From positions 1 to 64,000 of the forward strand of contig JAHIUA010000033.1 of NCBI GenBank assembly GCA_018817385.1: DNA of 64,000 nt. Reading direction: 5' to 3'. Position 1 is the first letter of the stretch. Each line of letters begins with the position of its first letter. A program made the position numbers and the translations under genes. The notes under the pieces are model-generated. The model searched no databases, had not been told where the DNA came from, and saw only the letters and a list, made by a program, of their open reading frames with translations. Shown piece by piece: positions 1-64,000 of this stretch. This DNA is from Pseudomonadota bacterium. GTDB taxonomy: Bacteria; Desulfobacterota; Desulfobulbia; Desulfobulbales; Desulfocapsaceae.

Positions 1-123
1 CTTTTTGCGTCGTCTGAGGGGGGATCCTCTCCTCAGGGCAGAGATGACCTTGTCACCCTAAGGTCGCAGTGTTAAAGATGCGGGCCAACAACCTGATCGT
101 TATTCTTGTATGCTTTTACTCTT

Positions 124-205
124 TACCGCAAACCGCATACCTAAAACCGCACACCTTTTTACCGCATACCGCATACCGCACACCGCACACCTTTTTACCG
201 TATAT
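124..205. repeat. short-period CCGCAYA-type repeat
   Basis: The stretch is built from variants of a 7-base unit (CCGCATA / CCGCACA / CCGCAAA) interrupted by TTTTTACC or TAAAACC spacers. The block GCACACCTTTTTACCG occurs twice about 40 bases apart. It lies between the window edge and the 3' end of the HTH gene on the minus strand. No hairpin or protein is evident. The first 75 bases hold short open frames on the plus strand that end at about 62 and 75 and could be the tail of a gene to the left; too little is visible to tell. Confidence 0.55.
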
Positions 206-220
206 CGCGTCCCTATTCTT

Positions 221-592
221 TCACTTCAAAAGCTGCTTAAGAATCTTACAGGAACGACAGATAACCATTTTTTCCCTGACATCGATATCTTTGGTGCAAT
301 CGCATTTCGTTCCACAGACAAACCAGCACATATCGCCACACTTAAATTCCCATGCCGGGCACTCATCTTTCATCTCACACGATTTTCTTTCCCAGCATGG
401 ATTCGGATTTTGACCATTTTTCTTCTTCTGATAGATAAGAAACCATAGCTGACGTTCTATGTGCAGAGGAATTTTCCGCCACCCTTGCTCATAGCTATGA
501 ATTGCTTTTAAAGACACCCCCAACAACTCTGCCAGTTGTTTTTGAGTTCTACTCATTTTCTTTCTTATCAGTACAAAAGCTTCTTTTTCCAA
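221..592 (-). CDS. HTH-type regulator with C-terminal two-CW Cys-rich domain
   Basis: Small (123 aa) putative DNA-binding protein. Residues about 13-45 form an XRE-like helix-turn-helix (QKQLAELLGVSLKAIHSYEQ). Residues 66-115 carry ten cysteines, two of them in Cys-Trp pairs (C66-W67 and C89-W90). This spacing resembles the 'two-CW' domain found in many anaerobes, where the cysteines probably bind metal; the metal is inferred. A TTG start is used here (AGG lies 8 bases upstream). The ATG at 556 is an alternative that still keeps the HTH. The gene stands alone, opposite to upp, so its target cannot be read from context. A redox or metal-sensing regulator is a reasonable guess and no more. Confidence 0.75.
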   Translation of the reverse strand: MEKEAFVLIRKKMSRTQKQLAELLGVSLKAIHSYEQGWRKIPLHIERQLWFLIYQKKKNGQNPNPCWERKSCEMKDECPAWEFKCGDMCWFVCGTKCDCTKDIDVREKMVICRSCKILKQLLK

Positions 593-838
593 AACAATAC
601 CTGTTACGTTCTTTTTTATTCACCTCTTTCGGTAAGAGCTGTAGAATACAATTATTTTACGGAGCTCACCGACCAGTGACACGCTTATCTGTTTATTGAG
701 AAATACTAAGATACCAGATTAAACTCAGATTTACAGCAATATTTGTTCAACCTTTCATTGAGTTTCAGAACATTTTTTTGTATGTAACAATAGAAATTAT
801 TTTTAAACGACGATGTAACCTCATTAAAAGGAGAAACC

Positions 839-1465
839 ATGACAGTCCATGTTGTTAGCCATCCACTTATTCGCCATAAAGTTGGGCTGTTACGTGAAAA
901 AAACATTTCCACTAAAGATTTCCGGGCCCTTGCCAATGAAATTGCCAGGCTTCTCACTTATGAAGCAACCAAAAACCTGCCTATGGAACAGAAAACCATA
1001 GAGGCCTGGTCCGGTCCAGTCCAGGTTGATACCATCAGGGGTAAAAAGATTACCTTTGTGCCGATCCTGCGTGCCGGTCTAGGGATGATGGATGGAGTTT
1101 TTGACCTTATCCCTTCGGCTAAAGTATCCATCGTCGGTTTTTACCGAGATGAGAAGACCATGATGCCAGTCCAGTACTATGTCAAACTCGCAAAACATAT
1201 TGAAAAGAGAACGGCCTTGATCCTCGATCCTATGCTGGCCACCGGTGGCACCTTAAACGCCACCATCGACCTCCTCAAAGAAGCCGGCTGTAAAACCATC
1301 AAAGGTCTTTTTCTGGTTTCTGCCCCAGAAGGTATCGAAAAAGTAAGCAAACGCCATCCGGATGTGGACATCTATACTGCTGCCCTTGATGAACGACTCA
1401 ATGAGAACGGCTATATCCTGCCTGGCCTAGGCGATGCAGGTGACAAGCTCTTCGGAACCAAATAA
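839..1465 (+). CDS. upp: uracil phosphoribosyltransferase
   Basis: Salvage enzyme converting uracil and PRPP to UMP in the cytoplasm. The 208-aa length is standard for Upp. The PRPP-binding loop is clear at residues 127-138 ([12 protein letters not shown]), and PILRAG at 75-80 is the conserved family signature. The start has a strong ribosome binding site (AAGGAG, 6 bases before ATG). The next gene is a uracil permease whose reading frame begins within about 20 bases of the upp stop, so uptake and salvage are almost certainly co-transcribed. No riboswitch or attenuator was recognised in the roughly 245-base upstream gap. Confidence 0.97.
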
Positions 1466-1484
1466 CCTGGAAATGAGACCAAAA

Positions 1485-2747
1485 ATGGAGACACCGCAAT
1501 ACGAAACCAACTACCAACTGAATGCCAAGGATATTATTCTTGGAGTACAGATGCTCTTTGTGGCCTTGGGAGCCCTGGTCCTTGTCCCTCTGCTCACCGG
1601 ACTTAACCCCAACGTTGCCTTATTCACTGCTGGTGCCGGTACCCTCCTCTTCCAAATTGTCACCAGGGGTAAGGTTCCCATTTTTCTCGCTTCCTCTTTT
1701 GCCTTTATCGCCCCTATTATCTATGGCGTTCAGACCTGGGGGATTGCCGGCACCATGTGCGGCCTGATGGCAGCCGGCTTTTTTTATGTACTTCTCAGTA
1801 TTTTTATCTATTATCAAGGGAGTGGCATCCTTCATACCCTTCTCCCTCCCATAGTCACCGGACCGGTTATCATGGTTATTGGTCTTATCCTGGCCCCAGT
1901 TGCGGTATTCATGGCCACAGGTATGGCCGGTGACGGATCTGCCGAACTGGTTCCCAGGTCCACGGCACTTATTATTTCACTTACCGCCCTTGGTGTAACC
2001 CTTTGCGTTTCTCTCCTGGGCCGAGGAATGTTTAAACTCATTCCCATTCTCTGTGGTATTAGCGCTGGCTACCTGGTATCCATTCCCTTTGGCCTCATCA
2101 ATATGCAAGCGGTCACCGATGCTGCCTGGTTTGCAATTCCTTCCTTTACCTATCCCCAATGGAACATGGCGGCTATTCTCTATATTGTTCCTATTGCCAT
2201 TGCCCCCGCCATTGAACACTTTGGAGATATCCTGGCCATTGGCTCAGTAGCCAATAAAGACTATGTAAAGGATCCGGGTATCCATCGTACCATGCTTGGT
2301 GATGGCCTGGCCACCAGCCTGGCGGCCTTTTTCGGCGGTCCTCCCAATACAACCTATTCCGAAGTTACCGGTGCAGTAACCCTTACCAAGGTCTTTAATC
2401 CAGCTATTATGACCTGGGCAGCCCTGAGTGCAATCGCTTTAGCCTTCATAGGCAAAGTAGGCGCTCTGCTCCAGACCATTCCGTCACCGGTTATGGGTGG
2501 GATCATGCTGCTTCTCTTTGGAGCCATTACCGTAATCGGTCTCAACACCCTGGTACGCGCCAAAGAGGATCTCACCGAGCCTAGAAACCTGGCTATCATC
2601 TCCCTTATTCTGATCATGGGTGTCGGCGGCATGAGCTTTTCCGCGGGTGCCTTTACCATAAAAGGGATCGGTCTGGCAGGCATCCTTGGCGTTCTTCTCA
2701 ACCTTATCCTGCCCGGCAGAAAGATAAAAGCAAAAAAACTGCTATGA
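1485..2747 (+). CDS. uraA: uracil/xanthine permease (NCS2 family)
   Basis: Integral membrane nucleobase transporter, probably uracil:H+ symport. It has many hydrophobic segments consistent with the 14-helix NCS2 fold, plus the family motif around PAIEHFGDI in the middle of the protein. Adjacency to upp supports uracil as substrate; the sequence alone does not exclude xanthine. The frame is open from 1434 inside upp. ATG 1485 was chosen because a weak TGAG site lies about 7 bases upstream and the protein then begins just before the first helix (420 aa); ATG 1473 is also possible. It overlaps the next gene by ATGA. Confidence 0.9.
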   Translation: METPQYETNYQLNAKDIILGVQMLFVALGALVLVPLLTGLNPNVALFTAGAGTLLFQIVTRGKVPIFLASSFAFIAPIIYGVQTWGIAGTMCGLMAAGFFYVLLSIFIYYQGSGILHTLLPPIVTGPVIMVIGLILAPVAVFMATGMAGDGSAELVPRSTALIISLTALGVTLCVSLLGRGMFKLIPILCGISAGYLVSIPFGLINMQAVTDAAWFAIPSFTYPQWNMAAILYIVPIAIAPAIEHFGDILAIGSVANKDYVKDPGIHRTMLGDGLATSLAAFFGGPPNTTYSEVTGAVTLTKVFNPAIMTWAALSAIALAFIGKVGALLQTIPSPVMGGIMLLLFGAITVIGLNTLVRAKEDLTEPRNLAIISLILIMGVGGMSFSAGAFTIKGIGLAGILGVLLNLILPGRKIKAKKLL

Positions 2748-3370
2748 CTCTAGACGTGTGGCTTACCTACCTTCTTTCTGTTATTGTGCTTTCCGTCTCA
2801 CCCGGGGCAGGAGCTATCAATACCATGAGCTGCGGTCTTCGCTATGGAATGCGTCGCACCCTGCCCGCTATTCTGGGACTGCAGGTGGGTCTTGCACTCT
2901 GTATTCTTCTCGTCGGCTTTGGTCTGGGCGCGATTATTGCCACCTCATCATTGGCTTTTTCCCTTCTCAAATGGTTTGGAGCCCTCTATTTGATCTGGCT
3001 CGGCTATAAAAAATGGGACGATTCCACCGAAGTTATCCTGGAAAACAACTCCGCAGAGCAACAGAGCGTCACTGCCGCCACCCTGTTTGTCCGTGCCGTT
3101 TTCATCAACCTCACCAATCCCAAGGCCATCGTCTTCCTGGTTGCCCTTTTTCCGATTTTTCTCAATCCGAATACCCCTAAAAGCAACCAGTTCCTGATCC
3201 TTGGTGCCACCTCGATAGGCGTCGACTCCCTGGTCATGATAGGCTATGCCCACCTTTCCTCGCGACTACGGCCCCTTTTAAAGAATAAAAAGGCCATGCG
3301 TCTGCAAAACAGGATCTTCGGTTCACTCTTTGTAGGCGCCGGTACCCTGCTCGCCTCTTTTAAATCCTGA
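2744..3370 (+). CDS. LysE/RhtB-family amino-acid exporter
   Basis: 208-aa inner-membrane protein of the LysE superfamily, which exports amino acids or related small molecules. The N-terminus shows the family pattern VSPGAGAINTMSCGLRYGMR (about residues 18-37), followed by five to six hydrophobic helices and the conserved NPKA (about residues 123-126) ahead of helix 4. The ATG overlaps the permease stop (ATGA), so translation is likely coupled. The true substrate cannot be read from the sequence. Placement behind uracil salvage genes does not obviously explain its role. Confidence 0.88.
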   Translation: MTLDVWLTYLLSVIVLSVSPGAGAINTMSCGLRYGMRRTLPAILGLQVGLALCILLVGFGLGAIIATSSLAFSLLKWFGALYLIWLGYKKWDDSTEVILENNSAEQQSVTAATLFVRAVFINLTNPKAIVFLVALFPIFLNPNTPKSNQFLILGATSIGVDSLVMIGYAHLSSRLRPLLKNKKAMRLQNRIFGSLFVGAGTLLASFKS

Positions 3371-3378
3371 GACAATCT

Positions 3379-4239
3379 ATGTTACCAAGTGAACAGTCCC
3401 TCCCCGGCACTCTTTATGTTGCTGCAACTCCAATCGGCAACCTGGAAGATATCACCCTGCGCTGTCTCCGAATTCTTGGAGAAGTAGACCTGATTGCGGC
3501 TGAAGATACACGCCATACGCGAAAACTTCTCACTCATTTCAAGATCCAGACACCTCTGATCAGCTACTACCGGGAAAAGGAGGCCCAACGCTCGCAACAG
3601 CTGGTGCAAAGACTCCTTGACGGGGAATCCATCGCCCTGGTCAGCGATGCCGGGACCCCGGGAATATCCGATCCAGGAGCCGTTCTGGTGTCAGAAGCAC
3701 GAAAGGCTGGTATAGTCGTTGTTCCACTGCCAGGAGCATCAGCCCTCACCACTGCCCTCTCGGCTGCCGGTCTTTCGAATCCCTCTTTTCTTTTCTTAGG
3801 TTTTCCTCCTTCAAAAAAGGCAAAACGGCGGACCTTGCTCACCTCTCTCTGCGATACGGCATGGCCCATTATCTTCTACGAATCTCCCCGCCGCATTCAA
3901 TCATTGCTCACCGATATCCTTCAGATCATGGGAGACCGTCAGGCATTCTGGGGCAGAGAGTTGACCAAGGCCTATGAAGATCTGCAGGCAGAGAAGGTCA
4001 GCACCCTTCTGGAACTCGCCTCCGGCGATAAAAACCGGGGGGAATTTGTCCTTATCATCGAACCGGGTGCAATCAAGGAAGTCGAAGGAGACAACCTCTT
4101 AGAACTCCTCGCCTGGTATCGCGACAATACCTCTATGTCATTAAAGGATGTCTCTCGTAAGCTTGCCAGTGACCTCGGCCTTCCCCGTTCTCAGATCTAT
4201 CAGGAGGCCCTGGGAGTCTATCAAGAAAAAAAAGACTGA
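3379..4239 (+). CDS. rsmI: 16S rRNA (cytidine(1402)-2'-O)-methyltransferase RsmI
   Basis: Methylates the ribose of C1402 in the decoding centre of 16S rRNA using SAM. The 286-aa protein has the tetrapyrrole-methylase fold. Landmarks are GTLYVAATPIGNLEDIT at residues 10-26, AEDTRHTRKLL at 41-51 and VSDAGTPGISDPG at 88-100, all diagnostic of RsmI. It starts 8 bases after the exporter stop and ends one base before the next gene, so it belongs to the same transcription unit. Confidence 0.97.
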   Translation: MLPSEQSLPGTLYVAATPIGNLEDITLRCLRILGEVDLIAAEDTRHTRKLLTHFKIQTPLISYYREKEAQRSQQLVQRLLDGESIALVSDAGTPGISDPGAVLVSEARKAGIVVVPLPGASALTTALSAAGLSNPSFLFLGFPPSKKAKRRTLLTSLCDTAWPIIFYESPRRIQSLLTDILQIMGDRQAFWGRELTKAYEDLQAEKVSTLLELASGDKNRGEFVLIIEPGAIKEVEGDNLLELLAWYRDNTSMSLKDVSRKLASDLGLPRSQIYQEALGVYQEKKD

Positions 4240-4240
4240 C

Positions 4241-7200
4241 ATGAATCCTGCCACAATTCGTTTCTCCATCGACCGAGGCGGAACCTTTACCGATGTCTAC
4301 GCAGAGATCGCGGCATGGGGAAAGGTATACACCGAAAAACTTCTTTCCGAAGATCCGGCTCACTACAGTGATGCCCCCCGTGAAGGGATCAGGCGTATCC
4401 TGGAAGAGGTCTACAGAATCACTCTCCCACCCGCTCTCCCTCTTGCTAGCGAAGGAATAGAATGGATTCGCATGGGAACCACTGTGGCCACCAATGCCCT
4501 GCTCGAAAGAACTGGTGCAGATACGGCCCTGATTATCAGCAAAGGCTTCGGCGACCTGCTGGCCATTGGTGACCAAACACGGCCGGATCTCTTTGACCTG
4601 CGGATAATCAAACCCGACCTCCTCTACAAGGCGGTACTGGAAGTCGATGGTCGGGTTCGCCCCCTGCAAGCCGGTGAAGAAAATGATGGACCTGATACAA
4701 TTATCGGTACAAGTGGAGAGGCCTTTCGGCTGCTAAAAAGACCCGATCCAGAGCTCATCAGAGATGAACTGGAGAAAATATATGCTACCGGTATCCGCAG
4801 TGTGGCCATTGTCTGTATGCATGCCTACTCGGTGTACCAGCACGAGCTCTTCTTAGCTGATATTGCTGAGAAAATTGGATTCAGTCAAATTTCTCTCTCC
4901 CACCAGGTCATGCCTCAGGTCAAGATTGTTGCCCGGGGTGATACCTGCCTGGTCGATGCCTACCTCACCCCCCATATTCGCCGCTATCTCGATTCCTTCC
5001 AAACCGGTTTTGTCGACAACCTGAACAACTGCCCTCTCCTCTTCATGCAATCCGACGGCGGCCTCACTGCTGCCCATGGTTTCAAAGGCTCTAATGCTAT
5101 CCTTTCCGGGCCAGCCGGAGGGGTAGTGGGTTGTGCCCTTACGACCTACCCTGAAACTGAACAGAGGCCGGTGATCGGCTTTGATATGGGAGGAACCTCC
5201 ACGGACATCTCCCGTTACAACGGCAGCTATGAACTGGTGCAGGAGACAAAAACTGCAGGGGTCAGAATCCAGGCACCGCAAATGCATATCAAGACAGTGG
5301 CTGCCGGAGGAGGCTCCCGCCTCCTTTATAGAAATGGAATGCTGCAGGTGGGACCCGAATCAGCAGGAGCACATCCTGGTCCACTCTGTTATCGCAAACA
5401 GGGATACCTGGCAGTTACCGATGCCAATCTCTTTCTTGGACGAATCCAGGCCGATTTTTTTCCTCATATTTTTGGCCCCGATGAAAATCAAGCCCTGGAT
5501 AGAGAGCGTGTCAGGCAGGCCTTTTACAACCTGACAGCACAGGTCAACGAAGATGCACTCAAACTGGGGATAGCAGCCAAAACCCCTGAAGAAGTCGCCT
5601 TGGGCTTTCTCGAAGTTGCCAATGAAACCATGATCCGTCCCATCCGCGAGATTTCGGTGATGCGGGGATATGACATCAAAGAACATGTCCTTTCCTGTTT
5701 CGGTGGGGCAGGCGGCCAGCATGCCTGCGCGGTGGCTACAGCACTGGGGATTAATACGGTTTTTATCCATCACCATGCCGGTATTCTCTCAGCCTTGGGC
5801 CTGTCCCTGGCCGAAACGGTGGTGGACAGCCAGGAAGCAGCTGCTGAGATCCTGAACAAGACCTCCCTGCCTCGTCTCCTGACACGACTGGATGGCCTGG
5901 AAAAAAGGGCCCTCAAGAAATTTCACCAGCAGTGTTCACACGCCCCTGCTCCCCACACCATCCGCTACTTGAACCTTCGCTTTCAGGGGACAGATACGGC
6001 CATGATGGTCGCAGTGGAAGACGAACAAGACCCTGCCACCATCTTTTGCCAGCAATACCTGCAGGAATACGGATTCCTCCTCTCCGATCGGGACATCCTG
6101 GTAGACAATATCCGAGTCCGGCTGACAGGACAGGAATCATCCCTGGCCCGCCCCCTTGTCACCTGTAACAGCGACACTGCAATTCCCTTGCGGAACGTAG
6201 TCTGTTACTTTCACGAGGGTCTGCTTTCCACGCCCCTCTATCTCCTGGAGGACATTCCTCCGGGAAAAACACTCACAGGCCCCGCCATCATCATCCAGGA
6301 AGGTTCCACCATTCTGCTGGAACCGAAAAGCCTGGCCCGGCGTACCCGCTACGGCGACATCATTATCGAATTCAGCACAGAAAAATTTAAACAGATCTCG
6401 AAAACCGTGGATCCGGTACAACTCTCCATCTTCAGTAATCTGTTCATGTCCATTGGTGAACAGATGGGGAGGACGCTGCAAAAGAGTGCCATTTCCACAA
6501 ACATCAAGGAGCGACTGGATTTTTCCTGCGCTGTTTTTGATGGCAAGGGTGATCTGGTCGCCAATGCCCCCCATATTCCGGTTCATCTTGGGGCCATGGG
6601 AGAGGCTGTCAAGTCACAGATTGCTCTCCACCAGGGAACCCTGCGCCAAGGCGAGGTCCTGACCTCTAATCATCCGGCTGCAGGCGGCTCCCACCTCCCT
6701 GACATCACGGTTATTACCCCAGTATGGAATAATAAGAAAATTGTTTTCTTCGTCGCCAGCAGAGGCCATCATGCCGATATCGGCGGCATCAGTCCAGGAT
6801 CCATGCCCCCCTTTTCCACCTCGCTGGTTGAGGAAGGAGCTGCCATCAGGACGCTGAAGATCGTCAAAGATGGCCTGTTTCAGGAAGACGCTGTATTGAA
6901 GTTCCTTACAGCATTCGCCGATGCAGGACATACTCCCCCCATTGCTCCGGCCTGTCATCCAGCAGACAACCTCTCCGATCTCAAGGCCCAGATTGCTGCC
7001 AATCAGAATGGCGTTCGCCTTTTGGAAGAGATGATGGAAAAATACGGCCTGGAAGTGGTTCAGGCCTACATGGGCCATATTCAGGATAACGCCGAACGAG
7101 CAGTGCGCCGGATGCTTAAAGAACTCTGCCGCAAAACTGGCAGGAATGACACCCTTGAGTTGCTGGGAGAAGACTTTCTCGATGACGGGACGCCCATCCG

Positions 7201-7990
7201 CCTCCGCATAACCATTGTTCCTGAGAACGGCAGCGCAACTTTCGATTTTAGCGGATCTGGCAAACAGCTGGCCGGGAATCTCAACTGCCCGCCCGCCGTC
7301 GTCCATTCTGCTATTCTCTACTCTCTGCGCTGCCTCATTGGAGAAGAGATCCCTCTCAACCAGGGCTGTCTCAATCCGATCTCCGTCCTCGTGGAAAAGG
7401 GCTCTCTCCTCAATCCTGCCGAAGATGCCGCTGTGGTGGGAGGAAATGTGCTCACCTCACAACGAATCACCGATGTCATCTTCAAGGCCTTTGCTGCAGC
7501 TGCCGACTCCCAGGGCTGCACCAACAACCTGACTTTTGGTAACGAACATTTCGGCTACTATGAGACCATCGGCGGAGGTGCAGGCGCAGGTCCGGGCTGG
7601 GACGGACAGTCCGGAGTTCACACGCATATGACCAATACCCGTATTACCGATCCCGAAATCCTGGAGAGACGCTACCCGGTATTGCTCAGGGAATTCTCTT
7701 TGCGGAAAGGATCGGGAGGAAATGGGCAATACCGGGGCGGTGACGGCCTGGTCAGAGATATCGAAGCCCTGGCTCCGCTGCAGGTCTCCATCCTCTCCGA
7801 ACGACGGGTCTTGTCCCCCAATGGTCTTGCCGGTGGGGAAAACGGCAAACGGGGAAAAAACAGTATCGTCCGAGACGGAAAGACAATCGATATTGGCGGA
7901 AAAAACAGTGTATTCCTCAATAAGGGGGATAGCATCCGTATCGAAACCCCTGGCGGCGGCGGATATGGTAAGGTGATAAATGAAGAGTGA
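4241..7990 (+). CDS. 5-oxoprolinase / hydantoinase-type fused HyuA-HyuB enzyme
   Basis: 1249-aa cytoplasmic enzyme of the OPLAH type, predicted to cleave 5-oxoproline (or a related cyclic amide) to glutamate with ATP. The N-terminal ASKHA-type motif RGGTFTD is at residues 12-18, the second nucleotide-binding motif [10 protein letters not shown] near 313, and [10 protein letters not shown] near 486. The HyuB half begins around residue 720 and carries GGSHLPDIT near 814 and [12 protein letters not shown] near 1163. Both subunits are fused in one chain, the arrangement of eukaryotic and many bacterial 5-oxoprolinases. ATG 4241 starts one base after the rsmI stop and just before the first motif; the longer reading frame inside rsmI would add 31 unconserved residues. 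Hydantoinase activity is the main alternative. Confidence 0.92.
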
Positions 7991-8192
7991 GGTCTGGGAC
8001 AGCTGAAATCCGTCCTTTTTCTCGACTGTTACAGTGAGGACAAGACTGGGGAATGCTCCCCTTCATACCCCGGTTCATCTATTTCAGGTGGTTCCGGAAT
8101 GGCAGTGAGCCGGAGAGCCCCCCGACCTCAATTCGGTCTTGCTTATTTTTTTCCTCTACACCTTTTAACGGATACCTGGTGAACATTATTTT

Positions 8193-8489
8193 TTAGACGC
8201 TGACAAGAGAATCGTCGCCCCCGAATGTATTACCAATATAGCTATCGGCCTCATATTCGTTGACCCAGGTATGGCCATCCAATACATAACGAAAACGATA
8301 GCTCTGCCCTACAGTAAGGGGGACGGTTACCGAAAAACTGCCCTCCTTGAGACGCTTCATGGGACAGGCCTCCATGTTCCAGTCATTGAAATCGCCTACC
8401 AGTACAGCAGTCTTAGCATTTTCTTCGTTGCCATATTTGAAAGTAACTCGACAGGTTTGGCCCTTTTTGAGGTAGTTTTTCTTCAACAT
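8193..8489 (-). CDS. solo isoamylase-N/CBM48-like glycogen-binding domain protein
   Basis: 98-aa protein that consists almost only of an early-set beta-sandwich of the CBM48/AMPK-beta type. The pattern VLVGDFNDWN (about residues 31-40), PMKRLKEGSFSV and YRFRYVLDG with a following W matches glycogen-recognition modules. There is no catalytic domain. It may bind glycogen or act as an adaptor, but that is inference. An upstream AAGGAG-like site (rc of the bases near 8495) fits the ATG. It stands alone between the 5-oxoprolinase gene and a gene-free gap. Confidence 0.8.
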   Translation of the reverse strand: MLKKNYLKKGQTCRVTFKYGNEENAKTAVLVGDFNDWNMEACPMKRLKEGSFSVTVPLTVGQSYRFRYVLDGHTWVNEYEADSYIGNTFGGDDSLVSV

Positions 8490-9120
8490 AAGCGTTCTCC
8501 TTGTATTATGGTGCTCGTTTAGTAATCCGAAGGTACCGGAACGGTGGTACTCCCATTCTTTTTTACTGGATATGGTGGTTGAAATCAGAGCAAGTGCTTT
8601 CTAAAAACACATCCGCCTCCGAAACGAAGTCGAGAGACACCAAGCCCCTTAAGAGGACCACTTTTCTTCAGAATAACCCGGATGAGCGTCGGCAGTAATC
8701 TGCTCGGAGCATTACTCCAGCGCCTGAAAACATAGCTGTTTGGGACATACTCTGCGTCGTTCTAAATGATCTCGGTACCGGCAAAGGCCTGTGTTACACC
8801 AACCGGAGCCAGGTTAAGAAGGGAACGACCCTTCTCCTCTCCTTGCAAACACATTTCCCGGCCATTCCATTCAGGATCCTCCATCACCATCAGCACTGGT
8901 CCCCCTCATTTGGCTGCCTGTTGCGATTGAGCTGCTTGCATCCCCTTCCTGTTTGTCTATGAAAAACGATACAATTGATACTTGCAGGAGCCATCCAAAA
9001 ACAAAGGATTCCGGCTTTCCCAGAAATAAGCAGATAAGGTATTTGTCCTTGAGTGGTTACGATTCCAGCCAAATCATAGCACCCATATATTTTCCATTCT
9101 CTAATCATTGAATGGTGTTG
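8490..9120. other. gene-free gap, 631 bases
   Basis: No convincing coding frame, RNA gene or repeat was recognised. Short open frames on both strands lack ribosome binding sites and recognisable protein character. The right border is the decayed efflux locus, so some of this may be eroded sequence from the same locus. Confidence 0.5.
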
Positions 9121-9696
9121 TCAAGCCATTCGACTGATACTTCGGCGAAAACGGCTCAGGGAGACAACGAAAAACAGCAAACCAATGCCTGTGAGGAAGA
9201 GGAATTGCGACCAGACCACAACAAAACCTGCCCCCCGGTAAAGAATCGCCTGGGCGAGTGAAACAAAGTGAGTGGTCGGCGCCACCTGCATGACAACCTG
9301 GATACAATCGGGCATTACGCTGAACCACCACCGCATGTGCCGCAGCCAGGTCACTTTCTCGTACCGCCACCTGGGCCTCAGCGCTGGCGACCGTGTTAAT
9401 CGCCTGCTGTTGCTGGGCACGTGCCTCATCACGCTGGGCATTGAGAACATCACTCTGCATCTGCGCCAGCAGCTGACCAGACTGGACAAAATCCCCTTTA
9501 TTGACAAAGAGATCGACCACCCGTCCACCCAGTTTGGTGGAAACGTCTATTTCAGTGGCTCAATGCGGCCATTGCCGCTGACAAAACCCTCTCCCGGGCC
9601 GATGGGTCTTATGAATGTCCAGGTCAGAAAGCCAACGGCAACGAAGCCTGCCGGGACAATGACCGAGATGAGTATTTTCTTGAGTGAAGCCTTCAT
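9121..9696 (-). pseudogene. decayed efflux locus: HlyD-type adaptor remnant fused to ABC-2 permease C-terminus
   Basis: Reading right to left, an HlyD/EmrA-type membrane-fusion protein starts at ATG 9696 (MKASLKKILISVIVPAGF, signal anchor) and runs to ...SGNGRIEP. One base then appears to be missing near 9551-9556; the expected frame resumes as TEIDVSTKLGGRVVDLFVNK with the lipoyl-like half motif and the start of the coiled coil. Near 9300-9312 the adaptor stops and, in another frame, the last about 65 residues of an ABC-2 type permease follow (VMQVAPTTHFVSLAQAILYR to FRRSISRM, stop at 9121). The rest of the adaptor, the ABC ATPase(s) and the permease N-terminus are gone. Intact relatives are YhiI/RbbA/YhhJ- or YbhGFSR-type exporters. 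Confidence 0.85.
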
Positions 9697-9768
9697 GTTC
9701 TTTCCCATATTTTTAGCTGTCAGGTCTAGCCCTTTGCCCTTACCTTTACATACAATCAATCCGATTTT

Positions 9769-11472
9769 TTATTCTCGTGAGCTTCGTTCACTGCGGCGGA
9801 TGGCGATGAGCAGCCAGATACCGGCTATTGCCGCTCCTAAAAATCCCAACAACCCGAATATGGGTAACCCCCAAAGCTCTGGCCCACGATCTAAGGTCAT
9901 AACGATGGATGAACCGATGATCAGAGCGGCGATAACCACACCCATGGTCATGCGACTGGCAGCACGATCCAGTTGATTGCCAAAATGCTGAAGGCGAGTC
10001 ACATCAACATGCATCTGCAGTCTGCCGCTGCGAGCAGAGCGCAGGAGATGACGCAGATCCTGGGGTAAACCGGTGAAAATATCGAGAGTACCGGCAAGCG
10101 TTTTCCAGCCCCGTTTAACAATGGCGTCAGGGGCATAACGGGCCACCAGGGCCCGACTCAGAAAAGGAGAAAACTCGGCCACCAGATCAAAATCAGGATC
10201 AAGCTGACGCCCCATCCCTTCCAGAGTTATCAGAGACTTAGTCAGCAGCGTCAAGTCAGGCGGCAATGCGAGGTGATACTCTCGAAGCAAGGTGGTCAAA
10301 TCGGTCAGTATGGTACTGATATTGAGTTGCTTCAGCGGCACCCCATGGTACTGATCGACGAGGCTATCAATCTCCAATGCCAGACTGTCCTGATCGATAT
10401 CGATAGCCCCAGCCCCAGCCCAGTCAAGCAGTACATCAACCACCTGATCGGCCTCTCTCTCCACCAGGCCGTGGAGCAGATCCACAACTTGATGCCGGCG
10501 CTCAGCGGACAGACGACCGACCATACCGAAATCAATGAGGGCGATGCGGTTTTCCGGCAGGTAGAAAATATTGCCCTGATGGGGGTCGGCGTGAAAAAAA
10601 CCATCCTCCAGGATCATCTTCAACAGGACCCTGACACCGTTTCGGGCAAGGATCTTCCGATCCAGCCCGGCCTGCTCCGTGGCTTCCAGATCACGACCGG
10701 GGATGCCATTAATCGCTTCCTGGACATTCATCCGTTCGCCGGTCCATTTCCAATACACCCTGGGAATAACAATTTCAGGATGAGAGGTAAAATTATGACT
10801 GATCCGTTCGGCGTTGCGGCATTCCGCTGCCAGATCCAGTTCACGGCGCAGAGACAGGGTGAATTGACGTACCACCTCTCGCGGCCTGAACCTTGACATC
10901 TCCGGGGACTCCGCCTCAACGATCTTGGCCAGGTGCTGCAGGAGCCGCAGATCCGCTTCGATAATCGGTCGGATACCGGGACGTCGCACCTTGACCACTA
11001 CTTCCTCCCCTTCCAACAGCCGGGCGCGGTGGACTTGGGCAATGGACCCCGCAGCCAAGGGCTCGGCAACCAACTCAGCGAAGACCTCTTCCAGATCCCC
11101 ACCCAGATCTTCCTCCAGCTGTTGTCTAATCTGGGCAAACGGCACAGATGGGGCCCGATCCTGCAGTTTCTCAAACTCCACGATCCATTTGGGAGAAAAG
11201 AGATCCATGCGGGTAGCAAGGATCTGCCCCAGCTTGACAAAGGTCGGCCCCATTTCTTCCAAGGCACGCCGGACTTTCGTAGGCGGATCCAATCGTGCCA
11301 GTTCAGCGCCCTCTTTCCAATGCAGCACCTTGCCGGTACGCTCCAAGGCACTGGCCATTCCCAAACGGCGAACCATATCGCTGAAACCGTAGCGAATCAA
11401 GACAGAGGCGATATCGTGGAGCCGCCCCATATCACGGGCAGCGGTCAGGGTTTCCCAGAGAACGGAAGACAT
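9769..11472 (-). CDS. AarF/ABC1/UbiB family kinase-like protein
   Basis: 567-aa atypical kinase of the UbiB/ABC1/ADCK family, linked to isoprenoid quinone biosynthesis or lipid handling. All signatures are present: KLGQ at residues 80-83, the Ala-rich nucleotide loop LAAGSIAQVHRA at 139-150, the catalytic Lys at 161 (VVKVRRPG), HADPHQGN at 294-301 and DFG at 314-316. Two hydrophobic helices near residues 510-560 anchor the C-terminus in the membrane. The start overlaps the preceding gene as TAATG, so the two are translationally linked. No other ubiquinone or menaquinone gene lies nearby. UbiB is the closest functional analogue; a distinct role beside an efflux-type locus is possible. Confidence 0.9.
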   Translation of the reverse strand: MSSVLWETLTAARDMGRLHDIASVLIRYGFSDMVRRLGMASALERTGKVLHWKEGAELARLDPPTKVRRALEEMGPTFVKLGQILATRMDLFSPKWIVEFEKLQDRAPSVPFAQIRQQLEEDLGGDLEEVFAELVAEPLAAGSIAQVHRARLLEGEEVVVKVRRPGIRPIIEADLRLLQHLAKIVEAESPEMSRFRPREVVRQFTLSLRRELDLAAECRNAERISHNFTSHPEIVIPRVYWKWTGERMNVQEAINGIPGRDLEATEQAGLDRKILARNGVRVLLKMILEDGFFHADPHQGNIFYLPENRIALIDFGMVGRLSAERRHQVVDLLHGLVEREADQVVDVLLDWAGAGAIDIDQDSLALEIDSLVDQYHGVPLKQLNISTILTDLTTLLREYHLALPPDLTLLTKSLITLEGMGRQLDPDFDLVAEFSPFLSRALVARYAPDAIVKRGWKTLAGTLDIFTGLPQDLRHLLRSARSGRLQMHVDVTRLQHFGNQLDRAASRMTMGVVIAALIIGSSIVMTLDRGPELWGLPIFGLLGFLGAAIAGIWLLIAIRRSERSSRE

Positions 11473-12140
11473 TATTGTTCCTTCCTTTTGCTGCCTGTTT
11501 TATTGAGTGCTTCAACTGTACCCTCGAAAAAACCAGCGGTGGCCTGTGACAGTTGTTCTCCCACCTTCAAAGCCGTGTCGGCACCACTAGTTACACCTCT
11601 TCTGACATCTTGTTCCAATTGTCGGGTCAGCGTCTCAAACACCTTTTGGGCCGCTTTACCGGCCGCGGTACCCCTGGTACGGCCATGTCGTGCCAGATCG
11701 CCAAGCACATCCCTTGCCGCCCCATCCGAGGTCTTGGCCAATCCTGTTACAACATCCAGAACCATATCTTCCAAGACAAGCAGCTCATCGAGCGCCCGCT
11801 TGCAATCATGGCTGCCAAACTCCTTTATACGACCTGCAGCTTCTTCGATTGACAACTTGGAAGCCTCTGCTGTTTTCGCCAGTGCCTCATCCACACCAGC
11901 CATTGCCTCCCGCAGGGAGTATTTGACCTTACCATCCTTTTCTTTTGCAGCAACACTTGCACCCTGCACTACCGCCTGAACGACTTCCCGCATCTTTTTC
12001 CCATCCAGCTGCCCAGCGCTCAGCGCCATCAAGGTGATGTTCCGCACATTTTCATGGACGTTCTCCCCGTCTGTTAGGGCAATACGTATCTCATTTTCTG
12101 TTTTTCGATTCTGATTCCCCTGAGTTGTCTGTTCACTCAT
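11472..12140 (-). CDS. helical protein of unknown function
   Basis: 222-aa soluble protein, rich in Ala, Glu and Lys, predicted almost entirely helical, with no signal peptide or membrane segment. Long amphipathic stretches (about residues 55-120 and 150-215) resemble phasin-like or DUF6781-type proteins, but the family assignment is from memory and weak. The start at 12140 is set by an excellent ribosome binding site (GGAGAGGGAA just before ATG); the longer frame to 12287 has none. It overlaps the AarF-like gene (TAATG) and probably works with it. The function is not recognised. Confidence 0.75.
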   Translation of the reverse strand: MSEQTTQGNQNRKTENEIRIALTDGENVHENVRNITLMALSAGQLDGKKMREVVQAVVQGASVAAKEKDGKVKYSLREAMAGVDEALAKTAEASKLSIEEAAGRIKEFGSHDCKRALDELLVLEDMVLDVVTGLAKTSDGAARDVLGDLARHGRTRGTAAGKAAQKVFETLTRQLEQDVRRGVTSGADTALKVGEQLSQATAGFFEGTVEALNKTGSKRKEQ

Positions 12141-12364
12141 TTCCCTCTCCTCTGCAGATTTACTGGCCAGCGCCCTATATAGAGAACTAAAAAGACCTGA
12201 CGATACTGTCCAGGTACTCTTCCAGGGTTGATCTTTCAGACTGGGGGGGCCCAAAAAAAGTCTTTTTTTCCATTGAGTCAAATACAACTCCAGCTTGCTG
12301 TATCAGGCACGACCCAGAGAAGACAAAGAACAATTCCTTGCATTTTCAAATGGTTAAGAAAAAA

Positions 12365-12994
12365 TTACAGCTCAAGCAGTCCCTTAAAGAGAATATCCAA
12401 AATCACATCAGGATTCTCAGGATAGGGATGCCTCTCTGGGGCGTCCAACCAGAGAAGGAGAAAAGTAGTAGTGAGACTGCTCAGGGAAACGGCAAGGTAG
12501 TATGGTTCTACAATTTCCCGAAATCGGTGTTTTTCTATTCCTAACTCAAAAATCAGGGCAAGTTTTTGCAGAACCAGTTCATATTGTTCTCGGATCTCCC
12601 TATCCAGACCCGCATTGATATTGAAGCTTACCCCTCGCGTTTCAGCAAAATAGAGGCGAACAATGGAGGCCCGGTCCATAACAACTGCCGCCTTGGTCCG
12701 TATGTAATTTCGCAGTTTTTCAATTTCATCATCTCCCTCTTCCATGGCTTTGACCAGGGCCTCATGAAACCTTTCTGATTCTTCCATGATAAGGGTTTTA
12801 TAGAGGGCCTCTTTGTTTTTAAAAAGCTTGTAGAACGTCCCTATGGCAAACTCAGCTCGCTCCGCTATCTCCTGTATGGAAACGTTGTGATAGCCTTTCT
12901 CCGAAAAAAGCTGCAAAGAGGCAGCAAGTATCTCTTGCCGCTGCCTGAGTTTCTCCCTTTGTCGACGCGAGAGTTTTTTCTCCAATATTTCCAA
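12365..12994 (-). CDS. TetR/AcrR family transcriptional regulator
   Basis: 209-aa one-component repressor. The TetR helix-turn-helix is at residues about 18-65 (AASLQLFSEKGYHNVSIQEI followed by AERAEFAIGTFYKLFKNKEAL). The C-terminal part is a helical ligand-binding domain with no recognisable ligand. It is the first gene of the minus-strand group TetR - helical protein - AarF-like kinase - dead efflux pump. TetR proteins commonly control such exporters, so the pump was probably its target before decay; this is inference. The 225-base gap to the next gene suggests a separate promoter for the genes downstream of it. Confidence 0.92.
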   Translation of the reverse strand: MEILEKKLSRRQREKLRQRQEILAASLQLFSEKGYHNVSIQEIAERAEFAIGTFYKLFKNKEALYKTLIMEESERFHEALVKAMEEGDDEIEKLRNYIRTKAAVVMDRASIVRLYFAETRGVSFNINAGLDREIREQYELVLQKLALIFELGIEKHRFREIVEPYYLAVSLSSLTTTFLLLWLDAPERHPYPENPDVILDILFKGLLEL

Positions 12995-13415
12995 GTCTCC
13001 GTTTGAGTGAATGGCCTAACTGACCCACAAGAAGTCGAATACCAGATTCACAATGTGACGAACTATTCACATAATACAATGCAACTATTTGGCGGTCAAG
13101 GCAAGTTTTCTAAAAACATTTGATACAACTTCTCAATATAGTAACAGATAAAAGACAAGAGGCTTATCCAGCAGCAGGTTGTTCCTGCCCAGACATGCTT
13201 GCCAGCCAACCCTCTCCAAGCATGCGATATTGCATTGTCCTCTTGTTTATGATATTTTCCCGAAAGGACTCATTGCTTCCCCCTGGAACATCACCATGGT
13301 GACAATCCGTCTCCAGTTGCAGCACCAAGCTATGTTTATACGAAAACGCCTGTGAACTCTGACCTAGGCCAAGGTCCAAAGGTTTCTATGTCGGACTCAA
13401 TTAAGGTAATATCAA
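12995..13415. promoter_or_regulatory. divergent intergenic region with candidate operator
   Basis: About 420 bases separate the divergent TetR gene and the 546-aa gene. The imperfect dyad TGTGA-N8-TCACA at 13054-13071 lies about 60 bases upstream of the TetR start and is a candidate autoregulatory operator (it has CRP-like half sites but the wrong spacing for CRP). CACCATGGTG near 13290 is a perfect 10-base palindrome of unknown meaning. No gene is visible here. Confidence 0.3.
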
Positions 13416-15056
13416 GTGGCAAAGAAAATGAGAACAGCAGTACACCCAAGCCATTCCTTTCTTTACGGGATTCACAAGCCTGCCTATAACGTCGCCAACC
13501 AGAGAGGGCAGAAAAAGATCGAGGAACTGGGGAGGACTGTCTCCGGCACTCCCCTTACGAACCAAGGCAATTTCCCGGACGGCCCGCTCCATGTCTCAGG
13601 GGCGGACTGGATTTTCGAAATCCCCAACCCCCTGCCCTTTCGCGGCACCACCTTTATCGACAAGGAGTGGGCCGATGCCAGTGCGGACCATCCCCAGCGT
13701 ATACACCTGGTGGAGCAAGAGCCACTTTCTCTGAGCACAGTCCTCAGTAAAGAACAAATCCCGCTCACCCTCTTGGACAAACTGCCTCGTCCCCTGCTGC
13801 TGGCCCTGGCCACCGGCTCAACGGATCCGAACGATCTGATCCGACTCGCCGAGCTTGCCTGTTGCCTGCAAAAAGACGAACGCGGCGTCCCCATTGGACT
13901 CATCTATAACGACGATGACCGGGGACGCAATCGGGCCCGCATCAGTGACCATGAGCTGTTTGAGGCAGTAGCCAACAACCCCGCCCTTCCCGACACCTAC
14001 AAGGAGATAATGGTCCTGCGCCCAGGCGCTCAGGGCGGTAGTGAAATCGTCGGGGAGTATGCGGTGGAAGATGAGACCCATGTCTTTGAATACCTCAGAC
14101 GCAACTCCTATATTGCCGGAGGCCATTATGCAGCCAACATGGCCGATGATGCCATCCGTTATTCCATTGGCAGCTTATCAAAAAACGATATGGAAGGATT
14201 ACGTCACCTCTACTACCAGCGCACCTTTATTCGCCTGGCCGACCATCTGGGGCTTGCATATGGTACAGAACAGAGAACGCTCTCTGTTGATGAAATGGAA
14301 GGATTACGAAAGAAAATCATAGAGAGAATCAGCAAGGACAGCTCACTGGATTACACAGCAACGCTCTGGGGCTGGAATTTCGGCTTTGACTATGCTCCCA
14401 CCGGATACCGCCTCCATGCCTCACATCAACAGATTCATCAGCAATACGCCATGCTGCCGGAGGAGGTTGATACCTATTGCGGTGATCCGCTCAAGGCCTG
14501 TGGAACTATGGCCGCATTTGGCTGCGGCGATATGGTTGCTGAGGTAATACAGGACTATGGAGAGGAGACGGGTAAGGATTTCTTTACTGATTATCTGGCC
14601 TGTATCCGCAACAATGTACGAATGGATGGTCGCAGCGACCTGGAGTCAAACCTGATCATCTGGGAAGATGAACATGCCATGCTCTTTGTTCCCAAGGCCC
14701 AGACCTCACAATGGGAGCTGCAACTCATGGCTCTTCAGGACCAAAATGGTGCAGCGGTGGGTAATATCCTCGAGGCGGATACAGCAACCAGGGCAGCACT
14801 TAATTATGGCATATTCCTGGCTCAGAAATCCCTCGCCGCCTTAGGTGCACGAATGGTCACCTCCATCGAATATCCCAAGCGGCTGGGCAACAAAGGAGAA
14901 AAAGGACAGCACCTGCTCTATGCCTTTCTCCCCCGACTGCCGCAATCACCAGGGGCATTCAGCGAAGCACAACTTCGTTTTATAAACGGCCACTATCCGG
15001 AAGACTTTGCAGCTGTATGCCGGCAACAGCTCAGGCAGTTATCGCATATCGAATAA
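13416..15056 (+). CDS. conserved-looking protein of unknown function, 546 aa
   Basis: Large soluble protein with no signal peptide or membrane helix. The GTG start at 13416 has AAGG about 9 bases upstream; ATG 13428 is an alternative. The composition and the continuous long frame indicate a real gene. The segment YAPTGYRLHASHQQIHQQYA (about residues 329-348) has the spaced histidines and aromatic context of HIT-superfamily nucleotidyl transferases such as galT or ATP adenylyltransferase, and the C-terminal quarter (ALNYGIFLAQKSLAALGARM) is helical. The HIT relation is a weak suggestion only. It is followed by the convergent fliW gene and has no informative operon partner. Confidence 0.75.
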   Translation: MAKKMRTAVHPSHSFLYGIHKPAYNVANQRGQKKIEELGRTVSGTPLTNQGNFPDGPLHVSGADWIFEIPNPLPFRGTTFIDKEWADASADHPQRIHLVEQEPLSLSTVLSKEQIPLTLLDKLPRPLLLALATGSTDPNDLIRLAELACCLQKDERGVPIGLIYNDDDRGRNRARISDHELFEAVANNPALPDTYKEIMVLRPGAQGGSEIVGEYAVEDETHVFEYLRRNSYIAGGHYAANMADDAIRYSIGSLSKNDMEGLRHLYYQRTFIRLADHLGLAYGTEQRTLSVDEMEGLRKKIIERISKDSSLDYTATLWGWNFGFDYAPTGYRLHASHQQIHQQYAMLPEEVDTYCGDPLKACGTMAAFGCGDMVAEVIQDYGEETGKDFFTDYLACIRNNVRMDGRSDLESNLIIWEDEHAMLFVPKAQTSQWELQLMALQDQNGAAVGNILEADTATRAALNYGIFLAQKSLAALGARMVTSIEYPKRLGNKGEKGQHLLYAFLPRLPQSPGAFSEAQLRFINGHYPEDFAAVCRQQLRQLSHIE

Positions 15057-15153
15057 GAAATGGTGAATGACAAAGATAAGAAGATATCCCCTCTTCACCA
15101 TTCGGCGTCTAAAGAGTACTTGAATCAAGCGCTGTTCTTGAGACCCTAACGGC

Positions 15154-15585
15154 CTAGTTATCCTGGTTGCTGACTTCTGCAATCCGTCTCTTATTAACCT
15201 TCTGCAGCCCCAGCTGTTCCAGAACATTAATCACCAGTGGGCCACCGACATTGGCACTGATTCCCTCTGAGGAACCTGCGAGCTTCTCTTTTTTGAGCAT
15301 AAGAAATACCCCGATATCAAACGGATTATCTGCCTTGATAATCTCCTGCTCACTGTCATCAAGATAGATATCATAATTCAAATCAAAGGCAGTGGGATCC
15401 ACCAGAGTGAAAGTGATGGTGGGTGTCTGACAGGACTCCAGCCAATATGCTGAAATTTTTCCATCATCCTTGTGAAAAATCCTGAAAGTAGTGTATTCTT
15501 CAAAGCCGGGTATTCCCTTAGGGAATGTAAAGATCTTTTCAGACTGAATCGCCGGTTGCTGTGTCACTCTGCTTTCCATACTCAT
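15154..15585 (-). CDS. fliW: flagellar assembly factor FliW
   Basis: 143-aa cytoplasmic protein that binds flagellin and antagonises the RNA-binding regulator CsrA, tying flagellin translation to filament assembly. Recognised by FPKGIPGFEEYTTFRIF (about residues 21-37), the central beta-barrel pattern and NPFDIGVFLMLKK near residue 93. FliW usually sits beside csrA and flagellin; neither is seen here. A good ribosome binding site (GGGAG, 6 bases before ATG) supports the start. The ATG overlaps the stop of a small upstream frame by ATGA. Its presence implies a flagellated organism with the other genes elsewhere. Confidence 0.93.
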   Translation of the reverse strand: MSMESRVTQQPAIQSEKIFTFPKGIPGFEEYTTFRIFHKDDGKISAYWLESCQTPTITFTLVDPTAFDLNYDIYLDDSEQEIIKADNPFDIGVFLMLKKEKLAGSSEGISANVGGPLVINVLEQLGLQKVNKRRIAEVSNQDN

Positions 15586-15815
15586 GTGAGCTCCCTGGTA
15601 GTAGAAATTAAAATATTGATTTGAGCGAAACGTATGTAGTCTTGCGTACTCTCTCTATCGACACCAAAAACAGTATGCTTTAGTACCTGTACGATTATTT
15701 TTTGAGGCTTTTTTAGAGTAATAATCATCCAGATACGTTCCCTCTCAGAAAGAGAGTACGGCAAAGAGTCCAGGTTCAACTCCCCTGGATTAAGTAAAAA
15801 ATCACCTGCACTCAT
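15582..15815 (-). CDS. possible small upstream gene coupled to fliW
   Basis: 77-codon frame ending in an ATGA overlap with fliW. It occupies the position where csrA often stands, but the sequence does not align with CsrA (no N-terminal MLxLxRK and no VxREE motif). The ribosome binding site is not obvious. It may be a leader frame that couples translation to fliW, or chance. No function can be assigned. Confidence 0.25.
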   Translation of the reverse strand: MSAGDFLLNPGELNLDSLPYSLSERERIWMIITLKKPQKIIVQVLKHTVFGVDRESTQDYIRFAQINILISTTRELT

Positions 15816-15884
15816 CTTCGCACAAGTATCTCAGCAAAGAGTACTTATACAGGGATGCAGCAGTTATTTTCACTGGAGCCACAA

Positions 15885-17117
15885 ATGGACAAAAAAGGAT
15901 TTTTTGGAAACTGGGGCGGGGCCTATATCCCCGAAGTACTTTATCAGACCTTTCAGGAACTGCAGAAAGAATATGATCGCTGCAGACAGGATCCAGCGTT
16001 CTGGGAAGAATACCTGACCCTGATGTCCACCTACTCCTGCCGCCCCACCCCGCTCACTCATGCCGAAAACCTGAGTAACTACTTCGGTGGGGCCCAGATC
16101 TATATCAAACGGGAAGACCTTAACCATACCGGAGCCCATAAGGCCAACAACGTTATGGGCCAGGGCCTGCTGGTAAAGCGGATGGGTAAAAAACGGGTCA
16201 TTGCCGAAACCGGAGCAGGCCAGCATGGTATGGCCACGGCCACCATGGCTGCCAAGTTTGGCCTGGAATGCACCATCTATATGGGTGAAGAGGACGTCCT
16301 GCGCCAGCGCCCCAATGTCTTCTGGATGGAAAAAATGGGGGCCACCGTGATTCCGGTCAAGGACGGATCCCGCACCCTCAAAGATGCCATTAACGAGGCC
16401 TTTCGCGACTGGGTTACCAATGTGGACGACACCCATTATGTCTTTGGCACCGCCTGTGGACCGGCACCTTTCCCCGAAATGGTTTCCTGGTTCCAATCCA
16501 TCATCGGCATTGAGGCAGCGGAGCAGATCATGAAATATCATGGCAAAATGCCGGCTAAGGTCTACGCTTGTGTGGGAGGCGGATCCAACGCCATGGGAAT
16601 TTTCAAACGCTTCCTTGAGGAAAAAGATGTGGAACTGGTAGGTGTTGAGGCAGGCGGACACGGAGCCGACAGCGGCGCCCATGCCATTCGTCTCAACGGA
16701 GGCGATGCCTCTCCCGGAGTGGCTCAGGGGTACAAGACCATGTTCCTCCAGGATGAGGATGGGCAGATGAAACACACCCATTCGGTGGCAGCCGGTCTGG
16801 ACTATGTCGGGGTCTCTCCCATTCTCTCTGACCTGTGGGAGAAAAAACAAGTCCGCTTTGAATCCGCCACAGACGACGAGGTGATGAAGGCCCTGGATCT
16901 GACCATGAAAAAAGAAGGGATCATTCCAGCCCTGGAATCTTCCCATGCCTTTGCCGGAGCCTTCAGAGAAGTGGCTAACCTCTCAGCTGACGATGCCATT
17001 ATCATCAACCAGTCAGGACGCGGCGATAAGGACATCTTCACCATTGCCCATGCCTTTGCAGACCCTTCCTGGAAGAAATTCATCATCGATCGTGGCAAAG
17101 AATACAGCGCCCAATAA
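15885..17117 (+). CDS. trpB: tryptophan synthase beta chain
   Basis: PLP enzyme that joins indole and serine to make tryptophan, forming an alpha2-beta2 complex with TrpA. The 410-aa protein keeps the PLP lysine (K86 in NHTGAHKANN), the catalytic glutamate (E108 in AETGAGQHG), the phosphate-binding VGGGSNAMG loop near 229-237 and the COMM-region spacing of classic TrpB1. ATG 15885 is preferred because GGAG lies 7 bases upstream; ATG 15855 would add ten residues with a poorly placed site. trpA follows after 19 bases. The other trp genes are absent from the window. Confidence 0.97.
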   Translation: MDKKGFFGNWGGAYIPEVLYQTFQELQKEYDRCRQDPAFWEEYLTLMSTYSCRPTPLTHAENLSNYFGGAQIYIKREDLNHTGAHKANNVMGQGLLVKRMGKKRVIAETGAGQHGMATATMAAKFGLECTIYMGEEDVLRQRPNVFWMEKMGATVIPVKDGSRTLKDAINEAFRDWVTNVDDTHYVFGTACGPAPFPEMVSWFQSIIGIEAAEQIMKYHGKMPAKVYACVGGGSNAMGIFKRFLEEKDVELVGVEAGGHGADSGAHAIRLNGGDASPGVAQGYKTMFLQDEDGQMKHTHSVAAGLDYVGVSPILSDLWEKKQVRFESATDDEVMKALDLTMKKEGIIPALESSHAFAGAFREVANLSADDAIIINQSGRGDKDIFTIAHAFADPSWKKFIIDRGKEYSAQ

Positions 17118-17136
17118 CCCCCAAAAGGACCATAGC

Positions 17137-17901
17137 ATGCAGTTAGAACAGCAATTACGCAACAAAAGAAAAGGAAAAGATATTCTCCTCATGACTCACA
17201 TCGTTCTTGGCTATCCGTCCTTTGATGCCAACCGGGAAGTCATCAGGCAGATGGTGGACAACGGAGTGGACTGCATCGAGATGCAGATCCCCTTTTCCGA
17301 ACCCATGGCTGACGGACCGGTCATCCTGAAGGCGAACCAGGATTCCCTTGCTGCCGGGACCAAGGTAGAGGACTGCCTGGCCTTCGGAGCTGAAATGGCT
17401 GAGACATACGACATCCCCTTCCTCTATATGACCTATTACAATATCATCTTCAAATACGGGGAAGAGCCTTTTTTCCAAAGAGCGGCTGAGAGTGGAATAC
17501 AGGGTTTCATCATCCCTGACCTGCCGCCGGAGATGGGGGAATCCTTCCTCGCTCTGGCAGATAGATACCAGGTGGCTCCCATTTTGATCTTTGCACCCAC
17601 CTCCACAAATGAACGCATGCGCGAACTGGCAGGCTACGGTCGTGGTTTTATCTACTGTGCAGCCAGGAGGGGTGTGACGGGGAAAAAATCGGAATTTGGT
17701 CAGGATTTCAATGACTATCTCAATCGTTGTCGTGAAGCAACCACTCTACCGCTGGCAGTGGGATTCGGTATTCAAAGCCGGGAAGACATCGAGGTACTGA
17801 AGGGCAAGGCAGACATGGCAGTCATCGGCTCCCGTACTATCCGCTTGGTAGACAGCGAAGGTCCGGAGGCCGTCGGTCCCTTTATTGCCGGACTGCGATA
17901 A
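17137..17901 (+). CDS. trpA: tryptophan synthase alpha chain
   Basis: Cleaves indole-3-glycerol phosphate to indole and glyceraldehyde-3-phosphate in complex with TrpB. The 254-aa TIM barrel keeps the catalytic pair E48 (IEMQIPF) and D59 (SEPMADGP), matching E49/D60 of the Salmonella enzyme, and the phosphate-binding GFGI loop. ATG 17137 has AAAAGG about 8 bases upstream. Some usually conserved positions differ (SEP for SDP, and a GSRTIRLV C-terminal strand), but the catalytic core is intact, so it is probably active. Confidence 0.95.
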   Translation: MQLEQQLRNKRKGKDILLMTHIVLGYPSFDANREVIRQMVDNGVDCIEMQIPFSEPMADGPVILKANQDSLAAGTKVEDCLAFGAEMAETYDIPFLYMTYYNIIFKYGEEPFFQRAAESGIQGFIIPDLPPEMGESFLALADRYQVAPILIFAPTSTNERMRELAGYGRGFIYCAARRGVTGKKSEFGQDFNDYLNRCREATTLPLAVGFGIQSREDIEVLKGKADMAVIGSRTIRLVDSEGPEAVGPFIAGLR

Positions 17902-18024
17902 CTGACACTTGCATGTCTGGATGGTTGGCCCTGCAGGAAAAAGGTGCTCCCACTCTCAACAGTTCTTTCGTAGGAAAGAACGGAAAAAAGACGAGGAGAG
18001 ATCGAATTAGATAATGGCTCAGCA

Positions 18025-18068
18025 AAACAGTTCATCCGCTTCGTTGTGACGAAGCGGATGAACTGTTT
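18025..18068. terminator. perfect 20-bp hairpin between convergent genes
   Basis: Left arm 18025-18044 and right arm 18049-18068 are exactly complementary (20 of 20) around the loop TGTG. It lies between trpA (plus) and the sigma-54 activator (minus), which converge. Position favours a bidirectional terminator, although a clear U tract is lacking on either side. A perfect stem of this length without U run could also be a repeat element of the REP/MITE kind. Confidence 0.7.
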
Positions 18069-18093
18069 CGAAATCAAGACTTCTCTCCATCTC

Positions 18094-19461
18094 TTATCGG
18101 TGTTTGCGCCAGTGAGGGTGGCTAATTCCGAATTTTTTCACCTTGTAGTTCAAAGATCTTGGACTGATACCAAGCTTTTCAGCAGCATTTTTCTGCACCC
18201 AAAGGCACTCCTCCAGGGCCTTGAGGATCAAATCCTTCTCCTGGTCGACCAGTGACCCTCTTACCTCATCCTTACTAGTTCCAGAGACGCTGCCTCTCCT
18301 TCTCTCCAACGGCAGAGAAAGATTGTGGATATCGACCAACTCGTCATCTTCAAGAATAACGGCGCGTTCTATGGTATTTGCAAGTTGCCTGATATTTCCT
18401 GGCCAGCTGTACTCCCGAATCTGTTCCAGGGCCCGAGGAGTAAAGCCCCGCACATCACTGCCCAACGATTTTGCATATTTTTTCAAAAAATATTGGGCAA
18501 GCGGCAGGAGACACTGGCGCCGTTCCCGCAGGTCCGGTAAGCGAATGGGGAGAACATTGATTCGATAATAGAGATCTTCGCGAAATTTTCCCTGATTAAT
18601 CTGCTCCAACAGATCTTTATTGGTAGCAGCTATCACCCGGACATCGGCATAAATGGTCTTATTTCCACCCACTCGCTCGAATGATTTCTCTTCCAGTACC
18701 CGAAGCAGCTTGGTCTGCAATCCAAGGCTGATCTCACCAATCTCATCAAGAAAGAGTGTTCCACCGCTAGCTTGTTCAAAACGACCGATACGCAGCTTCT
18801 CGGCTCCCGTAAAGGCTCCTTTTTCATGGCCAAACAGTTCTGATTCAAGAAGATTTTCCGGAATATTTGCACAGTTAATCTTGATAAAAGGTTTCTGTTT
18901 TCGTGGGCTATTATAATGAACCGTTCCCGAAAGAAAACTTTTCCCGCTTCCGGTTGCTCCAGTAATAAGAATGGTTGAATCAGTTTTGGCAAATTTTTCC
19001 AGGCTTTTCAAAACCTGTTTCATGTTAGAACTAAAGGCAATAACATCATCAAAATGATAGACAATATCCTGTTTATGGCGCAGATAGGCAATTTCATTGC
19101 GCAGCGACTTATTTTCCATGGCTCGTCGCGTCGCCACATCAAAGCGGGCTGCGGAAACCGGATGAACAAGATAATCACTGGCCCCGTTTTTCAAGGCCTC
19201 AACAACCAGTTCTGTCTTCTCCTCCTGACTGACAATAATAATCGGGGTATGAGAGGCGCGCTGGTAGGTCTTTTCCAGCAGTTCCATATCTGAATTGACA
19301 CCAGCCATAAAGAGAAAGAGAGTATCATATTCACGTCGCTTCAATTCTCCAAAAAAACCATCTTGATCAAAACAGAATTCTATACTGGCCTTTTCATCAA
19401 GGGCAGCCTGCATGACATGGCGACTTTCTTCTGGAATTGCATACGCTAAGATAGTATACAT
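18094..19461 (-). CDS. sigma-54-dependent activator with degenerate receiver domain
   Basis: 455-aa NtrC-like transcription activator. The AAA+ domain is complete: Walker A GATGSGKS at residues 168-175, the sigma-54-contact loop GAFTGA at 215-220 and Walker B TLFLDE at 235-240. A Fis-type HTH forms the C-terminus (NAAEKLGISPRSLNYKVKKF). The N-terminal 120 residues have receiver-domain character (YDTLFLF and NGASDYLVHPVS), but the expected phosphoacceptor Asp is F51 and the conserved Lys is H100. Phosphorylation by a histidine kinase is therefore unlikely. No kinase lies next to it, and its target genes are unknown. Confidence 0.93.
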   Translation of the reverse strand: MYTILAYAIPEESRHVMQAALDEKASIEFCFDQDGFFGELKRREYDTLFLFMAGVNSDMELLEKTYQRASHTPIIIVSQEEKTELVVEALKNGASDYLVHPVSAARFDVATRRAMENKSLRNEIAYLRHKQDIVYHFDDVIAFSSNMKQVLKSLEKFAKTDSTILITGATGSGKSFLSGTVHYNSPRKQKPFIKINCANIPENLLESELFGHEKGAFTGAEKLRIGRFEQASGGTLFLDEIGEISLGLQTKLLRVLEEKSFERVGGNKTIYADVRVIAATNKDLLEQINQGKFREDLYYRINVLPIRLPDLRERRQCLLPLAQYFLKKYAKSLGSDVRGFTPRALEQIREYSWPGNIRQLANTIERAVILEDDELVDIHNLSLPLERRRGSVSGTSKDEVRGSLVDQEKDLILKALEECLWVQKNAAEKLGISPRSLNYKVKKFGISHPHWRKHR

Positions 19462-19669
19462 AGGGCTCCTTTACTAATCTGAGGTCTCATAGACTTAGAA
19501 TAAGTCAGACCTCAGGATTTCATATTTGTAATTCGTATTCAACCATACGTAACAATTTTCCTTTTTGCAAACAAAATTCACTCCATCCATTATTTAGCAC
19601 TATCGACCTATCATCCGCCACAGGTCACTGTTTCCCAAGAAGGCAATCACACCAGCAATCATTTTTTTT

Positions 19670-20137
19670 ATGGATCAGGATTCAAACGATACTACATTTA
19701 TGAAACTGGCTCTCTCGCTGGCACATTCAGCAGCGGAACAGGGAGAGGTACCGGTAGGAGCAATCGTTACCATCGGAAAGGTAATCATTGCTGAGGGAAT
19801 GAACAACCCCATCGGGTGTCATGACCCCACTGCCCATGCAGAAATCATTGCCCTGCGCAAGGCTGCCAGAAAAATAGGCAATTACAGGCTGCCGGGCACC
19901 ACCCTGTATGTCACTTTGGAGCCCTGTATCATGTGCATGGGGGCCATCATCCACTCTCGCCTGGATAGAGTGGTTTTTGGTGCCTTTGACCCTAAAACAG
20001 GGGCAGCCGGGTCCCGTTACTCCATCGGTAGAGATGGTCTTCTCAATCATCATCTGGAAATCACCGGTGGAGTCTGTGAAACAGAGTGCTCAGCTCTGCT
20101 TAAAGCTTTTTTTCAGGCACGACGTAAAAATCTCTGA
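19670..20137 (+). CDS. tadA: tRNA-specific adenosine deaminase
   Basis: Zinc-dependent deaminase that makes inosine-34 in tRNA-Arg(ACG). The 155-aa protein has the zinc and catalytic motifs HAE at residues 56-58 and PCIMC at 85-89, and the FGAFDPKTGAAGS segment typical of TadA rather than guanine deaminases. The ATG lacks a clear ribosome binding site; an internal ATG ten codons on would still leave an intact domain. It is divergent from the sigma-54 activator, with a 208-base gap. Confidence 0.93.
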   Translation: MDQDSNDTTFMKLALSLAHSAAEQGEVPVGAIVTIGKVIIAEGMNNPIGCHDPTAHAEIIALRKAARKIGNYRLPGTTLYVTLEPCIMCMGAIIHSRLDRVVFGAFDPKTGAAGSRYSIGRDGLLNHHLEITGGVCETECSALLKAFFQARRKNL

Positions 20138-20243
20138 TCTCTTTATCAGTACCTTTTTTCCACCTCTACTGAATTTTTGATTGCGAAATTTCCCTTCACA
20201 GTTTAGAAAGGCACTCAATCACTTAGTACTGAGCTGATTTTAC

Positions 20244-20329
20244 GGAGAGGTGACCGAGCGGCTTAAGGTGCACGCCTGGAACGCGTGTGTACGCAAGTAC
20301 CGTGAGTTCGAATCTCACCCTCTCCGCCA
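20244..20329 (+). tRNA. tRNA-Ser (GGA)
   Basis: 86-base class II tRNA including encoded CCA. The acceptor stem GGAGAGG pairs with CCTCTCC, the anticodon arm is CACGC-CTGGAAC-GCGTG with GGA at the centre, a long variable arm follows (TGTACGCAAGTAC), and the T arm contains GTTCGAATC. A terminator follows 11 bases downstream. Confidence 0.97.
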
Positions 20330-20340
20330 TACGTAAAAAA

Positions 20341-20377
20341 AGGCCACATAATCAATAGGTTATGTGGCCTTTTTTTG
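20341..20377 (+). terminator. rho-independent terminator of tRNA-Ser
   Basis: Stem AGGCCACATAA (20341-20351) pairs with TTATGTGGCCT (20360-20370) around an 8-base loop, followed by a run of T to 20377 and preceded by a matching A run. The symmetrical A and T tracts allow it to work in both directions. Confidence 0.93.
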
Positions 20378-21845
20378 CGTCTAGGCACGCATACCCACGG
20401 TTTGTGCACACCGAAACATTCCGACTTCACTCTTGTTTTTTTTCCTACTCTTTTTCATCTCTTGCATCTCGCCCAACAGGTCGTGCGAATATGATAGTCG
20501 CAGCAGATTTTATTCAAGTTATAACTCGCCCCAAAAAGAACTTGTGACAGCCAGGATTGCAGAATAAGGGCTATAAAAACTATCAACTCCATCCAGCCTG
20601 GTGAAATACTTCTTTTATTCTGCCATAGTTATGGTTAGGAAACCAGAAATGTCTTCCACCCAGCGCATAATTTCCCTCTGCTGCAGATGGAAGAGGTGAT
20701 TTGTGGTTCTGAAGTCCTTCCCCCCTTTAATAAAGTTGTTTGTTTGCCAACACTATTTCCCCTCCAAGCTTCAAATAGCCCCCCCCTCCGTATCTCGAAT
20801 AACCCTCCGATTCCTAACGTCACTGTTTCTCCTCTCCGCCATGAAAATCATTGCCACCTGCAATGGTTAGGCGAAGCCCCTTGTTTCTGCTTACCTACCA
20901 TTGGATGATCTTGCCATGCATTTCCTTGCAATTCTTTTCGAACTTGCTGGAAAATTGGGTAACTATGCCTATAGGAACATCCCGTCATCCTTGGTCAAAT
21001 GGACAGGGATTTATTTCCTTTTCAATGCGTGCAAAGGTATCCCTGAATTTTCATTTTTAAAATGCAGCATTCTTTTGACAGGAGGGAGTCTTGAAGCAAA
21101 AATGATCCTTTTTGCTCAAGATGGTGGTGCGGTCGTGACCATGTCGGCACTGGTGTAGCCATTCCCCTGACTGACCTTTCTGCCAGCTATAACTAGACCA
21201 AAACAGAAGATTGAATGTGCTGGAGTTGGCAGGTGGACCAGATACTCTGACAGGTGTTGCGCTGGTAATGCCGAATCTGTTGTGGATCAGATTAAAGATG
21301 ATCATACCTGGATCGCCAGTAATGGGACATATGGCACCTGGTCCTTAATAGGAACCGAGTTTCAAAAGCTTTTTCCTGACCTCTTCAAATTCTTCCACCT
21401 TGTTTTAGACACCTACAAATTTATTCATATGATAAAGATTGACTGCTTCGGCAACTTTTCGATGCACCGCCTCATGGTTACCACCTGTTTTCCAGAGTAT
21501 GGTGGCCATGGGTGCCAAATCACTGCGGCCAGCAATTTTGGAGAGGAACACAGAAAAAAACAATTATTCCCTCCATGACAAGCCACCTGGTGGCTTTCCT
21601 GTTCAGCAAAAAAAATGAAGCGGTATATCATAACAAAACGCGTGTCGTAGTTTCCACGCCCACGGGTTGGGCGTGGGCATGAATGAGATCCACATCTGCG
21701 GGGGACCTTTCCCCAGGTAAATTATCTTGACGCCTCTTTACAGACTGTGTATAAGAATTCTCTCAAAGAGAGTCGTGAAATCAATCATCACCCTTTTCAA
21801 CCCTTCAACACACACTCTTTTTTTGCCATCAATGAATTTCATTTT
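20378..21845. other. gene-poor 1.47-kb stretch between tRNA-Ser and SRP RNA
   Basis: No frame here looks like a real protein: the open frames are short, overlap on both strands, lack ribosome binding sites and show no motif. Regions downstream of tRNA genes are common integration sites, so this could be the remains of an excised or eroded element, but no integrase, direct repeat of the tRNA 3' end or transposase fragment was found by eye. One clear palindrome (21654-21676) is listed separately. Confidence 0.5.
21654..21676. repeat. solitary GC-rich palindrome
   Basis: CCACGCCCA (21654-21662) and TGGGCGTGG (21668-21676) form a perfect 9-bp stem around CGGGT, followed by GCATGAATGAG. The shape recalls a type I CRISPR repeat, but only one copy exists in the window. 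Confidence 0.5.
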
Positions 21846-21947
21846 GATAGCCGGGTCCTGTGCAATTGAGGATCATGAACTCCGCCAGGTCCGGAAGGAA
21901 GCAACGGTAATGACCCCCTCGATGTGCAACAGGGGTGCCCGGCTATC
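21846..21947 (+). ncRNA. ffs: signal recognition particle RNA (4.5S type)
   Basis: About 102-base bacterial small SRP RNA. The ends GATAGCCGGG and CCCGGCTATC pair perfectly. The conserved Ffh-binding domain with the tetraloop, GCCAGGTCCGGAAGGAAGCA (21884-21903), and the internal-loop strand opposite it are intact. A T-rich run follows as terminator. It lies just upstream of dnaX, an arrangement also known in Bacillus (scr-dnaX). Its protein partner, ffh, is also in this window at 56114. Confidence 0.96.
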
Positions 21948-22004
21948 ATCTTTTTATACACCTAGAACAGATTCCCTTTTTCTGATCCCGTCTCGTCATT
22001 TCTC

Positions 22005-23759
22005 ATGTCCTATTTGGTCTTAGCCAGAAAATCACGCCCCCAGGATTTTGACCAGGTCGTCGGTCAGATCCCGGTGGTAAAAACTCTGCAAAACAGCCTG
22101 ATCCGAGAAAGGGTTGCCCATGCCATCTTATTTTCGGGAGTGCGGGGAGTAGGGAAAACGACACTGGCTCGCATCATGGCCAAGGCCATCAACTGTGAAA
22201 AAGGGCCTGCCAAGAATCCCTGTAATAGTTGTCCTTCCTGCCTAGAGATTACAGCTGGATCCGCCCTCGATCTCTACGAAATCGATGGCGCTTCCAACAG
22301 GGGAATCCAGGAAATCCGTGAACTGAAGGAAAAAATTCGTTTCCTTCCCACTTCCCTGAAATATAAAATCATCATCATTGATGAAGTCCACATGCTCACC
22401 ACAGAGGCATTCAATGCTCTGCTCAAAACCCTTGAAGAACCGCCAAAGCATGTCTTTTTCATGTTTGCGACCACGGAACTGCATAAGATCCCTATCACCA
22501 TCCTCTCCCGCTGCCAACGCTATGAACTCAAACGAGTCTCAGCTCCGGAACTCAGTACCCATTTTCAGAGACTGGCCCAGGAAGAAGGGGTTGCTATTGA
22601 CCCGGCGGCACTGGATCTTATTGTCAGGGAATCTGAGGGTTCCGTCCGCGATGGACTCAGTCTCCTTGACCAGGTCTTTTCCTATGGGGAGGCGACAATC
22701 AGTATCGACGATGTGATCCAGGTCCTGGGACTCGTCTCCCGTGACATCATCCTCAAACTGACCAGAGCCCTTCTTGAAAAGGATTCCGCTTCTGCCTTCC
22801 AGGCCCTGAATGAGACCTTCAGCTTTGGCGTCGACCTCAAGCGTTTTACCAATGATCTCCTCGCCGCCTTTCGCACGCTTATCCTCTGCCGCATAGAGGG
22901 CTGTCAGGAACTCATCGATATACCGCCCCAGGAACTTGCACTCTTCCACGAACTGGCCAAGAACCACTCTCCGCAGACCATCCATATGAAGTTAAATCTG
23001 CTCATGCAAGGCGTGGAAGAGATGCGTTATTCTTCTCAGCCCCGGCTTGTTCTGGAAAGCAGTTTCCTCAAAATCATCCAGGCCGATGAGGTCGTTGCGG
23101 TTTCGAGCCTTCTCGGTAAAATCGATACCCTCCTTCAGGGAAAGACCCTCCCGAAGTCCACGCCGTCAGCGCCCCCTGTCGAGGTAAAAAAAAAACAGCA
23201 GTCCCCTGACCCCACTCCTCAGCCCCACCCTGAAACAAAACCCACGCCCACTCCCGTAACCAGTCTGAGCAAAGAACAGATGCCTCCTCCTTTAATCGAG
23301 GAACAGCCCCCTCTCCCTGAAGAAGAATCACTTCCGAAGCAAGAGGAAAACAAAAGTATCCCTCGCCCGCATCAACGGGATGTACGCCGTGACTGGCCGG
23401 GTTTTATCGAACATGTCAAAGACAGAAAACTGTGGATGGCGCAGGACCTGCAACGCGCCGACAGCACCCGGGAGGTAGATGGAGAGCTCCAACTCCGTTT
23501 CAGCGACCCGGCAAACTGTACCCTGCTCCGCCAAAAAGAAAATGTCAAACTCCTCACCGAATTCGTTCTTGATTTTTTTCAAAAAGACCTCAGACTCCAC
23601 TTCATCACTCCCGACCAAAGAGAAGATGAAGGTACTCAGAATAATGACAGCCCGCACAAACTGCGACAAAGGCTTGCCAATGACCCGCTGGTACTCATGG
23701 CAACCGAAATCTTTAATGGCCAGATCGGCGACATCCGCGTTGGGCCAAGGAGCCGCTGA
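22005..23759 (+). CDS. dnaX: DNA polymerase III subunits gamma/tau
   Basis: Clamp-loader ATPase of the replicative polymerase. The 584-aa protein has Walker A GVRGVGKT at residues 45-52, zinc cysteines in CNSCPSC (73-79), Walker B with IIIDEVHML near 124 and the SRC sensor motif near 170. A Pro/Gln/Glu-rich linker (about residues 385-460) leads to a tau-specific C-terminal domain. In the linker, ten consecutive A (23186-23195) encode Lys-Lys-Lys; slippage there would produce a roughly 401-residue gamma-like protein (listed separately). The gene starts 57 bases after the SRP RNA and leads the conserved dnaX-ybaB-recR cluster. Confidence 0.97.
   Translation: MSYLVLARKSRPQDFDQVVGQIPVVKTLQNSLIRERVAHAILFSGVRGVGKTTLARIMAKAINCEKGPAKNPCNSCPSCLEITAGSALDLYEIDGASNRGIQEIRELKEKIRFLPTSLKYKIIIIDEVHMLTTEAFNALLKTLEEPPKHVFFMFATTELHKIPITILSRCQRYELKRVSAPELSTHFQRLAQEEGVAIDPAALDLIVRESEGSVRDGLSLLDQVFSYGEATISIDDVIQVLGLVSRDIILKLTRALLEKDSASAFQALNETFSFGVDLKRFTNDLLAAFRTLILCRIEGCQELIDIPPQELALFHELAKNHSPQTIHMKLNLLMQGVEEMRYSSQPRLVLESSFLKIIQADEVVAVSSLLGKIDTLLQGKTLPKSTPSAPPVEVKKKQQSPDPTPQPHPETKPTPTPVTSLSKEQMPPPLIEEQPPLPEEESLPKQEENKSIPRPHQRDVRRDWPGFIEHVKDRKLWMAQDLQRADSTREVDGELQLRFSDPANCTLLRQKENVKLLTEFVLDFFQKDLRLHFITPDQREDEGTQNNDSPHKLRQRLANDPLVLMATEIFNGQIGDIRVGPRSR
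23186..23195 (+). other. A10 slippery tract in dnaX (candidate gamma-producing frameshift)
   Basis: Ten A residues read as (GT)A AAA AAA AAA at codons 394-397, between the AAA+ core and the tau domain. A -1 ribosomal shift, or one extra A in the transcript, changes the reading to Thr-Ala-Val-Pro and then TGA, giving about 401 residues. Programmed shifts or transcript slippage at A-rich tracts in the same place yield gamma in E. coli and Thermus. Use here is inferred. Confidence 0.55.
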
Positions 23760-23903
23760 AAGGGCCCGCTAAACAATCTTTCTCGGCAACAGTTGCCAAG
23801 CTCCCCGCAAGGCCTTACATTTAAATATCGAAAGCGAAAGACAGTCAGCAGGCACCATCCCCGCAAACACCACAACAGTATTAATTACCTCAAGGATTTC
23901 CCC

Positions 23904-24224
23904 ATGGACATGAATTCCCTCATGCAGCATGCGCAGCAGATGCAGCAGAAAATGGCAACACTACAGGAAGAACTAGGACAGAAAACGGAAAGTGGCAGTG
24001 CTGGAGGCGGTATGGTCACAGTAACCGCCAATGGACGCAGTGAGATTCTCTCCATTGAGATCGAAGAAAATATCCTCTCCACCTATGATAAAGAAATGAT
24101 TCAAGACCTTATCGTGGCAGCCACCAATGATGCCTTGCGCAAGGTCAAAAAAATGGGCAAGGCTGAAATGGCAAAGCTCACTGGCGGTCTCAACATGCCC
24201 GGTCTCTCTAACATTTTTTCATAA
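23904..24224 (+). CDS. ybaB: YbaB/EbfC nucleoid-associated protein
   Basis: 106-aa dimeric DNA-binding protein of the YbaB/EbfC family, found between dnaX and recR in many bacteria. The sequence has the N-terminal coiled helix (MQHAQQMQQKMATLQEEL), the central strand pattern GMVTVTANGRSEILSIEIEE in the expected place and a Met/Gly-rich tail. ATG 23904 has AAGGA about 7 bases upstream; the longer open frame from 23793 has no site and is not conserved. Its role is probably in nucleoid organisation or recombination-repair loading. Confidence 0.95.
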   Translation: MDMNSLMQHAQQMQQKMATLQEELGQKTESGSAGGGMVTVTANGRSEILSIEIEENILSTYDKEMIQDLIVAATNDALRKVKKMGKAEMAKLTGGLNMPGLSNIFS

Positions 24225-24228
24225 CGTC

Positions 24229-24837
24229 ATGTCAGCACAGATGGTTCCACATGCCCTGGAACGTTTGATTCAGGACCTGAGCAGACTCCCCGGGATTGGA
24301 AACAAAACCGCTTCTCGCTTGGCCATGAACATCCTCAGACGCCCAGTGGCAGAGGCCCGGGAACTGGCATCAGCTCTGATGGAGCTCCACAGCACAATTC
24401 AGCTCTGCTCCTGCTGTTTTTCCTTTTCCGAGAACGACCCCTGTGCCATTTGCAGGGATCCCAAACGAGACCCCACACTGGTCTGCGTGGTTGAACAGGC
24501 CGGCGACCTCCTCGCCATCGAGAAAACAGGAATTTTCCAGGGCCATTACCATATTCTCCATGGAGTTCTTTCTCCAATTGACGGGATAGGTCCAAGGGAA
24601 ATCAAGGTAACCGAACTGGAAGCCCGGGTTGCAAGCGGTGCGATCAAGGAAATCCTCATAGCCACCAGTTCCACAGTTCCCGGAGAGGCCACGGCCCACT
24701 ATCTCATCGACAGGCTGCAAGACAAGCCTGTCCTTGTCACCCGTCTGGCCTGTGGCATTCCAATGGGCATGGATATCAAATATGCCGACAAACACACCCT
24801 GGCCAAAGCCATTGAAAGCAGATCAAAAACAGGATGA
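24229..24837 (+). CDS. recR: recombination mediator RecR
   Basis: 202-aa RecFOR-pathway protein that helps load RecA at gaps. It shows the N-terminal helix-hairpin-helix (LSRLPGIGNKTASRLA), a four-cysteine zinc finger (CSCCFSF to CAIC, about residues 57-74) and a Toprim domain (VVEQAGDLLAIEKTG). ATG 24229 starts 4 bases after the ybaB stop and gives the standard length; the frame further upstream lies inside ybaB. Confidence 0.97.
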   Translation: MSAQMVPHALERLIQDLSRLPGIGNKTASRLAMNILRRPVAEARELASALMELHSTIQLCSCCFSFSENDPCAICRDPKRDPTLVCVVEQAGDLLAIEKTGIFQGHYHILHGVLSPIDGIGPREIKVTELEARVASGAIKEILIATSSTVPGEATAHYLIDRLQDKPVLVTRLACGIPMGMDIKYADKHTLAKAIESRSKTG

Positions 24838-24877
24838 AACGTGGCCAATATTCCCCTCCCTCCTGGTATATTTTTTC

Positions 24878-24906
24878 TTGACAGAATTTACAGATATTGG
24901 TATTTG
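24878..24906 (+). promoter_or_regulatory. candidate sigma-70 promoter for tRNA-Val
   Basis: TTGACA (24878-24883), a 17-base spacer and TATTTG (24901-24906) form a good -35 and a moderate -10. They lie about 105 bases upstream of the tRNA. Confidence 0.45.
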
Positions 24907-25011
24907 AGACTGTTTATGCTTATCTTTTCTTTGGACTGGCGAAAAGTGAGTTTAAAAAAATAACTCCCTGCTTATTTATCCTGACTCTTTTCAAGCAGGG
25001 AAAAAGAACAC

Positions 25012-25086
25012 AGGCGCGTAGCTCAGTGGGAGAGCGCTACCTTGACATGGTAGAAGTCGGCGGTTCGAAACCGCCCGCGCCTACCA
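25012..25086 (+). tRNA. tRNA-Val (GAC)
   Basis: 75-base tRNA with encoded CCA. The acceptor AGGCGCG pairs with CGCGCCT, the D arm GCTCAGTGGGAGAGC is typical, the anticodon arm CTACC-TTGACAT-GGTAG carries GAC, and the T arm contains GGTTCGAAACC. Confidence 0.97.
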
Positions 25087-25316
25087 GTAGTAACAGGCTA
25101 AAGTTCATACGGAGAGCTCTGCCCCTCGTATTTTCTTTAGCCTTTGCTTTTCTAGTACCCATCCAGAAATAGTGTTTTTGTTCGATCACTGGTTATGGAA
25201 ATAAACTTACCTGCGGAATATTCCTTTAAGACCGACGGTAAATTTCTCTCCCCCATAACTCGATCACTGATAGAGACCCGCATTGCTGGAAACACACTAT
25301 ACTATAGACTTTGCAG

Positions 25317-27245
25317 ATGACCGATATTCAGATCACATTAGATGACGGCAAAATCGCTTCCATGCCGGTAGCAGCAACCATTAAAGAAGCCCTCTCCGAA
25401 CTGTTATCAAATAAACAGCGGAAAAAGACGGTTGGAGCACGACTAGACGGCAAGGCAGTGGATCTCTCCACTCCACTGACCCATGATGCGACTCTGAGCC
25501 CCATCCAGATCGACACTCCGGAAGGTTTGGAAATCCTCCGCCATTCCACTGCCCATGTCATGGCCGAGGCAGTGCGCGAACTCTTTGGTTCAGATGTCAA
25601 AGTAGCAATCGGTCCTTCCATTGAAGATGGTTTTTACTATGACTTCGACCGAAGTGAACCCTTCACACCTGATGATTTTGAGGCAATCGAGGCCAAGATG
25701 GCAGAAATCATCGCCAAGGCCGAACCCTTTACCCGTAGCGAGATTAAGAGCAGTGAGGCTATCAAACGCTACCAGGAAGAAGGGGAAAAATACAAGGTCG
25801 AATTGATCCAAGATCTGGGAGTGGATACAGTATCCATCTACCAGCAGGGTGAATTCACCGATCTCTGCCGCGGCCCCCATCTTCCCGATACCTCCTGGAT
25901 CACCGCCTTCAAACTCCTGCGAGTTGCTGGTGCCTACTGGAGGGGAGACGAAAAAAACGATATGCTTCAGCGTATCTACGGCACAGCTTTCTTTGATAAA
26001 AAAACGTTAAAAAAATATCTCGCCGCCCTGGAAGAAGCCAAGAAACGTGATCATCGAAAACTTGGGAAAGAGCTGGAACTCTTCACCATCCAAGATGAGA
26101 TTGGCCCCGGCCTGATCCTTTGGCAGCCGAAGGGAGCCCTGCTCCGCAAGCTCATCGAAGATTACTGGAAAGAAGAACACTATAATCACGATTACGAACT
26201 GCTCTATACTCCACACATTGCCCGCCAGGATCTGTGGAAAACTTCCGGACATCTCGATTTCTATTCCGAGAACATGTATGCAGCAATGGATATCGACGAT
26301 GTCCAGTATCAGCTCAAACCGATGAACTGTCCTTTCCATATCGGTATCTATAATAGTCGCAAAAGAAGTTACCGCGAGTTTCCCATTCGCTGGTGTGAAC
26401 TGGGTACGGTCTACCGTTATGAACGGGCAGGTGCCCTGCACGGACTCCTGCGTGTTCGGGGATTCACCCAGGACGATGCCCACATATTCTGCATGGCCGA
26501 ACAACTCGAAGATGAGATCTTCAATATTCTGGATCTCAACCTTCACATCCTCAAGACCTTTGGCTTTGAGGAGTATGAAATTTATCTCTCTACCAGACCA
26601 GACAAATATGTTGGCACTGATGAAAATTGGCAGCAATCCACCGAGGCCCTGAAAACCGCTTTGGAGAAAAAAGGGCTGAACTACTCCCTTGATCCCGGTG
26701 AAGGCGTCTTCTACGGGCCAAAAATCGACATCAAGATCAAGGATCTCCTTGGTCGCTCCTGGCAATGTTCCACCATTCAGGTCGACTTCAATCTGCCTGA
26801 ACGGTTCAAGGTCACCTATACCGGTAAAGACAACCAGGAACACCAGCCCATCATGATTCATCGGGCACTCATGGGATCCCTCGAGCGTTTTATTGGTATC
26901 TTAATCGAACAGTACGGGGGCGTTTTTCCGCTCTGGTTTGCTCCGGTTCAGGCCAGAATTCTCAACATTACTGATGCCCAGGCGGACTATGGTGAAGAGG
27001 TCTATACCCGTCTTCGCAAAGCAGGTATTCGGGTCGAAAAAGATTTGCGCAACGAGAAATTGAATTATAAGATCCGAGAAGCGCAGATGGCCAAGATCCC
27101 TTACATGCTCATTATTGGTGACAAAGAGAAGGAAGAGCAAACAGTGACCCTGCGACTGCGTGACGGGAAGAACATTGCAGATATGACCATTGACACATTT
27201 GCTACAAAGGTTTTAGAAGAATGCCTAGAGGGACGCGGTATATGA
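25317..27245 (+). CDS. thrS: threonine--tRNA ligase
   Basis: Charges tRNA-Thr. The 642-aa protein has the full class II layout: TGS domain (residues 1-62), editing domain with HSTAHVMAEAV near 76, catalytic core with the zinc Cys in MNCPFH and RYERAGALHGLLRVRGFTQD, and the C-terminal anticodon-binding domain. ATG 25317 is preferred; a TTG two codons earlier is also in frame. No T-box was recognised upstream. It heads the conserved thrS-infC-rpmI-rplT-pheST-ihfA block. Confidence 0.97.
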   Translation: MTDIQITLDDGKIASMPVAATIKEALSELLSNKQRKKTVGARLDGKAVDLSTPLTHDATLSPIQIDTPEGLEILRHSTAHVMAEAVRELFGSDVKVAIGPSIEDGFYYDFDRSEPFTPDDFEAIEAKMAEIIAKAEPFTRSEIKSSEAIKRYQEEGEKYKVELIQDLGVDTVSIYQQGEFTDLCRGPHLPDTSWITAFKLLRVAGAYWRGDEKNDMLQRIYGTAFFDKKTLKKYLAALEEAKKRDHRKLGKELELFTIQDEIGPGLILWQPKGALLRKLIEDYWKEEHYNHDYELLYTPHIARQDLWKTSGHLDFYSENMYAAMDIDDVQYQLKPMNCPFHIGIYNSRKRSYREFPIRWCELGTVYRYERAGALHGLLRVRGFTQDDAHIFCMAEQLEDEIFNILDLNLHILKTFGFEEYEIYLSTRPDKYVGTDENWQQSTEALKTALEKKGLNYSLDPGEGVFYGPKIDIKIKDLLGRSWQCSTIQVDFNLPERFKVTYTGKDNQEHQPIMIHRALMGSLERFIGILIEQYGGVFPLWFAPVQARILNITDAQADYGEEVYTRLRKAGIRVEKDLRNEKLNYKIREAQMAKIPYMLIIGDKEKEEQTVTLRLRDGKNIADMTIDTFATKVLEECLEGRGI

Positions 27246-27296
27246 CAGCCACCGCCACATCCTACAACAGATTCCTAGTTTCAGGGAGGTAGAGAC

Positions 27297-27842
27297 ATTA
27301 AACGTCGAGGAAAAAGAGCCCCGGTTCAGCGTGAGGTTAAAGTTAAGACCAATGACTTGATTCGTCATGCGCAAATTCGACTCATTGGAAGTGACGGCAG
27401 TCAGCTCGGAGTAGTCAGCTCAGTAGAGGGTCAGGAACTTGCCGATAATGAGGGACTGGATCTCGTAGAGATTTCACCAAATGCCGAGCCACCTGTTTGT
27501 AAGATCATGAACTATGACCGGTTCAGATACGAACAATCTAAAAAACAACAGGACGCTAAAAAGAAACAAACTATAGTTGAGACCAAGGAAATAAAATTCC
27601 GTCCCAAGACAGATTCCCATGATCTCGACTTTAAGATAAAGAACATTAAAAAATTCCTTGGCCAAAACCACAAGGTAAAGCTCACCATGCGCTTCCGTGG
27701 ACGTGAGATAGTCTACAGCCAGACAGTGGGCATGGAAGCTATGAATAAAATCAGCGCCCTCCTGGAGGATGATGCCGTTATCCTCAATCCACCAAAGATG
27801 GAAGGACGTCAGCTGGTTATGTTTGTCGGTCCAAAAGGTTGA
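27297..27842 (+). CDS. infC: translation initiation factor IF-3 (AUU start)
   Basis: IF-3 inspects start-codon pairing on the 30S subunit. The frame is open upstream of the first usual start, and the rare ATT codon at 27297 is preceded by a strong ribosome binding site (GGGAGG, 7 bases away). Starting there restores the standard basic N-terminus (KRRGKRAPVQREVKV) and the 181-aa length. An AUU start lets IF-3 repress its own translation in E. coli, and the same feedback is expected here. The N domain (NDLIRHAQIRLIGSDG) and C domain (KFRPKTDSHDLDFKIKN, MRFRGRE) are intact. Confidence 0.96.
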   Translation: MKRRGKRAPVQREVKVKTNDLIRHAQIRLIGSDGSQLGVVSSVEGQELADNEGLDLVEISPNAEPPVCKIMNYDRFRYEQSKKQQDAKKKQTIVETKEIKFRPKTDSHDLDFKIKNIKKFLGQNHKVKLTMRFRGREIVYSQTVGMEAMNKISALLEDDAVILNPPKMEGRQLVMFVGPKG

Positions 27843-27941
27843 CAAGAACTGAAAACCAATAGAAATCATTACCAAAGCAACAATGTGGAATTGTCCAAAC
27901 TATTCCCCTGCAAAGTATAGGTAGTTAAAGGAGTATAAACC

Positions 27942-28139
27942 ATGCCCAAGATGAAGACAAAAAGAGGCGCTGCAAAGCGTTTCACAAAGACCGGATCAGG
28001 AAAAATAAAACGTTCCAAGGCCTTTACCAGTCATATTCTGACCAAGAAATCAACAAAAAGAAAACGTAATCTGCGTAAGTCTGCACTGGTAGATGGAACC
28101 AACACTAAATCAATCCGGAAGATTCTTCCCTACCTGTAA
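27942..28139 (+). CDS. rpmI: 50S ribosomal protein L35
   Basis: 65-aa very basic protein of the large subunit. It begins [14 protein letters not shown] and ends with IRKILPYL, the standard family pattern. AAAGGAG lies about 9 bases before the ATG. Its place between infC and rplT is nearly universal. Confidence 0.98.
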
Positions 28140-28222
28140 GCCGCAAAGAACGTCCGGGGTTCACCCCCACTATCATGAGTCTACTGAGGACATGGGTCCT
28201 CTTGAATTGAAAGGAGCAGCAA

Positions 28223-28579
28223 ATGCCACGCGTGACAAGGGGCTTTAAAGCCCGCAGAAGAAGAAATAAAGTACTGAAACTGGCCAAGGGTTACTGGGGA
28301 GGCAAATCACGCCTCTACCGTTCAGCCACTGAGGCTGTTGACAAAGCTCTGGCCTACGCCTATCGTGACCGTCGCACCAAAAAGCGCGATTTTCGCCGTC
28401 TGTGGATCGCCCGTATCAATGCTGGTGCCAAGATGAACGATATCAACTATTCCAAACTGATGGGTGGACTGAAAAAAGCCAGCATCGACCTGGATCGGAA
28501 AGTTCTGTCTAACATGGCTATCCTTGATGCTCCGGCTTTCTCCGCAGTTGTCAAACTAGCCAAAGAGGCAACTGCCTGA
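28223..28579 (+). CDS. rplT: 50S ribosomal protein L20
   Basis: 118-aa basic protein needed early in 50S assembly. The sequence [35 protein letters not shown] and INAGA is diagnostic. L20 represses the infC operon in several bacteria by binding leader RNA; the 83-base rpmI-rplT gap and the infC leader were not found to hold a clear L20 site. AAAGGAG precedes the start. Confidence 0.98.
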
Positions 28580-28705
28580 AGACAGCATGTTCTGATAAAG
28601 AGTTACTCGAATTGCGGACAAGATAGAAAAGAAAGAGGATGGCGGGAATGTTCTCTGAAAAACAATTTTTCTCTACCTGCAAACACTCCTTGCTCAGCTT
28701 TTTTT

Positions 28706-28736
28706 ATGCCGATTCCATCCTCAATGGAACCGGCAT
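28706..28736. terminator. hairpin after rplT
   Basis: ATGCCGATTCCAT (28706-28718) pairs with ATGGAACCGGCAT (28724-28736) with one mismatch around a 5-base loop, followed by ATTCTTTT. It is the only structured element in the 440-base gap between rplT and pheS and may end the ribosomal transcript. The rest of the gap shows no gene; it probably holds the pheS promoter. Confidence 0.5.
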
Positions 28737-29020
28737 ATTCTTTTGATGAGAACCCCATCTGAGAGCAAGGGATTCTTTGCCGCAACCATTCTCTGAAGGG
28801 ATGTAACTGCAGTGTCAACATGCTGTAACCATTAGAATTGTTTTGTTTTTTTGCCACAAAAAGCGAAAGCTTAGCTGAAAGCCACAACGCTGGAAGACGT
28901 TTTCTTGTCTCCCTTGGCAGTGAAAGGTTCTTGGCAGGTGATAAAAAAGCATACAATTTCAATCTATTATTAGTCTAAGGGTCAAATCCTTAGCATATCC
29001 GAGTAAGAATTTAAAAAGCC

Positions 29021-30037
29021 ATGGAGCAAGAGATACTCAGTCTACAGGGCCTGGCCAAGGAGCAGTTGGCCGCCATAGAAAATGGAGAACAACTGGAGGA
29101 ATTCCGCATCCGTTTTCTTGGCAGAAAAGGACAATTCGGCTCCCTCATGAAAGCGCTGGGAAACGTTTCAGCAGAGGACAAGCCTCGACTCGGTCAGATG
29201 GCCAATACGGCCAAAAAAACAATAGAAGCCCTCTATACTGAAAAACAACAGACCCTCGGGACTGGCAGCCAGAGAGCCAGTGAAAAAAGCGGCTCAATAG
29301 ATCTGACCCTTCCCGGTCGCAGACCGCAAAACGGAAAACTGCATCCGGTAACCCAGATCATGAATGAGGTCTGTTCCATCTTTGAAAGCCTCGGATTTTC
29401 TGTTGCTGAAGGGCCTGATGTAGAGCACGATCACTACAACTTTGAAGCCCTCAATATTCCAGCCCATCACCCGGCCAGGGATATGCACGATACCTTTTAT
29501 ATCAGTGACTCTATTCTCCTGCGAACGCATACCTCTCCCATGCAAGCAAGAATTATGGAAAACCAGCAGCCGCCACTGAGAGTCATTGCTCCCGGCAAGG
29601 TTTATCGCTGTGATTCCGACATTACCCATACCCCCATGTTTCATCAGGTAGAGGGATTTCTTGTGGATCGTCACGTCTCTTTTGCCGATCTCAAGGGTGT
29701 GCTCACCACCTTTACCCAAAAGATGTTTGCAAAGGATCTTGCTCTGCGCTTTCGTCCCAGTTTCTTCCCCTTTACCGAACCCAGTGCAGAAGTGGATATC
29801 GCCTGTGTTATCTGCGGCGGTTCCGGTTGCCGGGTGTGTAAGCGTACAGGATGGCTTGAAATCCTCGGTGCCGGAATGATAGATCCGGAAGTATTCAAAA
29901 TGGTGGGTTATGATCCAGAGATCTACAGTGGCTTTGCCTTCGGGCTTGGTATTGAGCGTATTGCCATGCTCAAATATGGTATAGACGACATCCGTCTTTA
30001 CTACGAAAACGATCTCCGTTTTCTCTCTCAATTTTAG
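29021..30037 (+). CDS. pheS: phenylalanine--tRNA ligase alpha subunit
   Basis: 338-aa catalytic subunit of the (alpha-beta)2 enzyme. The N-terminal coiled coil is followed by class II motifs: motif 1 around [19 protein letters not shown], motif 2 THTSPMQAR and motif 3 [18 protein letters not shown]. The insertion [17 protein letters not shown], with four cysteines, is a zinc-ribbon-like loop seen in a subset of bacterial PheS. pheT follows after 43 bases. Confidence 0.97.
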
Positions 30038-30080
30038 ATCAACCCAGGTCCCCTGTTCCTCAAGAGATAGAGATTAAAGC

Positions 30081-32525
30081 ATGAAGTTTACCCTAAACTG
30101 GTTAAAAGAATATGTCGACACCGGAGATCTCAGCCCGGAGGCCCTGGCCGAACACCTGACCATGCTTGGTCTTGAGGTAGACGGTGTCACCGAAATTTTT
30201 CCGCAACTCAAGCCCCTGAAGACGGCAAAAGTCCTTTCAGTGGAGTCACACCCAAACGCTGACAGCCTCCACCTCTGCGAGGTCGCAGTCGGAGAAGAGA
30301 CATACTCCATAGTCTGCGGAGCCCCAAACGTCCGTAACGGTCTGGTCACCGCCATTGCCCTGCCGGGAACCATTATGCCCGATGGCACGAAGATCAAACC
30401 ATCGAAGGTCAGGGGTATAAAATCAAACGGTATGCTCTGTTCAGAACGAGAGTTGGGACTGAGTGATTCGCAATCCGGCATCATGGAACTCCCTGATGAT
30501 CTGGAGCATGGGCTGCCGCTCCTCCAAGCCTTGGGCCTTGACGATCTCCTGATCGAGGTCGACCTGACCCCCAATCGACCCGACTGCGCCTCTGTTATTG
30601 GAATAGCCAGAGAAATTGCCGGAATCACCAGGACGCCACTCACTCTTCCGGTGAACAACGCATCCCTGGAAGGCGCTCCATGTGAATTCAAAGTCGACGT
30701 AGAAGATTTCGAGCAGTGTCCCCGGTATACCGCCCGCCTCATCAAAGGAGTAGTCATTGCCCCCTCCCCTTGGTGGATCCGCAGTCGCTTACTCGCCATT
30801 GGCCTGCGTCCCATCAATAATGTGGTGGATATCACCAACCTGGTGATGATGGAATATGGTCAGCCGCTGCACGCCTTTGACTATGATACCCTGGCCGGAA
30901 AACAGATTTTCGTCCGTTGCCCCAAACCAAATGAAAAGACATTCACCACCCTGGACGGAGTAGAACGTACCCTTGAACCAGACATGCTGCTCATTTGCGA
31001 TGCGGTTCAACCCGTGGCCGTAGGCGGTGTTATGGGTGGGCTCAATTCAGAAGTCACGGCGAAAACCACCAACATCCTTCTCGAAAGTGCCTGTTTCAAT
31101 CCTATCTCCATACGTCGTACAGCCCGCAGACTCAATCTTCCCTCCGAAGCCTCTTACCGCTTTGAACGAGGTGTTGATCCTGACGGCTGCCTCACAGCCA
31201 TGGAACGAGCAGTATCCCTCTTCTCAGAAATCGCCGGAGGGAATGTTGTCCCAGGCGGCGTTGACCTCTATGGTGGCAAACAGCCCCTTAACTCGCAGAC
31301 CCTTCGCATTTCTCGAACTTCAGCTCTCCTCGGTATCGAACTCGATTACCATAAGATAGCTGATGTCCTCCAGTCCATTGGTATCCGCTGCAAAGAAAAA
31401 GATAAGGATACCCTGTGGGTGAATCCTCCGTCCTTCCGTATCGATATCGAACGTGAAGTGGACCTGGTTGAAGAAGTGGCCCGGCTGATTGGCTACAATA
31501 ATATTCCCACCAGCCTGCCTGTGGTCAGCCTCAGTTACCCTGAACAAGATCCACAGAGAGGACTGCGCTCGCAAACCGCTACTCTTCTCACGGGCATGGG
31601 CTTCTCGGAGGCCATTAATTACAGCTTTGTCACAGACAAACATCTCTCACTTCTAAAGCTCGCAGAAGATGACCCGCGACGACAGCAGGTAACCCTTCTC
31701 AACCCTCTCAGCGAGGAGCAGTCTGTTATGCGGACCATGCTGCTGCCCGCCCTTCTGGAAAATTTAAAACGCAATATCAACTTCCAGAAGAACAATGTGA
31801 AGCTTTTTGAAATGGGTAAGGTCTTTACACCGCAAGGGGCAAACGAACAACCCATAGAACGTGAACGATTAGCCGGTATTCTCAGCGGAAGAAGAGGCGG
31901 TGAAAGCTCTTCCTTTCATTTCAACGACGAGAATGTAGATTTCCTTGATGGCAAAGGGGTAATGGAACAGATTCTTGAAAATCTGCGTCTCCAAGGCTGC
32001 GGCGCCATGGATGTCGTTCAATTCCGTTTGCCAGTGCCGGCAGAAGTAGATCCCTACTGTGACCCGTTACAGTGCCTCGTCCTTGATACAGAGAAGGGTG
32101 TTCTGGGCCATCTGGCCAGACTGCAACCAGAAGTGGCAAGAAGCTTTGGTATCAAACAGGAAGTCTTCTTTTTTGATCTGGATTTTGTACTCCTCTGCTC
32201 CCTGCAGGCAGTTCCAAAGAGCTTTAGCTCACTGCCGGTTTTTCCTGCAGTGAAGCGAGATATCGCTCTCCTGGTCCCTGAAGATGTCAAGGCTGGGGAT
32301 CTCCTGGAAAGTGTTCGCACAAGCCCAGAAAAATTCATTGAATGTTGTGAGATATTCGATGTATACCAGGGGAAACCTCTCGAAAAAGGTTTCAAGAGTG
32401 TTGCTATTTCCGTGACCTATCGTTCTCCGACAAATACCCTCACGGAAAAGAATGTCAGCAAGTCCCATACAAAAATTATTCAGAGACTGATTTCTCAGTT
32501 CAACGGAAGTCTGAGAGAAGGATAA
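30081..32525 (+). CDS. pheT: phenylalanine--tRNA ligase beta subunit
   Basis: 814-aa partner of PheS. It carries the EMAP-like tRNA-binding domain (about residues 40-150), the B3/B4 editing region, the B5 domain and a C-terminal FDX-ACB anticodon-binding domain (VFPAVKRDIALLVPE onward). Length and order are standard. The start MKFTLNWLKEYVD is conserved. Confidence 0.97.
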   Translation: MKFTLNWLKEYVDTGDLSPEALAEHLTMLGLEVDGVTEIFPQLKPLKTAKVLSVESHPNADSLHLCEVAVGEETYSIVCGAPNVRNGLVTAIALPGTIMPDGTKIKPSKVRGIKSNGMLCSERELGLSDSQSGIMELPDDLEHGLPLLQALGLDDLLIEVDLTPNRPDCASVIGIAREIAGITRTPLTLPVNNASLEGAPCEFKVDVEDFEQCPRYTARLIKGVVIAPSPWWIRSRLLAIGLRPINNVVDITNLVMMEYGQPLHAFDYDTLAGKQIFVRCPKPNEKTFTTLDGVERTLEPDMLLICDAVQPVAVGGVMGGLNSEVTAKTTNILLESACFNPISIRRTARRLNLPSEASYRFERGVDPDGCLTAMERAVSLFSEIAGGNVVPGGVDLYGGKQPLNSQTLRISRTSALLGIELDYHKIADVLQSIGIRCKEKDKDTLWVNPPSFRIDIEREVDLVEEVARLIGYNNIPTSLPVVSLSYPEQDPQRGLRSQTATLLTGMGFSEAINYSFVTDKHLSLLKLAEDDPRRQQVTLLNPLSEEQSVMRTMLLPALLENLKRNINFQKNNVKLFEMGKVFTPQGANEQPIERERLAGILSGRRGGESSSFHFNDENVDFLDGKGVMEQILENLRLQGCGAMDVVQFRLPVPAEVDPYCDPLQCLVLDTEKGVLGHLARLQPEVARSFGIKQEVFFFDLDFVLLCSLQAVPKSFSSLPVFPAVKRDIALLVPEDVKAGDLLESVRTSPEKFIECCEIFDVYQGKPLEKGFKSVAISVTYRSPTNTLTEKNVSKSHTKIIQRLISQFNGSLREG

Positions 32526-32746
32526 CTCCCCCATCAGCTATCCAATATCCGGGTACCTTGAAAAATTTGAATTTGTATTCAAGAGCAAGGAGCATACGAA
32601 AAAATAACGCAACATCAGTTTGATCTGTGAGCATTATCTTTTTTCGACTGCGACGAAGAACTTGGCCCAAAAAGCAATTTTTCGAGGTGACCATTATTAA
32701 AAGCTACTTCGGTATGCACATAGAACGTTATAAAGAAGGTAACTAA

Positions 32747-33037
32747 ATGAACAAAGGAAATCTTACCCGTAAGGAACTGGCCGAGGCGCTTACCTTACAA
32801 CTTGGTTATTCACAAAGTAGCTGCTCCGAGCTTGTTGATACCTTTTTGGACAGGATGAAAGACAAACTGCTCAATGGCGAATCCATTAAATTTGTCCACT
32901 TCGGCACCTTTAATGTCCGGGATAAACAACCTCGTCGTGGTCGCAATCCACGTACTGGGGAAAGTATAACGATTAAATCCCGGCAGATGATAAGCTTTCG
33001 CCCAAGCAAAAAAATGCGAGATCAAATCAACGATTAA
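32747..33037 (+). CDS. ihfA: integration host factor alpha subunit
   Basis: 96-aa DNA-bending protein of the HU/IHF family. The position directly after pheT, and the signature KFVHFGTFNVRDKQPRRGRN with RTGE, identify the alpha subunit. AAGAAGG lies 6 bases before the ATG. The 220-base gap from pheT may contain its own promoter. Conserved intercalating Pro (in NPRTGE) is present. Confidence 0.93.
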   Translation: MNKGNLTRKELAEALTLQLGYSQSSCSELVDTFLDRMKDKLLNGESIKFVHFGTFNVRDKQPRRGRNPRTGESITIKSRQMISFRPSKKMRDQIND

Positions 33038-33069
33038 CCTGGAACAGCACAAGGGGAACGACCACCGAA

Positions 33070-33420
33070 ATGAGAGCAGAAATACCAGATAAGCTCTATT
33101 TTAAAATCGGTGAGGTCAGTAAACTGGCCGAGGTGGCCCCTCATGTCCTCAGGTACTGGGAGAGTGAATTCAAAGAAATACGCCCTAAAAGGGCTAATTC
33201 TAAACAACGACTCTACCGACGGCAAGATGTTGAAACAGTCCTGTTGATAAAAGAACTGCTGCACGAAAAAGGATATACCATTTCTGGAGCCAGAAAATTT
33301 CTGGAAAAGAGCAAACGAGTGGTACCGACAGCAAACGGCACAACCGTCCCCAGCTGTCTCGATACAATCAAGAAGGAACTCCTGCAAATGAAACGCCTCC
33401 TTGAAAAAAAGGACCGATAA
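33070..33420 (+). CDS. MerR-family transcriptional regulator
   Basis: 116-aa protein with a winged HTH of the MerR type (KLYFKIGEVSKLAEVAPHVL, then RYWESEF), a helical dimerisation arm and no effector-binding domain. This short MerR gene after ihfA and before tRNA-Pro is a conserved arrangement in many proteobacteria. The target is unknown. Confidence 0.92.
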   Translation: MRAEIPDKLYFKIGEVSKLAEVAPHVLRYWESEFKEIRPKRANSKQRLYRRQDVETVLLIKELLHEKGYTISGARKFLEKSKRVVPTANGTTVPSCLDTIKKELLQMKRLLEKKDR

Positions 33421-33445
33421 AGTTCATTTTCTTATCGACCATTTG

Positions 33446-33474
33446 TTGACACTCTTGCATCCCCATGGTAAGAG
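33446..33474 (+). promoter_or_regulatory. sigma-70 promoter of tRNA-Pro
   Basis: TTGACA (33446-33451), a 17-base spacer and TAAGAG (33469-33474). The implied start is a few bases before the tRNA at 33487. The -35 is perfect. Confidence 0.65.
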
Positions 33475-33486
33475 ACAAACACATTT

Positions 33487-33563
33487 CGGAACGTAGCGCA
33501 GCCTGGTAGCGCACTTGACTGGGGGTCAAGTGGTCGGAGGTTCGAATCCTCTCGTTCCGACCA
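33487..33563 (+). tRNA. tRNA-Pro (GGG)
   Basis: 77-base tRNA with encoded CCA. Acceptor CGGAACG pairs with CGTTCCG, the anticodon arm CTTGA-CTGGGGG-TCAAG carries GGG, and the T arm contains GGTTCGAATCC. Confidence 0.97.
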
Positions 33564-33573
33564 GTAAACGACA

Positions 33574-33615
33574 AAGGGCGTTAACAGTAAATACAAACTG
33601 TTAACGCCCTTTTTT
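33574..33615 (+). terminator. rho-independent terminator after tRNA-Pro
   Basis: AAGGGCGTTAACAG (33574-33587) pairs perfectly with CTGTTAACGCCCTT (33598-33611) around a 10-base loop, followed by TTTT. It ends the tRNA transcript and can also serve the convergent secreted-protein gene. Confidence 0.95.
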
Positions 33616-33728
33616 CATTGGACTTGGCTGTGGGATATTCTTTTTACTCGAATCAGTTCAGGTCACTTCATGACAGGAGTACAACACGGCAAACATCACA
33701 TCACCAGCAAGGTGATGTCTCCCTAACC

Positions 33729-34292
33729 TTACAAGATCCCCCAGCAAGAACTGTTTCCAGAAGGATACTCGCTGAAATAAAGATTACTCTTGTTTCGCCC
33801 ATTACACTCGCCTACCTTCCTGTCACATATGGAATGCACCATGGTCCCCATCCAGCAGTCAGGCATTCCGGCATCTATCCCTTTGGCATGTGCCGTCTCT
33901 CGAAGGTAATCCCATGAGCCGAGGGTAAACGTTTTTCCGTTATCTTTAGACCAGACGGCAGCAACCATTCCGGCCATGCCATTGGAAAACACAGGATAGG
34001 GAAGTTTATAGGGAAGAGTTTCCCACGACATATAGCTCGTCGTAAAATAAACATTATTCAGATAAACCTCCTGATTTTCCGGGATCAGGAGATCATCGGG
34101 ATCATTAGGCAGATCTCCTTCCCACTGGGTAATGTCAACACTGTTGAAAACAAACTCCGTCACATGGACAACTGTTAACGATGTGGATGCGGTGAGAGCT
34201 GTAGCCATTGCCCCCTCTGCCCAAACAGACGTTATCAGTAATGCTGCACAAGCTATTGAAAAATATTTTTTCACTCTACTCATATCACTCAA
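33729..34292 (-). CDS. secreted protein of unknown function
   Basis: 187-aa protein with a clear Sec signal peptide (hydrophobic core IACAALLITSVWA, cleavage likely after AMA near residue 31). The mature part is acidic, rich in Tyr and Trp, with four late cysteines (in DCWM, ICDRKVGEC and SSCW) suited to disulfides. The TTG at 34292 is favoured as start because GGAG lies exactly 8 bases upstream; the ATG three codons later is too far. It is next to the type II secretion genes and could be a substrate, which is only a guess. No family was recognised. The 294-base gap beyond its start shows nothing definite. Confidence 0.7.
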   Translation of the reverse strand: MSDMSRVKKYFSIACAALLITSVWAEGAMATALTASTSLTVVHVTEFVFNSVDITQWEGDLPNDPDDLLIPENQEVYLNNVYFTTSYMSWETLPYKLPYPVFSNGMAGMVAAVWSKDNGKTFTLGSWDYLRETAHAKGIDAGMPDCWMGTMVHSICDRKVGECNGRNKSNLYFSEYPSGNSSCWGIL

Positions 34293-34586
34293 AAAAAGAC
34301 TCCTTTTAACTGCCCGTTAGAAAAAACAGTTGCATATTCTTTCCCTTTTGCCTCCTTCCATCCTGCTGCTGACCGCCACCAAGGAAAAAGGGAAATATTT
34401 CACAATAACATTAGGAAGTAACCCTACTGCCGCTTAACCGGGTAAGGCGAGATAAACGAACACTATTCAGCAATACAGGATCTTTCAGGATAAACAACAA
34501 TGGAATATTTTTCAACCAATAATTAATGAGTTAAGAGCGACCTTCCGTGCAGACAAAAGAAGAGTTACAGATTGCCTTAAAAGGAA

Positions 34587-35312
34587 TCAAAACAGCTTCA
34601 CCTGAAAGACAAAGACCTCATAGCGAAGGATCACTCCAGCACGGGTAATCTGCTGCAGAGAAAGACTCTTACTCACCTGGTCACCTTCACGAAGAATTCG
34701 GTTATTGATCATGATTAAGCGTTTTCCCGGGTCATCGGCATAGACATGGCCGGCAAAGGAGAGTTCAGGAATTTTTTCCCTGAGCTCAGTTGGCATCTCT
34801 TCGAGAAGAGGCAAGACGTTCTCTGGATTGTCCTCCACCACTGGCTGCGGTTCAGAAATCTCCAGATCTATCTTTTGAGGGCTTTCAGGTTCGACATCAG
34901 GAAGAACTGCTGAAGAAGGCGGCTGGTTCTGGCCCCTGACCTCTGCCATGGCCTGACGCACCTCCTGAGAAATTTGTACCAGAATTTCCTGCGACAGATC
35001 GCCTGAATCCGAAGCAGGAGTCAATGGGACTACGGCCTGAGATGTTCCAGGAGAAAGAGGAGGGGGAGAAGGTGAAAAAACCTCCAGCTCCTGGGCAAGC
35101 TGAGGCAGGTCCTTTTCCTCTCCCGTCCACCAAAACCACACGCCTCCGCCGAGCAAGAGGAAAGCCACAGCGCCTGCCAGCCATTTGGCCACCAACGATA
35201 CACGCTCTGGTCTATGGGCGGGAGGCAAAGAATGGTCGGCCTGAAGATCAGGCACTCCCTCCTTTTTCCGTTCCTTCTCCGACTTTTTCAGTGCTTCCAG
35301 AATATAGGACAT
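34587..35312 (-). CDS. gspB: type II secretion accessory protein GspB
   Basis: 241-aa inner-membrane protein that with GspA helps insert the secretin through peptidoglycan. The cytoplasmic N-terminus (MSYILEALKKSEKERK) is the GspB signature, one helix lies at residues about 42-66, then comes a Pro/Glu-rich periplasmic linker and the conserved C-terminal domain (GHVYADDPGKRLIMINNRIL, residues about 189-208). It follows gspA with a 110-base gap on the minus strand. Confidence 0.93.
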   Translation of the reverse strand: MSYILEALKKSEKERKKEGVPDLQADHSLPPAHRPERVSLVAKWLAGAVAFLLLGGGVWFWWTGEEKDLPQLAQELEVFSPSPPPLSPGTSQAVVPLTPASDSGDLSQEILVQISQEVRQAMAEVRGQNQPPSSAVLPDVEPESPQKIDLEISEPQPVVEDNPENVLPLLEEMPTELREKIPELSFAGHVYADDPGKRLIMINNRILREGDQVSKSLSLQQITRAGVILRYEVFVFQVKLF

Positions 35313-35422
35313 ACCGTTTTTTTCCCTGAGTCTTTTTTCCTTTATAACTCGTTTATCTCTTGCAACACTCTCTGGTACGTTGCAAAGAGTTGTCCCTCCA
35401 TCTCAGGATGTACTTACCCTGG

Positions 35423-36526
35423 TCACGCTTTTCTGCCCTGTCGAATCCTCTCCCCACTCTCTGCTGCTTTTCTTGTTTCTCCAAGGTCAAGACAAGGAGA
35501 AGCAGCTAGAAAGGAAAAGGCGGCAAGAGCGGGCGTTCGATTCGATTTCTCTTTCATTTTTTCCACCTGCCCTCCCTTGGACGGCAGCACTGATTCCAGA
35601 GAAATATTTTTGGAAAAATAAAACGTGGCTGCGCCAACACCAAGAATAAAAAGAAGCAAGGCCAGCAAAACAGTGAGCAACAGACGCCTTTTGTTTCTTC
35701 TTCCCGCTCGCCTTCCTCCAGTCCCCAACACCTCCTCAGCCGCCTGTTCAACGATGCTGGCATTGACCTGATATCTGCCTTCCACATAGGCACCAAGCAG
35801 GGCGCGATCACAGACAACATTGGTCAAACGAGGAATCCCTTGAGTCAATTGGTAAATTCTGGTTAGCGCTGCTTCAGAAAAAAGTTTTTCCCTCACCCCA
35901 GCCACGACCAGACGATGACGAATATAAGCAAAGACATCGGCTCGCCCAAGAGGCAACAGATGGTAGCGGGAGGTGATGCGCTGACTGATCTGATCGGCCC
36001 CTGAATTTTCCAGTATCTGCCTCAATTCACTCTGGCCCAGAAGGACGATCTTCAAAAGTTTTTTCTTGTGCGTCTCGAGATTAGTCAGAAGACGAAGGAG
36101 TTCCAGGAGATCAAGACTCAGGTTCTGGGCCTCATCAATGAGGAGTGCGGTATTTCTTCCTCTGGCATGGGCATCGAGGAGATAACGATTGAGGTTATCA
36201 ATATAAAACTTTGCACTTCTCTCACCCTCATCCAGGGGGATCTCCAATTCATCACAAATGGTTTCCAGAAGTTCGAGGTCTGTTAGGCGAGGATTAACGA
36301 TCAGGGCAACATCGGTGTTATCCGGCAGCTGTTCCAGAAGGCAGCGACACACCGTGGTCTTGCCGGTGCCGACATCTCCGGTCAACAGAATGAAACAGCC
36401 GTCACTGCTGATTCCATACAGGAGATGGGCCAATGCCTCGCGGTGCAACTCGCTCATGTACAGATAACGAGGATCCGGGGCAATGGAAAAAGGTTTTTCT
36501 TTGAAACCAAAGTAGTTTGTATACAT
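35423..36526 (-). CDS. gspA: type II secretion ATPase GspA (short form)
   Basis: 367-aa ExeA-type AAA ATPase. MYTNYFGFKEKPFSIAPDPR opens the protein, Walker A GDVGTGKTT is near residue 50 and Walker B ALLIDEAQNL near 131. A membrane helix (about residues 281-301) follows. Aeromonas-type GspA continues with a periplasmic peptidoglycan-binding domain; here the chain ends about 65 residues after the helix with no such domain visible. Either this lineage lacks it or the 3' end has changed. ATG 36526 begins the conserved sequence; a TTG at 36535 is also in frame. It diverges from gspF, with the 208-base gap probably holding both promoters. Confidence 0.9.
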   Translation of the reverse strand: MYTNYFGFKEKPFSIAPDPRYLYMSELHREALAHLLYGISSDGCFILLTGDVGTGKTTVCRCLLEQLPDNTDVALIVNPRLTDLELLETICDELEIPLDEGERSAKFYIDNLNRYLLDAHARGRNTALLIDEAQNLSLDLLELLRLLTNLETHKKKLLKIVLLGQSELRQILENSGADQISQRITSRYHLLPLGRADVFAYIRHRLVVAGVREKLFSEAALTRIYQLTQGIPRLTNVVCDRALLGAYVEGRYQVNASIVEQAAEEVLGTGGRRAGRRNKRRLLLTVLLALLLFILGVGAATFYFSKNISLESVLPSKGGQVEKMKEKSNRTPALAAFSFLAASPCLDLGETRKAAESGERIRQGRKA

Positions 36527-36734
36527 CGCTATCAAGGTAAAAAAATCAACAGGGGAGGCAGATAACCTTGCAGTGAGGGCTTAAAGGATTGCTGGGAATG
36601 GCATCGGTACTCACAATGAATTTGCTCCGTCTGCCTCTTTTTTCCTATTTCATGTTGATATTATTTACAGTATTACTACCATAGAAAAGAAATGGACAAG
36701 GTTTTTTCAATTTTTTGCCAAAAAGCAGCAGAAT

Positions 36735-37958
36735 ATGCCTGTATACGAATACAACGCGCTGGACCAGAAAGGGAAGTCATGCAAAGGACTCATTGATGCG
36801 GACAGCGAAAGCAGTGCCCGCAGCAAACTGAGAGCTGCAGGCAAATACCCGGTCAGTCTGCGGGTAAGCCTGAACACAGGAGAAAAAGACAGAAGACAAA
36901 GTTTTTCCAACGGATTCCTGTTTGATCGAATCAAATCAGAAGAGACCTACCTTTTCACCAGACAACTTGCCACCCTCCTGGGTGCAGGCATCCCCCTCAT
37001 CAATGCCCTGGCCTCTATTATTGAACAGAGCAGCAACCCTGCTCTGAAAAGAGTCCTGGCCCAGATCAGAGATTCGGTAAATGAGGGCTCCACCCTGACC
37101 AAGGCCCTGGCCAGACACCCCAAACTTTTCTCAAATATTTACATCAATATGGTTCGTTCCGGTGAAGCCTCGGGCTCCCTGGACATTGTTCTGGAACGAC
37201 TGGCCGACTTCGGAGAAAAACAGAAGGCCTTACAGGGCCGGCTGAAAGCTGCGCTGATCTATCCGATCTTCATGGCCGTTATCGGAAGCGGCATCCTCAT
37301 CTTCCTGATGAGTTATATCGTTCCCAACATTACCCGGGTGTTCACCGATATGGAACGGGCCCTGCCTCTACCCACCCGGATGCTCATTTTTGCCAGTGAT
37401 GCCCTGCGTAATTACTGGTGGCTTGGAGTATTGGTTCTCTTTGCCATCTTTTTTGCTGTACGCCTTTTCCTGGCCCGGGAGAAAGGACGCAGGATCTGGG
37501 ATAGAATCAAGCTCTCGCTCCCCATTACCGGAGCAGTGACCCGCAAGATCATCCTGGCCCGCTTTGCCTCTACCCTGGGAAGTCTCTTGAACAGCGGCGT
37601 TCCCCTCATTGTTTCACTGCAGATCGTCAACAGCATTGTCAACAATCGACCGGTCTGCGAGGTCATTGAGGTGGCCATGGAGCAGATCCAGAAGGGAAAG
37701 AGCATGAGCAGCGCCTTTGAGTCCTCTGTCTGGTTTCCTCCAATCTTTATCCAGATGATCGGAGTGGGTGAACAGAGCGGCCAACTCGAATCAATGCTTG
37801 AAAAGGTTGCCCGGACCTATGAACGTGAGGTGGAAACTGCTATTCTGGGAATGACCTCTCTCATTGAACCAATCATGATTACTGCCATGGGCGCGGCCGT
37901 CGGGTTTGTCGTCCTCTCTATCCTCCTCCCTATCTTTGAAATGAACCAGATGATATAA
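36735..37958 (+). CDS. gspF: type II secretion inner-membrane platform protein GspF
   Basis: 407-aa polytopic protein of the GspF/PilC family that couples the ATPase to pseudopilus assembly. It opens with MPVYEYNALDQKGK, has two repeated T2SF domains (one beginning FTRQLATLLGAGIPLINAL at about residue 75, the second near residue 275) and three membrane helices (about 170-195, 222-245 and 375-400). It heads the plus-strand gsp operon. Confidence 0.97.
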   Translation: MPVYEYNALDQKGKSCKGLIDADSESSARSKLRAAGKYPVSLRVSLNTGEKDRRQSFSNGFLFDRIKSEETYLFTRQLATLLGAGIPLINALASIIEQSSNPALKRVLAQIRDSVNEGSTLTKALARHPKLFSNIYINMVRSGEASGSLDIVLERLADFGEKQKALQGRLKAALIYPIFMAVIGSGILIFLMSYIVPNITRVFTDMERALPLPTRMLIFASDALRNYWWLGVLVLFAIFFAVRLFLAREKGRRIWDRIKLSLPITGAVTRKIILARFASTLGSLLNSGVPLIVSLQIVNSIVNNRPVCEVIEVAMEQIQKGKSMSSAFESSVWFPPIFIQMIGVGEQSGQLESMLEKVARTYEREVETAILGMTSLIEPIMITAMGAAVGFVVLSILLPIFEMNQMI

Positions 37959-38099
37959 ACAATCAACAAGATATCTATATGTTACAAGACAAGACAGTCT
38001 CTTCCACACCCTAACCTAAATACTTGATGATCCACCTTTAATTTGCTATAGTTGAAAATGATATTAATAACCTTCAATCCTTTGCCCAGGCTGCCAGCT

Positions 38100-40253
38100 A
38101 TGAAATTATTCTTACGAACTTTTTCTCTGCTTCTTCTCACCATGATTCTCCCTGCTCTTTCACCGGCCCAGGAAAGTCTCGATCCAGATTTTGGCCACAA
38201 TGGACAGCTGACAACAGACTTCTCCATCTATAACGATGAGGCCTACGCCATTGCTGTGCAGGCTGACGGCAAGATCCTGGTGGCGGGACAGAGTGAAAAC
38301 GGTGCAGATACAGACATCGCCCTGGCCCGGTACCTGGCCGATGGCAGCCTGGATACTGACTTTAGCTCAGACGGTCAAGTAACCGTGGCAGTGGGATCCG
38401 GAAATGACAGGGGGCTGGCCCTGACCATCCAGGAAGACGGTAAGATCCTGGTGGGTGGCACAACAGCCAACGAGAATGACATGGACATTACCGTTGTCCG
38501 TCTGACTGCAGATGGCCTCCCCGATATGGACTTTGACCAGGATGGACAGATGAGCATCCCCCTGCCTGACACCAATGACAGCACCCAGACCGTGCTGGTG
38601 CAGACAGATGGCAAGATTATCCTGGCCGGCAGCAGTGAAGGGAGCAGCACAACACACCTCTTTATTGCCCGCCTCAACGGTGACGGCTCCCTGGACACTA
38701 CTTTCAATGGCAATGGTATCGTTACGGACACAGGCAGCAACGACTGCGCCGCCTACAGTGGTGCCTTAGTCGATGACGGCCGCATTCTTCTTGGCGGCTT
38801 CAGGGACACTGATGGTCAAAAGCGGGCAACACTCTTTTCTTTTCTCAGTAATGGACAAGTTGACCAGAGCTTTGGCGATCAGGGCAGTAGCCTCCTGGAT
38901 GCAAATTATGTAAATTCAGTTTTTTACGACCTCGCCCTCCTTGAAGATGGAAATATTGTAGCAACTGGCGCAATCCAGGAAGAGTCCTATCGCTCAATCC
39001 TCCTCGCCCGATTCCTCTCCAGCGGGAAAATAGACCAAGACTTCAATGAACAGGGGACCGTAACAGCTGACCTGGGTACAGACAGTGTTGCCTACGGCCT
39101 TGCCATTGCCGCAGATGGCAGCATCTATCTTTCCGGATCCAGCAGCAGCGATCAGGATATGGATTTTATCCTCCTCCACTATACTGCCTCGGGCACACCG
39201 GTAATTGAGACCACAGAAGCACTGATGCAGGCAACAGCAACAAAATCAGTCAGCAGTGATTCCGTTGCCATCTCCTCGCTGCTCGTCGTTGACAGCGATT
39301 TCAGCAAAGAAGTTGTTTCAACAGTTAAGCCAACCTTTATCCTCACCGACTTTGAGCAGTACAACGATATTGCCCGGGCCATTTCCATCCAGAAAAGCGG
39401 TAACATCCTCCTGGCCGGATCGGTAGAAAACGGCAAAGATACAGATTTCGGACTGATCAGTTTCAGCACCGCAGACCTTTCCCAGCAGCGCATCATAAAT
39501 GGCATTGACACTACCGAAGGCTACTACATTGCTACCACACCGCCGACCCGTGTGACCCGTAACAGCGCTGCCAGCGGTGGTTTCCTTGAAAGTATAAGCA
39601 CAGATCCCCAGGACATCAGTCAGCGAGGAGTCTGCTACGGCATAACCCCTGCCCCCGGCCTCAAGGATGTGAGTGTCACTGATGAAACAACAACCGCAGT
39701 CGCCGACACCACAACAACGACGACAACTGTTGGAACTACTCTCCCTGTCCTGGCCACAACCGTTTACGAAGGCTGCACCACAGACGGGTCCGGAGTGGGA
39801 ACCTTTCGTAGTGACATTTTAGACATTACCCCAGACACCCTCTACTATGTAAGGGCCTATGCGGAACTCTCCGATGGTACTGTTATCTACGGCAATGAGC
39901 TCCAGTTCACGACCAAGGATGCCTGTTTCATCGCCACAGCAGCCTATGGCAGCCTCGATGACAGCCATGTCCTTGTTCTCCGTCAATTCCGCGACACCTA
40001 TCTCAAATCATCGGCACTGGGCAGAAAACTGATCAATCGCTACTATTTGCTTTCTCCCCCACTTGCCCAACTGATTTCTGAGCACCCAGCTGCGCAAGGC
40101 GCTGTTCGCCTGGCCATGGCCCCGGTGGCAACAATCAGCTATCTGAGCCTGCACCCTGTTTTGGCGGCACAACTTGTGGGTCTGTCCTTCCTCCTTCTTG
40201 GACTGCTTCAGTTTGTTTGCAGCACCCTGAAACAGGCGCCTGTAAAGGAATAA
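38100..40253 (+). CDS. secreted delta-60 repeat protein with C-terminal CFI-box
   Basis: 717-aa exported protein inside the type II secretion operon. A signal peptide covers residues 1-24 (core LLLLTMILPAL, cleavage after SPA). About six to seven units of the delta-60 type follow, each with LDxDFxxxGQ and ADGKILVAG-like strands every 45-60 residues (residues about 27-340). A Thr-rich region and a fibronectin-like segment (YYVRAYAELSDGTVIYGNEL) come next. The end has ACFIATAAYGS, LRQFRDTYLK and YYLLSPPLA followed by a hydrophobic helix: the CFI-box C-terminal module. ATG 38100 is preferred over an upstream ATG at 38052 because it begins the signal peptide. Location between gspF and gspG suggests a dedicated T2SS client; this is inference. 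Confidence 0.85.
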   Translation: MKLFLRTFSLLLLTMILPALSPAQESLDPDFGHNGQLTTDFSIYNDEAYAIAVQADGKILVAGQSENGADTDIALARYLADGSLDTDFSSDGQVTVAVGSGNDRGLALTIQEDGKILVGGTTANENDMDITVVRLTADGLPDMDFDQDGQMSIPLPDTNDSTQTVLVQTDGKIILAGSSEGSSTTHLFIARLNGDGSLDTTFNGNGIVTDTGSNDCAAYSGALVDDGRILLGGFRDTDGQKRATLFSFLSNGQVDQSFGDQGSSLLDANYVNSVFYDLALLEDGNIVATGAIQEESYRSILLARFLSSGKIDQDFNEQGTVTADLGTDSVAYGLAIAADGSIYLSGSSSSDQDMDFILLHYTASGTPVIETTEALMQATATKSVSSDSVAISSLLVVDSDFSKEVVSTVKPTFILTDFEQYNDIARAISIQKSGNILLAGSVENGKDTDFGLISFSTADLSQQRIINGIDTTEGYYIATTPPTRVTRNSAASGGFLESISTDPQDISQRGVCYGITPAPGLKDVSVTDETTTAVADTTTTTTTVGTTLPVLATTVYEGCTTDGSGVGTFRSDILDITPDTLYYVRAYAELSDGTVIYGNELQFTTKDACFIATAAYGSLDDSHVLVLRQFRDTYLKSSALGRKLINRYYLLSPPLAQLISEHPAAQGAVRLAMAPVATISYLSLHPVLAAQLVGLSFLLLGLLQFVCSTLKQAPVKE

Positions 40254-40375
40254 AACTGACTCCTGTGTATGGTAGTGCTATCCCCAAATCTTACAGTCTA
40301 TCCCGACTCCAACTTTGGATAGCGTTGCCATTTTTTTACAAAAAATTAATGAGTTATAAAAGGTCGAATTTCATC

Positions 40376-40843
40376 ATGCAACAACGAAGTATTTTTCTAA
40401 GAAAAAGGTCATCAAGCACAGAAGAGGGCTTCACCCTTATCGAACTGCTGGTCGTGCTTGTCATTATAGGTATCCTGGCCGGGTACGTAGGCCCCCGCAT
40501 CATGGGTCATCCGGAGGAGGCCAAACGGACCATGACTGCAGCTCAGATCAGTGGCCTGGAAACGGCCCTGGAGACGTACAGACTTGATAATGGGAGCTAC
40601 CCCAGTACGGAACAAGGCCTTCAAGCCCTGATCGAGCCACCAACTGCAGGGAAACTCCCCTCGAAATGGCGTGAGGGCGGATATATGGCAAAGGGGAAAG
40701 TCCCCAAAGATCCCTGGGGAAATGAGTATGTCTATCTCAGCCCAGGCAGTCACACTGATTTTGACATTATCTCCTACGGTGCAGACGGAGAATCCGGTGG
40801 TGAAGGAACCGATGCTGATATCAATAACTGGGAGTTAGAATAG
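40376..40843 (+). CDS. gspG: major pseudopilin GspG
   Basis: 155-aa major subunit of the periplasmic pseudopilus. The prepilin peptidase site is EEG/FTLIELLVVLVIIGILAG, cut between Gly and Phe, and the GspG features TYRLDNGSYPSTEQGLQAL and PKDPWGNEYVYLSPG with the calcium-loop region follow. The leader before the cut is about 23 residues, longer than usual, so ATG 40376 is the best of several in-frame starts. gspO, whose product cuts this site, is not in the window. Confidence 0.96.
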   Translation: MQQRSIFLRKRSSSTEEGFTLIELLVVLVIIGILAGYVGPRIMGHPEEAKRTMTAAQISGLETALETYRLDNGSYPSTEQGLQALIEPPTAGKLPSKWREGGYMAKGKVPKDPWGNEYVYLSPGSHTDFDIISYGADGESGGEGTDADINNWELE

Positions 40844-40846
40844 TCC

Positions 40847-41371
40847 TTGCAGGACAGACTGTCACATAGTCCCTTTAGACGACAGGGTTTTACCCTCCTG
40901 GAACTCCTGATGGTCTGCTTCCTGATCTCCATCAGTCTTGCCCTGGCCCTTCCCACCGTGCGCAACAGCCTGATGACGGATCAGCTGGCATCAGGATCAC
41001 GAAAGATCATTTCACTGATTAAAAGCGCTCGCAGCAAGGCAGTGATGACCCGGCAGCCCTATCTGATTTTTCTTGATCCTGCGGAACAGAGACTCTGGTA
41101 CCAGGAAGCAGGCGGAGACCGGGAAGAACCGTCTGCTGCTGTCCATCCCTCTATCACCCTCCCCGCCGGGGTTCATATTCTGGATATCAAACAGGCAAAC
41201 AGCGGCAACGATCAGAATGCTCTCAGCAATGGGCTATGGATCAGCAAACAAGGATATATGGATAAGACAGCCATCCACCTCGGCGATGGGAGCGATAAGA
41301 GTATCAGCCTCCTCATATCTCCTTTTCTCCATACCATTCAGGTCCTTGACGGACCCGTGCATTTTGAATGA
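40847..41371 (+). CDS. gspH: minor pseudopilin GspH (TTG start)
   Basis: 174-aa pseudopilin with cleavage site RRQG/FTLLELLMVCFLISIS. The only possible start ahead of the site is TTG at 40847, because an in-frame stop (the gspG stop) lies just two codons upstream and no ATG or GTG intervenes. Spacing and order within the operon are those of gspH. Length is typical. Confidence 0.9.
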   Translation: MQDRLSHSPFRRQGFTLLELLMVCFLISISLALALPTVRNSLMTDQLASGSRKIISLIKSARSKAVMTRQPYLIFLDPAEQRLWYQEAGGDREEPSAAVHPSITLPAGVHILDIKQANSGNDQNALSNGLWISKQGYMDKTAIHLGDGSDKSISLLISPFLHTIQVLDGPVHFE

Positions 41372-41387
41372 GGGTTCTTCCTTGTCC

Positions 41388-41795
41388 ATGAATAATTTGA
41401 CAAGGCCTTGCTGCAGCCGTACGACAGGTTTCACCCTGCTCGAGGTCATGATTGCCGTGGCCATTCTAGCCATAGCCCTGACCAGTCTCTTTGGTTCCCA
41501 ATCCAAGAGTGTAGCCCTGGCCACTGAGACCCGTTTCAATACACAGGCCCCTCTCCTGGCCCAGATGCAGCTGACAACCATCCTGGCCAGCGAAGAGATC
41601 ATTGCCGGAGAAGGCGATTTCGGCGATGAATTCCCTGGATTCAAGTGGATGTTGAGTGTTGAAGATGCCACCTTCGGAGAATCCGAGATCCTGCAAGAAC
41701 TGGATAGTGAACTGCAGTACCTCAGCTTGGTAGTCACCTGGGGAGACAGTGTCTACAGCTATCTACTTGACAGTTACCAAGTGAGTAACCCATGA
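41388..41795 (+). CDS. gspI: minor pseudopilin GspI
   Basis: 135-aa pseudopilin with TTG/FTLLEVMIAVAILAIALTS, the expected length for GspI, and a short globular domain. With GspJ and GspK it forms the tip complex. ATG 41388 leaves a normal 14-residue leader. The longer open frame reaches back into gspH and is not meaningful. It ends in an ATGA overlap with gspJ. Confidence 0.92.
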   Translation: MNNLTRPCCSRTTGFTLLEVMIAVAILAIALTSLFGSQSKSVALATETRFNTQAPLLAQMQLTTILASEEIIAGEGDFGDEFPGFKWMLSVEDATFGESEILQELDSELQYLSLVVTWGDSVYSYLLDSYQVSNP

Positions 41796-42469
41796 ATCTG
41801 AGGGACAGCATTCATTTGACAAAACAGGGGTTCACCCTTCTCGAAGTCCTGATGGCCATCGCCATTTTTGCCCTCGTCATGGGTCTGGCCTACGGCTCCT
41901 ACAATGCCACTTTCCGCATCATCAATGGAGCCGGCGCCCAGGCAGAAGTTTACTCCAAAGCCAGGACAACCATGGAAAGGATCCAAGAAGACCTGGAATC
42001 ATTTTTCCCTGGTGAAGATATGATATTTACCGGGACAAGCGAATCAACAGGGGAATACCGAGCCGACACCCTGCGCTTCACCTCCACCAGCCAAGTGATT
42101 CTGCATCCCGATCAAACTCCCATAGGCCACACCATCATTCACTATCAGGTGCAAACAGACCCTGAGACCAATACGCTCAGTCTCTACCGTTCCGAACTGC
42201 TGGCCCTGCCAGGGGCAACTGATGGAGAGGAAGACGACGAGGACCTGGGACTCCTGCTCTGTGACCAGTTACTGGAAGTAGCCTTTGACTATCGCAATCG
42301 GGATGGTGATGATGTAGAGGAATGGGAAAATGGGGATGAAGATACGGCTCTCACCTCCCTGCCTGAACAGATCACCATCAGCCTCCGCTTTGCAGATGGA
42401 CAAGAAGAGACGACAGGGACCCTGTTCAAAACCGCTCTGACCCTTCCCGGAGTCAAAAAGAGACCATGA
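41792..42469 (+). CDS. gspJ: minor pseudopilin GspJ
   Basis: 225-aa tip pseudopilin. The site KQG/FTLLEVLMAIAIFALVM follows a 13-residue leader, and the body shows the GspJ pattern (RTTMERIQEDLESFF and LLLCDQLLEVAFDYRNRDG). Asp/Glu-rich loops (DGEEDDEDLG) are longer than in textbook members. ATGA overlaps at both ends. Confidence 0.93.
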   Translation: MNLRDSIHLTKQGFTLLEVLMAIAIFALVMGLAYGSYNATFRIINGAGAQAEVYSKARTTMERIQEDLESFFPGEDMIFTGTSESTGEYRADTLRFTSTSQVILHPDQTPIGHTIIHYQVQTDPETNTLSLYRSELLALPGATDGEEDDEDLGLLLCDQLLEVAFDYRNRDGDDVEEWENGDEDTALTSLPEQITISLRFADGQEETTGTLFKTALTLPGVKKRP

Positions 42470-43497
42470 GACAGATCCTTGGCAACCACAGAGGCATGGC
42501 CCTGCTCCTGGTTATCAGCCTGGTGAGTGTGCTGGCCATCGTCACCCTGCAGTTTAACAGAGAGATGCGCCAGGAATATGTTGCCTCTGCCAGCCTCCGC
42601 AACAGTATCAGGTTGGGAGTAATGATCAGGTCTGGCATCACCTTGGCAGAACAAATCCTTCTCAAAGATCAAGAGGAGAACACTTTTGATTCCCTCCACG
42701 ACTCCTGGGCCCTTCTCAGTGGAGAAGACCTTTCTTTGCTCTTCGACCAGCAGTCTCTGGAGCTGGCAGTTATCGACGAGGGGGGAAAATTCCAGATAAA
42801 TGCCATGGTTACTCGTAAGAAGAAAGGGCAGGTTGTCAGCAACGGCAATGATGAGGAACAGGTACAGCATGAGATCGATGTCCGCAACATCCTCTGGCGA
42901 TTATTACGGGCAGAGCCCTATCTTGTCGAAGATGGAGATGCCAGAGAGATCATCGACGCTCTGATAGACTGGATGGACAGTGGAGACGGAGATGGAGAAG
43001 AAGAATATGGTGCCGAGGATAGCTATTACCAGTCTCTGGAGCCCCCTTATTCCTGCAAAAACGGACCGGTTGAATCCATTGCAGAACTGCTCCTGGTCAA
43101 GGGCATCACTCCTGAGCTCCTCTATGGCACAGACGAACGGCCCCCCTTGGCACCACTTCTCACGGCCTCGGCAAGTGATGGTAAAATCAATATCAATACC
43201 GCAGACGCTCTCCTTCTCCAGGCCCTGAACCAAGGCATGGACAAAGAAACGGCAGAGGCCATGCTCGCCTACCGCGAAGATGAAAATAACAGAGAACTGC
43301 TCGCTGACACAGGATGGTATCAAAATGTTCCTTCTTTTCCAGGTGATATTGAGTTACAAAAGGATCTGATTAAAACAGTAAGCAATTTTTTTAGAATCGA
43401 GGCCTCGGCTGGCTCCGATACAGAGAAAAAAACGGTTGCCGCAATAGTTGAGCGCCAAAACAAGGCAATTTCACTCCTGCGATGGGACACTCTTTAA
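42466..43497 (+). CDS. gspK: tip pseudopilin GspK
   Basis: 343-aa large pseudopilin capping the pseudopilus. The leader ends at NHRG/MALLLVISLVSVLAIV, lacking the usual Glu at +5 as is typical for GspK. The alpha domain carries DWMDSGDGDGEEEYGAEDSY and PYSCKNGPVESIAELLLVKG, the calcium-binding and helix-hairpin motifs of the family. It starts in an ATGA overlap with gspJ. Confidence 0.94.
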   Translation: MRQILGNHRGMALLLVISLVSVLAIVTLQFNREMRQEYVASASLRNSIRLGVMIRSGITLAEQILLKDQEENTFDSLHDSWALLSGEDLSLLFDQQSLELAVIDEGGKFQINAMVTRKKKGQVVSNGNDEEQVQHEIDVRNILWRLLRAEPYLVEDGDAREIIDALIDWMDSGDGDGEEEYGAEDSYYQSLEPPYSCKNGPVESIAELLLVKGITPELLYGTDERPPLAPLLTASASDGKININTADALLLQALNQGMDKETAEAMLAYREDENNRELLADTGWYQNVPSFPGDIELQKDLIKTVSNFFRIEASAGSDTEKKTVAAIVERQNKAISLLRWDTL

Positions 43498-43501
43498 CGT
43501 A

Positions 43502-45001
43502 ATGGCACATCAAATCCTTTCCATAGACCTGCAGCAGGATCTGTTGACAGCAGCCATCCTCGATGATGAAAAAACCCAGGAACTCCTTGCCTCCACTGTG
43601 GTGGTCACCGGAAGCAGACCCCCCGAGGAGGTAATCGCTGAACTGGCAGCAAAACTGGCCTGTGCTGATTGCCGCTGTTTTCTCTCCCTGGGAGCCTCAT
43701 TCTTCTCTTTCCGGAACCTCGTCCTGCCCTTTTCCGACCGTAAGTCCATCAACAAGATACTGCCCTTTGAACTTGAAGAAAGCACGGCAAACTCCATCGA
43801 CACCATGCTCATTGATTTCATGCTCAACAGCAGGGAAGGAGAAGAAACAGAAGTCATTGCCGCCATGATCGAACGAAAACTCCTCTCCGAATGGTATACT
43901 GCACTCCGGCAGGCAGGAATTTCCCCCGAGTTCATAACCCTATCCGGTCTTGCTACTCTTTCCAGCATTCGAGAAAATGGCAAGCCTCCGGAGGAATTCA
44001 TCTTCCTTGACTTGAGAATGGAAAATGCTGCTCTTTTCCTGGTCTCCTCGGACAGGCTGCAACTGATCAGACCTCTGGTCTTTGATGCAGGAAGAAAAGC
44101 GGGCTTCACCTTTGATGAAGAGAGCGGAGAAATACATATCCAAAGGCCTGAACATGGAGCCGAGGCCTTCCGTGAACTTTCCCTGGCCATCAAACAGACC
44201 CTGACCCCTCTTTCTCTTGCTACGCCGATGGCGACACTTCCCATTTATATTGATGGAGGTGCAGGATTAAGCCAATCGGCCACCACATGGCTGGATGCAG
44301 CCTTTAACAGGCCCTGTCTGGTCTGTGGCCGGGCCGGATTGCTTCCTCTCCCTTCCTCACTACCTGCTGAGACCGATCAGCATGCCCGTCTCCTCACCTC
44401 CTGCCTCAGTTTGGCTATCCAGGGAGGAAAAGCAAAAAACAGCTTCAATTTCAGCAAAGAGGAATTTGCTCCCCACCGAGGGCTGAGCAGCTACCGGGTC
44501 CAGCAACGACTGATCGCCTACCCTCTCATCGCCCTCCTCCTCCTTTCCCTGGGGTATCTCTGGTACAATACCAATGTCCTGAACAAACAACAGGCGGCCC
44601 TGGTTGCCGAGATCCGGGCCGTCTTCACAGAGACCCTCCCAGAAGTAAGCCGGGTGGTAGACCCCCTGCAACAGCTGCAGGTGGCCATCAACAAGAGCAG
44701 ACTTTCTTCCACAGAAGGTGAGGGAACCACTCTCCCCTATACAGTTCTCCATGTCCTGCGCGAGATTTCCACACGAATCCCCCCATCCTTGGACGTCCGC
44801 CTTACCCGCCTGGTCTACGAAAGCAAAGGGCTGCGTCTCATGGGCATCACTGACACCTTCAATACCGTGGATAGCCTGAAAAAGAATCTGGAACAATCAC
44901 CAGACTTTATCAGCGTGACCATCAGTTCCGCCAACCTGAACGCCAAAGACAGCAAAATTCGTTTTGAACTGAAGGTCGAATGTGGAGGTACCGCACCATG
45001 A
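43502..45001 (+). CDS. gspL: type II secretion protein GspL
   Basis: 499-aa inner-membrane protein linking GspE to the platform. The cytoplasmic part (residues 1-340) is actin-like (PilM-like) with NKILPFELEES, the membrane helix is near residues 338-360 (IAYPLIALLLLSLGYLWYN), and the periplasmic ferredoxin-like domain ends the chain. ATG 43502 lies 4 bases after the gspK stop; the frame upstream of it runs inside gspK. Confidence 0.92.
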   Translation: MAHQILSIDLQQDLLTAAILDDEKTQELLASTVVVTGSRPPEEVIAELAAKLACADCRCFLSLGASFFSFRNLVLPFSDRKSINKILPFELEESTANSIDTMLIDFMLNSREGEETEVIAAMIERKLLSEWYTALRQAGISPEFITLSGLATLSSIRENGKPPEEFIFLDLRMENAALFLVSSDRLQLIRPLVFDAGRKAGFTFDEESGEIHIQRPEHGAEAFRELSLAIKQTLTPLSLATPMATLPIYIDGGAGLSQSATTWLDAAFNRPCLVCGRAGLLPLPSSLPAETDQHARLLTSCLSLAIQGGKAKNSFNFSKEEFAPHRGLSSYRVQQRLIAYPLIALLLLSLGYLWYNTNVLNKQQAALVAEIRAVFTETLPEVSRVVDPLQQLQVAINKSRLSSTEGEGTTLPYTVLHVLREISTRIPPSLDVRLTRLVYESKGLRLMGITDTFNTVDSLKKNLEQSPDFISVTISSANLNAKDSKIRFELKVECGGTAP

Positions 45002-45576
45002 CCCTTTCTTCTCTGCCCACTCTCCTGCAGCCCCTGATCGAAAAAATAGGCTGGGAGCGCATGGTCAAACGTGAAAAAATCATGCTTGCTGGCCTGGTTC
45101 TCTTTGCCGGGAGTGTACTCCTCTTTCATTTCCTTTTTTCGCCCCTCCTGGATTCCAGGCAACGACTGAAAAACTCCATAAGCGTCAAAGAAACGGAGCT
45201 CCAGCAGATCCGCGACTTGCAGAAAGAATATCAGGCCCTTCAGCACCAGACAGGGGATATCCAAGAACGAATAAGCAATAGGCCCAAGGCCTTCACCCTT
45301 TTTTCCTTTATCGAACTGCAGGCTGCCGAAGCCAAAATAAAAGAACAGATCAGCTATCTCAAGCCCAGTGAGATAGAAGGAGAGAGTGCCCTGAAAGAAT
45401 CACGGGTGGATATGAAACTGCAGAGGATCAATCTTGATGATCTTGTCAATTTCCTCAAAGGCCTCGAATCACCAAAGGATGTGGTTTTCATCAACCGGAT
45501 CTCTATCCAGGAACATGGCAAGGATGAGGGCTACGTAAATGCCGTAATTCAGATTATCACCTTCAGGGAAGCATGA
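44998..45576 (+). CDS. gspM: type II secretion protein GspM
   Basis: 192-aa partner of GspL. Short cytoplasmic start, one membrane helix (residues about 28-50), a coiled coil (ISVKETELQQIRDLQKEYQA) and a ferredoxin-like periplasmic domain. ATGA overlaps at both ends. Confidence 0.88.
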   Translation: MTLSSLPTLLQPLIEKIGWERMVKREKIMLAGLVLFAGSVLLFHFLFSPLLDSRQRLKNSISVKETELQQIRDLQKEYQALQHQTGDIQERISNRPKAFTLFSFIELQAAEAKIKEQISYLKPSEIEGESALKESRVDMKLQRINLDDLVNFLKGLESPKDVVFINRISIQEHGKDEGYVNAVIQIITFREA

Positions 45577-46466
45577 TGAATTTCCTCAGAAACAGACTTG
45601 TTCTCTCTTGCAGCCTGATCCTCTACACCCTGCTCCTGACTGCGGCCCTGCTCTACTTCCGTTTTCCTGCTGAAAAACTCAAACTCTCCTGTCAATTGAG
45701 ACTGGAACAGCTTTTGTCTGTGAACCATTGCACCATTGGTCAGCTCAGTTATCATTTCCCTTTCAGCATGGTAGCCAATGAGATACAATTCAGCAGCAGA
45801 ACAGGAGAAGGAGGCCAGCTGGTCACCGTTGATCAGGCCATCCTTACCCCAGCCCTGACAAGCCCGAAATCACGTTTTCTGGTCACCCTGAACGCCTGCG
45901 GCGGCAAGCATGATTTCGCCCTGATCCTGAATCGTACTGAAAATGAATTCACTCTCAAGGATATTCGCCTCAGGGATCTCGACCTGGCCCAACTCCCTTT
46001 TCTCCGGCAGGCCACAGCAAGGGAAATCACTGGCAGTCTTGAAGGAAGCGGAACCTATCATGGCATCCGGAAAAATGGAAAATACGAAACCGACGGCCAA
46101 GGGACAATAACCTTGAGCAAGGGAAGCTTCGGCCTCCTCTATCCCATTCTCTCTCTCAAGAACATCGATCTCCAAAGCTTTCAAGCAGATATCTCTCTTC
46201 AAGGAGACGACCTGAAATTCAGCAACGGGACCTTCAGTGGGCAGGAACTCAAAGGAGATTTTTCCGGCATTCTGGGCCTGAAGACGGGATTGGCCACTTC
46301 CTCCCTCGCCTTTCAAGGAAAACTGGACCCTCTGCCACCCCTCTTAAAAAAGAGCAAACATGCCAAAAACATGGTAAATCAACTGAAGAAACAACGTAAT
46401 CAAACTGGCCTTCCCTTTCGTCTGAATGGGGTAGTACAAAAACCGAGCTTCCGTTTTTCCCCCTGA
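45573..46466 (+). CDS. gspN: type II secretion protein GspN
   Basis: 297-aa protein with an N-terminal membrane helix (residues about 8-28) and a beta-rich periplasmic body of the GspN type, related to AsmA-like lipid-handling folds (KGSFGLLYPILSLKNIDLQS, LKGDFSGILGLKTGLA). GspN is not present in all T2SS; its role in secretion is unsettled. The ATG overlaps the gspM stop. Confidence 0.82.
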   Translation: MMNFLRNRLVLSCSLILYTLLLTAALLYFRFPAEKLKLSCQLRLEQLLSVNHCTIGQLSYHFPFSMVANEIQFSSRTGEGGQLVTVDQAILTPALTSPKSRFLVTLNACGGKHDFALILNRTENEFTLKDIRLRDLDLAQLPFLRQATAREITGSLEGSGTYHGIRKNGKYETDGQGTITLSKGSFGLLYPILSLKNIDLQSFQADISLQGDDLKFSNGTFSGQELKGDFSGILGLKTGLATSSLAFQGKLDPLPPLLKKSKHAKNMVNQLKKQRNQTGLPFRLNGVVQKPSFRFSP

Positions 46467-46474
46467 TCCATTTA

Positions 46475-47290
46475 ATGCCCATGACTACCCGTCTCTCCAT
46501 CATAGGTTCCTTTGTCCTGGCAACCCTCCTGGCCGCAGCGAGCGTCGAGCTATTCTGCCGGTCCCTGGAGCACGCCTTGGTCGTGGAAGAACAGTCGTCA
46601 ACAGCCGAGGCCTCAGGACCTGCCAGAATGGAGTCCGCTGCTCCAGCTCCCGGTAACGCAGTAAATCCAAGAGAAAACAGTATAGATTACACGATTATCA
46701 GCAAACGCAGCCTGTTCGGGAAGGTTCAGCAAGAGACGGTCGAGGCCCCTCCCACAGCAGCCCCTGTCCTGGAGGCTACCTCTCTGGATCTGACCCTGCT
46801 CGGAACCATCAGCGGTGGCGTCAACGAGCAGAGAGCCATCATTCAGGACAAAAGGAAAAAAACTCAGGACATCTATTACCAAGGCGATTCCGTCGGACCG
46901 GCCCTGATTAAAGAAATTCTCCGCGGCAAGATTATTCTCACGGTGAGAGGCAAGGACGAAGTCCTTCTTATGAAAGAGCCGAAGAGTTCTGGCGCAAGAG
47001 GAAACACAACTCTTTCATCTCCTCTGATCAATCAGTATGAAATAGAACAGCCAGAACCAATCATTGAAGAAGAGCCGGAACCCATAACTGAAGAAGAGCC
47101 GGAAGGAATTACTGATGAAGTCATTGAGCCCGAGGAGCAGGCAGAAGAGTTAGATCCAGACCTGTCCCCTCCCGTTGCCGAAGATGAAGTGAAAGGCGGG
47201 CCAGGTGGACAAAGTCAACGCCCCGGTTCCATGACTCCCCCACGAAGGGTCTCTTTTAAAAAGAATAACACTCAGGTAGCTGAACCATGA
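46475..47290 (+). CDS. gspC: type II secretion protein GspC with Glu-rich tail
   Basis: 271-aa inner-membrane protein that contacts the secretin. An N-terminal helix (residues about 7-27) leads through a linker to the homology region (SLDLTLLGTISGGVNEQRAI, about 107-126, then YYQGDSVGPALIKEILRGKI). After residue 180 there is no PDZ or coiled-coil domain but an acidic segment with an 8-residue repeat (EPIIEEEP, EPITEEEP), matched by a 24-base DNA repeat near 47064-47110. The ATGA overlap with gspD is intact. Confidence 0.88.
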   Translation: MPMTTRLSIIGSFVLATLLAAASVELFCRSLEHALVVEEQSSTAEASGPARMESAAPAPGNAVNPRENSIDYTIISKRSLFGKVQQETVEAPPTAAPVLEATSLDLTLLGTISGGVNEQRAIIQDKRKKTQDIYYQGDSVGPALIKEILRGKIILTVRGKDEVLLMKEPKSSGARGNTTLSSPLINQYEIEQPEPIIEEEPEPITEEEPEGITDEVIEPEEQAEELDPDLSPPVAEDEVKGGPGGQSQRPGSMTPPRRVSFKKNNTQVAEP

Positions 47291-49581
47291 TCTGTATGCC
47301 CACCCAAACTCTTTCCGAAAGAATCAGGCCCCTGTCCCTGGTCCTTCTCTATTTCACTCTGATTCTTCTTCCCGGTATGGCAAGAAGTGCAGAACAGGAC
47401 CTTTCCCAGCCCCGTCCTCAGACTGGATCCCAGCGTTTTATCACCATTGATTTCGACAATGTGGACATCCTCCTCTTTATCAAATATATCAGTGAACTTA
47501 CCGGGAAAAACTTCATCATCGACAAAACGGTAAAAGGAACCGTCTCCATCATTTCCCCCACCAAGATTTCCGAGGAAGAGGCCTACCGGGTCTTTGAATC
47601 GGTGCTCGATGTCAACGGCTTTACCACGATTGAGTCCGGCTCAATGATCAAGATCATGCCTTCGGTCAGGGCCCGTACCGAAAATATCGATACCCTGAGC
47701 CATGGGAGAACTTCGAATCCGGAAGACAGGATCGTGACGCAGCTCATCCCCCTTACCCACTCTACTCCAGACGAGATGAAAAAGGTACTGGCCCCCCTGG
47801 TTTCCAAGACCTCGGTGGTCATCGCCCACACCCAGTCCGGAATGCTGATCGTCACTGACACTCTCTCCAATATCCAGAAGCTGCTGTCCATCATTAAGAC
47901 CATTGACGTCGATTACAGCAGCGATGAGCTGGAAGTTGTATCCCTGGAAAATGCCACTGCCAGCACCTTGGCCACTACCATCAGTTCCATCTTTCAAAGC
48001 TCGAATATTCAAAAAGGATCAAGGGCGACCAGCGGCATCAAAATAGTTTCTTATGATCGTATCAATGCCCTGATCATTCTGGCAGGCCCAGGAGACATCC
48101 TCCGGGTCAAACGACTGGTTGCCATGCTCGACTCCCAACCGGAACAGAATGAAGGAAATATCCAGGTGGTCTATCTCCAGCACGCCACAGCTAAGGATCT
48201 GGCTGCAGTTCTTACCAACCTTCCGGGCCAACAGACCGGCACCGACGGTCCAAACAAATTACCGGCCATCTCTAAAGATGTCAAAATCATGGCGGACGAG
48301 CAGACAAACTCCCTCATCATCACCGCCTCCCGTTCCGAATTCAAGGTCCTGGAAAACGTGATCAAGAAGCTCGATATTGCACGCCGCATGGTCTACATTG
48401 AGGCCCTCATCATGGAGGTCAACACGGATACCACCTTTGAGGTAGGAGTCAATTGGCTCGGAGCAGGGGCCTTTTCTGATAACACCGGTGCCCTGGTCAG
48501 TGGTTGGGGAGGAAGTGACGGATTTGCCATGGACGGAGCCATCAGCACCAATGATGACGGGGCCGTCTCCGTAGGTACCGGCTTTAGCCTGGGCGTCCTG
48601 AAACAGGGAATAGAAATCGGAGGAATCACCTTCCCCAATATTGCCGCAATCCTGAAGGCCTATAAGAGTAATTCCAATTTTAACATCATCTCCACCCCGC
48701 AACTTCTGACAACGGATAACCAAAAAGCCGAGATCAGTGTCGGTGAAAACCGTCCCTACCTCACCAGAACTTCTGAGGCAGACAGCGGTACCGGATATCA
48801 AAATTATGAATATAAGGACATTGCCACCAAGCTGATCATCACTCCTCAGATCAATCAGGCCGACACCCTGCGCCTGGAAATCTCTACCGAGGTCAGCAAA
48901 CTCAACACCAGTGCCTCCGAGGTTGACCGTCCTGTAACCTTTAAACGAACTGCCGAAACCACTGTCTTGGTTCAGGATAACGACACCATTGTCATTGGTG
49001 GCATTATCGGTCATGATGCCACGGAAGCAGAGTGGAAGATTCCCCTGCTCGGCGATATTCCCATCCTCGGTTGGCTGTTCAAGACCCATAACACCTCTCA
49101 TTTAAAGACCAACATGTTCATCTTTATCACCCCCCATATCATCAAAAACCCCGCAGATATCGCCCGGGTAACTCTGACCAAAGAAGAACAGCTCGACAAG
49201 GTCATGCCCGAAGTTAAGGAGCAGCTGCATCAACAGACCAACCTCGACCATGCCCTGAGCCTCTCTGATATCGGTTTTCAGAGAATGCAGGCACAGCGCT
49301 ATGATGAGGCGGAAAACTTTTTCAAAGAGGCTCTCGACATCAATCCAAACTCCCCCTATGCCTTGATGAACCTGGGAGTCATTTGCGAGCAGAAGGGCAG
49401 AACGATAGATGCCATCAAATATTACCAGCAGGTCATTGATAACAGAGAAGCCATTGGAAACGGCGGAACAGAGGATCCAGGCTCCAACACTTCAAATTTA
49501 AAGGAAATATGTAGAGAACACATTGAGCGCCTCAAAAAACAGGCTGATGACTGGCCCTATCCTGAAAACAATGTCCAATAA
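47287..49581 (+). CDS. gspD: secretin GspD with C-terminal TPR extension
   Basis: 764-aa outer-membrane channel of the T2SS. A signal peptide (about residues 1-36) is followed by N0 (FITIDFDNVDILLFIKYISE), N1-N3 ring domains and the secretin core with VPLLGDIPILGWLF-like IPLLGDIPILGWLF near residue 580 and TNMFIFITPHII near 607. After the secretin core the chain continues for about 120 residues containing two TPR units (SLSDIGFQRMQAQRYDEAEN from about 655, and NSPYALMNLGVICEQKGRTI). Most GspD proteins end with a short S domain for pilotin; this replaces or extends it. No lipobox is present. Confidence 0.94.
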   Translation: MICMPTQTLSERIRPLSLVLLYFTLILLPGMARSAEQDLSQPRPQTGSQRFITIDFDNVDILLFIKYISELTGKNFIIDKTVKGTVSIISPTKISEEEAYRVFESVLDVNGFTTIESGSMIKIMPSVRARTENIDTLSHGRTSNPEDRIVTQLIPLTHSTPDEMKKVLAPLVSKTSVVIAHTQSGMLIVTDTLSNIQKLLSIIKTIDVDYSSDELEVVSLENATASTLATTISSIFQSSNIQKGSRATSGIKIVSYDRINALIILAGPGDILRVKRLVAMLDSQPEQNEGNIQVVYLQHATAKDLAAVLTNLPGQQTGTDGPNKLPAISKDVKIMADEQTNSLIITASRSEFKVLENVIKKLDIARRMVYIEALIMEVNTDTTFEVGVNWLGAGAFSDNTGALVSGWGGSDGFAMDGAISTNDDGAVSVGTGFSLGVLKQGIEIGGITFPNIAAILKAYKSNSNFNIISTPQLLTTDNQKAEISVGENRPYLTRTSEADSGTGYQNYEYKDIATKLIITPQINQADTLRLEISTEVSKLNTSASEVDRPVTFKRTAETTVLVQDNDTIVIGGIIGHDATEAEWKIPLLGDIPILGWLFKTHNTSHLKTNMFIFITPHIIKNPADIARVTLTKEEQLDKVMPEVKEQLHQQTNLDHALSLSDIGFQRMQAQRYDEAENFFKEALDINPNSPYALMNLGVICEQKGRTIDAIKYYQQVIDNREAIGNGGTEDPGSNTSNLKEICREHIERLKKQADDWPYPENNVQ

Positions 49582-49608
49582 CTGTTGTAACGAACGACAA
49601 ATCCGACC

Positions 49609-51294
49609 ATGCAACACGCCGCAAGCTTCTTCATAGACAGGCTGGGTATCCCCGGCGAATCGATCCACCAGGCCCTGGACCTCCAAAAGGAAAAGGGAGG
49701 GACACTGGTGCGGATACTGGTACGGCAAAACATGGTAGACGAGATTGAACTGCTCAAGAAACTGGGTCGGGAAATGGGAATGGATCATACCATCTCCCTC
49801 CCCCCCGAAATCCAGACCGAATTTACTGCCTCCATCCCCATCGCCTTTTTAAAGAAACATATCATGGTCCCGGTGGCCGTTGGTGATGACGCCTTTATCG
49901 CCATCAATGATCCCTTCAACTTCCAGGCCCTGGATGACCTCCGGCGTCTCTTGGGCTGGGTAGGGGTGCGTCCGGTGCTCTGCCCCCAGGCTGCCATTGT
50001 CTCAGCCATCAACTTTGCCTATGACATGACCCAGAACACGGCAGAGGAGGTAATGCAGGATATCGACGAAGAAGACCCAGAGGCCTTGTTCTCCGAGATC
50101 CAAGAAACCGGAGACCTGCTTGATGACACCAGTGACTCACCGGTGATTCGCCTGGTCAATCTCATGTTTTCCCAGGCCGTACGTGATAATGCCTCTGATA
50201 TCCATATCGAACCGTACCAGAACTCGTTAAAAATCCGCCAACGCCTGGACGGCATCCTCTACGGCATGTTCAACCCGCCGAAACATGTGCAGTCAGCCCT
50301 GATCTCCCGCATTAAGATTATGGCCAATCTCAACATTGCCGAGAAACGTCTCCCCCAGGACGGCCGAATAGAACTCAAGGTGGCCAACAAGGATGTGGAC
50401 ATCCGTGTCTCCACTCTCCCCACTGCCTTTGGCGAACGGGTGGTGCTCCGCCTCCTCGACAAGTCTTCGGTCCTTATCTCCCTTACCGACCTGGGTATGC
50501 CAGAGGACCGCTTCATTCCCTTCTCAGAGCAGATCAGGGCAGCCAACGGAATTGTCCTGGTCACCGGCCCCACAGGAAGCGGAAAAACCACCACCCTCTA
50601 TGCGGCTCTCACCTCCATCAACAACACTGATATCAACATCATCACCGTGGAAGACCCCATCGAATACCGAATCAGCGGTATTGGCCAGGTCCAGATAAAT
50701 CCTAAAATCAACCTCACTTTTGCCTCTGGCCTTCGCTCCATTGTTCGCCAGGACCCGGATGTCATCCTGGTGGGAGAGATCCGCGATACCGAGACCGCCA
50801 AGATTGCCATCCAGTCGGCCCTTACCGGTCATCTGGTCTTTTCCACCCTCCATACCAACGATGCGGCCAGCGCCATCACCCGCCTCATTGACATGGGTAT
50901 AGAGCCTTTCCTCCTTTCCTCCTCCATCAATGCCATCCTGGCTCAGCGTTTGGTGCGTATTATCTGTCCCCACTGCAAGGAAGGTTATATCCCGGATCCG
51001 ATTGCCATCAGAAAACTCGGCCTCACGCCAGAGGAAATGGAAGGTAAACTGGTGTACCGTGGCCAGGGCTGTTCTAAATGTCACCACACCGGATTCAAGG
51101 GACGCTGCGGTATTTTTGAACTTCTACTCATGAATCAGTCCATGAAACATCTGGTTCTTAATACGGCCAACGCCAACGACATCAAAGATCATGCCGTCAA
51201 AAATGGGATGATCACCCTGCGCCGCGACGGCGCCGACAAGGTACTCAAAGGGATCACGACCATCGAGGAAGTGTACCGAGTGTCTCAAGAATAA
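49609..51294 (+). CDS. gspE: type II secretion assembly ATPase GspE
   Basis: 561-aa cytoplasmic hexameric ATPase that drives pseudopilus assembly. It has an N-terminal MshEN/GspE-N domain (residues about 1-150), Walker A GPTGSGKTTT near residue 320, the Asp and His boxes, Walker B VGEIRDTETA and a four-cysteine zinc element (CPHC to CSKC, about residues 456-488). It is the last gene of the plus-strand operon, 27 bases after gspD. Confidence 0.96.
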   Translation: MQHAASFFIDRLGIPGESIHQALDLQKEKGGTLVRILVRQNMVDEIELLKKLGREMGMDHTISLPPEIQTEFTASIPIAFLKKHIMVPVAVGDDAFIAINDPFNFQALDDLRRLLGWVGVRPVLCPQAAIVSAINFAYDMTQNTAEEVMQDIDEEDPEALFSEIQETGDLLDDTSDSPVIRLVNLMFSQAVRDNASDIHIEPYQNSLKIRQRLDGILYGMFNPPKHVQSALISRIKIMANLNIAEKRLPQDGRIELKVANKDVDIRVSTLPTAFGERVVLRLLDKSSVLISLTDLGMPEDRFIPFSEQIRAANGIVLVTGPTGSGKTTTLYAALTSINNTDINIITVEDPIEYRISGIGQVQINPKINLTFASGLRSIVRQDPDVILVGEIRDTETAKIAIQSALTGHLVFSTLHTNDAASAITRLIDMGIEPFLLSSSINAILAQRLVRIICPHCKEGYIPDPIAIRKLGLTPEEMEGKLVYRGQGCSKCHHTGFKGRCGIFELLLMNQSMKHLVLNTANANDIKDHAVKNGMITLRRDGADKVLKGITTIEEVYRVSQE

Positions 51295-51489
51295 AAGCCG
51301 GGTGAAACCAGGGTGCTCTCGATACACTGTTGCGTTCCAATCTTTCTCCCCCCCTGACAGTAAACGCATAACAGCCATCCACCCGTACCGGCAACACAGC
51401 TTTCTTGACATTGAAACACACATCGATGTCATAAGCTTAGTCATATCCTCCTAGCCCCCTTTCTCCTCCTTCCCCACAGGAACCGATCA

Positions 51490-52296
51490 GTGGAAGCAGA
51501 CAACACTTCATCTCTGGCCTGGAATATTTCTTCGGCAACAGAAGAAATGTCGACAAAGATGAACTCGGTGGCGGCGGCTAGCGAGCAGGCCTCCAACAAC
51601 ATCGCCATGGCTGTAGCCGCTACAAAAGAGATGAACAACACGGTACATGAAATCGCCCGGAATTCTGCCAAAGCACGCGTAATCACCGGAAAAGCAGTAG
51701 AACATTCCAATCAGGCCTCGGTCCGTGTCGATGAACTGGGCGTAGCAGCCAGTGAAATCAGCAAGGTCACCGAAGTAATCACCGATATTTCCGAACAGAC
51801 CAACCTCCTTGCTCTCAATGCCACCATAGAAGCAGCCAGGGCCGGTGAGGCAGGAAAGGGTTTTGCCATTGTCGCCAACGAAATCAAGGAATTTGCCAAA
51901 CAGACGGCCAAAGCCACGAAAGAGATCAAAGGCAAGATCGAACTGATCCAGGCATCGACTCAGAAAACCGTGGGCGATATCAAGGAACTCACTGAAGTTA
52001 TTGATGACGTCAACGAAATCGTCACCTCCATTGCCACGGCCATAGAAGAACAGTCTGCCACGACCAGAAAGATTGCCGCAAACATCACCCATGCCGCCCA
52101 GGGGATAACCGATGTCAATGAAAACATGACCCAGAGTTCAACCGTATCAGATCTGATTGCCCGCGACGTCGGAGCCGTCAGCCACTCTACCACCTGTGTC
52201 AAAAATGAAGGCAACAAACTCGGTTTAGATGCCGCACAACTCAATGAACTGGCAGCCGCACTGCATGGCATGGTTAATCGTTTCAAACTAAGCTGA
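51490..52296 (+). CDS. methyl-accepting chemotaxis signalling domain without sensor
   Basis: 268-aa protein made only of the cytoplasmic MCP coiled coil. The hairpin tip [20 protein letters not shown] (about residues 99-118) is fully conserved and binds CheW/CheA; flanking helices carry probable methylation sites. There is no membrane segment, HAMP or ligand domain. The GTG start at 51490 has no clear ribosome binding site. It may be a soluble receptor or a truncated remnant of a normal MCP whose front end was lost; the 195-base gap after gspE holds no matching sequence. The distal helix ends with a tail of its own ([18 protein letters not shown]). Confidence 0.75.
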
Positions 52297-52401
52297 CAGG
52301 TAACTCTTCAGCAGCGTACCATCTTTGTCCACTGCGGTTTTCTCGAATAGCACAAGTACGCTTCGTGTTGCACAGTTTCAGAGAATAATCTACCATAGGT
52401 G

Positions 52402-52986
52402 ATGGGAAAAAAAGTGGTTCGACTCTTTACCGCCATAGACCTGCCAGAGGAACAAGGCAGATTCCTCCATCGCCTGGCCAGGGAACTCTCTGGGGTACGC
52501 GTTACCCCTCAGGCGCAGCTGCATCTGACCCTGAACTTTATTGGTGAAGTAGATATGCTGCTCTTCCATAAACTGCGGCAAGGATACCTAACCGTCACAG
52601 CAGCTCCCTTTTCTTTGTCCCTCCAGGATGTAGGGACCTTCCCAGCCAAGGGGACAGCGAATATTCTCTGGGCCGGGGTGGCTCCCTGTCAACCATTGTT
52701 GCAACTCCAGCAACTTCTCAAAGAAAGGATCTTAGATACAGAAATTGCTCAGGAGGCGAGAGTTTTCCACCCCCATATTACCCTGGCCAGAATCAAAAAC
52801 AGTTCTCGAGAGCAGCTCTCTTCCTTCTGCAAGGCCCATGCATCGTTGGCCTTGCCCCCTTTTGAAGTCACTGCATTCAATCTCTATTCCAGCAGCCTTT
52901 TCGCAACAGGTGTAACGCATACTCTGGAACAACGGTTTAGATTAGAGAAGAATGGAGCAGCCTCCCTGCCCACCGACTCGAAGTAG
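52402..52986 (+). CDS. thpR: RNA 2',3'-cyclic phosphodiesterase (LigT/ThpR)
   Basis: 194-aa 2H phosphoesterase that opens 2',3'-cyclic phosphates on RNA ends. Both HxTx motifs are present (HLTL at residues 41-44 and HITL at 125-128) in the usual frame of the ThpR family. ATG 52402 is chosen; a GTG one codon earlier is also possible. A hairpin from the inverted-repeat element lies downstream. Confidence 0.92.
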   Translation: MGKKVVRLFTAIDLPEEQGRFLHRLARELSGVRVTPQAQLHLTLNFIGEVDMLLFHKLRQGYLTVTAAPFSLSLQDVGTFPAKGTANILWAGVAPCQPLLQLQQLLKERILDTEIAQEARVFHPHITLARIKNSSREQLSSFCKAHASLALPPFEVTAFNLYSSSLFATGVTHTLEQRFRLEKNGAASLPTDSK

Positions 52987-53134
52987 ATGGTTCTGCAAGG
53001 GGCCGATGAAGAAATCTCCGATACCGGCGCAAGCCGATTCCAGGGATATGGAAGACCACGATAGTGACAACGACTGAACAACGAGGAGTTCATGCCAGTC
53101 CTCGATTGGTACCTTCGGAACAGACCCTGGCCCC

Positions 53135-53174
53135 AGGAGTCTGACGGACTAAGATATAAATCCGACAGGCTTCC
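53135..53174. repeat. short copy of inverted-repeat element (deletion derivative)
   Basis: AGGAGTCTGACGGACT at the left and AATCCGACAGGCTTCC at the right form an imperfect inverted repeat. The first 28 bases match one end of the 164-bp element at 55708-55871 (reverse complement) and the last 15 match its other end. The two ends share TAAATC at the join, as expected if the middle was deleted at that 6-base match. It lies between the convergent thpR and cyclase genes and could act as their terminator. Confidence 0.6.
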
Positions 53175-53204
53175 AGAGGATAAACATACTTTCTTTGACT
53201 CTCT

Positions 53205-55478
53205 TTATACCTTGTTCTTCTTTTCCCGTTTCGCCTGATACATTCTCCCATCTGCCCGGTTCATCAACTGCTCCAGACTTTCTTTCTCCTCATACCTGGC
53301 AATTCCAAAACTGATGGACATTGTAAAAGACAATTCACCCTTTGCGTTTACCTCCTCAACAGCCTCAATCATTCGCCTGGAAATCGCCTCGTTGCTGCTC
53401 GTTCCAGAGCGACAACTGGTAAATACAGCAAACTCATCTCCACCCAAACGAGCTACAATGTCAGGCTGGCGAAACATTTTCTTCAACAATAAGGCGGTGG
53501 ATCGTATGGCCAGATCACCCGCTTTATGCCCCTGCAAATCATTGATCGTTTTGAGATTATCAAGATCAATATAGGTAATAAAGGCATCTTGATCACTACG
53601 CCGGACAGCGGACAGCTGTTTTTTGGCAAAGAGCAGAAATCCACGACGATTATAAATTCCTGTCAACTTATCGGTAATGGCCATATCTCTAAGCTTCTGC
53701 TCCATCTTTCTGAAGAGGGTGATATCCTGAAAATCCTCCACAAAGCCGGTGAAATTACCATTCCTGTCCCGGAGAGAAGCGGCAGTGACAATACATTCAA
53801 TGTCTCTGTCCGCGGCCATTTTTTTCTGCATTTCCGTTTTAAAACGCTCTGCACCTGAAGCGAGACGATCCAAGGGACAACTTATGGTCCCACAGTTGGG
53901 ACCTGGGAAAACTTCATAGCACTTTTTGCCGACAATCTCTGCAGAAGTTCTGGACACCATGTCGCAAAAGGCGGTGTTAACCCGCTGGACTACATGATTG
54001 GCATCAATAATACGCATTCCGTTGGCTGCCGTATTAAAAATTTGATCCAACTCCAGATGTGATTCAAGCAATAAGTCTTCTGCTTCTTTCCTCTCTGAGA
54101 TATCAAAAGCCGATCCGACCAGAAAAAGCACTTTGCCGTCGCTACCAATCAGGGGAGCCTTGTGAACTATCAGGGTATGCCGACTCCCATCTGCAAAACA
54201 ATACTCAATCTGCTTTTTCACTACCTGTTTGCTTGCCAAGACCTCTTCGTCCATATGCTGCTCTATGACAGACTGTTCCTTCCAGATGTCACTTGATTGT
54301 TGCTGCTCTCTCGTGTCTCGGGCCGGAGCAATCGTCTCACTGAAAGCAGTGTTACAGCCAGAAAGGTTCCCTTCCGGGGTTTTAAACCAGACGGGTGTAG
54401 GGATTGCCTCGATCAGCTGTTGTTGAAAACGAATCCGCTCTGCTTTTCGTTTATTGGCCATGAAATGAAGATAAAAGGACACGCAAAGGAGAGTCCCAAG
54501 AACGATATGGATCACATTTACTTTTTGGCGAATAGCCTGGAGAACGGTGTCGCGACCATAACTGATAAAATACCCGACCTCTTGGCCACTGATATCATTG
54601 AGCAACTGGAAGGTGACGAGATAATCTTTGCCGGACCAATGAACCGGTATGGCGAATTTTTCCTGCGTGCCAACCTGCTTCTCGATACGCCCCTTGAGCA
54701 GTTCATTAATGCTTGTCATCTCAGAAAAATCCAAATGCCCTTCATGATCACTCTTATGGAAGGCCAGATCATCCTTTTCATGAAAATAGTCTGGCAGAAG
54801 GAGACTGCTCAGGTAATCTTCGGAAGATTCAATTTTATTCTTTTTAGCCAGGGCATCTTTTCGTAAGAGAAGATAGTATTCGATGTTAAAAACGTTCTGG
54901 AGGACATTTTCTACTGAATAAAAAGGGACGCCTGTCTCCACTGTGCCAAGGTGGACACCCCCTTTACTAATGGGAAAGACATAGCGAAAGGCATAATCGT
55001 TTTGTCCAATTTCAAAGCCCTCTACATATCGCTGTTCTGTATTCGCCAGACGAAGCGATTCACGGAAAGGAAAAAGCTGGTCGCCAAACTTTTCCGGTAT
55101 ATGAAGACGTAAGAAACTGGTTCCATCCGAGAAGTGGAATTGGACCTGCTTAAAGCCCAGCAAAAACAACCGTTGATAGGAAGGTAACAGGCACCGATAC
55201 AGGCGATTCCTGAGTTCATCCCGGCGCTCAGGATTATTCCTGGCCTCTGAATAAAGGCTCACGATCTCCTCTGCACCAAATACTTCATTGACAACAATTT
55301 CAGCCTGTCGAGCAAAGGAGTTGAGAACAAACTTGAACTCCTTTTCCTGACTAATGAGATGCTGCTGGATATAAAAGTCGACATCATACTTTTCCCCTCT
55401 GTCAACCATGGCAAAGATAATGCCTTGAAAGAGGATAAAGACTCCGATATAAATGAGACCTGATCGCAACGTTCCCAT
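53205..55478 (-). CDS. membrane diguanylate cyclase with periplasmic sensor and two PAS domains
   Basis: 757-aa protein that makes cyclic di-GMP. An N-terminal helix (residues about 5-23) and a second helix near 320-340 frame a roughly 295-residue periplasmic region, probably a double Cache/LapD-like sensor. Two PAS domains follow (about 360-480 and 490-590; the second has a Cys-containing loop FPGPNCGTISCPL). The GGDEF domain has an intact active site GGDEF at 679-683 and, exactly five residues earlier, the inhibitory RxxD site (RQPD, 670-673), so product inhibition is expected. There is no EAL domain. It is bracketed by two copies of an inverted-repeat element. Confidence 0.95.
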   Translation of the reverse strand: MGTLRSGLIYIGVFILFQGIIFAMVDRGEKYDVDFYIQQHLISQEKEFKFVLNSFARQAEIVVNEVFGAEEIVSLYSEARNNPERRDELRNRLYRCLLPSYQRLFLLGFKQVQFHFSDGTSFLRLHIPEKFGDQLFPFRESLRLANTEQRYVEGFEIGQNDYAFRYVFPISKGGVHLGTVETGVPFYSVENVLQNVFNIEYYLLLRKDALAKKNKIESSEDYLSSLLLPDYFHEKDDLAFHKSDHEGHLDFSEMTSINELLKGRIEKQVGTQEKFAIPVHWSGKDYLVTFQLLNDISGQEVGYFISYGRDTVLQAIRQKVNVIHIVLGTLLCVSFYLHFMANKRKAERIRFQQQLIEAIPTPVWFKTPEGNLSGCNTAFSETIAPARDTREQQQSSDIWKEQSVIEQHMDEEVLASKQVVKKQIEYCFADGSRHTLIVHKAPLIGSDGKVLFLVGSAFDISERKEAEDLLLESHLELDQIFNTAANGMRIIDANHVVQRVNTAFCDMVSRTSAEIVGKKCYEVFPGPNCGTISCPLDRLASGAERFKTEMQKKMAADRDIECIVTAASLRDRNGNFTGFVEDFQDITLFRKMEQKLRDMAITDKLTGIYNRRGFLLFAKKQLSAVRRSDQDAFITYIDLDNLKTINDLQGHKAGDLAIRSTALLLKKMFRQPDIVARLGGDEFAVFTSCRSGTSSNEAISRRMIEAVEEVNAKGELSFTMSISFGIARYEEKESLEQLMNRADGRMYQAKREKKNKV

Positions 55479-55707
55479 AAAACTTCTACATCCTGTAATA
55501 ATCGAGCGCTTACCCCTGTAGGGCGTGCCAACATCACTATCTCGATGTAGTGTAGCATCAAACTATTTGAATCAGAAAGGAAAAATTCAGAGAAACCTCT
55601 CTCTTGTACCTTTTCAAAAAAAAGAGGCCTCAAGCAGGTCTGCAGTCATCCCCCCGCAGACGAAAGAAGAGATTGATTTTGCAGAGACTTGAAAAACGAA
55701 AATACTT

Positions 55708-55871
55708 AGGAGTCTGTCGGATTTAGAGAATCGTAGGGAAAATTAGAGAAATCGAGACCAGATTTTCATGGATTTGAGGCGAATAGCAGGTCTATTTAAC
55801 GAAAAGCCATGGAAATATGGGCCGATTTGTCAAATTTGCAGCAGATTTATGTCTAAGTCCGACAGGCTCCT
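55708..55871. mobile_element. 164-bp inverted-repeat (MITE-like) element
   Basis: The ends AGGAGTCTGTCGGATTTAGA (55708-55727) and, as reverse complement of 55852-55871, AGGAGCCTGTCGGACTTAGA match at 18 of 20 positions. The 124-base interior has no transposase. No target-site duplication is visible. A truncated copy lies at 53135-53174. It falls in the 635-base gap upstream of the cyclase gene and ffh; the remaining gap shows no gene. Ends of this type belong to some IS families, but the family could not be named. Confidence 0.7.
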
Positions 55872-56113
55872 GGCTGCTTCCATAAAAAACTTATTGCTCT
55901 GCCGCAAATCCTTTTCACTTTTTTCATCTCAAAGACGTTCGTTGCTTGACAGAATATTTTATTTTAAGTATTTTTAGTGATTTTTCGATCATATTTTATC
56001 TCCTTGGCCGCAAGTGATTCACAATTCACCTGTCATGCACAAGAAAATATTATCTTTATCAACCATAATTCAACCAGTTACCCGAAAAAGGGTCACAATG
56101 GCGACTACCTGAT

Positions 56114-57466
56114 ATGTTTGACAATCTGACAGACCGGCTGGAAGGAGTATTCAAGAAACTTCGTGGCACCGGAATATTAACCGAAGAGAATATTCAGGAA
56201 TCCATGCGCGAAGTGCGTATGGCCCTGCTCGAGGCAGATGTCAACTTCCAGGTCGTTAAAGAGTTCATCGCCAATATAACTGAAAAGTCTGTAGGCTTAG
56301 AGGTAACCAAGACCCTGTCACCAGGACAGCAGATCATCAAGATAGTTCACGATGAGCTCATTGAACTCCTCGGCGGCAATACTGAACAGATCCGTCTTGA
56401 TGGCCGACAGCCTGTGACAATCATGATGGCAGGCCTTCAGGGCTCAGGTAAAACAACCACCTCCGGCAAGCTTGCAAAGATGCTCAAGGAAAAAGGGCGG
56501 CGACCCTACCTGGTCCCGGCAGATATCTATCGCCCTGCAGCCATTGAACAGCTGCAGGTACTTGGAGAAAAACTGGACATTCCGGTTCATCCCTCTACCA
56601 CTGACAGCAAACCAGTCGAAATCTGTCGTCAGGCCATGGAAGCAGCCGCCAAAAAAGGCTATGACACCCTGATCTTCGATACAGCCGGTCGTCTCCATGT
56701 CGACGAAGAGCTCATGAACGAGCTCAAAGATATCCAGAGTTCTATCAAACTCTCCGAGATCCTCTTTGTTGCCGACTCCATGACCGGACAGGATGCGGTA
56801 ACAGTTGCTGACAAGTTTAATCAGGCCCTTGAAATAACTGGTGTGATCCTGACCAAGATGGAAGGTGATGCCAGGGGCGGTGCTGCACTCTCCATCAAGA
56901 ATATAACCGGCAAGCCCATCAAATTTGTCGGTATCGGTGAAGGCCTTGACGCCCTGGAAGTGTTCCACCCGGATCGTATGGCCTCCAGAATTCTGGGAAT
57001 GGGTGATGTCCTTACCCTGATCGAAAAAGCAGAAGCGGTCGTTGACAAACAAGAGGCCAACAAACTCGCAAAAAAACTGCGCCAGTCCACATTCACTCTG
57101 GAAGATTTTCTGGGTCAGATCCAGCAGATCAAAAAGATGGGCTCTCTTGACCAGATTCTCGGGATGATTCCTGGAATCAACAAACTCAAACAGCTTAAAG
57201 ACGCTCCTAAACCTGACGAAAAGGAATTGGCCAAGACCGAGGCCATCATCCGCTCTATGACCAGGAAGGAACGGCAGAACCACAAGATCATCAACGGAAG
57301 CCGCAGACAACGTATCGCGAACGGTTCCGGAACCTCGGTCTCGGATGTGAACCGTGTTATCAAAAGTTACGCGGCCATGCTCAAGATGATGAAAAACATG
57401 CGAGGAAAACCCGGGCTCGTCACCGGTAAAAAACGACGGAAAATGCCTAAGGGCATGCGTAAATAA
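56114..57466 (+). CDS. ffh: signal recognition particle protein Ffh
   Basis: 450-aa GTPase that with the SRP RNA (21846-21947) targets nascent membrane proteins. The N domain, G domain with Walker A GLQGSGKTT (107-115), DTAGRLHVDE near 191 and TKMEGDARGGAAL near 247, and the Met-rich M domain (MTRKER, SRRQRIANGSG, AAMLKMMKNM) are complete. It heads a conserved ffh-rpsP-khpA-rimM-trmD-rplS operon. Confidence 0.98.
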   Translation: MFDNLTDRLEGVFKKLRGTGILTEENIQESMREVRMALLEADVNFQVVKEFIANITEKSVGLEVTKTLSPGQQIIKIVHDELIELLGGNTEQIRLDGRQPVTIMMAGLQGSGKTTTSGKLAKMLKEKGRRPYLVPADIYRPAAIEQLQVLGEKLDIPVHPSTTDSKPVEICRQAMEAAAKKGYDTLIFDTAGRLHVDEELMNELKDIQSSIKLSEILFVADSMTGQDAVTVADKFNQALEITGVILTKMEGDARGGAALSIKNITGKPIKFVGIGEGLDALEVFHPDRMASRILGMGDVLTLIEKAEAVVDKQEANKLAKKLRQSTFTLEDFLGQIQQIKKMGSLDQILGMIPGINKLKQLKDAPKPDEKELAKTEAIIRSMTRKERQNHKIINGSRRQRIANGSGTSVSDVNRVIKSYAAMLKMMKNMRGKPGLVTGKKRRKMPKGMRK

Positions 57467-57563
57467 AAATATTTTTTCAGCCTTAATGGCAGAGAAATAT
57501 GGCATAAAGCCTGATTCATAGGAACCCTGATGAGGTTTCACATAACCGGAGGAATTATCTGGA

Positions 57564-57809
57564 ATGGCAGTTCGAATTCGTTTAACCAGACTTGGCAGGA
57601 AGAAGAAACCTTTTTATCGTATCGTTGTTGCTGACAGTGAATGCAAACGTGATGGAAAATTTCTTGATGTGGTAGGCACTTATGATCCTCTTCAGGATCC
57701 AGTCGTTATTGTTGTTAATGACGCAAAGCTTCAGGATTGGCTGGGAAGAGGCGCTTTACCCACCACAACTGTGAAGAGTCTTCTCAAAAAAGCTCCGGCA
57801 ACCGAGTAG
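57564..57809 (+). CDS. rpsP: 30S ribosomal protein S16
   Basis: 81-aa small-subunit protein; MAVRIRLTRLGRKKKPFYRI is diagnostic. GGAGG precedes the ATG at 8 bases. Confidence 0.98.
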   Translation: MAVRIRLTRLGRKKKPFYRIVVADSECKRDGKFLDVVGTYDPLQDPVVIVVNDAKLQDWLGRGALPTTTVKSLLKKAPATE

Positions 57810-57815
57810 CGGACC

Positions 57816-58046
57816 ATGCAGGAACTGATCACTTTTATTGCCAGATCACTGGTAGACAATCCCGAAGGTGTGCAGGTGACTGTCACCGAAGAAGATGATA
57901 CTGTAGTTATTGATTTGGCTGTTGATAAGGATGACCTGGGAAAAGTGATCGGCAAACAGGGGAGAACAGCAAGGGCCATGCGCTCTCTTCTCGCTGCCAC
58001 TGCCGGAAAGGATGATAAAAAATCTCGTCTCAATATCCTGGAATAG
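57816..58046 (+). CDS. khpA: KH-domain RNA-binding protein KhpA
   Basis: 76-aa single KH domain with the RNA-binding loop IGKQGR (GxxG) near residue 48. This small protein between rpsP and rimM (YlqC/KhpA) is conserved across bacteria. It lies 6 bases after rpsP. Confidence 0.93.
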   Translation: MQELITFIARSLVDNPEGVQVTVTEEDDTVVIDLAVDKDDLGKVIGKQGRTARAMRSLLAATAGKDDKKSRLNILE

Positions 58047-58058
58047 CCTCCGATAAAA

Positions 58059-58610
58059 ATGACAGATAGTTTCTCCTTTCCGACAGACGACTATGTGCTG
58101 ATCGGAAAAATCACCAAAGCCCATGGATTAAAGGGTGAGGTGAAGATCATGAGCTTTTCTGGTCGGCCCCAAAATATCAGCCAGTATCGGCATGTTGTTT
58201 TGGTTTCAGAACAGGGACGACTGACGCCTCCTTTTACTGTTGTCAGATCACGGCCTAGCAACAAGGAGGCCATCGTCGTTATTGAAGGCATTAACGATCG
58301 AAGCCATGCAGAGGGCCTCAGCGGATACGGAGTCCTTGTCCGCAAAGACGAGCTGCCGCAGCTCAAGGGAGATGAGTTCTATCTCCATGAATTGCAAGGA
58401 CTTCATGTTACCACTGATGAAGGGGTACGTCTGGGCACAGTGCAAGCTTTTCTCGACAATGGAGCGCAGGACATTCTTGTTATCAGAAAAGGAAATGACG
58501 AGTTTTTAATTCCTCTCATCCCCGGTATGATTGTTGAACGCAACAAGGAAGCGATGATAATTGCACCACCGCCGGGACTGATTGACATCAACTGCGATGA
58601 GAAGAACTAG
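58059..58610 (+). CDS. rimM: ribosome maturation factor RimM
   Basis: 183-aa 30S assembly factor that binds S19. It has the N-terminal domain with [16 protein letters not shown] and the PRC-barrel C-terminus ([18 protein letters not shown]). Confidence 0.96.
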
Positions 58611-58624
58611 GGACAGACGACCCT

Positions 58625-59383
58625 GTGATTTTTGATATCCTAACCATCTTCCCAGATCTGTTGGAGTCGCCTTTGAATGAGTCCATCATTCGCCGGGCGA
58701 GAGAGGCTGATCAGGTTCAGATAGAAATCACCAATATTCGTGATTTTGCTGAAGATAAACACTCCATGACTGATGACAGGCCTTTTGGAGGTGGTGAGGG
58801 AATGGTCATGAAGCCGGAACCACTGACGGCAGCGTTACAATCGGTCAGAGCAAAAAAAGGACCTGGTCGTGTCATCCTGCTTAGTCCCCAGGGGCGGCAG
58901 TACAGTCAAAAAATCGCAGGAGAGCTGAGCCGAGAGCAACATATCATTTTTGTCTGTGGCCGCTATGAGGGTGTGGACGAGAGGTTCATATCTGCCGCGG
59001 TAGAAGACGAGATATCCATTGGTGACTATATCCTCACCGGTGGAGAACTGGCAGCGATGGTCATCATTGACTCAATAACCAGGCTATTGCCAGGAGTTCT
59101 TGGCTGCGCTGACTCTGCTGAAAAGGATACTTTCAGTAGACAGTTACTTAAACACGCGCAGTACACCAGACCGAGAGATTTTGCAGGCCAAGAGGTACCG
59201 GAGATACTGCTTTCCGGGGACCACGAACGGATTGAACAATATCGTTTTCTTGAGTCTGTGCGCAGAACCATGGACCGTCGTCCAGACCTTCTGCAAAAAG
59301 AGGTATTCAGCAAGGCTGAGATCAAATTGCTCAAGAAAAATCAGCTCTACGACAAGGTGAAAGCGTTGCAGAAGGAACAATGA
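58625..59383 (+). CDS. trmD: tRNA (guanine-N1)-methyltransferase
   Basis: 252-aa SPOUT enzyme that methylates G37 of tRNA to prevent frameshifting. The knot motif [13 protein letters not shown] and [10 protein letters not shown] and [13 protein letters not shown] are complete. The GTG start at 58625 is the first codon of the conserved [13 protein letters not shown] opening. It ends in an ATGA overlap with the next gene. Confidence 0.97.
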
Positions 59384-59958
59384 GCTTGAGCAAGACTGGG
59401 GTAGACATTGTTCTTGTTCATTATCCGGTGATCAATAAGATTGGAGAGACTATCGGTTCAGCTGTAACGAATCTTGATCTTCATGATATTGCCCGAGCGG
59501 CAAAGACCTTTGGTGTTGACAACTACTATATAGTCACACCATATACAGACCAGCAGGGACTGGTCGCTGAGATACTTGAGCATTGGAATAGCGGTCATGG
59601 GTCGGTCTACAACCCGGCCCGGAAAGAGGCGTTGGAACTGGTGAAGGTGGCAGATAGCCTGGAAACGGTGATCACCAGAATCACGGACAGGCAGGGGAAA
59701 AAACCCCTCCTTTTGACCACCAGCGCCCAGAGACAAAATAAAAGTTTGAGTTATCAAGAAGTGCGCGGCAGAATCAAAGAAGGAGAAGCAATGCTTCTTC
59801 TCTTTGGTACAGCACACGGTATGGCCCCGCAGGTCATGGACATGGCAGATTACACCCTGCCACCTGTGGGAGGCAACACTGGATATAATCATCTTTCCGT
59901 ACGCTCAGCCGTATCGATCATCCTTGATCGACTGCTAGGCAACCGGGAAGAAAATTAA
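59380..59958 (+). CDS. SPOUT-type RNA methyltransferase (COG4752-like)
   Basis: 192-aa protein with the knotted SAM fold ([20 protein letters not shown] to the Asn-rich [17 protein letters not shown] end), resembling the uncharacterised TrmH-related family placed after trmD in deltaproteobacteria and Aquificales. The substrate is unknown. ATGA overlap with trmD suggests coupling. Residues near the N-terminus ([17 protein letters not shown]) match the family. Confidence 0.85.
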
Positions 59959-60086
59959 GTTGAGCAATAAAAAAAACAACCAAGTTACAAAAACGAAGAA
60001 TATCAGACAGCTAAGTAGATAGGTAAACGCAGAATCAGAGCGTAGACCTCGAAAAGCTTCATAACCGACAAACAACGGAAAATATT

Positions 60087-60440
60087 ATGAGCACTATTAT
60101 CGAAAGAATTGAAATGGAACAGATGCGCCAGGATCACCCGGATTTTCGCCCAGGTGACACCATAAAGGTTTTCATACGCATCATTGAGGGAAACAAAGAG
60201 CGTGTCCAGATCTTCCAGGGTGTGGTCATCAAACGCAAAAAAGGAATGATGGATGCTTCCTACAGCGTTCGTAAAATTTCCCATGGGGTTGGCGTTGAAA
60301 AGACGTTCGCCCTCCACAATCCGCGTATTGAGAAAATCGAAGTTGTCAGCCGTGGCCGAGTTCGACGTTCACGCCTCTTCTACCTGCGTGACAGACGTGG
60401 TAAAGCCGCACGTATCCGCGAGCGCGGTCTTGTCCGCTGA
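60087..60440 (+). CDS. rplS: 50S ribosomal protein L19
   Basis: 117-aa protein at the subunit interface; [20 protein letters not shown] and [11 protein letters not shown] are standard. It closes the ribosomal part of the operon and overlaps the likely start of rnhB. Confidence 0.98.
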
Positions 60441-61119
60441 TCAGCAGCGCCCAGCTCCATCGCAGGTAAGGATAGATGAAATTCTATCCTTACCTGCTTC
60501 TTTGCAGAAGCACAACTTCCAACTCGAACGCAGCCTGCGACACGAGGGTTTCTCCGTTGTGGCTGGTCTTGATGAAGTTGGCAGAGGCCCCTTAGCGGGA
60601 CCGGTGATTGCTGCAGCCGTCATTCTTCCCGAAGAATGTGAACACGCCCTTTTTCTCGACTCGAAAAAGCTCTCCGCCCGAAAACGGCAACTCCTTTTCA
60701 GCCACCTCCAGGAAATACCTGCCCGTATCGGTATCGGCACAGTCTCCCAGCAGACCATAGACAGGATCAATATCCTCCAGGCTTCACTACTGGCCATGCA
60801 ACGTGCTGTTGAGGATCTGAGACGGCAAAATTATTCTCCGGATTTCCTTCTGGTGGACGGGAAATTTCCGGTTCCACTTACTATGCCGCAATACCCCTTG
60901 ATAAAAGGAGAAAACCGTTCCGCCTCCATTGCCGCTGCCTCCATCGTGGCCAAGGTAACCCGTGATCAACTGATGGAAACACTTCATCACCAGTTTCCCT
61001 GTTATAATTTCCAGAGCAACAAGGGATACCCGACCAAGGAACATCGTCAGGCAATCAAAGAATATGGGATTTCTTCCCATCATCGTCTGAGCTTTAAGGG
61101 GGTCAAAGAGTTTGTCTGA
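60430..61119 (+). CDS. rnhB: ribonuclease HII
   Basis: Removes ribonucleotides and RNA primers from DNA. The core has [20 protein letters not shown] (first Asp-Glu pair), [17 protein letters not shown] and [10 protein letters not shown], with catalytic DEDD residues. The start is uncertain. TTG 60430 overlaps the rplS stop and gives 229 aa; TTG 60502 lies after a perfect hairpin (60462-60496) and gives an N-terminus closer to usual RNase HII length (about 205 aa). No ATG or GTG lies in frame near either. Its stop overlaps yraN. Confidence 0.93.
60462..60496 (+). terminator. perfect 15-bp hairpin at the rplS-rnhB junction
   Basis: GCAGGTAAGGATAGA (60462-60476) pairs fully with TCTATCCTTACCTGC (60482 or 60483 onward to 60496-60497), followed by TTCTTT. 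It could end a share of the ribosomal-protein transcripts and lower expression of the rnhB-yraN-pdxA part. It lies within the rnhB frame if TTG 60430 is the start. Confidence 0.65.
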
Positions 61120-61489
61120 GGCACGAATCACTCTCGGGAAACAGGGGGAAGATCTTGCAGCCCACCACCTCATAAAACTGGGTTTTTCCATCCTGGCACG
61201 AAATTATAGGCAAAAAATTGGAGAAATTGATATCATAGCTCGTGATGGGAATTGTCTGGTCTTTGTCGAGGTTAAGACCAGAAAAACCCTCCGTTTTGGC
61301 CAACCTTTCGAGGCAGTGACCACAAAGAAACAGGCCCAGCTGACAAGAGTTGCCCTCGACTACCTGAATCGTAACAAACTCCTGGACCAGCCGGCCCGTT
61401 TTGATGTTATTTCCATACTGCTTCCAGACAAGGGCAAAGTTGCCATTGAACATATCCCCAACTGTTTTGAATCAGTCTCGGGCTGGTAA
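61112..61489 (+). CDS. yraN: YraN/UPF0102 family nuclease-like protein
   Basis: 125-aa protein with a restriction-endonuclease-like core: GEIDIIARDG (about residues 37-46) and FVEVKTRK (51-58) contain the D and ExK positions. Conserved beside rnhB in many bacteria; function is not established. The TTG start at 61112 has an AAGGGGG ribosome site 9 bases upstream and overlaps the rnhB stop. Confidence 0.92.
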   Translation: MSEARITLGKQGEDLAAHHLIKLGFSILARNYRQKIGEIDIIARDGNCLVFVEVKTRKTLRFGQPFEAVTTKKQAQLTRVALDYLNRNKLLDQPARFDVISILLPDKGKVAIEHIPNCFESVSGW

Positions 61490-61677
61490 CGCCTTACTCA
61501 CTCGCAAATTTTGACGTACACACTCTTAAACAAGCAACCAACGTAAGCCAAGAAAATAATTGTTCATGTCAGCTGTATGCACGCATGCTTCATTCCTGCA
61601 TGGGAGTTGAGCCTTGGGATCATCACCTCCAGTACCGTTCAACATTCTATGTTTATCTTTCAAAAACAGTGTCTTCC

Positions 61678-62697
61678 ATGCTTCCTCTTGCCATAACCAT
61701 GGGCTGCCCTGCCGGCATTGGCCCAGAGATCATTCTCAAATATTTCAGTCTCCCCGAGGACCATGAGCGACCAGCCGCTGTCGTCATTGGGGATTTCTCG
61801 GCACTGAGCTATTACGCCGACAGATTCAAATATGATGTCTCCATCATCCCCTGGACCCCGGGTGAGCCGATTCAAATAGAACGTGGAGTTATTCCGCTCT
61901 TTGAGACTTCCCACCTGGCAGCAGAGGATATCCATCCCGGTCATCCCTCCAAAAAGACCGCAGTAGCCATGGCCGATGCCATTATTGCTGCGGTCAGAGG
62001 AATCCAGGGATCGATTTTTTCTGCCCTTTGTACCTGTCCGATCTCAAAAATAGCTCTTCAGGAAAGCGGCCATTACTATCCCGGCCATACAGAGATGCTG
62101 GCGGCCCTCACTGCTTCTCCGACTCAGGTTATGATGATGGCAGGCAGGAGCCTGCGTATTACCCTGGCAACCATACACTGCGCCCTGGCCCAGGTCCCCG
62201 AACTCCTTCAGGAAGAATCACTGTGCGCTCTCTTCAGCACCACCCATCAAAGTCTGAAGATTGACTTTGACATTGCGGCACCCAGGATTGCCGTGGCCGC
62301 CCTTAATCCCCATGCCGGGGAAGGGGGTATGTTTGGTAGAGAAGAAGAACAGATCATTATTCCAGCTATGAAAAAGGCAAAAAACAAAGGAATAAACTTG
62401 CATGGCCCCTTTCCTCCTGATACCATTTTTTTTAAAGCTGCACAGGGTCACTATGATGCCGTCGTCTGCATGTACCATGATCAGGGACTGATTCCTTTCA
62501 AACTCCTCCACTTTTCGGACGGAGTAAATGTTACCCTCGGTCTCCCCATTGTCCGTACATCCGTTGACCACGGTACGGCCTATGACATCGCCGGCAAGTC
62601 CATTGCTGACCCGGCAAGTCTCGTTGCCGCAGTGGAGTTGGCAACCACAATTGCAGGCAACAGGGCTCGACACAAGAGTGCACCTGCAGTCAATTAA
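61678..62697 (+). CDS. pdxA: 4-hydroxythreonine-4-phosphate dehydrogenase
   Basis: 339-aa NAD enzyme of pyridoxal phosphate biosynthesis. Conserved motifs are GCPAGIGPEI (10-19), the metal His in YPGHTEML, NPHAGEGG and MYHDQGLIPFK. ATG 61678 starts the conserved fold; the longer frame from 61585 has no ribosome site. The related PdxA2-type enzymes act on other substrates, but this reads as PdxA. The 188-base gap upstream may hold a promoter. Confidence 0.94.
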   Translation: MLPLAITMGCPAGIGPEIILKYFSLPEDHERPAAVVIGDFSALSYYADRFKYDVSIIPWTPGEPIQIERGVIPLFETSHLAAEDIHPGHPSKKTAVAMADAIIAAVRGIQGSIFSALCTCPISKIALQESGHYYPGHTEMLAALTASPTQVMMMAGRSLRITLATIHCALAQVPELLQEESLCALFSTTHQSLKIDFDIAAPRIAVAALNPHAGEGGMFGREEEQIIIPAMKKAKNKGINLHGPFPPDTIFFKAAQGHYDAVVCMYHDQGLIPFKLLHFSDGVNVTLGLPIVRTSVDHGTAYDIAGKSIADPASLVAAVELATTIAGNRARHKSAPAVN

Positions 62698-62706
62698 GGA
62701 TTCCAC

Positions 62707-63321
62707 ATGGCAGTAAACAGAACCGGCTTACTCATCGTCTTTGAAGGAACTGACGGAACTGGTAAATCCACCCAACTCCAGCTTCTCGCCGATACCCTGC
62801 AAGAACAAGGATTTCCTGTGTTGAGTACCCGGGAGCCCACCGAAGGGGTCTACGGCAGAAAGATTCGCGAACTCTATACGCATCGTCACACCATCAGCCA
62901 GGAAGAGGAACTTGACCTCTTTCTGGCCGACCGAAAAGAACATGTCGAGGAAATCCTCTCTCCGGCCCTGGAGGCGGGAAAGATCATCCTCTGTGACCGT
63001 TATTATCTTTCCACCATCGCCTACCAGGGGGCTGCCGGCCTTGATCCAGAGTATATACTGGCCCGCAATGACTTTGCCCCGGCTCCTGATCTTGTACTCC
63101 TCTTCCAGGCCCCCATCCAGACCGGAATCAAGCGCATTACCCAGGGACGGGGAGAAAGACTGAATGACTTTGAAAAAGAAGACTATCTCCGCCAGGTGGC
63201 CATAATGTTTTCCCAAATTGAGCTTCCCTTCATCCGTAGGATTGATGCCGCCCGCAGTATCGAGGCCATTCACTGCGATGTCCTCAACCTTGTTCAACCT
63301 CTTCTTGAGAAACTGCAATGA
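62707..63321 (+). CDS. tmk: thymidylate kinase
   Basis: 204-aa kinase converting dTMP to dTDP. P-loop FEGTDGTGKST (about 12-22), the DRY motif CDRYYLSTIAYQG and the lid region QGRGERLNDFEKED are present. It ends in ATGA overlap with the next gene. Confidence 0.97.
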   Translation: MAVNRTGLLIVFEGTDGTGKSTQLQLLADTLQEQGFPVLSTREPTEGVYGRKIRELYTHRHTISQEEELDLFLADRKEHVEEILSPALEAGKIILCDRYYLSTIAYQGAAGLDPEYILARNDFAPAPDLVLLFQAPIQTGIKRITQGRGERLNDFEKEDYLRQVAIMFSQIELPFIRRIDAARSIEAIHCDVLNLVQPLLEKLQ

Positions 63322-64000
63322 CCTCAGTCCCTCGCCCCCTCAGCTGCCTTTTGATCCTGACTTTCGCCCTGCTCTTCCTTCTTGGAGGATGCAGCACTCC
63401 TCCTCTGCTCGATGAATCACTGCAGCCACATCCTTTTCTGGATGAAGAAGAAACAGGGAAAGGGGAAGAACGGGTTGACATCTCCTGCTCCTATTTTTAT
63501 TTCCTCTGGGGCTGCCATGCGGAAAATAACAAACAGTACAACGAGGCCCAGGAGGCCTATGAAAAGGCATTAATCTGTGACCCTGATTCCCATTATGTCC
63601 TGCGTAAACTCCCTCTTCTCCTCATCAAGATGGGAAAATACAAGGCGGCGGCCCAGTGGCTGCGGCAGATTATTGCTGACAATCCTGAAAACATCACCGA
63701 CAGACTGCTTCTCGCCCGTCTTGATGTACGCAACGGTGAAATCGAAGAGGCTATCCAGCTGTACACGGATATTCTGCTGCTGAATCCTGAAGATGAAACC
63801 ATCCTCCTCCGTCTGGGATTCCTTTATTCCCAGGAAAATCGCACCACTGATGCGGAGAAGGCCTTCAAAAAAGCCCTGGCTCTGAACCCGGACTCCCTCT
63901 TTGCTCACCTTTACCTGGCACGTCTGGCCAGCCAGATAGGAGATTTTGTCGAGGCGGCAAAGTGGTATGAAAAAGGCCTGGAACTCAACTGGTCTGCCAA
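63318..64000 (+). CDS. TPR-repeat lipoprotein (cut by window edge)
   Basis: The visible 227 residues begin with a lipoprotein signal peptide (LLFLLGGC; lipobox LGGC, with Cys at residue 24). At least four TPR units follow (QYNEAQEAYEKALICDP, KYKAAAQWLRQIIADNP, EIEEAIQLYTDILLLNP, RTTDAEKAFKKALALNP). Such proteins help assemble envelope or polysaccharide systems, but no partner is visible. The start overlaps the tmk stop. The gene runs beyond 64000. Confidence 0.88.
   Translation, partial: MTSVPRPLSCLLILTFALLFLLGGCSTPPLLDESLQPHPFLDEEETGKGEERVDISCSYFYFLWGCHAENNKQYNEAQEAYEKALICDPDSHYVLRKLPLLLIKMGKYKAAAQWLRQIIADNPENITDRLLLARLDVRNGEIEEAIQLYTDILLLNPEDETILLRLGFLYSQENRTTDAEKAFKKALALNPDSLFAHLYLARLASQIGDFVEAAKWYEKGLELNWSA

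Follow-up and report, generated by a model that had tools for sequence, protein, structure and literature searches.

Prepilin peptidase is known as an enzyme that removes short leaders, and the usual GspG, the major pseudopilin of the type II secretion system (T2SS), carries such a leader before its cleavage site. Two protein families, delta_60_rpt (TIGR02608)/DUF5122 and CFI_box_CTERM (NF041770), are likewise already known, in that both the delta-60 and the CFI-box family are held in NCBIfam; no mention of the CFI box or of the delta-60 repeat was found in the literature, as covered by open-licence papers. Among described C-terminal tags, MYXO-CTERM with its myxosortase and GlyGly-CTERM with its rhombosortase are the closest to the protein considered here, with which they share a C-terminal motif, a helix, a basic tail, occurrence on exported proteins and a link to T2SS; according to excerpts of the papers on MYXO-CTERM (PMC11980579) and GlyGly-CTERM (PMC13393428), both tags go with T2SS export. 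A Kelch-like propeller and a PilA cluster of cable bacteria were considered as well and set aside, as the excerpt of the paper (PMC10580974) points to a protein other than delta-60/CFI.

The locus lies in a 64,000-nucleotide stretch of DNA from a member of the Desulfocapsaceae, referred to as the window, and comprises the following features.

34587..36535, minus strand: divergent ORFs beside gspF, which we take to be gspB-like and exeA/gspA-like genes; neighbours conserved in relatives
36735..37958, plus strand: gspF (TIGR02120, 471.9 bits, cut-off 424)
38100..40253, plus strand: delta-60/CFI-box gene, 717 aa (ORF, NCBIfam, AlphaFold model with mean pLDDT 84.8)
38100..38171, plus strand: predicted Sec-type signal peptide MKLFLRTFSLLLLTMILPALSPAQ, read from the sequence (model helix 2–16; N-termini of relatives alike)
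38196..39473, plus strand: seven-bladed beta-propeller of delta-60/DUF5122 repeats, residues 33–458 (TIGR02608, DUF5122, VIA; blades counted from model strands)
39522..39911, plus strand: FN3-like beta-sandwich, residues 475–604 (model strands)
39924..40127, plus strand: CFI-box-CTERM domain, beginning CFIATAAYGS with Cys609 (NF041770, 88.6 bits in the genome search, 83.9 bits for the 733-aa ORF)
40155..40232, plus strand: C-terminal hydrophobic helix, predicted membrane span, residues 686–711 (AlphaFold model, hydropathy)
40376..40843, plus strand: gspG, major pseudopilin, with leader MQQRSIFLRKRSSSTEEG followed by FTLIE (TIGR01710, 180.1 bits, cut-off 88.85)
40847..51294, plus strand: gspH, I, J, K, L, M, N, C, D and E, the rest of the gsp cluster

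The gene at 38100–40253 is a single 717-aa ORF on the plus strand between gspF and gspG, running from an ATG at 38100 to a TAA at 40251–40253; the mechanical ORF, with a TTG start 16 codons before this ATG, is 733 aa long. Against NCBIfam, the 733-aa ORF matched delta_60_rpt in seven stretches (239.9 bits, cut-off 76.5) and CFI_box_CTERM at residues 625–692 (83.9 bits, cut-off 40, E 5e-24), the latter match being far above chance, and DUF5122 of Pfam scored 124 bits for the window protein. At E up to 0.001, the CFI-box match is the sole one in the 5.38-Mb genome. The motif ACFIATAAYGS occupies residues 608–618 of the 717-aa protein, and the hydrophobic helix is followed by a short tail of the LKQAPVKE type. 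The first-pass annotation had described a 717-aa repeat protein with this module between gspF and gspG, a description borne out by the ORF and by the TIGR02608, NF041770, TIGR02120 and TIGR01710 matches. Given the predicted signal peptide, the ectodomain should be exported.

In the AlphaFold model, built from 63 sequences (mean pLDDT 84.8), a signal helix leads into seven blades of four strands each, which are followed by a beta-sandwich and, after Cys609, by five helices. The closest solved fold of the propeller is that of CylK (7ron; VIA Z 43.6 over 343 residues at 2.3 Å), and the first chain of a protein other than CylK follows at VIA Z 33.6. Because the VIA rows span residues 22–467, the fold match concerns the propeller only, and it implies no CylK-type enzyme role for it. 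The FN3-like domain had no library match, its name being our reading of the model strands, and for the CFI box a sequence search up to E 1 returned no solved relatives; the profile of the whole protein gave four weak matches to solved chains, TRIM71 and PkwA, at E 0.02–0.06. Near the C-terminus there are two hydrophobic helices, both of which score as possible spans in many members, and the tail of 75 delta-60 proteins is basic on average, with 3.1 K/R and 0.4 D/E in the last 12 residues.

Compared with delta_60_rpt/DUF5122, to which its repeats belong at scores over the cut-offs, the window protein is distinguished by the CFI box and hydrophobic end helix with which its propeller is combined, and by being encoded among T2SS genes or, in relatives, fused to them. 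Unlike MYXO-CTERM and GlyGly-CTERM proteins, it has a long helical domain between the Cys and the end helix: the invariant Cys of MYXO-CTERM lies directly before the end helix, whereas Cys609 precedes the helix at 686 by about 75 residues. Neither the MYXO-CTERM (TIGR03901) nor the GlyGly-CTERM tag matched the window protein in NCBIfam up to E 1, and its sequence has no GlyGly before the end helix. The search for rhombosortase in the window genome gave a best TIGR03902 score of 38.8 bits against a cut-off of 84, and since the same search yields below-cut-off matches in 14 of 14 controls as well, a cognate sortase was rejected.

Within the surrounding cluster, gspK, L, C and D are backed by Pfam matches, gspH by an N-methylation motif as its sole basis, while gspI, J, M and E owe their names to gene position, to sequence and to cross-matches in relatives; the gene named gspN had no Pfam match, and the gspG start, an ATG at 40376, was read from the sequence. 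Pattern searches around the window gene gave seven promoter-type and four terminator-type sites, too near the 4.4 and 4.9 of shuffles to be informative. Two further observations concern this region: the secretin GspD (47287–49581) has a C-terminal TPR extension with TPR matches at about residues 656–721, and the minus-strand gene at 33729–34292, near a tRNA-Pro gene, encodes a 187-aa protein with a signal-like N-terminus and no NCBIfam match up to E 1.

To follow the gene across relatives, we used 257 genomes of the window's order, apparently the Desulfobulbales, 134 of which had a CFI-box match and 208 a gspG over the cut-off. The CFI loci are the best 151 CFI matches (120 genomes) of those in the 134 genomes, so that weaker matches are under-represented; 17 further regions were picked for the position of gspG, among them the two of G037 and G044 because of a long gspG frame, and loci L217–L295 were left out of the counts, as they largely repeat genomes already listed. 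The 165 CFI-box ORFs were classed as delta-60 type (89), lipase type (45), other (24) and shortened (7), and the matching loci include Desulfocapsa, Desulfobulbus, Desulfopila, Desulfogranum, Desulforhopalus and Electronema. Among the CFI matches listed, 53 of 77 delta-60/CFI loci have the gene immediately before gspG, a conserved place in gsp loci; of the others, one (L213) is 2.6 kb away, three are at contig ends and 20 are non-adjacent in the fetched stretch. Twelve delta-60 loci from the gspG-picked regions, which adjoin gspG by choice, were kept out of this count; adding them gives 65 of 89 genes directly upstream of gspG, in 88 genomes. In the class of other CFI ORFs, four adjoin gspG, all of them cut at contig starts, as do four of the shortened ORFs. 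All 76 genomes that hold the 77 delta-60/CFI loci have gspG, compared to 208 of 257 across the order; the 12 added genomes have it too, having been picked for it.

Within the window's genus, 12 of the 15 genomes that have a strong gspG match also have a CFI match, as against none of the five without strong gspG; in one of the three gspG genomes lacking a CFI match (G110), a fragment of the protein precedes gspG at the end of a contig. Three genomes of the genus (loci L056/L237, L053/L266 and L238) carry the gene beside gspE instead of between gspF and gspG. The similarity of the delta-60/CFI protein declines at the pace of that of GspH, GspJ, GspL and GspC. The suggestion of the first-pass annotation that the protein is tied to T2SS thus gains support from the adjacency to gspG, the presence of gspG in every genome concerned and the displaced copies beside gspE. 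A core component would be found in every T2SS of the lineage, whereas three genomes (G144, G125 and G130) have gspF followed by gspG with no delta-60/CFI gene and no CFI match genome-wide; judging from these loci, the gene is dispensable for gsp operons. As a separate observation, in 14 genomes of a second large family the delta-60/CFI gene is immediately preceded by a molybdopterin-binding (MoCF_biosynth) gene, and a similar gene also lies upstream in 10 genomes with gspG elsewhere, the identification coming from Pfam on L071 alone (L071:7910–8992).

The lipase class, defined by a GDS motif and with the GDSL lipase domain confirmed by Pfam in four members of four tried, behaves differently from the delta-60 class. 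None of its 45 loci among the CFI matches listed adjoins gspG, compared to 53 of 77 for delta-60/CFI (Fisher 7e-17 among the matches listed, a value that, like our other p-values, overstates the case because related genomes are not independent), which indicates that the association with gspG belongs to the delta-60 protein and is no property of the CFI box itself. Five of the 45 lipase-CFI genomes lack a strong gspG match, and three of them (G146, G155 and G158; 84–94% complete) have no gspG match at all, so the CFI box seems not to need T2SS, and the latter three genomes speak against a general role of the box in T2SS sorting; a further genome outside the classed loci, G124 (72% complete), has a CFI match and no gspG match. 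We therefore rejected the CFI box as a general T2SS mark, and within the order the lipase-type members of CFI_box_CTERM differ from the delta-60 members in lacking the link to gspG. The first-pass annotation would have been refuted by CFI proteins scattered independently of T2SS, a pattern that is true of the lipase class and untrue of the delta-60 class. In 41 of the 45 loci, the GDSL-lipase CFI gene is accompanied by a conserved neighbour on the same strand, at a median of 42 bp (e.g. L097, L061, L144 and L177); this neighbour is repeat-rich in sequence, with a weak GH43 match at best.

The co-occurrence of CFI-box and gsp genes across the phylum, also raised at first pass, holds as an association and fails as a rule: in the phylum sample, with CFI and gspG cross-tabulated by hand, gspG was present in 95 of 109 genomes with a CFI match (E up to 0.001) and in 180 of 286 without, indicating that the association is real, though not absolute. 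Of 46 outside-order genomes with both matches listed, four have a CFI gene no more than 10 kb from gspG, compared to a rough expectation of 0.5; two of these four belong to one family, and the ectodomains encoded there are of other types, including a subtilase. One outside-order locus (L303:6168–7922) encodes a subtilase (Peptidase_S8) with a CFI-box end directly upstream of gspF–gspG, and a Deltaproteobacteria MAG (L291) has three tandem CFI-box ORFs in which the domain ends 3–9 residues from the end, hence with no further membrane helix.

In 12 of 74 adjacent pairs, the delta-60/CFI gene and gspG form one uninterrupted ORF, whereas none of 471 other direct gsp neighbours is fused (p 2e-11); leaving out the loci fetched by gspG position, the counts are 10 of 59 and 0 of 378. 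The fusions occur in five genomes of the window's genus (G099, G101, G106, G112 and G115), in G119, G120 and G123, and in G037, G044, G045 and G048. A tree of 66 loci places them in three groups of relatives and requires at least four changes, three of which are imposed by well-supported branches; the lineage of the window itself, which comprises three genomes and shares a clade with five fused relatives, has separate genes. Each of the 12 genomes has a prepilin peptidase gene and, at E up to 1e-20, no GspG other than the fused copy, which matches TIGR01710 over the cut-off. Like the usual GspG, the fusions have the GFTLIE site and a preceding basic stretch, and all 12 combine a basic joint, this site and a hydrophobic helix, the sequence hallmarks of a prepilin peptidase substrate; in contrast to the usual GspG, they carry a whole exported membrane protein before the site in place of a short leader. 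The joints are 13–30 residues long, contain 2–8 K/R and 0–1 D/E and end at G|FTLIE, and the part before the cut site is 722–847 aa long in the 11 copies with a recognizable start, the G045 copy beginning at a contig edge.

The start codons bear on whether GspG could still be initiated separately. All 62 separate genes examined have an ATG 5–30 codons before the cut site, whereas five of the 12 fusions have none, and two (G101 and G037) lack ATG, GTG and TTG alike throughout the 40 codons before it. The other seven retain some ATG 5–30 codons upstream, which makes separate internal initiation possible there, and others retain TTG or GTG; of the two possible ATGs in the closely related G119, G120 and G123, none is common to all three. 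Long gspG frames from seven genomes outside the order (G474, G514, G570, G533, G282, G517 and G537) were rejected as fusions, because the portion before gspG runs, in a different frame, over gspF and in some cases over gspE too, and has no Gsp or CFI match. These spurious cases demonstrate that an open frame alone is no proof; in the true fusions, both known domains match in frame. The protein of G211 (L088), with a 195-aa tail after the CFI box but no prepilin site, was likewise rejected. The AlphaFold model of one fused end is weak, with a mean pLDDT of 68, and carries no weight for the topology.

We tentatively favor a model in which the delta-60/CFI protein is an inner-membrane-anchored T2SS accessory that is made together with GspG and, when fused, is released by prepilin peptidase. 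The protein would be exported by Sec through its signal peptide, with the propeller and the FN3-like domain on the periplasmic side; the CFI-box helical domain and one C-terminal helix would hold it in the inner membrane, and its short, mostly basic tail would reside in the cytosol. With the gene directly before gspG, and presumably transcribed with it, the two membrane proteins would reach the assembly platform at the same time. Three lineages lack the intervening stop codon, such that the propeller protein and GspG would be synthesized as one chain, which would pass from the periplasmic propeller through a single inward span to the cytosolic basic joint and then outwards through the GspG helix. 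The 13–30-residue joint may then serve as the GspG leader, with prepilin peptidase cutting the chain at G|FTLIE and leaving one anchored propeller per pseudopilin, so the separate and fused forms would yield the same two products. The leader of a pseudopilin precursor must be cytosolic, and combined with the fusion this implies that only one of the two hydrophobic C-terminal helices can cross the membrane. The end helix had been proposed at first pass as an anchoring signal; hydropathy and the topology demanded by the GspG fusions agree with a predicted membrane anchor. Under this model, which we hold with some reservation, the T2SS has gained an anchored propeller subunit that three lineages would make as a GspG polyprotein, with an internal peptidase cut and a 1:1 output, and that may act in the periplasm, e.g. 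as a contact for clients or for the pseudopilus, instead of being exported cargo.

The first-pass annotation had named a dedicated client beside an added part of the machine. As a client, the propeller would be T2SS cargo, held at the inner membrane by its CFI-box end and then released or handed on to the cell surface. We regard this as possible, if somewhat less probable than an accessory, and the same applies to its likening to the release or surface transfer proposed for MYXO-CTERM and GlyGly-CTERM proteins. It comes close behind because CFI boxes also occur on lipases and a subtilase and because the layout resembles these two tags; MYXO-CTERM, as excerpted from PMC11980579, combines an invariant Cys, a helix, a basic end and T2SS export. 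CFI boxes on enzyme-like exported ectodomains, namely the GDSL lipases and the subtilase upstream of gspF–gspG in L303, speak for a client, as do the existence of T2SS operons without a delta-60/CFI gene and the outside-order CFI genes within 10 kb of gspG (4 of 46 listed genomes, about 0.5 expected). The lipase-CFI genomes without a strong gspG (5 of 45, three without any match) argue against it, however, as does the position of the Cys about 75 residues before the end helix rather than beside it, and a fusion would bind one client copy to each pseudopilin. On balance, an accessory beside the pseudopilus seems to fit best, albeit without commanding full conviction.

That a surface or periplasmic protein merely shares the gsp cluster for convenience, the fusions being tolerated stop losses with internal starts, appears improbable. 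It would account for the ATG retained in the joint of L063, L064 and L050 and for the TTG codons in that of L194, and an intergenic terminator or promoter is possible, with pattern sites near shuffle level. It is at odds with the two fusions in which 40 codons contain neither ATG nor GTG nor TTG, with the persistence of fusions in three clades, with the absence of fusion from 471 other direct gsp pairs and with a cluster linkage that outlasts relocation to gspE. Sequencing or assembly errors are hardly a credible source of the fusions: 11 of the 12 fused genomes are multi-contig, but G037 is a single 2.77-Mb contig, and twelve genomes in three clades agree while their joints differ in sequence and length.

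From its sequence, we class the locus as a T2SS gene cluster to which a subunit or a client has been added, with an apparent pseudopilin polyprotein in part of the lineage. No similar case of GspG or prepilin fusions, long leaders or polyproteins was found in the titles and abstracts of the open-licence literature, nor did the portion of that literature covered report the place of the gene in the gsp cluster, its recurrence or the pseudopilin fusions. If the model is true, internal cleavage of a polyprotein at a prepilin site would represent a new way of tying the production of a subunit of the secretion machine to a partner, and the fusions would provide a direct genetic argument for the membrane side of the CFI-box tail. 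The delta-60 and CFI-box families, so far unexplained, would gain a concrete partner in the type II pseudopilus, in a host group that includes sulfur-cycling relatives of Desulfocapsa and Desulfobulbus.
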